From Sialis fuliginosa (Eukaryota > Arthropoda > Insecta > Megaloptera > Sialidae): a stretch of DNA of 64,000 nt. The notes under the pieces are model-generated. The model made no database searches. It saw nothing but the letters and a program-made list of their open reading frames with translations, and was not told the DNA's origin. Shown in pieces: positions 1 to 64,000 of this stretch. The first letter of the stretch is position 1, and every line of letters begins with the position of its first letter. The stretch spans positions 17,663,248 through 17,727,247 of the forward strand of contig OY540811.1 in NCBI GenBank assembly GCA_961205875.1, in the 5' to 3' direction. Both the position numbers and the translations under genes were made by a program.

Positions 1-428
1 GAAAAAAAATAACGCGTGTTTTTTTTATCTTTGAAAAAATCAATTAAAAAATTTCGACCAACACTCGTTAAGGCTACTGTTTCAGCTATGATGATTATTA
101 TCTATCCAGGGCAAGCCTATGTTTTTTGCAATAAATGCATAGAAAAAATTGTATTGGAAAAATAAAATCTTAATTCATCTATTTTATTGGTTATGTTTCG
201 AAGACAATATTTTTCACTTGCTTTAAGTAACAGTTTTATTATATTATGTAATAATTTGTAGTATTTGGTCGTTAAAAACAACACTCAGTCAATATTTTCT
301 TGCGTCCATGAATAAATTACTAGGGAGTGAGATATTCAGTTATTTCCATGTACGTAAAATTATTACATTTCTGAATAAAACTATTGACCTTAATAATTAA
401 TTTCACCAAATAAATGATCAAAACTTAC
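1..428. other. Left edge, intron of the CD36-family gene
   Basis: I searched the minus strand here for the terminal exon(s) of the receptor. Possible acceptors are followed by stops in the required phase, so the missing C-terminal exon lies outside the window. AT-rich sequence; nothing else recognised. Confidence 0.5.
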
Positions 429-3400
429 CATTTGAAACCAGGTTAAAGGAATAGTCACACCATTAAAGGGCTTCACTTTAGTGCTGTATTGTGTATCACT
501 TACAACTAAATTTACTTGAATCCTGGAATGCCCCCTGATGGGAATACCAGCACTCTGTAATTAAATATAACTATTATAATAAACAAACATCAGGTTATTA
601 TTCCTAAGTTTTTAATAATAATAATAAATACGTACGTTTATAAATACTATAGTGCATACAATTAGAATTGTTTCGTACTTATCTATAGTATATTATAGGT
701 ATAACAGTCATTTAATTAGGATTTTAAAAATAATTTATTTTTTGTCTAACTCGCGTTTTGTCGTAAAAAAATATTTGGAACTTTTAAATAGGTATACAAT
801 TTAAATAAATAAATTGGCTTACACCCAAAAACAAAGACTCAAGATTATTAAATGCAAACCTTAATAATTTTTATTTTTTTAATAATATGGGTATTAAGTC
901 ATCAATGAATTGATATGTATAATTAAAAGAAAATAGGTAATAGATATTTTATAAAACTTACCGGATGAATTAATAGTTCTGAGCTATGCTTTTTATCATC
1001 AGGAAATAGACCTTCTATTTTCTCGAATAATATTTTATCACAGTTCAAGAAGTGTGGCATTGAAACGGCAATAGGAATTTCTGCAATAAAAGTAAACGGT
1101 TAAGTTAATAATTTATTAATATAATTCTTTCTTTAGGGCACTTCTGGTTATAACTCACATATTTTTATAATTATTCTAAATAACAAAGGTTTTATCTTAA
1201 AATTAATCAGGTTTAGAAAATTTAGGAAATAATTTTTTGACAAATTATACTAAATTTTAATTTTCTTGCGTAATAAAACAAAAAGCTCTGCCCAAATTGC
1301 TCCATCACGTCAGGTTTACGAGATGTTCCAGCCTATAATTCAAAAATGATTATTTTGGCCCTATTGAAGCAAGAAATTTTTTTCTTAACTTTTTGTCCAC
1401 GATAACAAACAGTAGGTAATATATTTCTCTTTCAAAATGAATTTTTTACTTTTGATTGTGTACGATTTTTTTACCGTGATAAACTAGTTTCAAGTTTTTG
1501 TTATATTTGTGTGCAGTATAGTCAATTGTGTATAGCCTAAATTCTTATTTATTTATTTAAATATTATCAAATTAGCATCTTTCAACGAAAAATAATCGTA
1601 ACTACAGTAGTTCATATTAATAAAGAAAAATAGTCTTTTTTTCTGCGCATGAAAACTTTAAAATTCATAATAATGACCAATTTTTTTTATTGTTTTTCTA
1701 TTTTTAATATCAAATATTGTATTATTAAAATACCTACGCCAGAGCGACCGCCTCTGTTAAAATAATAATAAAAAAAATACCTACATGGAAAAAAAAAATT
1801 TTTTAGCAATCAAAAAAAGTTGTTCCCATAAATCTTTTTATTAGAATGTGTTTATATGTTTATAAATATTTAAATTATCTATTTTTTAAATTTATTTATA
1901 AAAAAAGCTTTTAAATGCAGTTTTATACTGATATCATTATGTTAAAGCTATTATTTTAATTGTTTACAATGATTTGTTTTCGAATTAACACATTATAAAC
2001 CTAATGGAAATTGTAAGTAAAATAATTCTTAATGGGCATGTAACGTGTAAGTTTTTTATTAATAAAAAAATATAGTTGCCTCGCATTTTTATGGATATTT
2101 AAAACAATTATATAAATTATTACTTCCTTTTTAATTTTTTTACACACATAAATAAAATGTTTTATAGACTTATTCCAACGCATTATATTAGAATTAATAA
2201 TTAATAATAATTAAAGGGATTGGTGATTGATTTGATTTGAATTTTAATTACTTTTCATGTTTATAAATTCAAATGCAATACTATAATTAATTGCATATAT
2301 TAAATTAATCTAAAATCTAATGTTTCTCTTATAACACCACAAATTAATTACGCAGCCACACAAAAAAAGGTTAAGAATTTTTTTGGAAACCATTGTATTT
2401 TTTATGTATTTTGAGGTGCTGAATCAGAATTTGAGGTTAAAATAGCAGCTTATCTAAATAACCTCGAAAACCCCAATTTTCATAAACTCGAAAATTTTGT
2501 TTTTCCGAGGTTATTTTTAACATAAATCGGATAATGTGCTACTTTGACCTCAAATTCGGATTCAGTGCCTGAAAATACATAAAACTATAAGTCTCTGATA
2601 AAATTCTCTACCTTTTTTGTGTGTGGCTTTGTTATTATCATTGTGATGAATTCTTCATCTTCTTCATAACAATGATAAAAATTGTAAGGAATATATTTTT
2701 ATGTATGCTAGTAATTCCTCGTTTTGTACTATTATTAGAATTAATCGTTTAAAAACCACGCCTGAGAATTTTTGGGGGAGGATTGTCTTCAGAAAAGCTC
2801 AGACCTGGGTATTTTGGGGGCACAGGTGTGAAAGAAAATACTGTTCCACAAGAAACACTCCCCTTTGTTTAATTGTTTTATATCATATCATATAATATCA
2901 TCATAAATGTACATATATCAAGATAACTATCATTTTCACACTGGTTTTAAGTCATTATAATATGTAAATAATAGTGCAGCGCTTATAAATAATTTTATAA
3001 ATAAATTATATTTCAGAAAACACCACAAATAAATTATAAAACATAATATTTTATGCAATAAACTATATTAGATACATTTTACATGCGATAAATTTAATGT
3101 TATCTGCATGCTTCAACATTATATTGATGTTTTAAAACGATTTTTTTGTTTTTATTTATTATTTATTATTATTATTTTACCAGCCCTAAAAATACAGTGG
3201 TATAAATATATACGAATCTGGTAGGGTTGGCGCTAACACTGGAGTGTTAATAATGATTATACAATATTTCTAAATGAGTATAGAGAAATCGAAAATGTCG
3301 ATTTTGAATTATTGAATTATTTTTCCTTCCTAAGAAGATCATAATGCTGTAGAAATGTAGACCAATGTTAGATCTACTTCTTTACTTTGAAACAACAAAT

Positions 3401-6400
3401 CACCTAGATACAATTAATAAGTAAAGTAATAAGTAAAAAAATCAACTTACGATAATAACACGAAGTAAGATCACTTAATCCAGCTGGTAGACATTTATCT
3501 TTATTCAAACAGTAACAGTCGCTATCTTTAGTAACCATTGGAGCTGAGTAAAAATCGGGCGATAGTTTGTACTTGTAGCCCTTGAACCCTTCACTGCTGT
3601 AGCCGGTGCCGTTGAAAATGATCGGCAAGGTCCTGCAGAACGCTTTTCGGTACAAGTGGAATGTATCACTGGTGTCAATGTGACGAGGGAAGATTGTACC
3701 ATCGTAAGCGCCTTCGAGAGTGTTGCACCGAGTGTTTCTATAAAGAAAATATTGGTTAATTATCTATTTTTTTATCTATAGATTTCTTGTCAGCTGGATA
3801 TTAATTATCTAATTTAACAATAAGTTACATAGGATATGTATAATTACGTTAGCAGGGCACAGAGGTAGGCAATAAATTTTGTTATCCAGATGTAAATTAA
3901 AACTACGTATGAAATAATTGACAATAGCTGTTTCTTTCTACGCAATCTTAATAGTAGATTACTTAAACCGATTTATATGTAGGGTTCATATGTATTATAT
4001 GTAGATCTAGATAAAATTCGTTTCAGTACATATCTATCTTTAATAGATACTCACTACAGACGTTTTTATATGTACATATACAGAGTGTTCCAAGATAGAT
4101 GTAACAAGAGGTGCAATGAACAAAAAAAAATCTAATTTCGGAATGACATTTGGGGATCGAGTCTTGCTTGATGACGTTTTAAATCAAGATGATTTGGTCT
4201 TCTACAGGCTATTTGAAAAAATTACCAAGAATAAAGAATCTTTATTTTTCAAAATTAAATTTTAAAAATTACTAAATGTTTAAATATTTTAGATCACTAT
4301 GATTTTATAGATATTAACCCGGGTAACATCGGGTCTAATGCGCTAGTATCATATATTTGTAGGGATTATTATTATTTATTTATTTTTAGAAATTCTAATC
4401 GAAATCCTTAAAATAAATGATCAATTAGAAAGAATTTTTAGACGTCTAAAAACATAATAACATAATAAATATATTAACATAAATTAAAATTTTCCTGTTG
4501 CAAATATGTAATGTTTTTCTTCATGTAGTGTTTATGAAAAACAATTGAGTTAAAATATATGACATCTATATTAACGTCACATATACTGAAGTATATGTGT
4601 CAATATATAATTAACATAAGTAAATATTTTCAGCAATTCTGTGTATAACAATATCTTCATTTATGTATAATGACGGAAGAAAATGTTACATGAAGTACGT
4701 TTACATAAACACACCTTGTATAATGTTCTTCTAGGGAAAATCCTAAAAAAACTGTTTACAGATTTAATCATTAATTATATTATCTATTGTAAATTTTAAT
4801 AAACGAAAATACTTGGTCAGTGGTTCTCAATAGACGTAAGGTAACCTAATACGATTTACATTTTCAAAACACAAGTGCTGTCAAAAATGCAGTTTATAAT
4901 ATACAATAAAGTTTTTTATCGTTGTACATCAGTGCATTTTATAATCATTTCAAAGGTTAAGGTTATTTATTTATAAAAAAAATATATCAAAATTATGACG
5001 CAAGTTGTATTATGTAGCAAATGACGAACGATAAGTAAAAAAATAGTTTTAATACAACGAGGAACTGGAATGATATAAACCATTCTGTATGGAATGAATT
5101 AAAATATATAAAAAAATTAGTTTACTTTTATAAATAATCATTTTCATTGAGATAATATCAAATAAATGTAAAATGCTTTTCTTGACACGTTGACGGTCAC
5201 CATGTTGTAACAAGTTAACAATAACCTTAACCGCTAGAGAGCAAAGTCTGCAAATACATACACACAAAGTTGCAGGGTCAATGTTGAGAGAAAGCTATAT
5301 TATACATATTATTGTACATAACATTCACCAATTCGTTGAATTATTTTTATAGTGTGCACATAGCAATAGTTATTACTTATTAGAAATTAGGATGCGCAAG
5401 TTGATTTTCCTGACTGATTTACATAGTTAAGATTAATATAAGTTAGTTAACATTGAATTTTAGTTCACTATTAGTGTTTTGTAGGTTAAGATTAGTTTTA
5501 GGAATTAGAACTCCAAAAATTTAGTTGAAAGATTGAATTCAATGAACTTACAACTAATGTACCTAAGTAATAAGTAGGTATAGTATACATATTTATGTAG
5601 TACATCCTAAATGAATATTTATATTATATCATATTATAAAATAAATATCAACAATTTTTTTTATTCGATAAACAATGTCATAAATACTACTCATTTTTTA
5701 TAACAAAAAAAAAACACTTTTAGAAGTAACTGCAATTATCAAAAGTAAATAATAATTTTAATTAAACATTTATAATAACCATAAAATATTTGCATAGTAA
5801 TATATCGTTTTTTCAAGTGTAGAATATGTAATTGAAATTATTTTTGTACGGTACGTGACATTTTATAATTATAGTCATTAGTTCCTTGTGAGCTATTATC
5901 ACTATTAATTTAATATCAGTGCATAAATAATATAGGGATAATTAAACTAATTATATAATATCATTTATTTTCTAAATACAATACATACATTGAGTTTAAG
6001 ACTGTCATATGTAACATTACTAAAAAAAATGTACAATATTTTATAGAATTTTTATTTTTATTAAATTTGTAACATATACAGGATGTCCAAGATAAACGTG
6101 AAATGAATGGGGATTTCCTAAACGGTAAGAGATACAGATTTGATTAAATGAGATAAATTATTTTTAAGGAAGGGGTGAGTATTACTACATCAAAAAATAA
6201 TAATAATTCTATGTGGTTTAGATGGTATAGCCAGAAATTTGAAAATTCTTTAAATGGCTATAATTTTTTTATCAAAGTAGATAGGTAATTTTTGTTTGCG
6301 GTTTCTCAAAGCACTTTTAGTGCAGAATTGATTGGTGTATTTATAATTTTTATATCACTTTTAGTTTCTGAGTTACAAGCCCTAACTTTTCTTATGTGCC

Positions 6401-9400
6401 ACTAAGTTGACTATAGCATATTTGAACGTGTTTTTTATTTACTCTATCTTACGATATGTCACTTGTCATATTTAGTTTCGAAAATAAGTAGAAGTACTAA
6501 ATATTAGTGATATTTATAAAGTATTTTATTACAAACATTTAAGTAGGCCATGAAAAACCAAAATTATTAAACAAAAATCAAAATAACAAATGAATATTTG
6601 GAAACAATAAACTATTATAAAAAAATATTCTTAATTTTTTTCGATAGTAAGTATGACAAGTTACATATCGTTGTAAAGTAGAGGAAAAAACACGTTCATA
6701 TATTCTATAGCCAACTTAGTGGCCCATAAAAAAACTGAAGTTACGGCTTGTAACTCGGAAACTAAAAGTGATATAAAAAGTACATCAATTAATTATACAC
6801 AAAAAGTGTTTTAAGAAATCGCAAAGAAAAGTAGTTATCTAAATTAAATAAATACAACTTATAAATAATACAACTTATTTAATAAAATCTGCATCTCTTA
6901 CCAAATCTGTATCTTTTACCATTTCCAAGGCTTAAAAAAAACTTTTATGTATGCAAAGGATAGCAGCAAATAAAGTATTTAATATCAATTTTTTTCTTTC
7001 CGTTTATGTTAGGAAATATTTATACATTTGAATAAAAAATGCAACCATTTGTCCTACACCTAATTTATCACATATGTTATATACAGTTTTAGAAACCAGT
7101 TATATTAATTATGGAAAAAAATTAAAAAATAAGAATCACAAATTTCAACATTGGTGTAATAAATTTCAAAATTGACTTACGTTGGGATAGTGACATTGCT
7201 TGGAGCGTCTTTGTATCCCCAAGGAGCGAGTCCTGGAGATCCGTTCCAGAGCTGAATTGAATAAGGACGAGTCCTTTCAAACTCACTCACAAGAGGATTT
7301 GTTGAAGGTTTGATTTTTGGATTGACATTCATTGTTACTGTGTTATCTCCTTCACTGAACATCTGTAACAAAAATAGAAAAAAATAAATTTAATATAATA
7401 AAATTTGCATAAAAAACATATTTTTATTGAGTACACAATAGTACACATATAGCTAGAGTATTACTGGAGTGATAACTTCAATGGGATAACGCGGGCTAAT
7501 AGAAATAGATTCAAGTGTATCGCATTGCTCCTACTATTCTCCAATCTGTAAATTTTGACTGATAGACACTATTAAAATGTCTAATGTAGTAATCAATTAC
7601 TTCGGCTAATACTGATTAGTAAATGGAACTATAAGATTATTCTTTTTAACAGTACTTTATAAAAGAAAACATAGAAATTAAAAAATATTTTCTTTTAAAT
7701 TTTACAATTTTGAAAGATATGTTCATATATATTAGTCGTTCCCAAGGACTCCCTGGAGTTGTTGGAACCGCTGAGAGGATCTGTGGTAAATTAAAATTAA
7801 TTTGGTGGAGTGTGGACAATGTCAAGGGGTCTGCAAAAGTTTTAATATAAAGTAAAATAATTGTGACCCATTTTCCATACTATGAATAGTTACAACTGAC
7901 ATTTATTATAATAATGTGGTATACGTTGTGTGTTTTATAATTATTTTATTCAAAGGTATGACTTTTTTGCAAATTACAATGATTTATTGTTTATCTTGAG
8001 TTCTGTGTTATTATGCGTTACATTTTTAATCAAGATATTTGGTAAGTTTGCACTAATAAATGTGGAGCATATTTATTTATATCAGTATATATTATATTTA
8101 TTTGTCGTTTATTTAAAAAAAATGTACATTTAAATTTTGTATTATATTATACTATATTGTCACGTATTGTATAATATATTTTTCTATATTTAAATATACG
8201 ACGGTAATAATATATAAACATTTAGATATTGTTCTGTTTTCTGAATTGTCAGCATTTACAGTTCTGTAGAGTTATTTCACTTGGGAGTTCATAGTTAGGT
8301 TTTTGATATTTAAAAGGGTCCATAGGCATAATAAGTTTGGGAACCACTGATATAGATTGAAAGAGTAACCGTAATACTAGTTTATTGAAACCATTTATAT
8401 TTTAATTTTTAATTTTTCTAAAGTATCATAATGGGGTTAAAATGTACTCAGGTACATTCATATTAATTAATTTTACAAGCTGTTTATCTCCATTCTACGC
8501 TTTACATGAGCAATTACACGTAAAATTTTAGATGTCAAATATCAAGGTTCATTTATTTTTATATGTATTTGAATTTGCCAATCCGTCAATATTAATATAA
8601 TGTGCCTTTATGTACAAAGCAAGTTCTTATACAATTACATCATTTGAACTTCCTGGAGGTTATTTTTTAAAGAGATACAACGGTGCTTTGCCAAGGTCTA
8701 GCGTGGACAAATAAACGCACTTAATAGACCCTTTGTATTAATTTTAATTATTTTCTGATTTTTTAGATTTCAACGGGTAACCGGGTGGATAAGTACAGAT
8801 AAGTTAGTTTTTAGCACATGTGAAATTTATAGTATCAAAATATAGGGTCGAGCGGGGTAAATATGAAACACCAAAAAAATGGGCTAAAACTGAAACAAGC
8901 TAAACTAAAAAAGTAATTTGTTTATAGGATAATTATAAAAACTGACATCATCATTAAAGGTTTGTTAAAGCGACCTGAAAATATGAATCGCCTAATAAGT
9001 GATGTGTCACCCCCACAGATTTCCCTGTTAGTCGATGTTAAAATGTGTGAATTAAATTTTAATTTTTTGCACATAACTTTCTGTATAGCTCAGATATTAA
9101 TTAAAGTTACAATTTCACATTGATATGCCACAAAGAAGATAAATCAAAGTTGCATTTGTAGCATTTTTTTTAATTTTTCCATTAGAGGCCTGTTTCATTT
9201 TTTCCCTTACCTATTTCCCTTTTGTAAGTATTTAAAATGGTTATTCATAAGCGCATCTAGTAGAAAAAATATATTAAGTATGAATTTGTGTCGTTAACAG
9301 TCAAAAAACATGAAAGATTTGTATTTTGTTTCACTTTTACCCCAGTTGACCCTAGTTATAAAAAGTATCTTATCAACGTTGAATTTAGTTATTTCCGTAA

Positions 9401-12400
9401 AAATTTTATTTGTTTTTGTTTATCTTACCCAATTAATTACAGTATTAATTGTTTGTAGTTATATGATATAAACATTATTAATGTGTGAATTAAAAAATCT
9501 TAATTAATTAACAAATCTGGCTATATCAGTTTCAGATTAAAGCTCTACAAAAAGTTTACAAAAAAATACCAGTATTTAATTATATGTATGTACTATATTA
9601 TCAAAGTATATTCAATATAATTAATTTAATGTACGTAAGTACCTGTCAAGGTAAATTTTTCACACCTAAATTAAAGACCAATTATAAATGAACAAATTAT
9701 TGGACATACATACGCAACTCATTTTCCTACGTAATCCTTATAATAAGATCCTTTCAGTTTAATCTACCGAATTTTTTTATTTATCTAGTGAATAAGTAAA
9801 TAAAAAATGTAAACCAGAATATCATTAATTTTGATTTATCGTTAAATAAAGGTCATATGTAATTATTTGTATTGTAAAAAATAAATGTATCTTTTTTATT
9901 AGAAGTATGTGTACAATGTACACTAATTTAATTTTTAATTACTTTCTGTTTATTTTCTTTTCTTAACAATTTTATATACAAAAATTGAACGTATAACTTT
10001 CGAGAAATTAAAAACTTCACTTATTAAAAAAATTTAATATACAAAATGTTGTATCAGAAATATTTTAATTGGATAGCTCCGCAATTTATAAATATTTTCT
10101 TCAAATTTTAGTCAGACAATATATATTTTCCATGGCCACACAAAGGGGGAGGGCAGGGGTTGTGACGGCGCGGCGAATCAATAAGCTTTTTTTTGGTCGT
10201 CGTCAAAAAAATGTCGTAGATTTCATAACAAGAAAGGGTTCGCCAAAAATCCTGACTTGGGGCCCGCGATAAGATTTGGGAGTAATAATATTTTCTAGCC
10301 TGAAAATTTAGGTAAATAAACTTAAAGTAGGTAAGAGTGTGGTAATCACGAACGCGGGATATCTAATCGCGAATTCAGTCGTTTCAGTATGTTATATAAG
10401 AAGAAAGCTAATGTTCTCTCTGCACTTACCGTAGATCACGCACACAGTACAAAGTAAGCTTAGTTTCATTTTTATATCACATTTTATCTAATTTTTTATT
10501 AAAATAAAAGCCATGTAATAACTGATATGTAATTAATATAAATGTGATTAAGTAATGTCTCCCGTATTGTTTATTATAGGACCCTAAACTCAAAAAAATT
10601 ATGTTTATTTTTTTCAAGCTCGTGGGGTAGTAACGAACGAATTGAATGTTGTAAAAAAAGACTGGTGAAATCTAAAACTAGAAAAAGTAAAAAGAATCGC
10701 AGTAATTTTAAAGAAAATAACCAACAAAGAAGATTGATGAAATACCAAGTAAAAAAAAACGAAGATAAAAAAAATAACAATGTTTGTTATTGTAATGAAA
10801 ATATCAAGATCATCTTATTGAAGATTACCCAATTTATAGGTACATGATAAATATACCAATGGTCAAAGTACATCCAGAGGCTTTCGCTGCGACTTTTGTA
10901 CCAATTAGGTTTAATTATCTCACTGTACGTGATTACCCCATGATAGTCGAGTAATCCCGATCACCAAAAGTTTGTCTTCATCTTTAATGTTAATTTTGTT
11001 CTAAAAGTTTATTAAAATTAATAGTGAAAATGTATAACTAAAGAATAATATAGTAATAGTACACAATACAATACAATTGGTTTCAAATTTATTTTATTTT
11101 CCCTTAGATTTTTATAATAACCCCACTCTCCCCTATAACAAAACTGTAAGTTTTGTACGAGACCAACAAGAGTCTCTATCTCCAGAGACGAGACTTTCGG
11201 TGATAAAATTTATGAGAAAAAACTGCTGATTATAAAGTCCAAGACAAGACTTAAAAATAAATATCTAAGTAAGTATATGCTAAATAAGCATCTACAAAAA
11301 GTGCACTTAAGACATAAAGTAATGTCATTCAATATTAAAATTATTCATGCTGGTATCTTACTAGTTAACTTTTCATGAACACTGCTTAAAAACATTTTTA
11401 ATAAATGAAATAAATATGAAAAATAAACTGACCCTTTCAAGAATTCCAAATCGTGGGAAGGTAATCCAGTTTGGTACAAGTGTATTAGCGTACTGTACTA
11501 AAAGATCGTCGTATCCCCACAAGAATTCATCAACGGTGAGGTTGAGGATCTGCTGCGAGTCCAAGTAAGCCACCATCGAGTTGAGTGCAAGGTTCGTGAA
11601 TATCGATGAGTCATGTAGAGCTGACACAATTCCCTGGAAAAATAAAAAATAATCACTTCATTGTTTACATATGTTAATAATTTTTTTCTGCATCCACCGA
11701 TGACTCAATAAATAATTACTAATTCGCAATTTATTGGTGTTTACATATTTTTGCGTAGATTACCATTTTTTATTTATTTTGTCTATAGGAGTTCGTTGAA
11801 ATAACTTAATAAGAAATTAAATCGTTTATTTAAATTAGCTACATTATAGATTTTATGTTTTCGCAGTGACTACTAGTTTAATACTCAATTACGTGCATTA
11901 AGGTGCTAACTTTCTTAATTTTATATCAGGTTTTTTAATTTTTAGTACCCTCCTAGACCAAATTTGCTATAAAATAACAGAATTGTTACCTCTTGACTTT
12001 TTTTGTTCATGTGAATAAATTGTTTCATCAATTTACAAGATAACTTAATTAACTTAATAAAACGTCACATATTGCAGTAGAAATTTTCTGCAAATAACCT
12101 GAAGGTTTTTACTGCAATGTTTAACGATGCAATGACCAAAGATATAACAAAGCGGTTTATACCCATCAAATTTTGATGTTGAGTAAAAATTAATAAGTAC
12201 ATTTTAGTGAAATATGGTATATAGTATTAAAGTATTTCAAAGTTATCATATATGTATGGTCACTGAATCGATTAGTTTCTATTTTTAATTATTTATTACA
12301 GCTAAACTTTCGATATCTATATATTAGTGCTCAGCACCAGCCGCGTGCATAGACATACATATGTATGTACTACCTATATCACAAACACAAATGCACTAAA

Positions 12401-15400
12401 TAAGGATTTAATAGCTTTTGGAAATAAACTAACATAAGTTTTATTGATTGCTATATTTTTGACTGACATAGAAATAGGTGTTTAATAAATAGTATAGTTA
12501 TTTTGAATAATAGATTTTGGCTGAGTATTTGAAAACATATTGTACAATAACTAAACTTTCTTTCTATATATAAAATAATATTATCTTTTAGGTTCATTGG
12601 ATAATAAAATCAGATGTTAATAAAAAAAAGTTTCCTTATTTATCCAAACGTGATATGGAATAACAAATGGGTAAATTATTGTTTGTTATTTATTAATACA
12701 TGGATTTGATTGGTAAGCAATAAATATTCTATTTCTCAGAAGGATATCTTCATTAGAATAATTTTTTTTGTTCTATAATTTCAATGATACAATAAGCGGT
12801 ATCTTTTATAAAAAATACATTTGTAAGTTTTATAACTTCTTATTGTGTTGTTATTATACGGCATATTAAATAAATTATTCTTGTAAAATGGTTTACACAT
12901 TTCATGTTAATTTATCTTGAATACTTGTAATGAAAGCTTCACTGCTGCTGCTTATTTGACTATATAGTTAGATAAACCTCTATAAGGTACTGGCACCAGT
13001 TTTGGCTTCATTAAGAGCAAGGTATATTGTTTTTTTGGAATTGATAGGCTTCTTTTTTTTAATTCACATGAACTCATGTTATTAATAAAACAGGTAAGTA
13101 CCTTTTTATTAAATCAATTTAATTACCAAAGTCCGCAAATATAATTTTTTTTTATTATAACCTTTTATTTTGTTTATGTTTTTTCCAGTAATGGGTAAAA
13201 TAAAACCAATAATGAGCACCCAGTTATGGACACTTGCTAATGATTACAAAATGATAAGTACTACGACACAAAAGTTATAAAATAAAGAATTGTAAAATTT
13301 GAAACTACATTACACTAATAATTAGTTTAAATGTCCATCACTTTGACACCCATTAGCCAATTGACATCAAATTAAGCTGTTTTACAGTTAAGTGTAATCA
13401 AATATCAACAATTATTTCTAATATAGTAAATTTAATTAAACAAGAATCCAACACTGGGGTGTGATCCAAGACTGGTGCCAGTACCTTATTCAATTATAAA
13501 AAATTACATTTGATTTTGAAATCTTCGTAATAACTTTTATAGAATGAGTCGGTAAACTTTTTGGAGGTTCTTTGCAAAAAATACAAAGTGGAAATCCAAT
13601 TTTTGGAATTTTTTGTTTACCAGTTTTCTTTTTATTTGAGCTTGAATTTCGGATTTAGGTTGAATTTTTACAAAAAAAGTATGCGATATCAAAAAAAGCG
13701 ACCTATATGGCTAAACTCAAAATTCAAGCTCAAATAAGAAAAATTGATAAACAGAAAATTCCAAAAATTGGATTTCGACTATGCTTGACCAATACTGCTA
13801 TGTATATAGGTCGCTTTTTTGGTATCGCACACTTTTTTTGTGTGGCTGTGTAATTATTCTCTTAATAACATATAGATAGTATTGAAAATTGAATGATAAT
13901 GGTTTATATACCTATAATCAATACTAAAAATGACCTATAATTTAATCTGCATTAATATGCAATAATAATTATGTTGAATAGGCAATTAGTAAATATTTCC
14001 ATGTTTGTTCTAACATTTATTGTGAAAAGAAACGTGATATATATAATTTTGAACATGTGAATTTATTATTGCAACTTACATATGATACTACTGCAATTGT
14101 CGACATTATACATTTGAAATTATTTTCTAGGTTGACATTGAATTGCTTTTTAATTAATTATAGTGCTTTTTTATTCATACGTAGTCTTTAATAGCCGTTC
14201 TTACCATATTAGTTATGTATTAGTTATCTATAGCTAACAGATAATCTTATTGTATGAAATTTTTTTTATCTCATTTAAATTAAATACATACCTATAATAA
14301 TACTAATATGATGGTACTACATTATAGGAATGAAATGATTATATTTAGACTGTTAGACTTACCAAAAGAGGAATGTTGGTTGAAATTATTCTATCAACTT
14401 TCGGATCCCCTACAGATCTGTCTGGTCTAAATTCCACCCGGCGTTTGGGGATAAAAGACAATGTCCCGTTATCGTTGAATTGAGTGTTTGTATTCTCCAA
14501 AAATTCTCTGTAAAGAAAAGTTAGTTTGAAATATTGAATGATAAAAAATTCCCTCGGTAGTATTGTCTTTCATTTTAATAATACAATGAAAATTAATAAT
14601 ATTGAAATATGTATTAGAACTGAAAACATGATATTAAAATTCAGTTATGTTTGCAAACTTCAGTTAAATTGTTCTGACAATTAATTCAACCAACGTTTCG
14701 TGACACACATTGCAATGAAAGAATGATAAAAACAAAGATAATTTGTGAGATGACTAAAAATAAAAATCTGAAATAAAAGTTCTTATCTGTCCCTGCAATC
14801 TATCAACAACTTAACGTCTCAAAAGTCTTTAGATTTTAAACAAACGTACGAATAAATAATAATCATATTCCAAATATAGCAACATAATGATGTACGTAGG
14901 TACTACAAAAAATCTTATTGCAAGAACCACTCTTCTTTAAAATCGTTAGTTTGATCAAATGCTTTTGACAGTAATTTCATTACAGGCAAAAACTAAGTAC
15001 ATGCATGTATGACGTCATAGAAACTTCATGTATCATTAAATTTTATAGATGACGAAATTTTTTTGTATGTTTACCTAACAAAAAAAGTTGTTAAATATGG
15101 TAAGTGCATTTTTAAATTTGAATACAGGTATATACGGGGTGTCTCACATACCGATAAACTTTCAGGAGTTATCAAGGATATTAAAATAATCGGTTTTTGT
15201 TATCAAGACAATGTCCCCAAACGTGCCGTTTTAGCAGTTTAGCAAAAGAAAGTACCCCGCACAAAAGCAATAGGCCTTTTGATTGAATGATAGTTCAAAG
15301 TTTGCTCATCAAAAGTTGTAATGAGTGCAACCTACGAAAATCCATAATTTTTGCTCCAGGGGGCACCCAATCATTTCAAGTTATTTATAAAAAATAAAAA

Positions 15401-18400
15401 GCCCTTAGAATTAGTTAAAGAATACAAAAAAAATTATTTGAATTTTTCGTGGCATTTTTTAGTTTTTTGGTTAAGCAGCTTCTTTATGAAATTAATAGAC
15501 AGGTATGTTATGAAAAATAAAAACATTTTTTTTATATTATCTGGTTAATTCTAAGAACTTTTCATCTTCAGCAAAATTTTTTTTTTAGGAGATAAACATA
15601 AACATAGAATGTTTGGGTGCCCCCTGGAGCAGACATTATGAATTTTCCTAGGTTGTACCCATTACATCTTTTACATACTTTGAACTATCATTTCTCCAAA
15701 TAAAAGAAAAATTCAACCAAAACGCAAAATTCATTGCTTTTGTTCTATTTGTCCTATTTTCTCTTGCTAAAACGGCTCGTATGCGAACATGGATTTATTA
15801 ATAAAAGACGATTGCTTTAGTGTCCTCGACAACTCCTGAAAATTTGTCGGTTTGTTTACGGGACATCCTATATGTATACGTAGTTCTGTAATTACTGTAG
15901 TTTTTTTGAAGGGAGTTTATTTTTAGTAACAATAGAGACTAATAGATGAATGTCAATCAATCATTTTTGTTGGTGAGTTAATTTGTATTCAAATTAAAAT
16001 AATTAAATATTGAATGTAGGTAACTTTTTTTGTTGCCGATAAAATTAAAATATAATATGATAAATAAGGCTTATTTCAAATTATTTAAATAATTAAACTC
16101 GTTTTGTACATTATTTCTACTTGTGATATTAACATAAAATATTTTGTCGTTCATAAACTAAAATGACTAACTCCAAAAACAAAATGTTGAGGATGATAGT
16201 CCAATCAATCGAAACAAAAAAAGGCAATTTGTTCACATCAAATTCAGAAGTTTTGATATTAGAAAGGGTCGCATAATTTTCAACATTGGCTCCAAAAATG
16301 TGGTTTTCATAATATGCATCTACTTTTTGGTTTGTCTTACAATAAGTTATCAATATTATAGAAGAGACATTGATCTACAACATCCTTAAACTTTTATTGT
16401 AGATTGAATAGTATTTTCATTTCGGGAAGTTTTGAATCGTTGCTTCACCATAAAACCCATCTTGTCCGCCATTTTTCTATGATAGCGGTGCGTCAATGTT
16501 GAAAACTCAGTAAAACATTTATGACTTAAATGTACGTCACCCTTTCAAATACCAAAACTCCCGACTGACGTATGAAAAAATAACTTTTGTCTAGGTTATG
16601 AACTGGAGACAAAAAAATTAACTGCTGCTCTTTTGAAAAAGTACTAATTATAAAAAATTATGTAGATGCCAAAAAGTTAATTTAATAATTTTGACAATGA
16701 TAGACTATTTATAACACTTACTGGTAAACATAGGGTCCAACTTCATTGACTATAAGTTTTTTATCATCACCTCGAATAAATGCTTCTCCGTTTGTCACAT
16801 TGAATAAGTAAACACTAAGCAATACTTCGTAAGGAGGTTGCTGCCAGATCGAAAATGCAAACGATCCATTTTTTAAAGATAATTTCTGTAAAAAAAATTA
16901 TATAAGTATTTTTATCTTGAACGCATGCTACGTCCTGAAAAAATGAGCAAATGATAAACTTTACTTTACAGAGTGCGATTTGTCATAAAAATAACATATA
17001 ATCTAACTTTATCACATAGAAAATAAATATAAGCACAACCCGCGACCCACCTAGACATTTGATTACTTGATCAATTGTTAAATATGAAAATATAAAAAAA
17101 AAATAGAAAAAATACTAAGCGATATAATGGTCACACAATTTTAAGTTGAGAAGTATAATTGAGAGCTAACGTATTCTTCATACAGATACAATTTTACTAT
17201 TTGATGTAATTGAAATTCATTAAAAGATGAAGTTTAGTTCTTTAAAAAACCTTTATACATATATTAATAACAAATAAAATTATAAGTAATGTTAAAACAT
17301 TTTTTTCATTTGTAATAAAATAGGAATCTAAAAAGTCTTCGTCATGAATACATTTTAAGGACCTCCCTCTTTTTCAATCGCCAAAAAAGTTTATTTTTTT
17401 GCGGCACCCTTAACCTGCGGCCCGCGGATATATTTAAAATATAAAATATAAATTTAATGACCTTTTGAAGAAAAAAAGGTTGCGTATATCTTTGATATAA
17501 ACAATATACCTAAGCAAATTATTAATATAAATATTTATTGTTTTTATAAAAAAAAATTGTTTATTACTATCTTAATATTTTACACGTTGCATAGTTGTTT
17601 ACTTGATATCTACACTAAAATATAAATAATTGCCTATATATAGTTCGAAGTTAAGCACGATCATTGACTTGGGCATTTATTGTTTAGTGCTTTAATGTGT
17701 TTGCGGTGATATTTACATAAATATTCTGCATTCGCTCATTTTATCTTAATGTATTCAATTTTCTTTGTACCTACATCGGATATTATCTTTTCAACGGGAT
17801 CTAAGACAGCTATGATATATGCTAGGCACATGCAGATCGTCCCGGAAAACCCCAACGTCAGGATACCTGTAAATAATAGAAACATTATTTTATATTATTA
17901 ATGAATATACTTATTACTATGTTTCATATATATGTACATAAGGGTGGGCCAATTTTCCAATCGACCTCGGCTAACTCCCTACATGAAAGTACTCTCAATT
18001 CTAAGAAAAAAAGTCCATGGAATTATACCTTTATACATTCAACTTTACTTCGGCGCATTTTTGATTGAAAATTTTAAGTTTGTTTATAAAATTATTTTTA
18101 TTTTATATTAGTGAAACGACTTTTTGACCATTTTTATTTTTGTTCAAATGTTTGTATTTGATCCATAGATAAGAACACATTTAGATATTAATACAAAATA
18201 GATTTTTCATAAAATAATTCGGAGCACTAAAACGATAAATAACTGCATGGCATATTTTCAATATATACATAGATGATAATCAAAAGTGGAAATGTACATT
18301 TATAAAATGTATTATACTATGAAGGATAACCTAAAATATGCTTCGTCAGCTTGGAAAAACATTATTGACATATGTAAATCAAATCAATTGTTTTTCTTTT

Positions 18401-21400
18401 ATATTTTCCATGTATCTATTCTAAAGAATTACACAATTTTCCGTCTGTTATCAGTTAATGATTACTCATTATTCTGAAGGCAACTTATTAATTTATTCCA
18501 AGCAAATTCTAAATAAAATTACTAATACTAGATAGCATTGACAAATATTATATAACCAAATATACGTAATCATTATGACATCATAAACTTTAACCTAAAA
18601 CAAATAATTTATACAATGTTATGGTTTCATCAAGATTACACTTCTATATTTTCAAAAAGGTCATAAAAGGCATCTAAATATAAGTATTGTCTTATTTACA
18701 CTGATAGGTTAGAATTTGTTGCACACCGCAATACAGTGTTTCATTTTTTTTACAACATATAACACCTAATATACAAAATTTATTTTCAAATTAAATACCG
18801 ACGCGGACGACTTAAATAATTAATGTTATTAAAGAGCAAAAACTTGTTTTTTTTACATATTCATTAAAATGAATAAAGGTAATTATAAATTTACATTAAG
18901 CATGCAATAACATAAGCTTTTGGTTCAAAATTAAACAAAAAAATAAAATAAAATTAGGTTCACAAAAAGTTTGTGCGTCAATAAAGAATATTACTCTCAT
19001 TATAATCAAACTAATTTTTGTTTTGATTAATAGATGTACAATATATTTGCTTGTTTTTCATCATGCAGTCTTAGGTATTTAATTATTTTTGGCGGGTCCC
19101 CTTCTGCTAAAAAAACTTAAGACATATGTTTGGACGACGACCAAAAAAAGCTTTATTTGATTGCCAACGTTGCTGCGACATTACAGAGATAATGTATTAA
19201 TGCTACAATGTTCGCCTCTGCACATTTTTGTGCAGTTTTGCAGAAATATTTCTAATTGTTATTTTTGTAATATTACATTTTTATATGAACTAGGTTTCCG
19301 GACTGTTGTCCACGTTGTCGTATTTCTTGTCTTTACTTTTCGATTCCCATATGGGAGTCTTGTTCATAAGTGCTTCTGAACCTAAAAAAACACTTTTCAA
19401 GACAAGAAATACAACATAAAGACAACGGTCACAAAACTCTACAGAATTAAATGAGGTATTTTATAATAAAGGAAAGATGCAAACTTTTAAATATCATGTT
19501 TATTGTATAATAAAGGAATCTTACATGAATAAAATAACATTTTATGACTAGTAATATTAGAAATAAAGTTTCATTTTGTTTTTGTTTTTTTGCTCGTGTA
19601 TAATTCGATGCGTCCGCGTCGTCGGAGATAAGCCCTTTGCTTATACAATCAGCTAAAATCTGTTTCTTCCGATGTATTTGAGGTTATACCTCTGTAAAAT
19701 GAATGACAACTAGTGACTATATTAATATAGATTTCGTATTAAAAAAGACAAGCGTTTTTAATCAAATAGTTTAAATTAAATGGGTTATTTACTTAATTGC
19801 AATAAGTCTTTTAACGGTAATTTAGTAATTCAACTATATTTTTTTTGAAAAAAACATATCATGAAATACCAAAGTGAATGTGACTGAAGCCACAAATCAT
19901 ACTGAGTAATACAATATTATCGTTTTAATCAATTAATATGATAATTTCTGTGATTATGACCGCGGTCACCACGTGAGAATTCTAAACTTTTTTATCATCG
20001 TCCAAACGCTTTTGTGATTTCAGTCAATCAAAAGACGTTAAGGCGCTTGTGCGCTTTAATATGTTAAGCGGTGATACTTTACAAAACGGAAGCTGTCACC
20101 GTTTCGACCTTAAAAATCTATTATATGTGGTTTAATACGAGTTGATTATAGCACCGTCAAAACGGTACGGCGCGGGCGGGCGTTTTATCGTGACCTCAAA
20201 GATCTTTATTATTGAATTCAATATAGAAAAAACGGTGTCCGTCCAGCGCTGGAAATCTGTTCGTTTGGATTTTATGTAAATGATACAGTAACGGTCTCCG
20301 TTTTTGTTAAGTTCCAGCGCCTTATATAAATTTACAAAAAATCATAATAGATCTAGTAATCCATGAAAGAGTCTGGAGTTTATTATTTTGAATATCAAAG
20401 AAAATTCACTTCCCGCGGTGGTTGTCTGGATGGAAAAAAATTATAGTTTGATTAACTGTATAATTGAGGTGTAACCAAAATTTTCAATATCTCTACAATC
20501 GTAATGAAATATTGTAAAAGCAATTAATACCTGTAATATTGTAGAGATTCAGCAATGTTATAGCAATATTTGGGGCTGTGTTTCGGTAAAAACAGGTTAC
20601 ACCCGTATGCAGTGGCGTCACTAAGGGGGGGGGGGGGGGCTCACCCGTGTAATATGTTTAAAAATAAAGGCTATTTACCTTATTTTTTGATTACTTTAAG
20701 CTTCCAGGGAGTAAAATATGTAAAAAATAATTTTGATTTGAAAGTTTAAAAGGGATGTGATAACCAACCAATTTATTTAAAAAAATAGATATTTTTTTGG
20801 TTGTTAAAAAATCACAAGGGTGACACCCGTGTAAAAAATAAAACCTATTGACTATTTTTGGCGGGGGGGGGGGAGTGACACTCTCGATGTCCGCCCTAGG
20901 TGTCACCCCCCTCCTGCTCGTATGAAACTAGAAACAGACAAACTTCATTTATTTAATAATATATTTTACAGACATAACTTGCATTGTCGCAGTTAATCGC
21001 TCTGATTAATCAAATCAATAGTTAAAGAGTTTTAGATAAACTATAAGTAACTATCGATTAAACTGGGCATAAGTATAATCTTTAGAATTTTTTCAATATT
21101 CACATTACATTGGAACAACAAGAAATAATTGATCTAACTTTTTCTACATGTGCATTTATCATGTTAATATTCTACATTTTTTTTAAGAAAGTATGTTGTA
21201 TTACATTTATACGTAAAACCTTTCTGCCTTGACCAATATTGTGCAGTTCGAAACCTTCAGCACTGACCGTCAAATTTGATAATAAAACAAGAAGAATGTA
21301 CCCAAGGGGGGTTCAAGTTTGCAATAAAAATGCATCCTGTCAATGTCACTCGGTTATACATACAAGCATCCAAATATTATTCACGAAAAACAGATCTTTG

Positions 21401-24400
21401 CACAGTATACATATCTATTCATTGTTTAGAGTTTATTAGACGCAATTAACATTTCTTAGAAAAAGTAGTTTATTTTTTGTAATTTTGAGTGTTCCGTACC
21501 AAAATCGAAACAAAGAAACACAATAATGCAGTGCGATACGCGTACCCCTGTGCTTCCTAATATTTAAAAAAAAAAAATTTTGTGTTCGGAATAACAAATT
21601 CTGCATAACTGATATTTTTACGCTTATTTTTTAAATTTTGTTATGCGTATTTGGTGTTTTGCATGAAAAACAGCTTTAAATGTAATGCATTTTTAAGATT
21701 TACCCTCCCCCCCACTAACACTTAACTTTTCAAAGGGGTACATGGGGATTTTAACTTTGGTAAATACTGCTATAATGGAATCAATACTGTGTCTGTCTGC
21801 TACTACTGAACTGTTTGACCTAGAAAATTGAGATTTGACCAAATAGTAAATGGTGGACCAATAATAAACCTGAATTATTAAAAAAAATCGTTTTTGGCTC
21901 ATTTTGAGGGAAGTAAACGAGTTTTATTACAATGAGATTCAAAATGAAAGCTGACAATTCCAGGAATCTTAATAATGTTTTGTTATTATTAAAATCTTGG
22001 ATTGAAAATAAAGGTTAGATTTACAATAATCGAAAAATGTTTTAGATATTCAAAGTGTTCAAAAGAAAAATTTTGAGAAAAATTAACTTCTATAATCTCA
22101 TTTTCAGATCACATTAACTACAACTTAACCAAGTAAGCCTTGAAAAATGACTGAAACATGTAAAACATTAAAAAGGAATCTAACTAATTTATTTGGTCAT
22201 TAGATTTTTTTATGTATTGTAAAGCGTTATTAAAATTGGTTTTAAATTAATTTATTTTATCGTTAGATTTTTTTTGGATGCTTGACAATTTTCAGTCATT
22301 TTTCATGGCATACTTGGTTAAGTTGTAGTAAATGTGATCTGAGATTAAAAGTTAATTTTTTTCAAAATTTTTCTTTTTTAATCTCATTAAAATTTTACAG
22401 GGTTGTATACAAAAAAATAAGATATATTCATAGAATAGATAAAAAAGATATATTGTTATTTAAAAAAATATAGTTATATGCTATAGTAACGTAACTGATA
22501 GCACCATTTTTTAAGATAAGCATTACATGGGAAATAATTTCTCTGAAAACTTTTACTAAATATAAACAATATTCCATATTTTTTACTCAGCCTGTATAAA
22601 TCAATTATTATTTGGCTGTTATTTGAAATGTTGTCATATACATATAGGTACTTATAATATATAACGTATCTCTACGAATTTAAAACAAAAAATAAATCTA
22701 CATCGGTTTTACTCGATACCAGTTTTCTTAATTACAAATTAAAATTCAGATGTAAAAGAAGAAAGTAGTATTGCAATTTCGCATACTGTAAAAATAATTT
22801 ATTAGTTTTCATATATGTAAGTTGAAGGTTTTTCGGTAAAGGTCGAAGATAGTATGTTAATTATATTTTTATATCTTGTTTTTAAAATCTGCATGAATTT
22901 ATTGTTTATAGTTGACTCATTAGGTATTTTTATAGTAATGAATTTATGTCATAATTTTTTAACATTTAATTTAATAATTCATTTCCTTTCAGTTCTTGAG
23001 GTTATTGTTCCCAAATTTAAAAATCATTTATTACTCCTTTTTTAAGTTATGTCAGACATTATGCAGAATGTCCCAAAAGTCTGGAAACGGTTTAACATTT
23101 CAAGAGGCAGGCATAAATCAAAATGTTTTAGTTTTCATTTTCAAATCCCGAGATTTTTTTTGGGTCGGGAACACAATGGGCCCGATTAAAATTTTCCAAT
23201 TAAAACAATTTTTTATTAGACCCATTGGGCCACAGCAAGGTACTTGTGTAAACGAATAATGGTCAACAATTCATCTCTGAGAAATAAATGGATTTTCATC
23301 AAAGATAATTGGGTTTTACAAGGTCAAGCCGAGGGCCCGGATCCAAAATTATTATCTGAACGCATACAATTATCCAGATTTTGAAAATTCAGTGAAAGAT
23401 TTTTTTAAATTTTATTTGTTAGCCACTTTACTTATATTTAAGAATTTTTTTTTAAATACACTCTTCCTTAAACAACAATACTAATTTCAATTTTTATTAC
23501 CAAAACAATTAAGTCGATTCAGTTATTTTATATACATAAATAAACTTGATTTGTAAAGTATTTTCTCGAAAAAAATTTAACAATATACAATTTTACATAA
23601 TTAAAAAAAAATTCTATCGTTTTTGTTCGATTGTTTATTAATTAATACAATATGTAAAGTAATAATTCGTTAAATTTAACTGATTTTAAATTTCGTTGAC
23701 CCTAGGATTCCCTTAAAGTTTAAACTATCGATAGTTGATAATTGATTAATATGGAAAATAATTGATATTTTATAAAAGAAATAGCGCATTGGACCCGGTA
23801 TTACTAATATTCACAAATTATACACCAAAAACTCGTGAATCACTATATCCATTAGTGAAAACTGGAATAAAATCCGTTCAGTTATTGAGTCTATGAAAAT
23901 TTAAAAAATAGGTTAGCAACGATCACAATATATTTCGATATTTTACCTGTGATGTGTTTCTTGTATTTCAAGTTTCAATCAATATATTTCAAAATATTTA
24001 ACTGTTAGCATGTGTCAAAAATCATCCAATTGTTCAACAAAATTAATAAAATATTGAAACCGTAAATTATAGAAATATTTATTCAATGGCTATCATGTTT
24101 TTATATAAATGAAATTTATATGCTGTGACATCAAGGAAACAAAACACGACTTGATAAAAGAATGTTTTAGTATTTTGATCGTAGTTTTTCATAAAATATT
24201 AATAGATAAGAACATCCACTGATAAATTAACTAATTATTGGTGAAAACTGCAATAAAATCGGTTCAGTAGTTTTCAAGTTTACCTGTAACATGTAGAAAA
24301 ATATAACTTCTTTTTGTAGAGGTAGAGATGAATAGAAGTCCAAGGTAGTTGCAATAATATAATTAAATCAAAAATTTATATTGAATAATTTTGTCAGGTA

Positions 24401-27400
24401 AACAAGCAATAATGGTCTAAATGTGAGGTTGTGCTTCCTACATTTTTAGAGGATTATGTGAATAAAATAGCAAGAAAATTCTAGTTTATAATGATAATTT
24501 TTGTTTGAATCCTTTCAAACATTGCTATTAACAAACATTCATGACTGGTTTCAACAAAGTAACTCATTCAATAATAAACCCGATTTATGATTTATTAGGA
24601 AGATAACAAATAGAGAAACAATCGATAACTATTGTTTATGATACCGTCCATATTAAAAATGACAAAATTTTTGGGTAAAACATATGTATATATGTATATA
24701 CAATATAAAAAAATCACATTAAAATATAACCATAATAAAAAATTCAAAAGAAGATACACATTATGAATGTCATTTCATACTAACATATGTCACTATATTT
24801 TATTATAAAAATTTCTTCGCTTAACGCGAACAAAATAAAATAATAAACAAAAGTAACGGTTGTACTGCATCGATACAGTGGTGATTACATCTTGTTAGTT
24901 GGCATTCCTGCTTTTAATAAACAAGTGAGTGAGAAAAATCCGTGTTTTGCATCATAAGAGATAGTATATCATATTACGTTAAATAAACTCATGTATTTTT
25001 GTAACAATTAGGTCCAATGGTGTGAAAATTAATTAAATACATATTTTATCTTGACATATCCGTTGATAGGGATAAAACAAATTATCTTTACATGATAACT
25101 GGTTATTTTTTTCTTCATGTCTGGTTATATATTTGACAATTTGTGGTAATACTTTGAAAAGTTGATTATTATTTTTGGGTCTACGACATTTCAGTCCCGC
25201 CGATTTAACGTAACCGTTTTACCACCGCCGTTTCAGCGCCAGTGTTAGTAAATTAAATTAATAGTCATCGATGTATATCTGTAACTGTGTCTATTTTCTT
25301 TATTTTAAAGTGTTCTAAAACTGTTTAGTATATTTTAAATAGAGATTGGAAAAATGTTTTTTTTAATTTCTAATGACTACAAAGACTTCAAAATTATTAT
25401 TATTTAAAAATGTAACAATGTAAGAATTTAATTTACTGGAACTGACGTTGAAATGGCCGGCGGTGAATTGTCCTGGCGCTGAATCGACAGTGATAAAACG
25501 GCTGCACTGGAACAGCGGCACTGAAAAATTCCATTCTGGTATTTTTTACCTCATAAATAACTTATACTTCTACTTGTTTATCACTAACAGAGCAGTACAT
25601 ATACATATACAGTACAAATACACAATACAGATAATTAAATACTTTTTTTAGTATATATACTAGTATTAATTATAATTAATACTTTTCAAATGAAAGTATA
25701 ATACTTGTGCTTACCTAAAAAATATTTTATAAAACATAAGTATTATTACTTTTATAAAAAAGTAAATGTACTTTTACACTTAAATGAATTTAGTAAGTAA
25801 TAAAATTACTTAATGTGCAAAGTATTAGTACAGGTACTTAAGTACATTCATTGCAATGTAATTGTACTTGTAGTTAAGTACAATTTTATGCAAACGTAAT
25901 TTTACTTATCGTAGTTGCGCGTGGAAAACTGTAATGTGATATTTTTCAGTGGAATAGCTTAATGGTGCTATATATACGTTGGAAAAAAAATTGCTTCGTA
26001 GCAGTTAGTTCTGTATTATGTACTAATGCTACCCAAAAACTACACAGTTTCACTGCGATATCTGCTTATTGTAAGTAAAATGTATAAATGTAAATAAATG
26101 TAAGTAACATTGTTACATTTTTGTTGTTTCTAAAATTATACATTTGTGACAGAAGATTATGCATGCACAACGGCACGACGTTATATTTCAGTACTTAAAT
26201 ACTTGTACTAAAATAATTTTGTTGAAAAATAATTTGTACTTATAAATATATTTGAATAAGTACTTGTAAAAATACAAAGGTAATTAATTACTTATAAATG
26301 TGTATATAATTTACAATGTACAACTTGTACCTAAGTACAGTATCTATGTACAATTTTCGGTAAAAGTAATTGTACTTATGCTTAAGTAGATACATTTTAA
26401 TTTAGTATTGCACAACTCTGATCATTAATAGTAGTATAATGTGTGATGAAACTTGTATTATTTTATATTATTATAAAATATAGTATATAATTCTAGACTA
26501 CCCACTCTGGCTTCAAACAGGAGAGGTTTTTTTCACCCACCCGGTATAACAACGGGAATGTTTAATGTGGTTCCTGAGGCAAAAATTAAAATATACATAA
26601 TTATTAAAAAGAGATATTACGGTATCGAAATTTAGTATTCGTTAAATCGAGAAGTCGTTATGTAAAGGGTCGTTAACAAACTTTGGCTGTCCTATTTATT
26701 TTTTCATAAATTACAACATTGAAATCGTAAAAAATGTGCAGTTGCAATGATCACTAATTTAGATTTATGGTTGTTTAATATTTACACATCGTGTTATTCG
26801 TATCATGAAAAAGAAAACCTATGTACGAGCAAGTAGATAACATTAATGTAATGCATAACATACTTGTATATCATAAAACAACTTTTTGTTATAATTAATC
26901 CTTCGAATTACATAAGTAAATGTTATTATATTGGTAAATATATGTTTCATGCACAATTGATAATGTTAATAATAGTAATAACTACACGCATAAAGATTAC
27001 ATATCTCCAGAATTTTCAAAAAACGTTTTTATTTTTATTATTTTTTATTATTCTCTGTAGTATAAATATGGCCGCGCAATCGATTAAAACATGCCAAGAT
27101 TCGCGTGACTAATTGTAAGGCAACAAAAGAAGCTCGAACAACCCTCAGATTACAAAAAAAAAAAAAATACATAAAAAATACAAAAATTCATAAGAAGGAG
27201 CCACACAGTATCGACTCATAATGACAGATTAAACGTAAGTTAACCACAAAAATTGTATACACAAAATACTTTGCAATTTATAAGATTTTTCCGTTAAAAG
27301 CTTTAAACGTGTTTCTCAAATTTACCTTTTTCTATACGGTCTGCACGATAACTCAAAAAGTTTTCAATATTTTTAAATGCTTTTCTTTAATCTTCCAAAA

Positions 27401-29062
27401 TACATTTTCTGTAGTCTGTCGAGCCATTTTATTATATTTTATTTCACACATTTTTATGAACCATAAAAGAACAAAATTTTTGATGAAAATAATTTTGTTA
27501 CCTTCAAAATGTCATAAGTGCTTATTTTTTCGAAATTAAAAAATTTGGCTCGACAGACCATAGCGAAAACTTACTATACAGGAACCTTTTTAAATTATTT
27601 AAATCTATACCAGAGAAATCATGCAGACCATGAAGCAACGTTTTCCCAACAGTGGCCTAAAGAATCTCATTTGAAACATATAATTTATGTTCAAAAATTC
27701 GTTTCAATCGACAATATTGTTTTAAAGAGAAATAATAATAGTTGGATTAAGATTTTATTCTAATATATATTAAAATAATATTGTTTTCGATGTTGAAACA
27801 AGGATTATCTTCACCCAATATAAAATATAAATAAATATGGTTTCGATACGTTTAAGCGTGTTGACTTTACATACATATGCACCAGTGTTTTAATATAAGA
27901 TATGGACAGCAAATTTAATTTATTCTGCTAAAAAAAGTTATTTTTTTAATCTTGATAAAATCATTTAAAAAATATTAGATATAAAAAATTATAAAACCGA
28001 ATTTTGAAATAAATTTACCAACGATCTTTTTCAAATGAATTATCTTTTAATCTTCATTATAGCATTTTCGTTACTGTCCACGGTCATCTGTGAATAGAAT
28101 TCCCTATAATGATTAATAACATTAACAGAAATAAGTTTGTTGACTTTTCCCATTCAAATATTTAAATTCAAAGTGCGTATTGAAAAATGTATGCGTGATA
28201 GTCTTAATAGATATTTTACTATGACTAATAATTACACATATATTGTTACAACATACATTGTTGATATACATTATTATCGATATTGTAACCAAGAGTTTTA
28301 TTTATACTTTTACATGATGGTGTCTCTGGTGAACAATTTACATTAATTATGTAAATTAAATACTCTTTTAAAAATGCGTTTTTAGTGTTATAAATGAAAT
28401 AAAACGGTCAATGTACAGGGTGGGATGAAATAAAAATTGTGTTAAAATTTAACTGATATTATTTTTATTTAGAATTTACTAATGCGTATTAAATTATTTT
28501 TATATTGCAGTTAATTCAAATAAAAAAACAATCATATTTATGAATGTACATTACTTATTTTCACAGTGTATTTACATTGAATACAATGGAAAATCATGTT
28601 CTCTATCATCCTTTTAAATTTCACGATAATGGTAAGGAATATAAATTATTACTCAAGGATAACAAATACTAAATATTTTAACATCTTTTTAAAAAATTAA
28701 TAAAATAAATACGTCTTTTTAATAAAAACGAAATGTTTGCATTATGTTAAATTAACATTTTACATACCGTGCATAAATTTATTATTTGGTAAATAATAAT
28801 TATTAAATTTTAAACTCAAACAATTAAATTAAATACAACATATTTGTTTGAATAATTATAATATTACAAGTCATAGGTATAATAGGCTATATATAACATT
28901 CACAACAACACAATCATTAATAAAAAAAATCGTCGATATGCCAATAATCAATCAGATATATGTATATTTCTTATAAATCACTTCACCCAATCTTATATTT
29001 ATAAAATAACCCAATCAAAACATATAACACTTACGTGAGCTATTCTGGTATTTGAGAACCAT
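429..29062 (-). CDS. CD36 / scavenger receptor class B family protein, 3' end missing
   Basis: Nine coding exons join with consistent phases: 29062-29035, 17866-17775, 16885-16722, 14507-14363, 11633-11433, 7362-7181, 3737-3451, 1080-962, 554-429. They give 1,344 nt (448 residues) without a stop. Family members are plasma-membrane receptors that bind lipids, lipoproteins or apoptotic cells. Seen here: a short N-terminal tail, a membrane segment at about residues 11-31, the family motif VGPYVY at 89-94, LWGYDD in exon 5, MPHFL in exon 8 and RIQVNL in exon 9. Cysteines at about 275, 305, 345, 347, 353 and 364 match the number and approximate spacing of the six disulfide cysteines of CD36. Several N-x-S/T sites fit an extracellular loop. 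The C-terminal part with the second membrane helix, roughly 60 residues or more, lies beyond the left edge. The first exon is the least certain. It could be a croquemort-like, carotenoid-transport or SNMP relative; I cannot assign the subfamily. Confidence 0.93.
2353..2628. mobile_element. CAGCCACAC-type palindromic MITE, copy 1
   Basis: 276 bp. It starts CAGCCACACAAAAAAAGG and ends CCTTTTTTGTGTGTGGCT. The arms fold almost end to end: GAATCAGAATTTGAGGT is mirrored by ACCTCAAATTCGGATTC, and AACCTCG by CGAGGTT. It shares its terminus with the elements at 13575-13848 and 40699-40992 but has a different interior. Confidence 0.75.
6078..6935. mobile_element. Foldback-like inverted repeat, about 860 bp
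   Basis: The left arm (about 6122-6470) and right arm (about 6640-6930) are imperfect inverted copies. GGTAAGAGATACAGATTT is mirrored by AAATCTGTATCTTTTACC; GTTACAAGCC by GGCTTGTAAC; CACTAAGTTG by CAACTTAGTG. The left end AGGATGTCCAAGATAAACG resembles other GTCCAAGATA termini in the window (4087). It sits in an intron of the CD36-family gene. Confidence 0.75.
7733..8350. mobile_element. hAT-like non-autonomous element, about 620 bp
   Basis: The right end CAAACTT... (reverse strand CAGTGGTTCCCAAACTT) and left end GTCGTTCCCAA carry the CAGTGGTTCCCAA terminus common in hAT elements. Flanks ATATATTA and ATATAGAT are similar but not identical 8-mers. The interior is AT-rich and non-coding. Confidence 0.6.
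8845..9352. mobile_element. TIR element, about 508 bp, TA target site
   Basis: The left end GGGTCGAGCGGGGTAAA and right end TTTTACCCCAGTTGACCC are inverted repeats, with TA duplicated at 8843-8844 and 9353-9354. The interior has no long reading frame. It lies within an intron of the CD36-family gene. Confidence 0.75.
12985..13486. mobile_element. TIR element, about 502 bp, TA target site
   Basis: Left end AGGTACTGGCACCAGTTTTG and right end CCAAGACTGGTGCCAGTACC form a long inverted repeat. TA is duplicated at 12983-12984 and 13487-13488. No coding capacity. Confidence 0.8.
13575..13848. mobile_element. CAGCCACAC-type palindromic MITE, copy 2 (left end degraded)
   Basis: The right end is TTTTGTGTGGCTG preceded by GGTATCGCACAC and TAGGTCGCTTTTTT. 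The interior is a strong hairpin in which TTGAGCTTGAATTTC is mirrored by AATTCAAGCTCAA. The interior is shared with 40699-40992. The left terminus is not recognisable, so the boundary is approximate. Confidence 0.7.
15131..15872. mobile_element. Palindromic TIR element, about 740 bp
   Basis: Both ends carry a GGGGTGTC/GGATGTCCC type terminus followed by CTTTCAGGAGTT and its complement AACTCCTGAAAA. Further inside, GCTCCAGGGGGCACCCAA (15352-15369) is mirrored by TTGGGTGCCCCCTGGAGC (15614-15631). The arms therefore extend more than 200 bp, interrupted by divergence. A 65-codon reading frame inside is not protein-like. Confidence 0.8.
20467..20605. mobile_element. MITE, about 140 bp, with GGTGTAACC ends
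   Basis: GAGGTGTAACCAAAA on the left is mirrored by AACAGGTTACACCCG on the right. Inside, ATCTCTACAATC is mirrored by ATTGTAGAGAT. It directly abuts a CAGTGGCGTCACTAAGGGG terminus at 20610. Confidence 0.65.
20610..20925. mobile_element. CAGTGGCG-type element fragment with G homopolymers
   Basis: It begins CAGTGGCGTCACTAAGGGG and continues into a long G run. It also contains CACCCGTGTAAAAAATAAA (20827-20845), a second G run near 20865, and ends near CACCCCCCTCCTGCTCG. The right terminus does not match the left, so it is truncated or composite. Confidence 0.4.
22050..22380. repeat. Inverted repeat (foldback), about 330 bp
   Basis: Arms 22060-22165 and 22285-22375 mirror each other: AACTACAACTTAACCAAGTA against TACTTGGTTAAGTTGTAGTA, AAAAATGACTGAAA against TTTTCAGTCATTTTT, and CAGATCACATT against AATGTGATCTG. 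Unit ends are not clear. Confidence 0.7.
25600..26420. repeat. TAAGTA/GTACTT-rich element
   Basis: Over about 800 bp the words TACTTA, TAAGTA, GTACTT and AAGTAC occur very many times in both orientations, forming many overlapping small hairpins. The right edge TATTGCACAACTCTG looks like a transposon terminus (reverse CAGAGTTGTGCAATA); a matching left end was not found. Confidence 0.55.
27414..27560. mobile_element. MITE, about 147 bp, with GTCTGTCGAGCCA ends
   Basis: Left GTCTGTCGAGCCA and right TGGCTCGACAGACCA are inverted repeats, with TA just outside on both sides. No coding capacity. Confidence 0.75.
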
Positions 29063-29080
29063 TGTCACTTCGATTAAGTT
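29035..29080 (-). CDS. Putative first exon of the CD36-family gene
   Basis: On the minus strand an ATG at 29062 (context GTGACAATGG) opens nine codons and one extra base before a strong donor (C|GTAAGTG, GT at 29034-29033). The leftover C plus the first two bases of the next exon (GT at 17866-17865) makes an Arg codon and keeps the frame into the transmembrane exon. The short tail MVLKYQNSSR is typical of the cytosolic N-terminus of this family. A possible acceptor (TGATTATAG) ends at 29081, so this may be preceded by a non-coding 5' exon. The resulting intron 1 is 11.2 kb. The evidence is phase and splice signals only; a transcript would settle it. Confidence 0.6.
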
Positions 29081-29279
29081 CTATAATCAAAACAAAACAA
29101 TAACAACAGATATACACCGGTAAAATCCTTATCACTATTATCAACAATTAAAAATCCGCGCGGAAATTGTCACAAAACATAAATTTATAAACACTGCATT
29201 TGTTTACAAGCTCGATACGTTTTTAAATGCAACATCTGAAAAAGTCATCTTATATCTATAAAAATGCTTAATAAGTATA

Positions 29280-29470
29280 CGGGGAAGCACATAGGGTGGT
29301 GGGGGCAGGTCTTGCAGATCACTACGACAAACCAATAGGCGTCACTATCAAGGATATTGTCCTAAAGGTGGTGGAACGACGTCACGAAATGCGTGTGGTA
29401 CGTGGTTCTATGGTTTATGTACAAACGGCAGACTCGTTGCTGATTGTTCACATGTTGATGTTAGATCTGT
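29280..29470 (-). promoter_or_regulatory. Candidate promoter or 5' UTR region of the CD36-family gene
   Basis: A block of about 190 bp just upstream of the putative first coding exon is clearly richer in G and C than its surroundings. It contains CGACGTCA (29387-29394, CRE-like) and several CpGs. No TATA box at a convincing distance was recognised. Position and composition are the only evidence. Confidence 0.25.
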
Positions 29471-30572
29471 AAATAAATATTAGATTAATTAGATTTCGGC
29501 TGTCATTGGAGATCTAGAATGAAGTATACATTTGTAAGCTTTGAAGAACCAGGGATTTTTTTCGAAAACGGCTTAACTTATAGATTGGAACAAAGACCAT
29601 TTTCATGATTTTATATCTTGTTTTTAAAAATAGATCTGAATATTTTGTGTGACGTTAAACAAGGCTGCCAGCATTTTCAAATTGCACTATATTGCTTTCT
29701 ACTGGAAAGTTGATGTTTTGCTGATTAAAACTATGCCTTTATATAATTTAAATAGAGCAGTTTAAATCGAAGATATATGTATATTTTGTCAACTGTAACC
29801 TACCTTATCTGATAATTATAGTTTTGTTACTAGACAACTCTTGATATTTTTCATAACGTTGATTGAAATAGTTGCTGTTACATTATAGAACTATAATTAC
29901 TATAAATAGTAGCCATTTGTCTGTCACATAACTGACATAACGCATGAAATTAGCTGTACAAGTAAACATAATTAACTATTGAAATTTTCTTATATCTGTT
30001 CCAAATTATAAGATTCTTTAGTAACTATAATACCAGGGTTGAAGTGCGAAGAACTCAAGATCAGAGCCCCTAGTTATCAAATAACGTAGGCTATTATAAA
30101 CAAAAAAAATATTGTCTCAACATTAATGATCATTGATAAGCTCGATTTAAATTTATAAATAACTTATTACTAAACTAAACTAATAATTCAGTAAATAGAT
30201 TAATAAATGTCGTCAAGATAATAAATGGTTGGGCATTTTTTATATGAAACTTTTTCTGGAAAAATATAAAAGTTACATAAACGAGTGTTTTTTATCATCT
30301 CCGGTCCACGCGATAGATTATAACGCTGACTTCACACTCGTTAAGATCTTTTCCAAGCAGATCGCGTCATTTGGTATAAATATGTCATCTTAATTATTGA
30401 AAAAAATCTTAAACTTAGCACATAATAAAAAGGTAATATATTTTACCCATTTTTTAAATAAAATTTTAATCACGGTTTAATTACTTACGATGATTATTTG
30501 GATTGAACTATGTACATTTTTTTGTCTGTTATAAGTTATAATTATATATATGTATGTATGTAAATTTATAAA

Positions 30573-30815
30573 AAAGTTGTGGGGTAATTTAGGTCAAAAA
30601 CACAGATACAACTAAGAGTTAAAAATTAGTTTAACTCTAAGTTATATCTGTGTTTTTTTGGTTTTTAGTATTACAAAATGTTAATTTTATGCATTGATAA
30701 AGGACGAATGAGGTCCGAAAAATAAGCTTATTTATGCAAATTAAATACAATAAACATAAGAATTTTATGATTTATTAGTAAAAAAATTTTTTGACTGAAA
30801 TTACCCCACAACTTT
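30573..30815. mobile_element. MITE, about 243 bp, with AAGTTGTGGGGTAATTT ends
   Basis: AAGTTGTGGGGTAATTTAGG at the left is mirrored by GAAATTACCCCACAACTT at the right. An inner hairpin (ACACAGATACAACTAAGAGT against ACTCTAAGTTATATCTGTGT) lies at about 30600-30653. Confidence 0.78.
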
Positions 30816-31992
30816 TCTATAAATATTGGAATAAAATGGTCAGATATATTAATAGCAAGTTTAAATATGTATGTATTATGTATATATCACTGTCTATTAT
30901 TACATGTAATAGGTAAGTTAAATTATCATTAGTAAAGAAAAATAATACGTTTTTAGTTTTTATTGAACTAATATATTCAAATCTGGGTTACATAGTGCGA
31001 TTTGTAGTAGTTTTAGTCTATATGTACTTATATTTTTCTCTGAATTCTTAGTTTGCATTTATTTTATTTATAAGTTAATGCAACAAGTATACTTATTGGT
31101 AAATTATGTATATTATTACAGTTGCATGAAAATGTACATATAAGACGTATTATTTTAATTTTAAAGTAATTATTAATAAATAAACAGATACAATGTTGTA
31201 TTAATTGTACATTACCTATTGTGTCACGTGTTGATCCAAACAAAATTATAAATAATTGCTACTGCATATATAAAACATAATAATATTTAAGGCAAATATT
31301 TAAAATGACTTTTTGCTGTGAAAATGGTATCTGAATGATTCTGAACATAAATGGTAAGTATCAGTTTAAAAATTATTTCCATTAAACCCGTCCACACGAT
31401 AAGTTTGATCTGAATAGATAAAAATATAAATTATTATTAATATAAGTACAAGTATACTTTCATTTTAGTTATTTTTATTAACTATGAGTGAAATACGCAA
31501 AATTTTTATTGGGTAATTATTTTATTATTAATTATTAAATACTCACAGTTTAAAATTAAACACAGAATCGTTAATGATGCAAAACATAAACTGCCACTTG
31601 AATTAAAATCTATCACACAAGTGGTCAGTTTTTGTTTCAGATCAGTCATCTTTCATTAAATTAAAATAACTTACTTATTTATTTATTTATTTATTATAGT
31701 TACAAGTTTACAAAATGTACGAAATTTTTATCAAAAAACATAAGAAATATTTATTTTCATTTTTACATTTAGCAAAGAAAATATCTGAAGATTTGAAAAT
31801 TTGAATTATTTTTATAATTTATAAAAATATAAATTTCAATCTAAAATGCTACTGATTTCTTTAAATATAAACCACTTTTTCTATTTTACTTAATGCGTAT
31901 TTTATACCATTAATACATTATTATACTAAAAAAATTGGATTTTTATGCAACTTCAGTTTAGTTAACTTCTCTATGATTAATATTAAAATATA

Positions 31993-32511
31993 CAGTCGAA
32001 CCCGGTTATTGCAAATCGGATATAACGACAACTCTGTCTTAACGTCAAAACTACTTCTGATAAATTAATATCACAATATAAATAATGTTATTTTTTCTGT
32101 TACAACGTCAGCCTAACTCGGCTGTAACGTTAAAATGATTTTTTCTTTTGAGTTTCTTGTGTTTTTATAATGTGCACGGTTTTATCCTCAGTAAATGTAT
32201 TTTAAGAAATGAAATTGTTGGGTTGTTATCGTACACAATTTGTATCTATTTTTTAATTATTTTAAATACAATAATGTGTAATAAATACATATACTTTGTG
32301 TTCATTTAAGTCTGCTGAAATAATATTTTTTGTATTAAGTACCTTAGCGTCCTTAGCTCTGTAACAGCATCTGAATAAAATGTTTTTTATATGATAAAAA
32401 ATCACCCGTGGTTGGTTTTTGATTTTTTCCCCAACCTCGGTTACAACGTCATTTGGTTATATCTACATAAATCTGTGGTCCCTAGAATGTCGCTATAACC
32501 GAGTTTGACTG
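31993..32511. mobile_element. pogo-like non-autonomous element (TA target site)
   Basis: 519 bp, flanked by TA on both sides. The left end CAGTCGAACCCGGTTAT and right end ATAACCGAGTTTGACTG are inverted repeats of the pogo/Tigger kind. Internal sequence repeats part of the same motif (AACTCGG, CGGTTACAACGTC). No transposase is visible. Confidence 0.8.
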
Positions 32512-33459
32512 TATTAAGGTTTATTCATAATCTTTTTTTCAAAAATTATTCTTTTGAGTTTCTATACTCCCCTTTTTCTTTGCTGGTACTACGTCAATAT
32601 AAAATATACGATTATGTATATTATTTTCCCTTACGTCAATGATAATATGTATGCAAAATCAACTAAATGATATATGTATTATGAGAAGTGTAATAAAAAC
32701 TACACAAATGCATTTAATTGATAAATAATTGTTGGTTAGATCAAAAAAACATGCACTTTAATTGTCCAGGTCACGATATGTTTTCTAATGTATTCTTATG
32801 AATGACATTTATTTATCAATAACAAAGTGTTGGCTGATTTATTACATTTCAAACAATTTTATGAAATATTTTATAATTATTCATTTAGTGTCTTCGGAAA
32901 AATTATTATCATATAAAAAAAGTATTAAAACATTATTTAACATTTTAACATTAAATATGCTAGGTAATAATAGAACGTACGTGTAGTAATTATAATTAAA
33001 AATTTTATTTAATAAAATATAGCTATAATTGTGCTCTCAAATACACATACACATATGTATGTATTTCACAAACATATTCTCAACACATTTTCCAAGTAAC
33101 AATCAACCACGAAGGAGCTGTCTGAAAAGACTAAGCCAGCAAACAATAATACATGAAGAAAAACTAATTTAAAAAAGTTACAATTTTATTTAATAAACTT
33201 CGACTATAAATAATAATCAATGCAAATTTATTCAAATTTTAGTCATTTTAGTTACGAACTTACAAGTAAAATTTTTTATCTGTTTAAATATTGTGACATA
33301 TTTAAAACGTAAGTAGGTACGTCATGATTTCTTAATGTGAAATATAATGTGATATATTCAAAGTTTCCGAACGTATTTGATGACGATTAGGGTCCTCTTT
33401 TCTTATAAATAATAATTTTACTGAATTCAGCAATATGGAATACGTCAGAGAAAGAAAAT

Positions 33460-33640
33460 TTAAGTAGACCACTGCTAATCAGTGGATAATCACTGTACAA
33501 ATAAGTTGATAGTCACTGAACAAATCAATGAATCATTGCTAATATGGTCAAAATCACTGGTTAATCAATGAGAACTAGTATAGATCACTGATTTTCATTA
33601 AATTTTTTTATAACTTTTATTATGTGGAATTCTCACTGAT
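33460..33640. repeat. Cluster of TCACTG/TCAATG words
   Basis: At least eight near-copies of AATCACTGA or its variants (AATCAGTGG, AGTCACTGA, AATCAATGA, GATCACTGA, CTCACTGAT) occur in about 180 bp, at irregular spacing. It ends beside the hAT-type MITE at 33652. Confidence 0.5.
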
Positions 33641-33651
33641 TCAGTTTAAGA

Positions 33652-33783
33652 TAGGGTTGCCAGAATATCTCTTTTTAAGAGAACATAGGTATTCTCTTTT
33701 TGAGCTTTGATCTTTTTTTTATATTGAAATGTTCTCTTAATGGAATAGTTCTCTTTTTACATCTTGAGTTTCTGGCAACCCTA
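33652..33783. mobile_element. hAT-type MITE with 8-bp target duplication
   Basis: The 132-bp element starts TAGGGTTGCCAGA and ends with the near-complement TCTGGCAACCCTA. The flanks 33644-33651 and 33784-33791 are both GTTTAAGA, a perfect 8-bp target-site duplication as made by hAT transposases. It has no coding capacity. Confidence 0.88.
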
Positions 33784-35782
33784 GTTTAAGAGAGTAGACA
33801 AACAAAAAATATATCAATTTAAAAAAATACTTACTTATAACAATAAGCATTAGATATTGGCCGAACATAAATAATTTATGAAATATTGTCATTTTTTCAT
33901 AATAATGTCTATCACTTCACCGATCGCAAAAACAGTGATTATAATAAATTAAATGATGCGTGTTTTTTTACTATAACAATATTAATTTTTATATTAATTA
34001 ATGACTATCAACACAAATACACTTAATCCATCATATTTCAAACGAACAATTAATTATTAAATTGAATATAAAACAACAACATTCACATCTATTAAAATAT
34101 AACAAAGAAACAAAGACATTTAGTATAATTTAAATAATTTTACATTATCACAAAAATTTAATATAAAATTGACTATTTTCAACAATATATATTGAGCAGT
34201 GAAAAATGTATTAATTGTTTTAATTTCTTTGACTTGAGTGTTGATGATTTTTCAGCACACTAATTTATTATAATGTTGTCTTCTTTTAAATAGTTTTAAT
34301 TAATTAATATTCAGTACATACTCAATACTTACAGGAAGAACCAAATTTGACATACTTCTTATACATATGTATGCACATATTACATATATATGTAATCTTT
34401 ATAAGTAACACGACTGGTAGCTTTCAAGGTATTTGTTTTATATGAATACGTATTTATCGGTATATGATTAGGGTAAGTATGATATGTTGGTAGCTCAAAC
34501 ATTCAATTGTTAAAATATATATATTTTTTATATATTTAGTACTATATTAGTCAATGCTGATTTCATTACAACATACATAAATAATAATCTTTTGAGTGAA
34601 ATTTAAAATACCAAATGATATAATTTTTTTAATACAGCTTCTATATTAATCAATAGTTTTCAAAACAGTTTCATTCGTTAGTCATTTATTTTTAAATAAT
34701 TTAAAAAATCCTTTTAGAACGGACTGCACACCTCAATCTCCTTAACCCCAGTTTCAATGAACAACCGGTTACAAGGAGTTTGTAGTTATCTTCAATCTGA
34801 ATATAGTAACAGATAACTGTATGTCATTATTAATTTCATTGGAGCCGATCGTTAATTTTTACTTGTATTGCATCGTTTGTATTTCTATTTAGAAAATTTG
34901 AAATAATAAAGCGTTATTTTTAAATAATATGGTCTATATTGTGAAATATTATTTAAAATGGATTACTTTAAGATTTTCAAACAATTGGTTACATTTATTT
35001 TACAATTTTTTATGAACATAACTTTGGATTTTCAATAAGGGGATCTCGATTGGTCCAAACAGTTTGAGATAAACTACTGGTAACTATCGTTTTGGAACTT
35101 TCATTAATGGGATCTCACTTGATATCAAAATTATATAAAAAATATTGATCTGAACCTTTCTATTATACAATAGCTATATGATCTGAAGTATTCAATCTGT
35201 TATTTGAGATTTTTCAGAAAGAAAAATTAAATTTCAGAAAAAAAATCGTTCAATGATACTTTTTTTAGTATTTACTAATTCCAAAACTTTTATATGTAAA
35301 ATCGTTAATAAGCCATTTACTATTAAGTTTTCAATTCACATTCGTTAAAGGTAAACCATCGAAATTAAATATTCTTCAAAAAAGTTTTCGAAGTACCCGC
35401 ATATGTTATTATCATAAATGTTAATCATATTATGGCTATTTAATAATGAATTGTCATATATTATATTATGTATAGTAATATTATCAAAGTATACTTGTGT
35501 ACTTTAATAATATTGACATAAAATAGAACCAAAATTTAACACTGTCAATAATTGTACAGTTGATATTTTTCAACAATGTTTTTATCATTGTCACTTTTGA
35601 CATTCTTAAATGATTGGATTCATTATTAATCAATGAAATAGTAATCATTATGTATAATCATCAACCTTGGCTATGCTATCCAATCATTCAGATATTGATT
35701 TGTTCAAAATAAACGATTATTTGGTAATGTTAGACTAACAATTAGACAAAATTATAATTTTACCATAGTAAATTTAATACTA

Positions 35783-36512
35783 CATGGACTGAAAAGTCTT
35801 TGGCCTAGCAATGAAAAAAAATTGTTTTTAATAAAAAAAACTATTTGATTCTTCGACATAATCTCCATCTAGATTAATAAACTTGTTCCAACGGTCCTCT
35901 AATGTTTCAATACCGGTCTTATAGTGGTTTGCGTCAAGTCCTACAAAATAGACGTTTTCCAACTCGACCTCTTCATTAGAGTAAAATCTTTTGCCAGAGA
36001 GACACATTTTCAATTTCGGAAAAAGGTAGTAGTCGCTGGGACCAGATCAGGAGGATACGGTGGGTGCAGAACCAATTCATAGCGTAATTCCTTCAATTTA
36101 TCGGTCGTAACGTGAGCCATGTGAGATGGTGCATTGTCTTGGAGAAAAAATATTTTTTTCTTCGCCACAGTAATATTTTTTGTTGATTGTTCTACCATGT
36201 TGAAATACTACTGAAAAATACTAGCAAGAACTTTACCGGCCGACTGTTATGTTTTTGGGTGTTTCGGACGGCTTTCATCAGGCAATAACCATTCTGCTGA
36301 CTGTCGATTGGACTTGTGTGTAGTAATAGATCCACGTTTCATCCATTGTCACAAATCGCATGAAAAACTCTTTCTTATTGTGGTGAAACAGTGCCAATTT
36401 TAATTTGAAAATATATATGAAGGATATGACCAGCACGTTCCTTTTAAATGTCTATGGTGTTAGCTAGCTCACTCACTTTCACCTTGCGATCATTCAACAC
36501 AGTTTATAAAAT
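35783..36512 (-). pseudogene. Broken mariner-family (Tc1/mariner, DD34D-type) transposase remnant
   Basis: On the minus strand, fragments in shifting frames match the order of mariner transposase blocks. First comes a helix-turn-helix-like segment (near 36490-36450, LNDRKVKVSELA), then MDETWI with the first catalytic-type Asp (about 36355), then DNAPSH with the second (about 36130). Next is HPPYPPDLVP followed by a frameshift (about 36040) into SDYYLFPKLK, and finally a C-terminal GDYVEE (35850). Stops and at least two frame changes make it non-functional. A terminal-repeat-like sequence (TGGACTGAAAAGTCTTTGG) lies at 35785-35803; the opposite end was not found. Such elements cut and paste at TA sites. 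Confidence 0.85.
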
Positions 36513-37611
36513 AATAATAATAATGTTTTGAAGAATTAAAAAAAAAACAACTATAATTATGAATGAATCAATATTATTTTGAATAAAAATTAATTATTAA
36601 TGAGGACAAATATTTGCTTAAGATATAAATATTTAAATGTATTTTGAAAAATATCAATATTTATTATTTATTTGTTTTCTAGCACAAAGTTTTTTGAACC
36701 TATGGAATCCATAAACTATAATAGTGTGATTTTATATCCTTCGCTCATATTTTTATACTATCAATAAAAATTAAATAAAGTGAAATTTTATTCTTCCTAT
36801 TTTACTAATCTGTATTAAATTAATACAGTATATAATGTAAACAATTTAATCCTTTTATTATAAACAATATCATTAGGCCTTCATTTGTTATTTTTTAATC
36901 TCATGACATAGTTTTGGTGTACGATGTAAGACAAAATAAATGATTCATAAAAATTAAAAGACTTTACCTTGTTTATTTACCCTTGTAAGGTTTTAAAACT
37001 CGGGGTTTATCTCAGAAAAATTGTTATACTGAGAAAAGCTACATTAACAGTTGATATTTGTTCAACATATTATGTGTTAACATTTTCAATTGAACTTCCA
37101 ATAACAAATTAATTAGTTATACATTATTCATACAGGTTGATGAGTAATACAGACAAACCTCAACATTTGTACTATATTATCGTACATTTTGTGAGTAACT
37201 ATGTTCTGTATATTTAACCACTTATTTCTTAAAATCTGACTTATCGCAAGAAGGTAAGACAATTAATACAGCATGATATAGAAGATATAACTATCTATCA
37301 AGAGTAGTGTACAACTATTACACCTGATGGTGCTAATAAACCTCGTTAAATTTATTAAAATTACGTCTCAATAACTAGGTTTATGTTTATATTTTGCATA
37401 AATACCTATGTTTTCAATGTAAAATAAATATTTACATTCAACTTAAATGCATGTATAAATAAATATACTTTCGTTATACATACACATTTTCAAAAACCGA
37501 TTATGAAGAAATGTCGAAAACTACACCTAATACAAATATTGATTATTTTTTGTTATTGAATATTTTATAGCAACTTTCTGTTTTTTTTTATGATTTCAGA
37601 TTTTTTTAATA

Positions 37612-38576
37612 TACAGAGTGACCCATTTTAATTGTCCACCCCTTTTAACTTTTTATGGCGAGGTTCTATCAAAAAACATTCCAGACGAAAGCTACACGGT
37701 TTGGAGTTGGAGGAGGACATCGATGTACTGTGGTTAATTGTTCTTCAGGTGGTGGTTTAATGGTCATTTGAAGGTCAACTCCATTTTTTAATAGAAACTT
37801 CATATTTTAAATGCATATTTTTGTATTGCACGAAAAGCTATGTAAGTTTTGCTAGAAATATTTTTCCTAAAAATGCAACCTGGCACAATACATTCATTTT
37901 CCGAAAAACCTCAACATCCTTGCCTCGCGGCACTAATTTTTCGAGATTATTAAACTGAATACCGTCGACATTAGTATTACTTAATATGCACTACGAGGAA
38001 ATTGCCGATCGGATTGTGCAGATTTTTTTACCCTGGAAAGGGGTGACGAGTTTTTAAATCTCTATTTGCCGACTAAAAATAAAATAAATATGAATAAAAA
38101 CAAAGTATCAAAATCATTTAAGTTGATATACTACGTACAATTCAACTGTTTTTTTAATTGCAATAAAAAATGAATTCTAATTATTTCGATATTAAAAATT
38201 TCAAAAATGTTTACGTTAAGTAATAATAATCGGACCTTTTCAGATAAAATTGATATTCAACCTCCTCATAGTGCACATCGGGTAATACTAATATCAACGG
38301 TTTTCAGTTTTATCAACTCGCAGAATTAATATTATTTACTGTACCAGGTTGCATTTTTAGAAAAAAAATATATCTAGCAAAACTTACATCGTTTTTCAAG
38401 TAGTACAAAAATCTGCATTTAAAATATGAAGTTCCCATTTAAAAAATGCAGTTGACGTTTAAATGACCTTCCTTCAAACTGGCATCTGAAGAACAATTAA
38501 CTACAGTACATCGATTTCCCCTTCCAAACTGTGCATTTTTTGTCTGAACTATTTCTCCATAGAGGGTCACCTGTAT
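37612..38576. mobile_element. Long-TIR element, about 965 bp
   Basis: The ends read TACAGAGTGACCC and GGGTCACCTGTA. The arms of about 300 bp or more can be followed inward: GATGTACTGTGGTTAATTG is mirrored by CAATTAACTACAGTACATC, and GCAACCTGG by CCAGGTTGC. The arms are visibly diverged, so this is an old foldback-like insertion. No transposase is seen. Confidence 0.8.
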
Positions 38577-39989
38577 ATAAATATGTTTAGTTTTTATAAA
38601 ATGTTATGCAGTATTATCTTCTTAAATAAAATAGTATTATAAAATAGAATGGTCAATCTGAATAGGTATACACATACCTAGTTACACTTTTTTATAGTAA
38701 TCTATATTTCAAATTTCATATCTCCTATTAAATTCGAAATATAGATATTTACACATATAAAATCAATATTTTAAAAATTAGGCTGTCAAGAAGCAATAAT
38801 TATTTTCTAAACTGATTTTACTTACTTACCCTTGCCTTGAAACGCCATAAACCAGAAAAATAATACATGATCATAAAAGGCTAAAAAATCTCTCTCACAG
38901 TAATCAATTTACAAACAAGAAGCAGGGACGTATCAGAAGAAGTGACAACCCCTAACTAAGTAAAACTAAATAAAAGATCAAATACATAGTGGCTGTTTCT
39001 TCTTATCGTATATAGTATATGTATATGTATATAATATTTAAAAAAAATTGTTTAAATCAAGTTGTTATTATTTATGTATATACTATTATATTCAACTAAA
39101 TTTCATTGCATACATTTTCAGAGCTATCCAGAAATAATATATGTATCTACCAATTTGTTCTATACTCTCAAATTATTTTGACTGTATATCTCAAACTGTA
39201 CCTACTACAGTTTTTTAAGCAAAGTATTGCTTAGTTTTCTAATATTCACATGTCATAGTACCTACCTATCTATCTCAAAATCAAATAAAATTGTTTTATC
39301 ATACATTTTCCCAGTGCATATTTTGTGTTAAAAAAATTGAAATTAAGGCTCAGAAGCAATCCATAATTTAACTTTTATAAAATTTATTTACATACAATAT
39401 TCATCTCAAAAATAATATTCTTGTTAGTAAACAATTTCAAAATTTTACAATACTTCACCTACTATATATACTAAATAATGTATCGATTAAATAAAATATA
39501 AATAAATTTCTGTGACTCCTTATGCCCTAAAAACCACGTCCCTGCAAAAAAATCCAGTCTCCACAATAACATGCAATGCTCTTAGGCCGGTTTAATTTAA
39601 TGCATTTAAAAACCGAATGACGTCAATGGAGGAGCTTACAGCCTACATGTCTGACACCATTGAACCCGACATTGTAGAATACAAAAATGCGATTTTTATT
39701 TTTTGTATATATTTATAAACATAGGTGGTAAATAATACGCACAATTTCTGATAAACAAGAAAGCTGTAAATTGACGTCCAGAAATGCTTACTTTAATGAG
39801 CTATGTGTCTTAGATTAAGGATTTTGACTCCATAATCTTCAAATAAAATTTGAAAACCAATTTGATTAAAATATTATTTTAATATCATATACTTAATTAA
39901 AGTGTCTGAAGCTAATTAAGATTGAAGTCGCGAGTGTCAATTGAATCTTAAGCATCTCAGAAATGAAAGTAATTTTAACGAGACGAGAG

Positions 39990-40210
39990 TTAGGTTGTAT
40001 CTCATTTCATACACATAAGCGAGAACGAGACAAATAAAAGTCGTTCTTGAAAAAAAATTGGGATATTATCCCCACCTTCACCCAACTTTGAAGATTTTTA
40101 GATGGGACAGTGGGTTCAGTGGTTCATGAGTTATGTGTGTGACTAAAATTTATGGGACGAAACGAGTCTTTGTTTTTTCATGAAATGGAAAGATAAAGAA
40201 AAAAAATTGA
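39990..40210 (+). repeat. Retroposon-like repeat family A, degraded fragment
   Basis: It shares GTCGTTCTTGA, GATGGGACAGT, AGTGGTTCATGAGTTATGTG and GGGACGAAACGAG with the two longer copies but is strongly diverged and shorter. Confidence 0.5.
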
Positions 40211-40373
40211 AATAGGACACCAAATTTTTTCTTTTTTCAAAAATTATTAACGTAAAAAACAGAATAATCATAACAAACAATCTTTTATATTGATACAAAT
40301 AATTTCATTTCATAACACATGTTTATTCCAACCCGATTCAAACAAAATATAAATAACATTCATTTTACAAAAA

Positions 40374-40483
40374 ACGTGACAAATCAAAATATAAATTATA
40401 ATTGAATTAAATACAGCTTTTTATACAGAAACGTGACAAATCAAAATATAAATTATAATTGAATTTAATACAGCTTTTTATAC
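40374..40483. repeat. 57-bp tandem duplication
   Basis: Two copies of a 57-bp unit starting ACGTGACAAATCAAAATATA (40374 and 40431), the second slightly incomplete. One substitution distinguishes them, so the duplication is recent. Confidence 0.9.
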
Positions 40484-40624
40484 TTTTATTTGTTTATATT
40501 TTATACATGAATTTAATTAAGTATAAGTTATGTTGTATACTATTTGAAAAATAAAAACAATTAACCCTTTCGAGCACATTGTATATTTCTGTCGTTTATT
40601 ATTAAAAAAAATATATTTGTAATA

Positions 40625-41615
40625 AAAAAAAACATCTGTTAAGTAAATGCACAGTACCTCCTCGTGATAAATTCACCAAAGATAGTTAATTAAATACACA
40701 ACCACACAAATAAAGTGTGCGATCCCAAAAAAACGACCTAGTATTGGTTAAGCATAGTTGAAATTCAATTTTTTTACATTTTCTGCTTACCAGTTTTTTT
40801 TATTTGAACTTAAATTTTGGGTTAAGGCTGAACGTTTCCAAGTTGGCTAGACCCAAAATTCAAGCTCAAATAAAAAAAACTGGAAAGCAGAAAATTCTAA
40901 AAATTAGGATTTCAACTATGCTCGACCAATACAACAATACTATATATATAAGACGCTTTTTTGGTATCTCACACTTTTTTTGTGTGTAGCTGTTAAATTG
41001 AACAGTTTAAATAAACATCGATAAAGTATTCTCATGAACTGCCATTGGTTAACCATTTAATTTTTTTTCGTATATTTTTTTAATTTTTGACAATTTCAAT
41101 CCAAATCTAAATTTGTCTGCTATACAAACGACAAAACTACATTTAATATGTCAAAGTTAATATCAATTTAAAAAAACAAATAACGATTTTTTAGCAAATT
41201 GAGATAAATCTTTGTAAGGGAATATTTTACATCAAACATTGTAGACTTATTTAAAATTTAATTTAAATTTTAACGTTACATGTGTCGTTCTTGAGATATC
41301 TAGAAAAAATAAATATTTTGGGATGTCACCTCTCCCCCTTACACACAATTTAGATGATTTTGAAATGGGACCGTCCTCAAGTCAGATCCAACCATCCGAC
41401 CAAGTTTCATTAATACCGGTTTAGTGGTTCGTGAGTTATGCGTGTGACAAGGACTCACTCAACAAACCGACACACACCCAGACAGACAGACACGAAACGG
41501 AGAGTGTTTATCTTGACCTGAAAGGGAAAGATCAATTTTGAAATCGAAGAACATTTTTTTTAAATGATCACAAAACTTCTCGTATCTTTGATATGGCGAG
41601 GAAACAAAAATATGG
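40625..41615 (+). repeat. Retroposon-like repeat family A, copy 1 (interrupted)
   Basis: It is homologous over most of its length to 45085-45855 on the opposite strand. Shared blocks include GATAAATCTTTGTAAGGGAA (with differences), CGTTCTTGAGATATCT, TGGGACCGTC, TTCGTGAGTTATGCGTGTG and GACAGACAGACACGAAACGG. Such 'flanked by cagacagac' sequences with conserved 'accgatttagtggttcgtgag' wording resemble 3' ends of insect LINE/SINE families. The 294-bp MITE at 40699 is inserted into it. It shows no reading frame of note. Confidence 0.65.
40699..40992. mobile_element. CAGCCACAC-type palindromic MITE, copy 3
   Basis: 294 bp with both ends present: CAACCACACAAATAAAGTG on the left and CACTTTTTTTGTGTGTAGCTG on the right side. 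Inside, GCATAGTTGAAAT is mirrored by ATTTCAACTATGC, and an inner hairpin is formed by AATTCAAGCTCAAAT. It interrupts a retroposon-like repeat whose uninterrupted relative lies at 45085-45855 in the opposite orientation. Confidence 0.8.
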
Positions 41616-43661
41616 ATTGTACTCAGGAACCAACAAACCATTTACAAACTATATCAGTAAACTCAATAATGAGTTAATGAGTACTACTTAATATACCCTT
41701 GATTTAAAATCGTTTTGAATCGATTGTGTTAACCCCAATAATTGCGCTACATGGCAACTATTTCTCCAGCTTATATATATCCCTCTTAAGAGAAAACAGT
41801 AACACGGTGTTTTTGACAAAATGACAACAAAACATTACATTTCATAGTTATAAAAACATTGTGTTAAAGATTCTTTATTTTTATGGTATTAATCTAAATT
41901 TTGGTTTCTTAAGATACCTATTGTTTTACAGTATTTGTTTAGTAAATGAATGACAAAAAATCGTGATTTTAACACATTTAGTTATGTGAGTATTACCTTA
42001 TTTTTTACTCATCAACCGGGCTTTTTTCTGTCACCATCATCCTTCCGAGTGAATTTACTCCTAGCTAATCACTATTTAGGAATCGTTATGGTTATTCTAT
42101 TTGTTTTCCTGCTATTTTCCAAAAGATACGTCTCTACTTAGAGATACATTTCCGGAATGTTTCACAAAGACATCTTTTTATTGGTATTTATTTTTTTAAA
42201 TATTAGAATGACAGGATTTAATATTAGATATTTACTTAATTAGATTGTTTATTTTCTGGAGTTCTTTTAGAAATCATGACAATATTGAAATAAAATTTTA
42301 TGAAGATGAATACTAAATTATAAATTTCCTTCACACTATCATCATCTGATTTCTTTAAATATACTAGGTATAATAAATTTATCCGTAAAAGTAATAATAC
42401 CAACAACAAAAATAAATGTTCATCTCATTAAAACACAAAAGTATAATCTATTATGAGTTTTTCACACCTGTTGATTAATAGTTCTTAAAACTGCCTCATT
42501 ATCATTTGCATATACACACAAAATAAACAATGGCGTAACAGCTAGGAAAAATTAATTTTTAAATACAAACGGGAAAATGGAATCAACATAATTAATCTTA
42601 CCGTCCACAAACCGTCCGAAAATAGTTTTTTTAGAAATGCCAGCCTTGACAAGCTTGGCTAAATATTGGGTTGCCAAGGGCTAGTTTTTTATCTTGAAAC
42701 TTTTTTACTTTCAAAAATTTTGAAATTATTCTCCTAGATGTTTAAAAAAAATGCAAATAAAAAAATACATTTTATTATTTAATTTAAAAATTTTTTAACG
42801 CTAAAATTTTTTTATAATGTAAAAAAAAATACGTTTAAATTGAAGTTCTAAAAAAACTTTGATAAAAGTTGTTTCTTTTTTTCTTCAAAATTCGAATCTG
42901 TAAAAAAAATTATAAATTCCCATTTGTAAAAAATATCTGACCCCAAAATGACCTTAAAACCTCCACTCAAGTCAAAATTGTTACCTCCATTCGTTTTGCA
43001 AGATAAAAAATTCACCTTGCATGTAAATTGTAACAGATTAAACAATATATATTCACTAACATGTACATATTTTCGGTTTACATCCATAAAAAAGAAGCAG
43101 TTACCTTTCAAAAATCTAGTCGAGAGCCTCGGTTTTAAGATTGTCAATAATTAGTATTTCAATATTATTCTAGATTCATTGATGACTGTGAAATAAATTA
43201 CATTTTCATTTTACATATTTAAATTAGTCGGTAACTAGAAGGCTGTGATAAACAAACAAACATAGTATTAATTCCATTAGTGTTCCTCTTTTCCGAATTT
43301 GGTACGGAAAACTATAAATAAAAATTTACGAGACAAGAAATTTTTTACTCTATTTCGTGCGTAGTCCTAACCAAATCCATAAAAAATGATATTTTTATTA
43401 TATTAGATAATCTCACGCCACTGTGTATGACACATGATTATATACATACATATTTACCTGTATACATATGTACATGAAATTGTTCAAATAAAAGGAAATT
43501 GACCTTTGGTATTGATGCGCGTAAACATAAAAAATGAAGACTGAAAATATCTGCAAACACACTTGCAGTTTGAACGTTTGTATTTTAGATAACTTTTTAT
43601 TGTAGATACAATAAACTTTGAAGCTTCCGCGGTGATGTTAATATTAATCTTGGCTTCTAAT

Positions 43662-43991
43662 GTCCGGTATTATAAACGAGCTAACAAAATTTGCTAACTA
43701 GCAAGTACTTTCAAATGAGGTTTCTAACCTATCTGACAGTTCTTTTGAAGTTTCATGAAGTGCTTAGCAATTTTCGCGCACGCGTGATATGTAAACACCA
43801 ATGGTATTAAAATAGTGGCGATATTATGAAAATTATTTTGTACGGTTCGAGTCGCCTACTGTAGTTGAAGTATCACTGCTCTAAATTCCATAACTAATCT
43901 ATGTATATGTAGATACTATCTCAGAATTAATACCCCCATTTGAAAGTGCTTACTAGCTAGCAAATTTGCTAACTCCTTTATAATATCGAAC
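43662..43991. mobile_element. TIR element, about 330 bp
   Basis: Left GTCCGGTATTATAAACGAGC and right TTATAATATCGAAC are inverted. The arms continue through TTTGCTAACTAGCAAGTACT mirrored by AGTGCTTACTAGCTAGCAAA, and CTTTCAAATGAGG by CCCATTTGAAAG. A related lone terminus (GCCCGGTATTATAAAG) is at 49627-49642. Confidence 0.72.
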
Positions 43992-44029
43992 ATAAATATA
44001 AGCCGCATCGATTTGGTCATATGCAATAC

Positions 44030-44665
44030 TATCTGGGCCCGAGCGGCTTCGCTCGGAATTATTGTTTAGGATTTAAAACCAAACAACATTTAAATTACCT
44101 ACCTAACAAAAACGAGTCAGAACAAAAACTAAAAATAATTTGTGTTCTATTTAAATTTAAAAGTTAATTATTGAAAACAAAATAAACAATTGACAATCAA
44201 AAGAATGCCGGCCTGTGATCATTCCCTCTGCCCCGCGACTACACGGTACGCTCACTGCTTACCGCACGCCGCGACACGGGTTCTCATCGCACGAATAATA
44301 TGTTCCCGTATGTATATTTCAAGATATTTTCTAAACTATACGACTAAATTGGATGCTGTAAAGGGCAGAATTCTTTACTACACTATTTTGTTCAGTATTG
44401 AACGGTTAAAGCAGCGTATCGCAAAATAGCGCGCCGACGGCAAAATTTTTTCCGACTTGATTTACTATTATCGTCACTGCTTAGTTGTTATGTTACCTAA
44501 CGTAACAAAATATAGCCTATATCCTGGCTAGAGAACGTACCTATGAATTGAAATGAAAAAAAAAGAAACCACGTAAATCGGATAAGTGGTGCTCGAGTGA
44601 TAAGGGCACAAACGGACAGACAGACAGACGTTCAGCTTTATATATATGTAAATATAGATGTGCGT
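44030..44665 (+). repeat. Retroposon-like repeat family B, copy 1
   Basis: It starts near GAGCGGCTTCGCTCGG and contains GCAGCGTATCGCAAAATAGC, ACTATTATCGTCACTGCTTA and TGTTACCTAACGTAACAAAA. It ends in a GGATAAGTGGTGCTCGAGTG, CAGACAGACAGACG and TATATATATG tail. The same order of blocks occurs in two more copies. A GC-richer insert at about 44,200-44,300 is unique to this copy. Confidence 0.7.
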
Positions 44666-45084
44666 GATGTGACGAAACTATATCCAAGAAAACGACCAAA
44701 TCGACACGGATTAAGTATACCTATAGTAGCTAAGATTTACAACTTTATATTATTTTGATGAAAAATTTTTTTTTTTTTCCTAAAATACAGACGACACGAC
44801 CCCAAAAAACGGTATGTTAATTAATGATGCTAACAATTTATAACGCTCAACTTTTATTTTCACTGCACTTGAACGAGTAAATAGTGAGTAAAGTAGGTTT
44901 ATTGGAAAATGAACTGTTGCTAACGACTTTAAAATTAAATGAAATTAATATTTATATTATTTACTTACCTATTTAACCTATTATAAAAAGTTTTTTAGTC
45001 AATAATATATGTACAAAAACTTTCATCAATAAATGTAAAGCCTTTGTGGTGACGTACTAGTATAAGTAAATATATGTGCGTTTT

Positions 45085-45855
45085 TTTGGTCGCATATTCA
45101 AACTTATTGCTTCCTCACAATATCGAAAATACGAGAAGCTTTTTAATCGTTTCAGATTGAGACAAAAAAATTCTCCATTTCATAATTTTAAATTGATTTA
45201 TCCATTTCACGTCAAGGCAAACACTTTTCGTTCCGTGTCTGTCTGTGTGTTCGTCCGTCCGTGTGTCTGTGTGTCCGTCTGTCATCTGAATCCTTGCCAC
45301 ACGCATAACTATAAACCACTGAACCGATATTATTGAAACTTGGTCGTATGGTTGGGTTTGGCTTGAAGACGGTCCCATTTCAAGATATCTCAAGAACGAC
45401 ACATGTTATGTGAAAATTATATAAAATATTTTTTGTAGATCATTAAATTTCCTATAATATGGATCTACAATGTTTGTTGTAAAATATTTCCTTATAAAGA
45501 TTTATCTCAATTTATTTTAAAAATTCGTGTTTTGTTTTTTTTTAAATTGATATTTGCTTGTGCATATTAAATGTCATGTTGACGTTTTAAATGTCATTTT
45601 GACGTTTGCATAAATTTAGATTTAGATTGAAATTGTCAAAAAATTTAAAATATACGAAAAAATAATCAGGTGCGTTTTAAGAAAAATTTCGAACTAATAT
45701 TTTTTAGTAAAATTGTATAAAAATTAAATGATTAACCAATTCTATCTTATCTGAGCATCGGTTTTTATTTAAATTGTTCAATAATTAACTACCTTTGGTG
45801 AATTTTGTACGAGGAAGCTCTGTGCATTTAATTGGCAGATGTTTTTTTTCAAATG
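45085..45855 (-). repeat. Retroposon-like repeat family A, copy 2
   Basis: This is the reverse-strand relative of 40625-41615, without the MITE. The TCTGTCTGTGTGTTCGTCC block at 45237-45255 corresponds to the CAGACAGAC run of copy 1. Reading frames of 86-95 codons on both strands here are by-products of the repeat, not genes. Confidence 0.65.
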
Positions 45856-47565
45856 TGCATTAAACATCAATTTGATAACTTCATCTTTAGGTACTTATTC
45901 TTTGATTAAAAAATTATTTTCAGTCAACTATGTATTTATAAGAAAATTCAAAGTTGTTACTATATTACTCTATTTTTACAAAAATAAGTTTATTATTTTA
46001 GTTTGAATATGGACAAAGACACATTGCACATATACTCGTAGTAATTATTTATCCCCTAAATAGTGTTACTTTATAAGCATTAATCTGTATATTATAATAA
46101 ATAAGTGGATTCATAGAACTATAAACTATAAAATAATTTATTTTTTAAATTAATATAACATAATTCTTCATTACTTATATAATCAGTATAAACAACCACC
46201 TGTTTATTTTATCGTCGCGCTATCATTGCGGTATCTCTTTTATTATGTATTACCCACAAAATAAGCAAAACGCATACATTGTATATTGTATATATACAAT
46301 ATAATATGTTCATATACTTATATTAATTTTTAACCGAATATTGAATTTTGCAAATTCAAAAATATAAATAAACATTTTTAGTTTCCTTTACAATTAGCAA
46401 GTATTTAATCAATAACAAAATCAGTACTGATAAACATTTGGTATTCCAATTCAATAAAGTTACCCCCCCCCCCTGAAATATTCAGTGTTCTTAAAAAAAC
46501 GTATGTTTGGAGAAAACATCAGTTCAAAATACCTTCAAAAAAAATTTCTTACTACACCACTGAACTAAAGTCTAAATAAAAATTAGTTAATGTCTCTTTC
46601 TAATTTTACTATCCTATTTGCTTTTGTTGGTCAACCCTGTTATATGGTATAAGTAAACACGTAAGTTGGTATTATATATGTATATTCTCCAATTAAAAAA
46701 TATCCATAGACAATTTTTACATATATAAAATTACATAACGATATACTGCATTTTTTTATATATCCTTATATGAAATAATGACATCTTTCCAAGAACGTTA
46801 CATATTTTTTAAATATATTTTTAGTTCGTCATTGTTATTGTACAGCATGGTCAAACGTAAAAGATTAGAAATGAATCTATTAACATTGTAAAATTAAAAA
46901 CAAGAACTAGAAACATGGTTAATCTCAACATCTAAATGATTTAGATGCCCTCACGTAGATTAAGAACGAAAAATGCACTGACATTATAATATGTACACAT
47001 CCTGATTTTAATAAATGTTTTGCAGTTTTAGATCAAGGATGTAGGTGTATGTATTTAACGTACGAACTAACGAACGTCTTTTTTTCAATATTCTTGGAAT
47101 ATTTTTGGTTAACCGCAATATGACTAATAAAATTAAACTTTATTTTATTTGTTATAAGGCCATCGCTAATTCAATTGTATTTTAGGGGTTCCCAATCTTT
47201 CTAGGAAAAACAAGTCATAGATACATAGTTATGTAACAGGTTAATTGATTGTTAGAAATAAAAATAAAAATCTCATTAAACTTTGTTTTTAAAAGTAGGT
47301 TAATTTTTCTGTACTTTCCAATATATCATAATTAAATCACTATCTTTATTAGTTTTTTAAATTGATGTAATAGATGACCTGCATAGTTTTTATTTAGATT
47401 ACAAATGTTATATAAAAATATATAATAGTTTAATTTAAAAAATTCAACAAAAAAATATAAAATTATATGATACGAAAAAATGATCAAGTATAATTAACTA
47501 CTCATTAAAATGTATGGCGTTTTAAATTTACAAAATATCGTTCAATAATTTTTATATAGATATAC

Positions 47566-47907
47566 AAACTATCCGTGCCCGCGGCTTCACTCGCTTAAAT
47601 ATAAAAGTTAGATATCTGGTATATATATGTACATTATATTGTTCAATATTTATGGGCTTGAGCAGCGTATTGCAAAAGAGCGTGCTGGCTGAAAACTTTT
47701 TTCATACTTGATTTATTATTATCATCACTGCTTATTCCTTATGTTACCTAACATAACAAAATAAATATATGTACTAAAACCTGGCCAAAGAACATATCTA
47801 TGAATCGAAAAAAAACACCTAAATCGGATAAGTGGTTCTCGAGTGATAAGCACACTAACGAACATACAGACAGAGAGACGTTGTGTTTTATAATATATAT
47901 AGATGTA
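47566..47907 (+). repeat. Retroposon-like repeat family B, copy 2
   Basis: It has the start CTATCCGTGCCCGCGGCTTC, the core GCAGCGTATTGCAAAAGAGC and the end GGTTCTCGAGTGATAAGCAC followed by ATACAGACAGAGAGACG and an AT-rich tail. Same orientation as copies 1 and 3. Confidence 0.7.
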
Positions 47908-48649
47908 CAAATCATTGAATAGATATTAGGTATACCTACATTATTATAATAAAAAAATGAATAATTTGTTGTTTTAAAAGAGTTTACAAATAGCTTATTA
48001 TTTATTATTTTCTTCCGATTATTTTTAAATTAATGTATTCACATGACGTACCTACATATGTATATAAAATCAAGTACACAAATGTAACCATTATTGCAAT
48101 ATAACTTTTTTATTTTTTATTTTTAGTTAGTTTGATAATTATTAATTTCTGACGTAATATTGTTTATTTTATACGAAATATATTTTTATTATCATTTATT
48201 TACTCATATTGAAATATCTGGCATCGTTGTTATTTATTATTATACTAAAGTTAATTATAAATCTTTATTTATAATCTCAGTTATATTTATAACGAAACAG
48301 TTTAAAATACACACTTAAATTGAATCTAGATATCATAATATCATCAAAAGTATAAGCTATATACGATATTCAAGCTTTAAAACTCCCCCGGTGATCTTGA
48401 TATGGATTCTAGTGGACATTTTCAGGGCTCTTCTACAAAAGCTTTGGTAGAACGACCAAATGGCGCAACTTACCTATAATAAGAAAAAGTTGACTATTTT
48501 TTCTAGTAGGTGTTCAGTATTCGATTTACGTACAGGCCCCAAAGCAATTGTAAATCCCTTTTACCACCACCGAGATCAAATTGACAACAACAAAAAATTT
48601 ATCTCTGTCGTACGACTAATTTTTAGCAAATGAAAATTGTTTTCCTCTA

Positions 48650-48975
48650 AAATCAGCTTCGCTCGCGTGGACTACGGAATTATTATTTAAGATTTTTTAA
48701 AAATATAGTTGAATTTTTTAGATCTTTTTATTCTACACAATTCTTTACTACATTATATTGTTCAATATTTAACGATTTAAGCAGCGTATTGCAAAAGAGC
48801 GCGCTGGCGGCAAACTTTTTTCCTACTTGATTTACTATTATCGTCACTGCTCATTTCATATGTTACCTTACGTAACAAAATATAAAACACATAAATCGGA
48901 TATGTGGTTCTCGAGGAATAAGCATACTAACGAACAGACAGACAGTTGCGTTTCATAATATATATATATAGATTT
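48650..48975 (+). repeat. Retroposon-like repeat family B, copy 3
   Basis: It starts near CAGCTTCGCTCGCGTGG, shares GCAGCGTATTGCAAAAGAGC and TATCGTCACTGCTCA, and ends with GAACAGACAGACAG and TATATATATATAGAT. All three copies lie in the same orientation within 5 kb. Confidence 0.7.
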
Positions 48976-49683
48976 ATATTTATCTTCATTTTTGTAGAAT
49001 ATTTGCACTTGTAGGTATTTAAGTACAGTTTTGCTCCTTTAGCAGTATGTATCGTAAACGAAATAAAGCTATAATATGAACACTCAATGAAAACATTTAT
49101 GGAAAATTCTTAAATAACAATCTGTTACTTTCAAATCTATCTGCAGTAATATATTTTTTAAATCTTTTATTTACATAATTTTTCCACACTTTGAATTCAA
49201 ACGGTCTAAAGCCTAATTCAGTTTAATAACCCGGTAGACATAGTTTAAATAATATTTGAGGTTATGTTTGCATTGTACTTAAGTATGTGGCCCTCGGGCA
49301 CCTACTACAATACAATAATAAATGGACAAACGTCAACAGAAGGTAAGCAAATTGTTTTTGATTGGATTTTTCTTAAGCATTGTTAAGTGTTGTTTTCTGA
49401 CACGTCAATGACATATTTACAGTTAAATGCATTAATAAATATCGTTTTTATTGGTGAATGCAGTTAGAGGGAATCTTAAGTCATTTACCTTTTCAATTTA
49501 ATATTTTTTCAACACAGCCTTATTCATAATCATTACATATAAAAATCTGATGTCATTCAATGGCGTAACTAATACTTACAAGCTAAAAAACAAACATATT
49601 TAGAGATATATTAAAAACCATTAACGCCCGGTATTATAAAGAATTTGATCTAGATCAAAACTTAACCAAAAGCTCTCTATAGG

Positions 49684-49860
49684 CAGAAGCGTAGCTAGAG
49701 GTGGCTACAGACTTTTATGACTTCCTGGATTTACTGATGATCTATTTTGCTGTAATATACGTGTTTACGTCTCTTATAGCTCTTCTAAATCATTTTGCCG
49801 CCCTCTTCGACCTTGTGCTCTCAGCTGGAGCCGGTTAACCAACCCCTAACTACGCCACTA
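49684..49860. mobile_element. hAT-like MITE, about 177 bp
   Basis: Left CAGAAGCGTAGCTAGAGGTGG and right CCAACCCCTAACTACGCCACTA are inverted repeats of the CAGTGGCGTAGCTAGGGG type. Flanks TCTATAGG and ATCATAGG match at six of eight positions, suggesting a decayed 8-bp target duplication. Confidence 0.7.
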
Positions 49861-50975
49861 TCATAGGCTGACTATAATAATAATAATAATATAATTACAA
49901 ACAAATTATCAAGATCTCATATTAGAGCTGAGGCAACTGTATCCGAGATATAATATCTCTCTTATTAACGTCATTTGGAAAAAGCTAAATCGTCACTGCA
50001 TGGTCTCTGCTCTCAGAAACATCCCTGCGATTTCAAAATTTCTACTTACAAGGAGCCGTAGTTGTTGGATGAAGGATTTCAGTTAGCTGTTAGGAGGTGA
50101 AACTAGATTAAAAATTAAAATTAAATTATTTTCTTGTAAATATTTCGGCTATCTCTCGTTTAAACTTTGATTTTTTAGGTAAAATATAGAATTATCTGTT
50201 TCTAGATTAAAATATATTATGTAGGTAAATTCAATGATTTATTTATAAAATTAGATTCATTAAATTGTTATTATTATTTATTAAATTATTGTTTTAATGA
50301 AAATGGTAGTGCTTTTGTATTTGAATAAAATAAACTGTTTCTGTTTTAGTTTTATTTAAAAAAACATTAGGTATATAAGGAGAACTCATATTCACTTCAT
50401 GTCAGTTTCGGCATTTTTATTAAAAGTGTAAACAGTCTAGTTGAAGGGGGAATTAAAATCATAAAATATTTATATAAAAATTTATGATGCTTTACAGTTT
50501 CGTTATACATATATCGTATATATGATTCAAAGCAGAACTATAAAATAACTTCGTCTGCAAAACGAAACAACTGTAAAATATTTACTTTACTGTTAAATAA
50601 ATAGTATAAGCTAGATTATAACAGTCATAGAAACTAGACAATATTTTAAATTTAATTATATTTAATTTTATTTGAAAATAATTTATTGCTCCGACAGTTA
50701 AAATGTATTTAGAATAGATTTTCCCAAAAAACATTTCTTATTTAAGCTTTTAAAATACATAACGTTTCGTATTATAAAATATTTTTTTTATAAAATACAT
50801 AATTAAATAAAGTGTCTACGTATTATTTCTTTTCGTTTTATTTTTCTCTTTTGTATAATAAACAATGTTTAATATTCTACAACCTTCATTATATATTATA
50901 TTATACAGTATATTCTAACTATTTTGTATGTATTAATATGTAATTGCTTTAAATTACTGATCTTGAAGCTTGAAG

Positions 50976-51962
50976 CAGTGGCGTATCATATATTATAAAA
51001 AAAATATTATTTGCTATCTAAAATGAGTAAAAAAAAGCTTAATTATAACGTTGGTCTGTTATAATTTAACACCTTGTGTATAAATAAATATATTATTGAT
51101 TAAATTAAAGAAATTAAAGAATGCATTGTTTTTTTTAAATACCTATAAATAATACATATTTTTAACGCCCGTAGAGAAAGCAATGTCATTGTCATTACAC
51201 CTAAATTTTATAATTCAAATAAAATATTTTTTAAATTTGATTGAAGATCATAGCACCAAAATTTGCTTTAAACTCGGAAATTATTAAAGTCAACTAATTC
51301 AAAATAATTGTTCATATAGTCCATTTTGTGATGATTTGTCAATATAATTTCATATAATTAATAAAAAATATATTTTTAAATAACTTTTTTCTTCGGTCCG
51401 CTATACATTTCAAAATTCTATTTCTTCTCAAAAACGACGGTGACCCCTAACGTAGAACAGTACTAGCGGTAGGTAGGGAGACCCGTTAGAGATCTTAAGC
51501 TGGGGCCTATAGGCCCTCGTTAGGATATGGAGGCTTTGTTTAAAACTTACGAATAATTATCAATAAAATTATATTAAATTATTCAAATAAGCGGGAAGTT
51601 CTAGGACAAACTTACCAGCCCCTTATTTATTTGTATGTATTTCACACCTAATTTATTTTGAGTTGTATTTATTATATATATTATTATTAAAAATATAATT
51701 TATTCTTTTTGTACGCTACTGAAAAAGTCGTCTCAACTTTAATTAAAAATAATTTGGGAACAGTAATGTCGAACAAGAAAATGCTTGCATAAATCAAATC
51801 TCAAAATCAGGAATATTTTTTATAATTTTTCTGACGAAACAAGAATTTTTGTAGCGTAAGTTATTTTTCACATATATATGTATGTATGTAATATGTAGTA
51901 TAGATACTTTCGGTTTATATGATTGGTACTTCATTTTGTTCCCCCCCCCCACTTCGCCACTG
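50976..51962. mobile_element. Possible CAGTGGCG-ended element, about 990 bp
   Basis: CAGTGGCGTATCATAT at 50976 and CACTTCGCCACTG ending at 51962, preceded by a C homopolymer (51941-51950), are inverted ends of the same type. No target duplication is visible, so these could be ends of two different elements. The right end is about 100 bp before the MAP3K4 start codon. Confidence 0.4.
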
Positions 51963-52060
51963 CCAGGTACACTACTTCTAAAAGGGTTAATGATTTGACG
52001 TATAGGTGTTTTGTGTGTATAACACTTTTTTAATTTTAGTTTTAAAATATTGTTTTGTAA

Positions 52061-55000
52061 ATGGCAAGTGATTGGAAAGAGCGATTAGGAATTCCAATAA
52101 ACTATTCTTCGGGTGATGATGAAGTGTATGTATTAAAGTTAAACCTAATTATCGTTTTTATATTATTATATCTATGCGAACCTGTCATTTGCAGTTGTGT
52201 AAACAAATGTTATCATATCGTATTTTAATATAAAATTTATTATAATTGTTCTGCATACACAAACTCGATAAGACACCATAAAATCATCAGTATTTATTAA
52301 AATAATTAATATTTATGTAATTTTTAATTCATGAATAAAAAATTCCAAAATTTAGATATATATGATTTGATAATTGAACACTTTACAATATTTTTATCAG
52401 TATGTTATGTTGGTTGATTAAAAACATCTATTTTTTAAAAGAATAAATAAATAGTGATGTAATATTTAATTAATTTATAGTGATGAAAATAGTCCCGACA
52501 AACTTAACGAATCTCAGAGAGTTTCTAGTGTTGATAGTAATATATCAAACGAAGATGCATTATTACATTTTGATCAATATGGCTCTACTCCTCCGAGAAC
52601 CAGAATATTACGCAAAAACCGTGAACGAAGTCAAAGAAACGATTCGAGGTTCGCCTCCTAATAATTTTTCTCATTTTATATTTTTATCCTAATTGTGTCT
52701 GTTTCAGTTCTACAAAGACTATGAAATTTTTGAATGCTAAATTGAATCGCAGAAATACTATTGGTACAATGTTTATCGAATTAATTGAAAAAGCTGAAAA
52801 CGCAAACTCTGATTTAGACATGCAGGGCCGAAGAAATGATAAAAGATCTTTAACAAAATTACGAGGATCTGAGCGTGACTTAAAACTAAACATAGGCTCT
52901 TCACAAATGTCTGAAAAAGTTTTAGCTTCACCTCATTCAAATGAAGAAAGAGCAGAAAGCATGCCCATCTTTTCTCCACCTCCAATACAAAATCCTACGC
53001 TGGTAAGAAAAAAAACCACTTCTATAATACAAAATATAGATTTTTAATTTTAACTCTTTGCATTCGGATGGCGCCATATCGGCGACACTAAATAATCATA
53101 TCATAACTCATACCTATAGGTACAATTATATCATTTTAAAAAGATTTGCTCCAAGTGTTGGTTGGTATATCAGAAAATTTTCCGAGTGCAAAGGGTTAAT
53201 ATCTTCACCAATTTAGGTCAGTTTTTAATTTCTTTTTAATATTTAGATTGAAACTCGCAATCGTTTCATGAGCTTGACTTCACGTCCAGTTAAACATCGT
53301 TGGAAACAAACGTTCCCAAACTGTTTATATATATCAAATTCATTAGAAGTTACATATCCAGAAGATCGAATAGAATTACACAGAAAATTAACAGTTCTTC
53401 TGCAATCTGGATACAGAGACATAAGTCATCAGGTAAATGAATATTTAAGCACAATATAATATATATATATATATTATTGAAACTTATTAAAAATTGTCTT
53501 TAGATGAGTCATGAAGAACATATGTGGCAGAATGAATTGAAAGATCTCATTTGGTTAGAATTACAAGCATGGCATGCCGATCGTACACCAAAACAACAGG
53601 ATGCTTATCTTTGTATGGCAAGAGAATCGGTTGGACAGTTGTTACAAGAAATTATGCATTACAAGTTAGTCAATTTTTTATATAAATTTAGAAAAGTCAA
53701 TCATCGTTTTATTCATTTGTATAATATTTTATAAGGAACCTGGAAAATAGGCCGATTTGGATAAAAAACTGACTGCCAAAACAAATTAGGTTAATAATAC
53801 GAATTTGATCTAATTTGAAAATTAACAAGCTTCTTAATGAGTTCTTTTTAATGTCGACCTTTTATCTATGACAGCTTTTTGTCTACGTCGGTTTTTTGTC
53901 CACGCTGATCTTTAGTCGTAAACCCATTTTATGAGACATTAAAGTACTGTTTAAATAACAACAGAATCACTATTGTATCATTTATTAAGTAGTTGTAGAT
54001 AAATATGTATATAAATTATTTTACTTGTAATATAAAGTAAACATTTTCATGACTGCTCTTCTATCAATTTTTCCTGAACTTGTTATAGGTAAATTTTCAA
54101 TATACCTTGTTACTATCTCTATATGAAACTTCACATTTGTTTTAACTAAAAATAAATAAATTTTATATATTTAACTACATGTATTAAATATAATATCTAC
54201 TGACCTTTAATATAAGCATTTATGTCTTGCTCAGTCATTTTTTTCACGGATTTTCTTACAATTAACACTCTACCAGTTATAAAAGTATTTGCTTCATTTT
54301 TTAATCCTAACACAATAGCTGCTCTAATTTCAGGATGATCAAGTAATAATAATTCAAGTTCTGATGATGATATCTAAAAAATATTAATTACAATCAATAT
54401 GATACAACAAAATTACATTTCTTATAAGTTTACTTTGAACTGTTTATGTTTAACATCATCTTCTAGCCGTCTATCAATATAGAGACATTTATCTTCATCG
54501 TAATAACCAGTATCACCTGTATATAGCCATCCATTACTGTCAATCGTTTTTAACGTAGCCATAGAATCATTATAATAGCCTGTCATAATCCGAGGACCTC
54601 TGATGCAAATCTGTCCATGTACTTTTGTACCAACTACTCTGTTGGCATTGTCAATTATCTAGAAATTATCAAAGTAGGACATATTACTTTTTCAAATGTC
54701 CTAATAAATGATATTTTACCTTGATTTCTGTATCTGGTTCCGGACGTCCTACAGATAGTTTTTTATCAAAGATACTACAAACTAAACCAGAAGCTTCAGT
54801 TAATCCATAACCGTAACATATGTTAGCATTGGAAAAAATATGTTCGCCTTTACTTAAATGATTTTCTGAGATTTTATCTCCGTGGACAATCATCAGTTTT
54901 ACAGTTGATAAATTATATTTTTTTACATTTGCATGTAAGATTATTTCACGGTAATATGCTGTTCCTAATATAAGACCAATATTTCCCTAAAAATGATTTA

Positions 55001-58000
55001 TCACGTAAGTAAAACAATAGTTATAAATTATTAAATAATTTACCACTTGTTTACTTATAATTTGAAGTAACAATTCAGTGTCAAATTTTGGTGATAGAAT
55101 ATTTAAAACACCATGGTTTATACAATTAAACATTGTTTTTATTCCTGTTATTGTTGATAACGTTGATATATTAATTAGTTTAAAGTGTTTCCAATCGTTA
55201 TCCCTAATGTATAAAAGTTATTTTATAACTATTTTTAAATTAACATATATTTTTTTTGTAAAAAAAGATATATGCATATCAAATTTTACCATTGTGATTG
55301 TATTTGGTGCATTAAATTTCCATGAGAAATAGAAACAAGTTTTGGCAAATCTGTTATTCCACTTGTAGGCATTATTAATCCAATGTAATCATAAGGAGAG
55401 CTAAAATCAAGTACGATTAGTTCTTCTGTATCTTCATTCTCAAGGAAATTATTAAACGGCGTGTGAGTTTTGGTATCTTGAAATATAACTAGTTCGATCG
55501 ATAAATTCAGTTCTTCAAGTGATTTCCTTATCTTTTCTATACATATTTGGTCACAAAATATCAGTTTTGGTTTTAATAGTTTAAGTAAGTGCCTTATATC
55601 ATCTAAAATTAAATTTTAAATAAGTATGTACATAAGAAAATGATGTGTTGTTCGTACTATATTTTTACTCACGTCGATAAGATGTGGGATCTAAAGGTGC
55701 AACAATTGCTCCTATGTATAAAGAAGCAAGTACTGGTAAACAAACATTAATATTATTGTAACTGCAAACTGAAATGATATCATTCTGTCTTATATTTCTT
55801 TTCCGTAATTCTTTTGCAACATGAATGCTTTGAGATTTTATTTCTGAAAATGTTTTTGTTTCTCCTGATATTGGGTCACACTAAAATCAATTAAAAATAA
55901 ATGTTTTATAAATTTGAAATTTATAGTTCTAATCAGTTGTAAAAATATTTAGTTATAATTTTAAAATAAAAAAACTAATATGCTTTTTCATATCAAATTG
56001 ATAATATTTTTATTCTTTATTTAAACAGAGATAAAATGGATTATAAATAAATATTATACTTATCGTACTTGTGCCACAGAATGTCCATGTTTACTAAGAC
56101 ATTCTAACAAATGTTTTCCTAGGCTTGATGTTTGATGGTACTTTAATTTAGGCCCTTTTAAAGTAAAGTACGTTTCAGTTGAATATGTATCTGGCATCTT
56201 ATACTATTTACAAACAACCAATGAACACAAAAAACATTTGTTTTTTATATTTAAATATTAGATAATTAAAAACCTTGTGATGTTTTATGTTTGATTTACC
56301 AATTAACAATTATTTGTGATATTAATGTTTATATTTACAGTACTACTTATCTACTAATTTATATTATACCATCCGTATGAAGTTTTTTTAATATTTTTCT
56401 GACAAATAATTATCAATAATTTTATCTTACAGATTATTAACTCAAAGATTTTAAATATTCCTACCATACTTTTTTAGTTTTGTATATTAATAACTACATA
56501 TTTATTTTATTTAGTACCGTAAAATTTTCTTTCGTATATACAGCCATATAAAAGTTGTTAACTTGCCAATTTAAACATTTTTTGGATTATTTTATAAAAA
56601 ATGTTTTTGGAAAGTGTTGTATGAAATATCATATAATTATGTTCTATTCATTATAGAATATATATATTTGAAATTGCTCATAACAGAAAAAAATGTTGGT
56701 TATAAAAGTAGAGAATGTTATTTCCTATAATTTATGTTCCAATCATTTTTTTACATCTTTTATCAGTTAGCCAGAAAGATTTATTATATAAGTAGATATG
56801 CATACACTGTTCACTCTCAGTATTTCATATAAAAAAGTCCTAGCCTTTTTTTATATATTGTAAAATGTTTTAATTTTTACTTTTAATTTAATTGTAAATA
56901 ATATTGCTAATTTTATCTTTTGTGCATGTCGCTAAGCTTTTAAAATTAATATTCTAATTTTTAGATTTGATCGTAACAACAGATTATCGATTCCAAAATT
57001 TTCTGTTTCAACTCACAGTAACGATAGTGGAATGGGTTTAGATTGTACTATGAAAGATTGTTGCATTGATACTACACGTATATTTACATTGGAAACAAAT
57101 GCAGAGGAAAAAATAAAAAGTAATTGCTACTAATTTGAACTATGTTCTAGAAAAGTATTGAAAGTCATAAAAATAATGAATTAAAGAAAACAAAATTTCA
57201 ATAATAATAATCGCATGCTTTTTTATTTATTAAGATAACGCTTTAAAATATTTTGCTTATTAACTTGCATATGGGATTTCATCGGTAGAGTTTAAAAATT
57301 GAAATAAAACAATCCTTTTTTAGTGAGTAATTCCTTTGATAAAGAAAACGATATTCAGTGTTCAGGATGCTTATCAATGTATTGCAAGTCATGTATCGAA
57401 GCTCAGAATAATGCTCTTCGAGAAGTCGAATATTTAATGGAACGTTTAGAAGCAGCAGAAGCCTTGTATCCATCAAGTAAAGCATTTGCCCAACATTATC
57501 CTTTGTATAGCTGCCCTGAGTTTGTAGGAAGAGTTAAGGTAAGAGTATACAGTTGTTTTATTTAATTAATAACTAAAACAATGATTGTATTTTTCAGGCT
57601 ATGTGCTTGTGGTATAATTTAACTAAACATCAGCGTTTAAAACTTCTTATTTTGGGAAAATTGATGATTTTTTTGCAAGGACGTCACTGTCAGTGGCCTA
57701 TTGGTTTATCAGATTTTGATGTGACTTCATCTAATGATGAAACAGTTTCACATGCTGATGCTATGTCTAGGTATGAATAGAAAGAAATGATTAAATTAAT
57801 TTTGTATTCTTTTTAAAATGTATTATTTTAGAAGCACTTCAGTTGAACATCATTCCAAAAAACATTGTGTTCATTTTGAGATGGAAACAACAAGTCCATC
57901 AGACAGTAATAATTCCTCTGGTTCATCCGTAACTGACAATAATATAGGAACCATTAAGACAGAAGAAGAATGTATAGATGAAAATGTAGATTATTATAAT

Positions 58001-61000
58001 GTTGCTCCTATAGAATCGCTTGGAAGACAATTGAAAAGTCCAACCACTTCTCCTTACAGGTAGTAAATTTATTATACATTTCCTTTAATTTGTCTTCTAT
58101 ATTATGTATGTTTTAGGAAATATATTGAAAATGTCTTAAAAACTAAGGGACTAAGGAAAGCATTGTATTTTCTGGAATTGTTACACGAGACTGTGTTGAG
58201 AAAAGCTCAAATAACTTTACAGAAACCTCCAGATGGAGTTTCATTTAATGAATATTGTAGAAGAAAATGCGAAATACAAGTAAGTAGCATTTAGGTTCAG
58301 TAAACTTAGTCTTACCATATGTTCGAATTTAAAGGTATGTCTAAGAGTTCTATCAGGATTGTCTCAGTGATTAAGAATTAATAAAGCCTTCAAAATCCTG
58401 AAAAAAAAATTTTTTCCTTTTTGTTGATTGGATATTTGAACAATTTTTCTTCTTATTACTGTCAATTATATATTAATTAAATGGACCAAAATTTGTACTT
58501 TACAATTTTTTTTAAGGATAACAGTTACGACATAGATGAGTGTGAACTACGTCGCTATGGACGTTGGAGTCCTGAAGCTGATGAATTGCAGCTTCCGTCG
58601 TACAGTTCTGCATTCATTTTTCTTTCTCTAGTCCCTATACAAGTCATTGATGAGTTCATGAGAATGCGCTTAGAGCAAAGACCAAATAGACCTTCTCCGC
58701 TAAGTATTAGACAAGTATGTTAAAACACTTTATTTATATTTTAATCTTTACATTGTTATGTAGAGATATCTAACAATAAAACATTTTTATAGATAATGAG
58801 GGAGCTAAAAGAAGGTCTGAGGCTAGCCGTATTGCACAGACAACGTATTCTAAATCATATCAACACAATTTTATGTGATAGTGACCCTGAAATGCAGCAA
58901 TTTAAAAAAACAGTTAATGAATTTGATGAAAGTGTTAGAAACGTTTTTGAAGTAACTATAACAAAATCATATAAAATGAAAATCAGTCCTTGTTTATATT
59001 GAAATAATAAGCTATTGATTTATTTTTAGATGTACTTAGAATATATCGAACAGTGGTCATTAATGATACATTACGAAAGTTTTCAAAAAAGTATGCTTGA
59101 AGAAGAATGGTTTTTTGTAAAAACAGTTTGTCCCCATGTACCTGGAACACACGTTATAGTAGCTAAAAAATTTTGCTTAATACTTACATCGATATTAAAT
59201 ATTATCGGCTTAACGTTAAAAAGTCGTGTAGAAGAATTAGCTACTAGTATTAGTATTGGCTTTATTACAGATGAAGATTTTGATGATCGGTAATAAAATA
59301 AATATAAAAATCTGTTAATTTATAGTAATATGATTTAAATTGCAGACAAACATTGTTGTTAATTTGTCGAAAAATTCAAAATTTATTTAATGAAGAAAAG
59401 GAAAGATCTTTGAAAACATTGTCATTTGCTAAAAACTTGTATAAAGAACTTCATTGGACAGAATTTACTGAAAACGAAGATATAAAAGAACAAGTTAATG
59501 ATGGTTTAAATACAATAAAGGTTATAATTTCTCAGTGCTTAGAAATTCACTTAATTTTCTATTATAAATGTCTATATTTGTTTAATTTTTTAATTCCAGG
59601 ATGCAATTATCAGCCTACGTAAACATTTAATTGATGCTATTGAACGTGTACAAGAAATCTGTGATCAACCATTAAATGATGAATTAGATGATAGTGAACG
59701 AAATCATCTTTTGTTACGATGTAGAGAAATATTACACCAAGCGTTTAAATTTGGTTTTGAAGTATGTAACTCATAAATTACTGTATATAAAAATTTTAAT
59801 TGTAATTTTTGTTTACTTTATTTCAGTACCACAAAGATGTAAGTCAGTTTGATTCAAATAATGAAACTCGCACCCATATAGCTTTAAACTTAATACATTT
59901 TGGAAAAATGTGGATACGATTTGTGATGGAACGTTGCGAAAGAGGTAGAGGTCAGAAACCACGTTGGGCGTATCAAGGAATGGAATATCTGTCACTTATA
60001 TCTGATCCTTACTATACACAGCATATGAAAAATGAAGAATTTGAGGTAAAATTTTAGATATGAGTGTAGTCAAACGTAATATAGTTAGCGTTCACTTAAT
60101 GTACATCCTCTTAATATATGTTTAATAATACATACATAACGTCATTTGGGCATGTCAACGAATGTGTATGGAGCATTTAAGTGAAGATTTACCTAACTGT
60201 TTAAGCAATATTAAAACCATTATAAGCTTGTATATCTAACATTTACTTTCATATGTAGGATTTTAAAAAATGTATTGATGATTGTATAACATATATCATT
60301 GGTACTGCTTCAACACCATCACCAGAATTGGCTTATTCATCCCCTCACCGCATTGGTACTATCTACTCAAGATCTAGAGGTTCATCCCCACAGAGATCTC
60401 GAACCTCTTCGTTCAGCATGTCTCGACAAAAAAGTGGAAGTTTTCGGAAAGACAGTGGTGAAAATCATGATATGATAGATTCACCAGATGGTCATAGGTA
60501 ATTATAAAAGTTAATGATATCGATTGGTTCATATTTTGAAATTGTTTTCTTTTTTATAGTAAATTGACAATCAACTTTGGAGCTAGGACATCTCGAAAAA
60601 ATACAACAATCAATCGTAAGTGTAAATACATATGTATATAAATTTGTAGAAAAAAAGTACATAATAAAAATGTAATTAAATATGTGTTGTTTTTAGATTC
60701 TATGAAAGCTCCAAGATCAGAAAGAGTTCGCGATGCTATTAATAAATTAGAAATGTCTTTAGAACAACAACTGAGATCACAAGAACTTATAGGGCAAGTG
60801 ACAATAACTGCAGTACAAGATGCTGATAAAATTCATATCAAATCTCGTCAAGTTACATTCAGTTGGCAAAGGGGCATTAAAATTGGTACAATTATCATAA
60901 ATATAAACTACACTCTATATTGTTATGATTGTAATTTTTAGGTCAAGGTAGATTTGGAAAAGTTTATACTGCCGTTAATAATGAAACCGGTGAAATGCTG

Positions 61001-62191
61001 GCAATGAAAGAAATTTCTTTACAACCTAACGATCATAAAACAATAAAGAAAGTCGGTGAAGAAATTAAAATTTTTGAAGGCATTAAGCATGTGAATCTCG
61101 TAAAATATTATGGAGTTGAAATTCATAGAGTATGTTATTTATTATATAATTTAATATTTTCATTTCTAATTGTACTTTTGTTTTTGTAGGAAGAAATGTT
61201 AATATTTATGGAATTTTGTTCAGAAGGTACTTTAGAAACTTTAGTAGCAGCTACTGAAGGTGGCTTGCCAGAAATTTTAATCAGACGTTATACGAGACAA
61301 TTGCTGTCAGCTGTAGCGACACTTCATGATTTTGCTGTCGTCCACAGGGACATAAAAAGTGCCAATATATTTTTAACAGAAGAAGGGAATTATATTAAGT
61401 TAGGTGATTTTGGATCTGCAGTTAAGATTAAAGCACATACAACAATGCCAGGGGAACTGCAAGGTTTTGTTGGGACACAAGGTTTGGAAGCAATTATTAA
61501 AACTTTTATTTACATATATTAATTGTATTATTTTACAGCATACATGGCACCTGAGGTTTTCATGAAGACAAATACGGAAGGCCATGGAAGAGCAGCTGAT
61601 ATTTGGTCTGTAGGATGTGTCGTAGTAGAAATGGGATCTGGAAAAGTACGTATTACAATTATATTTGATTTTTGAAAATGTGAACTAACAAAAAACAAAT
61701 TGATTATAACACACAACTTTTATGTGGTTCCTAGTAATCGGAAAAGGAATTAAATTTTGAAGCATCATTCCAGTTTCTTTAAAATTCCGTATTGACCGTT
61801 AAACCTTCAATTATTATTTATTACATCAAAGCGATGTGAATTAGTGGTACTGCTGCCAACCAAATTACTTACCAACTTTCTTTTTTAGTTGTCAATTGTG
61901 ATTATGTTCTTATTCACATTATTCTGTAATTATTCGATCATAATATGTACCACAGAATAGTAAAAAATGTTTTTTTATTAATAGCGTCCATGGGCTCAAT
62001 ATGACTCCAATTACCAAATAATGTTTGTGGTTGGTATGGGAGAAACTCCAGAAGTTCCTGAAAGACTTAGTGATGAAGGTAAACAGTTTTTAGAGCGGTG
62101 TTTGCAGCATGATCCTCGTGAAAGAGCTACAGCTAGAGAATTGACGCAGCTTAATTTTGTAAAGGTTGACGACGGTCCTGATTTAGTATAA
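52061..62191 (+). CDS. MAP3K4: MAP3K4/MEKK4-type MAP kinase kinase kinase (insect Mekk1 orthologue), complete
   Basis: Twenty-three exons join in phase: 52061-52125, 52481-52648, 52708-53002, 53247-53432, 53504-53664, 56965-57119, 57324-57538, 57598-57770, 57832-58059, 58117-58279, 58517-58714, 58793-58951, 59030-59289, 59346-59520, 59600-59761, 59827-60045, 60259-60497, 60560-60615, 60697-60885, 60942-61129, 61190-61481, 61539-61645, 61985-62191. They total 4,260 nt, 1,419 residues plus TAA. The MEKK4-specific N-terminal region is recognisable ([32 protein letters not shown]). The C-terminal kinase domain has the glycine loop GQGRFG (1156-1161), ATP lysine in AMK (1178), HRDIKSAN with Asp 1272, DFG Asp 1291, and MAPE. 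These enzymes phosphorylate MKK3/4/6/7-class kinases in stress p38/JNK signalling. A CxxC-x4-CxxC cluster sits at residues 356-367, and a Ser/Arg-rich linker is encoded by exon 17. A separate gene occupies intron 5 in antisense. The exon 2 donor (GAG|GTTCGC) is weak. Confidence 0.96.
53054..53195. mobile_element. piggyBac-type MITE in MAP3K4 intron 3
   Basis: The 142-bp element lies between two TTAA tetranucleotides (53050-53053 and 53196-53199). Its ends are CTCTTTGCATTCGG and CCGAGTGCAAAGGG. TTAA duplication with CCCTTTGCA-type ends is characteristic of piggyBac-like non-autonomous elements. It lies between exons 3 and 4 and disturbs no splice site. Confidence 0.85.
53459..53476. repeat. 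TA microsatellite
   Basis: A run of alternating TA in MAP3K4 intron 4, about 30 bases before the acceptor of exon 5. Confidence 0.8.
53853..53920. repeat. 17-bp tandem repeat, four degenerate copies
   Basis: Units of 17 bp start at 53853, 53870, 53887 and 53904, with the shared pattern GTCGnCTTTTTGTCTAC. It lies in MAP3K4 intron 5, downstream of the nested gene's polyadenylation signal. Confidence 0.65.
53981..53986 (-). promoter_or_regulatory. Polyadenylation signal AATAAA of the nested acyl-CoA synthetase-like gene
   Basis: Minus-strand AATAAA (plus strand TTTATT) begins 35 bases after the TAA stop at 54021-54023. This position fits a short 3' UTR and supports an independent transcript ending inside the host intron. 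Confidence 0.6.
54021..56197 (-). CDS. Acyl-CoA synthetase / luciferase-like (ANL superfamily) protein, nested gene
   Basis: Eight minus-strand exons join in phase: 56197-56069, 55880-55673, 55602-55290, 55203-55044, 54986-54720, 54658-54434, 54373-54205, 54118-54021. They give 1,569 nt, 522 residues plus TAA, close to the usual 530-550. ANL enzymes adenylate a carboxylate and pass it to CoA. Seen: YGYGLTEA (A5, 328-335), GWLYTGD (A7, Asp 408), DRR (421-423), and SSGKIDRR near the C-terminus with the expected catalytic Lys at about 507. The phosphate-binding loop, normally of the SSGTTGxPKG type, reads [11 protein letters not shown] (192-202). The A8 segment after DRR lacks the usual glycine (KHKQFK). 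Activity may therefore be altered or lost. No peroxisomal SKL-type tail is present (ends LYYK). The gene lies entirely inside intron 5 of the plus-strand MAP3K4 gene. Insect genomes carry many such '4-coumarate-CoA ligase/luciferin monooxygenase-like' genes; the substrate cannot be read from sequence. Confidence 0.93.
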
Positions 62192-62648
62192 TTTTTTTTA
62201 ATTAGCATTTATATATTACTGGTTTTTGGTAATGTTTTATTATTGTTAGATATACGTATATGTATTTTATTTAAGTCGTTGTGTTTTTAGTAGATGAAAA
62301 TAATTCAATTTTGAGAAAAACAAATTTTACAAAGTTTTAATATTTTGGTCTATTAAAAACATATTTTGGAGTCTGATTATAAGTGACTTAGATGAAAATA
62401 GTGATGTTCTTGTATCAAGAATTTATTAACTTAAAATAATGTTTACACTTTATATTTTTAATGTAACTATTTTAAAATATTTCACTTTATGTAGCAGTTT
62501 TAAAAAAATATATTATTGTATATTTTATATATTATAAATATCTAGTTGGGAGTGAGAACATCTTAATGTATGTCTTTTGTTAAGTGCATTTATTATTAAC
62601 AAAAAAATTAAAAAATTACGTTTTGACAATTACAAAAATGATAATATC
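62192..62648 (+). other. 3' flank/UTR of the MAP3K4 gene
   Basis: AT-rich sequence after the TAA. No canonical AATAAA was found. ATTAAA near 62353 (CTATTAAAAAC) is a possible variant signal. The inverted-repeat element begins at 62649, so the 3' UTR must either end before it or run into it. Confidence 0.35.
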
Positions 62649-63198
62649 ATATATGACGGATTCCACGGTCGATCAGACAGAGCGCTCGCGCTGGCCTTTT
62701 TTAATGTATCGCTACTTTTCTATCTCGCTGTGTCCAGTGCCCACGGAGCTACAAAAAAAATCTGCATACGCAATTAGATAGATTTTTGTCTGATCTTTCT
62801 AATGGTGTCCTCATTTTTCCCGGAAAATGCATTTTTCACCGAGAAAATCGACTTCAAAGTTAAAGCGATTTATCGGAAAATATGTATCTTTCGAACCTGG
62901 CTTAAGTTATATCAATCGATAGATAATCTAATGATGAACATCTGTGCGAAATTTCAGGATGGAGACTTTAACAGTTCAAAAGTTATTAACGAATGAACAT
63001 CGAAAAACGTGGTTTTGCGGCCGCGCGTGCTGCTACAAACAGCGCTACAACGCACGTAATGTTTAAATTTAAAAGTCTTTTGCATTTTTGCATTCGTGCA
63101 GAGGCGTATTTACCATGGGGCCATGGGGGCCATGGCCTAGGGCGGCAGGTTGAGAGGGGCGGTAGATTTTTTTAGTTTCATATAGCACATTTAAAAAA

Positions 63199-63276
63199 TT
63201 GCCGCTTTGGGCAAAAAAATTGTCGCCCTGGTCAAAAAAAAATTGCCGCCCTGGTCAAAAAAATTGCCGCTCCTAT
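63199..63276. repeat. 21-bp minisatellite in the palindrome loop
   Basis: About three and a half copies of a unit near TTGCCGCCCTGGTCAAAAAA, with small changes in each copy. It begins exactly where the left arm stops pairing. Confidence 0.75.
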
Positions 63277-63366
63277 ACCATGGGAAAATATAATATATTT
63301 TTAACAGTCAAAATTCCTATATGAACTGAAAAGTGATAATTTTTTTTGCAAATAATGGAAAATATA

Positions 63367-63404
63367 ATCATATATTAAACATACTAGTATGTTTAATATA
63401 TGAT
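63367..63404. repeat. 38-bp perfect palindrome
   Basis: A perfect inverted repeat with no spacer, centred on ACTAGT and flanked by TAAACAT/ATGTTTA, inside the loop of the larger palindrome. It could extrude as a cruciform or act as a hairpin. Confidence 0.8.
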
Positions 63405-64000
63405 ATAATGTACATAAAAAACTGATTTTTTGTTTCCCTATTATTTTTTTTAAATGTGCTATATGAAACTAAAAAAATCTACCGCCCCTCTCAACCTGCC
63501 GCCCTAGGCCATGGCCCCCATGGCCCCATGGTAAATACGCCTCTGCACGAATGCAAAAATGCAAAAGACTTTTAAATTTAAACATTACGTGCGTTGTAGC
63601 GCTGTTTGTAGCAGCACGCGCGGCCGCAAAACCACGTTTTTCGATGTTCATTCGTTAATAACTTTTGAACTGTTAAAGTCTCCATCCTGAAATTTCGCAC
63701 AGATGTTCATCATTAGATTATCTATCGATTGATATAACTTAAGCCAGGTTCGAAAGATACATATTTTCCGATAAATCGCTTTAACTTTGAAGTCGATTTT
63801 CTCGGTGAAAAATGCATTTTCCGGGAAAAATGAGGACACCATTAGAAAGATCAGACAAAAATCTATCTAATTGCGTATGCAGATTTTTTTTGTAGCTCCG
63901 TGGGCGCTGGACACAGCGAGATAGAAAAGTAGCGATACATTAAAAAAGGCCAGCGCGAGCGGTCTGTCTGATCGACCGTGGAATCCGTCATATATATGTA

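Follow-up and report, generated by a model that had tools for sequence, protein, structure and literature searches.

The DNA analysed here is a 64-kb window (64,000 nucleotides) of contig OY540811.1 of Sialis fuliginosa, with a G+C content of 27%, in which several ORFs match known protein families. Two ORFs on the minus strand, at 3404-3763 and 11373-11657, match the CD36 family and are probably exons of one or two genes, and two others on the same strand, at 54684-54986 and 55286-55615, match the AMP-binding enzyme family and are probably exons of one gene. Searches with Rfam at gathering thresholds and with ARAGORN gave no matches in the window. Towards its right end lies a kinase gene, which the earlier note had named MAP3K4. 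The kinase domain (Pfam PF00069) is present, with 78.2 bits at 61190-61519 and a further 25.7 bits, below the cut-off of 31.7, at 61985-62188, within the last exon (61985-62191, plus strand; stop codon at 62189-62191). The MAP3K4 identity is plausible and as yet unproven, being suggested by a weak MEKK4_N match in the ORF at 59329-59619 (E 0.0008; 17.6 bits, below the cut-off of 24.9); among solved structures, GCN2 and MAP3K2 gave the two best matches to a 97-residue kinase fragment. About 0.46 kb past the stop codon of this gene lies a large inverted repeat. As two ATTAAA motifs (62352 and 62607), and no AATAAA, are found between the stop codon and the element, the kinase mRNA could end before the element.

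The inverted repeat is a near-perfect palindrome spanning 62649-63995, as the earlier note had described, with a left arm at 62649-63198 on the plus strand and a right arm at 63446-63995 on the minus strand, 550 bp each, flanking a 247-bp loop (63199-63445) in which no coding sequence was seen. Pairing halts abruptly at 62648/63996 on the outer side and at 63199/63445 at the loop, so that the clean ends claimed for it are real. The arms had been thought to differ at a single position, but there are two: position 62682 is G, with C on the partner strand, and position 62738 is T, with C on the partner strand, giving TG in the left arm and CG in the right. The latter difference looks like the outcome of a CpG transition. 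Hence, 548 of 550 positions pair, which corresponds to a divergence of 0.36% (95% interval, 0.04-1.3%). The longest exact inverted match within 60001-64000 is 460 bp, compared with at most 24 bp (mean, 13.7 bp) in 100 first-order-Markov sequences with matching dinucleotide frequencies, and a chance origin of the repeat is therefore excluded. RNA folding of the stretch predicts a single long hairpin (-1097.9 kcal/mol), which is a consequence of the repeat and thus no separate evidence. Stretches free of stop codons reach at most 72 codons anywhere in the element; long reading frames are absent from 62649-63995, and no transposase or superfamily hallmark was found in the element. On its left side the loop carries three overlapping 34-nt direct-repeat copies with AAAAAATTGCCGC-type units (63193-63270, plus strand), found by repeat search, and further to the right a perfect palindrome of 38 bp (63367-63404), which was detected by self-blastn and also forms in the predicted fold.

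The outer edge of the left arm coincides with a sharp change in base composition. G+C rises from 16% (62607-62656) to 56% (62657-62706), or, in 20-bp steps, from 10% (62635-62654) to 60% (62655-62674), and the arm stands at 41% G+C, whereas 550-bp windows elsewhere in the 64 kb average 27.2% (sd, 3.8%) and do not exceed 39.8%. Because of this step, the left arm starts where foreign-looking DNA starts, a statement that applies to the left side, just 5 bp being known past 63995. This boundary bears upon two ways in which a palindrome may arise without transposition of the whole. One is an artefact of assembly or library preparation, in which one real arm was duplicated in inverted orientation by a chimeric read or by the assembler. 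The position of the element, only 5 bp from the end of the window, speaks for such an error. On the other side, the arms show two mismatches, the repeat does not extend into the 247-bp loop, and its outer edge coincides with a composition step that a break in a chimeric read has no reason to respect; an artefact is therefore regarded as highly improbable. The other is a local inverted duplication by template switching, whereby a one-armed transposon remnant would have been copied back inverted during replication or repair, a one-off event whose product is immobile as a unit. Microhomology would come from an A/T run on the inner side and from ATATAT on the outer side; simple sequence is indeed present at both junctions (A run, 63193-63198; ATATAT, 62649-62654), and the loop is asymmetric. 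However, the copy would have to end exactly at the outer composition boundary, whereas the arms of a transposon give this boundary for free. A literature search for work joining template switching, inverted duplication and foldback elements found none.

Candidate target-site duplications were examined at this locus. Among 14 symmetric starts, the best boundary is 62655, which yields the longest direct repeat, the 6-bp ATATAT at 62649-62654 and 63990-63995. If this is the target duplication, the transposon body is the 1335 bp at 62655-63989, GACGGATTCC...GGAATCCGTC, a proposal that rests on the symmetric boundary and the G+C step. ATATAT is ambiguous in this role since it is self-complementary; the arms could just as well include it as their final 6 bp. 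Self-complementary 6-mers make up ~2.8% of the 6-mers in the window, with 154 occurrences of ATATAT alone, and a direct repeat of at least 6 bp at any of the 14 symmetric boundaries was obtained for 70 of 3000 random AT-rich site pairs; this control leaves the inverted arrangement of the arms out of account. With asymmetric ends, 62655-63987 is bordered by an 8-bp direct repeat, TCATATAT, but the same scan returned repeats of at least 8 bp for 22 of 300 random site pairs, and for 45 of 300 when the flanks were AT-rich; it was thus dropped as evidence of duplication. Other asymmetric boundaries give CATATAT, TCATATA and ATATATG. Direct duplications of 7 or 8 bp are absent from the 14 symmetric boundaries, and none of 9 to 11 bp appears when the ends are shifted by up to 15 bp, the right side being limited by its 5 bp of flank. 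The ATATAT repeat is compatible with a target duplication and constitutes weak evidence for one, a weakness that also favors the copying back of an arm by template switching. The random-site-pair control accordingly lowered our confidence in a transposon a little and raised that in template switching by as much; the latter is still considered unlikely.

Each arm is a mosaic. The outer parts are rich in CpG, with observed/expected ratios of 1.67 (62649-63108) and 1.74 (63548-63995), and the inner parts are poor in it, with ratios of 0.44 (63109-63198) and 0.56 (63446-63547); these bounds, chosen by eye, are offset by up to 10 bp from the start of the hAT-like sequence. This sequence, CAGAGGCGTATTTACCATGGGG, begins at 63099; we take it to resemble the ends of hAT transposons, and its mirror copy ends at 63545. 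The name hAT-like for the inner part is based on the terminal sequence CAGNGGCG..., presumably of hAT type; a literature search for CAGAGGCG together with the hAT superfamily and terminal inverted repeats gave no match. The piece apparently recruited into the left arm, which starts CAGAGGCGTATTTACC, occupies 63099-63198 on the plus strand, and that apparently recruited into the right arm, which ends GGTAAATACGCCTCTG, occupies 63446-63545 on the minus strand. An independently inserted hAT element is bordered by 8-bp direct repeats on both sides. Duplications of 8 bp are also described for the hAT MITE Mar (PMC3517528). The flanks of the inner part (63099-63545), by contrast, are CATTCGTG and CACGAATG, which are reverse complements of each other, and no 8-bp direct duplication lies beside its CAGAGGCG ends, the longest direct repeat being 4 bp (TGCA) with the ends shifted by up to 15 bp. 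Since the flanks are inverted and direct repeats do not exceed 4 bp, the hAT-like piece belongs to both arms, and the inner 100 bp fits the recruitment of another transposon into both. A later hAT insertion into the center of a ready-made palindrome predicts an 8-bp direct duplication, and its absence lowers this candidate; conversion between the arms could have erased one. Mirror-image flanks lacking such a duplication also fit an arm that was copied back by template switching.

Relatives of the element were sought within the window and in several sequence collections. No second copy was found in the window, either by self-comparison or when the left arm and loop together were compared with 1-62600 by blastn at word size 7. 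The best weak match in the window covers 39 bp at 82% in an AT-rich part of the loop (E 3e-4 for arm and loop together; 8e-5 when only the loop is the query), and the arm by itself gave three matches of 15-27 bp in 1-62600 (E 0.14-0.50); all of these were taken as noise. Exact-pattern scans of viral contigs, a collection not expected to include the host genome, gave 0 matches, and blastn against phages and plasmids, collections that are uninformative on host copy number, gave none either. A pattern scan of bacterial and archaeal genomes pointed to 13 loci, which were all taken as chance since similarity is confined to 18-29 bp at the pattern site and the rest has E of at least 0.36. In the literature, a text search for the end sequences gave 10-letter forms only, the 14-16-letter forms being absent among the matches listed.

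Inverted repeats are abundant in this window. Blastn self-comparison revealed nine other inverted pairs of at least 200 bp, which are 64.6-79.2% identical, together with shorter ones of 37-68 bp at 80-92% and the perfect 38-bp palindrome in the loop. The view that the other inverted elements are visibly diverged is thus correct for the large ones. Owing to the nine large pairs, this stretch of the genome can be called rich in foldback-like repeats, of which the present one is the freshest among the large. Five further stretches (2345-2637, 6290-6830, 15146-15855, 22061-22377 and 40703-40986) are self-palindromic over ~0.3-0.7 kb, at 65-73% identity to their own reverse complement, and would be foldback or MITE-like elements of greater age. 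Near some of their ends there are short direct repeats, for example AAAGTAG for 6290-6830 and TACGGG for 15146-15855, which are of lengths common by chance. An inverted pair, 41063-41610 and 45104-45662, with arms of ~550 bp that are 69% identical and 3.5 kb apart, may have formed the two arms of a single old element of larger size; nearby, direct repeats are found at 44366-44661, 47630-47906 and 48736-48973.

The diverged state of these neighbors is relevant to the proposal that the palindrome, or the transposon, is older and that its arms have been held identical by arm-to-arm gene conversion. Both differences fall in the outer 90 bp and leave the inner 460 bp as the longest stretch of exact pairing, a distribution with a chance of ~0.03 if differences were uniform (a value calculated after seeing them), and conversion would offer a route for the hAT-like piece into both arms. 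Nevertheless, no pattern can be drawn from just two differences, recency alone suffices to account for the likeness, and the nine large pairs at 64.6-79.2% identity have evidently enjoyed no such maintenance. Conversion as the explanation of an old palindrome is hence improbable, more so than template switching; it may still act together with recency in keeping the arms alike.

The structure of the element corresponds closely to that of foldback transposons, in which long inverted terminal repeats make up most of the element: here, two 550-bp arms within 1347 bp. The nearest parallels are with Galileo, a foldback-like member of the P superfamily, whose copies 112, 145 and 147 are described in D. 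willistoni (PMC4168063). Galileo has very long terminal repeats, which are nearly identical in copy 145 (959-bp arms, 99.9% identical); copy 112 likewise consists of two TIRs only, without a transposase segment (PMC4168063). Its insertion sites are AT-rich, and its arms have been extended with fragments of other transposons, present in both arms (PMC4168063), as also seems to be the case here. In D. buzzatii, GalileoN-1 and -2 have TIRs that are >99% identical within a copy and ~7% divergent between copies (PMC2775673). The differences lie in the target site. The Galileo duplication is described as 7 bp, rarely 8, with the consensus GTATTAC, in contrast to ATATAT or the 8-bp TCATATAT here, a comparison of descriptions rather than of sequences (PMC4168063). 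The asymmetric 7-8-bp repeats are unlike GTATTAC, and the 14 symmetric boundaries have none of this length.

Similar correspondences are found with other families. In Tm1, the Mutator/Foldback family of Meloidogyne, the TIR portions are fully identical in 5 of 61 elements, with a mean of 93.15%, and 45 of 53 complete elements are flanked by target duplications, which range from 8 to 10 bp and are most often 9 bp long (PMC3169594). Against this stand the 6 bp of the present symmetric boundary and the 8 bp that occur only asymmetrically and at chance level, the comparison being once more of descriptions and not of sequences (PMC3169594). Tetris, a foldback transposon of D. virilis, resembles the element in being apparently non-autonomous, with modular long arms and a middle domain lacking apparent coding capacity (PMC4079207). 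Unlike the element, Tetris has target duplications of 8-9 bp in three complete copies and 9-10 bp in four rearranged ones, and its arms hold ~220-bp tandem repeats, which the present arms lack (PMC4079207). MuTAnT, a plant family of Mutator-like elements targeting TA microsatellites, shares the AT-rich insertion, often near genes, and its flanks are mostly (TA)n, which renders the duplication hard to see (PMC4486113). MuTAnT differs in being a family of plants, and the TA run here is short; the likeness is one of description, not of sequence (PMC4486113). Because the Galileo consensus is not matched, no transposase or second copy was seen, and a duplication of Tm1 type amounts to 8 bp only asymmetrically, the element is placed in no superfamily.

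Of the three origins that had been considered from the outset, a young foldback transposon is the best supported, by the G+C step, the lack of coding sequence and the mosaic arms with their precedent, and maintenance by conversion and artefact are less so. We consider it probable that the stretch is a recently inserted, non-autonomous, non-coding foldback-type DNA transposon of ~1335 bp. Such an element would have landed recently in a TA-rich spot downstream of the kinase gene, and a transposase made elsewhere would recognize its GACGGATTCCACGG ends and mobilize it through a cut-and-paste mechanism. The outer CpG-rich 450 bp of each arm would be its own terminal repeat, followed by ~100 bp of a hAT-like transposon end. 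This piece was probably acquired by one arm first and then transferred as a copy to the second through recombination or through template switching in gap repair, for which Galileo offers a precedent. The near-identity of the arms would then reflect recent formation, recent arm-to-arm copying, or both. A bolder proposal, that the element belongs to an undescribed foldback family with TA-rich targets, in which the hAT end is a fixed module of the arms and whose members spread as mosaics of two superfamilies, is put forward as a doubtful but conceivable extension.

The published Galileo and Tm1 cases already include long arms that are nearly or fully identical, and Galileo also carries foreign sequence in both arms. 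The element is probably an ordinary representative of a known kind, and on its own the insertion is nothing unusual. If other copies exist, it would join Galileo as an example of foldback elements that extend their arms with another transposon. For the host genome, an inverted repeat with nearly identical arms of 550 bp, lying immediately beyond a kinase gene, is likely to be a fragile site, and, if transcribed through, it could be a source of double-stranded RNA.
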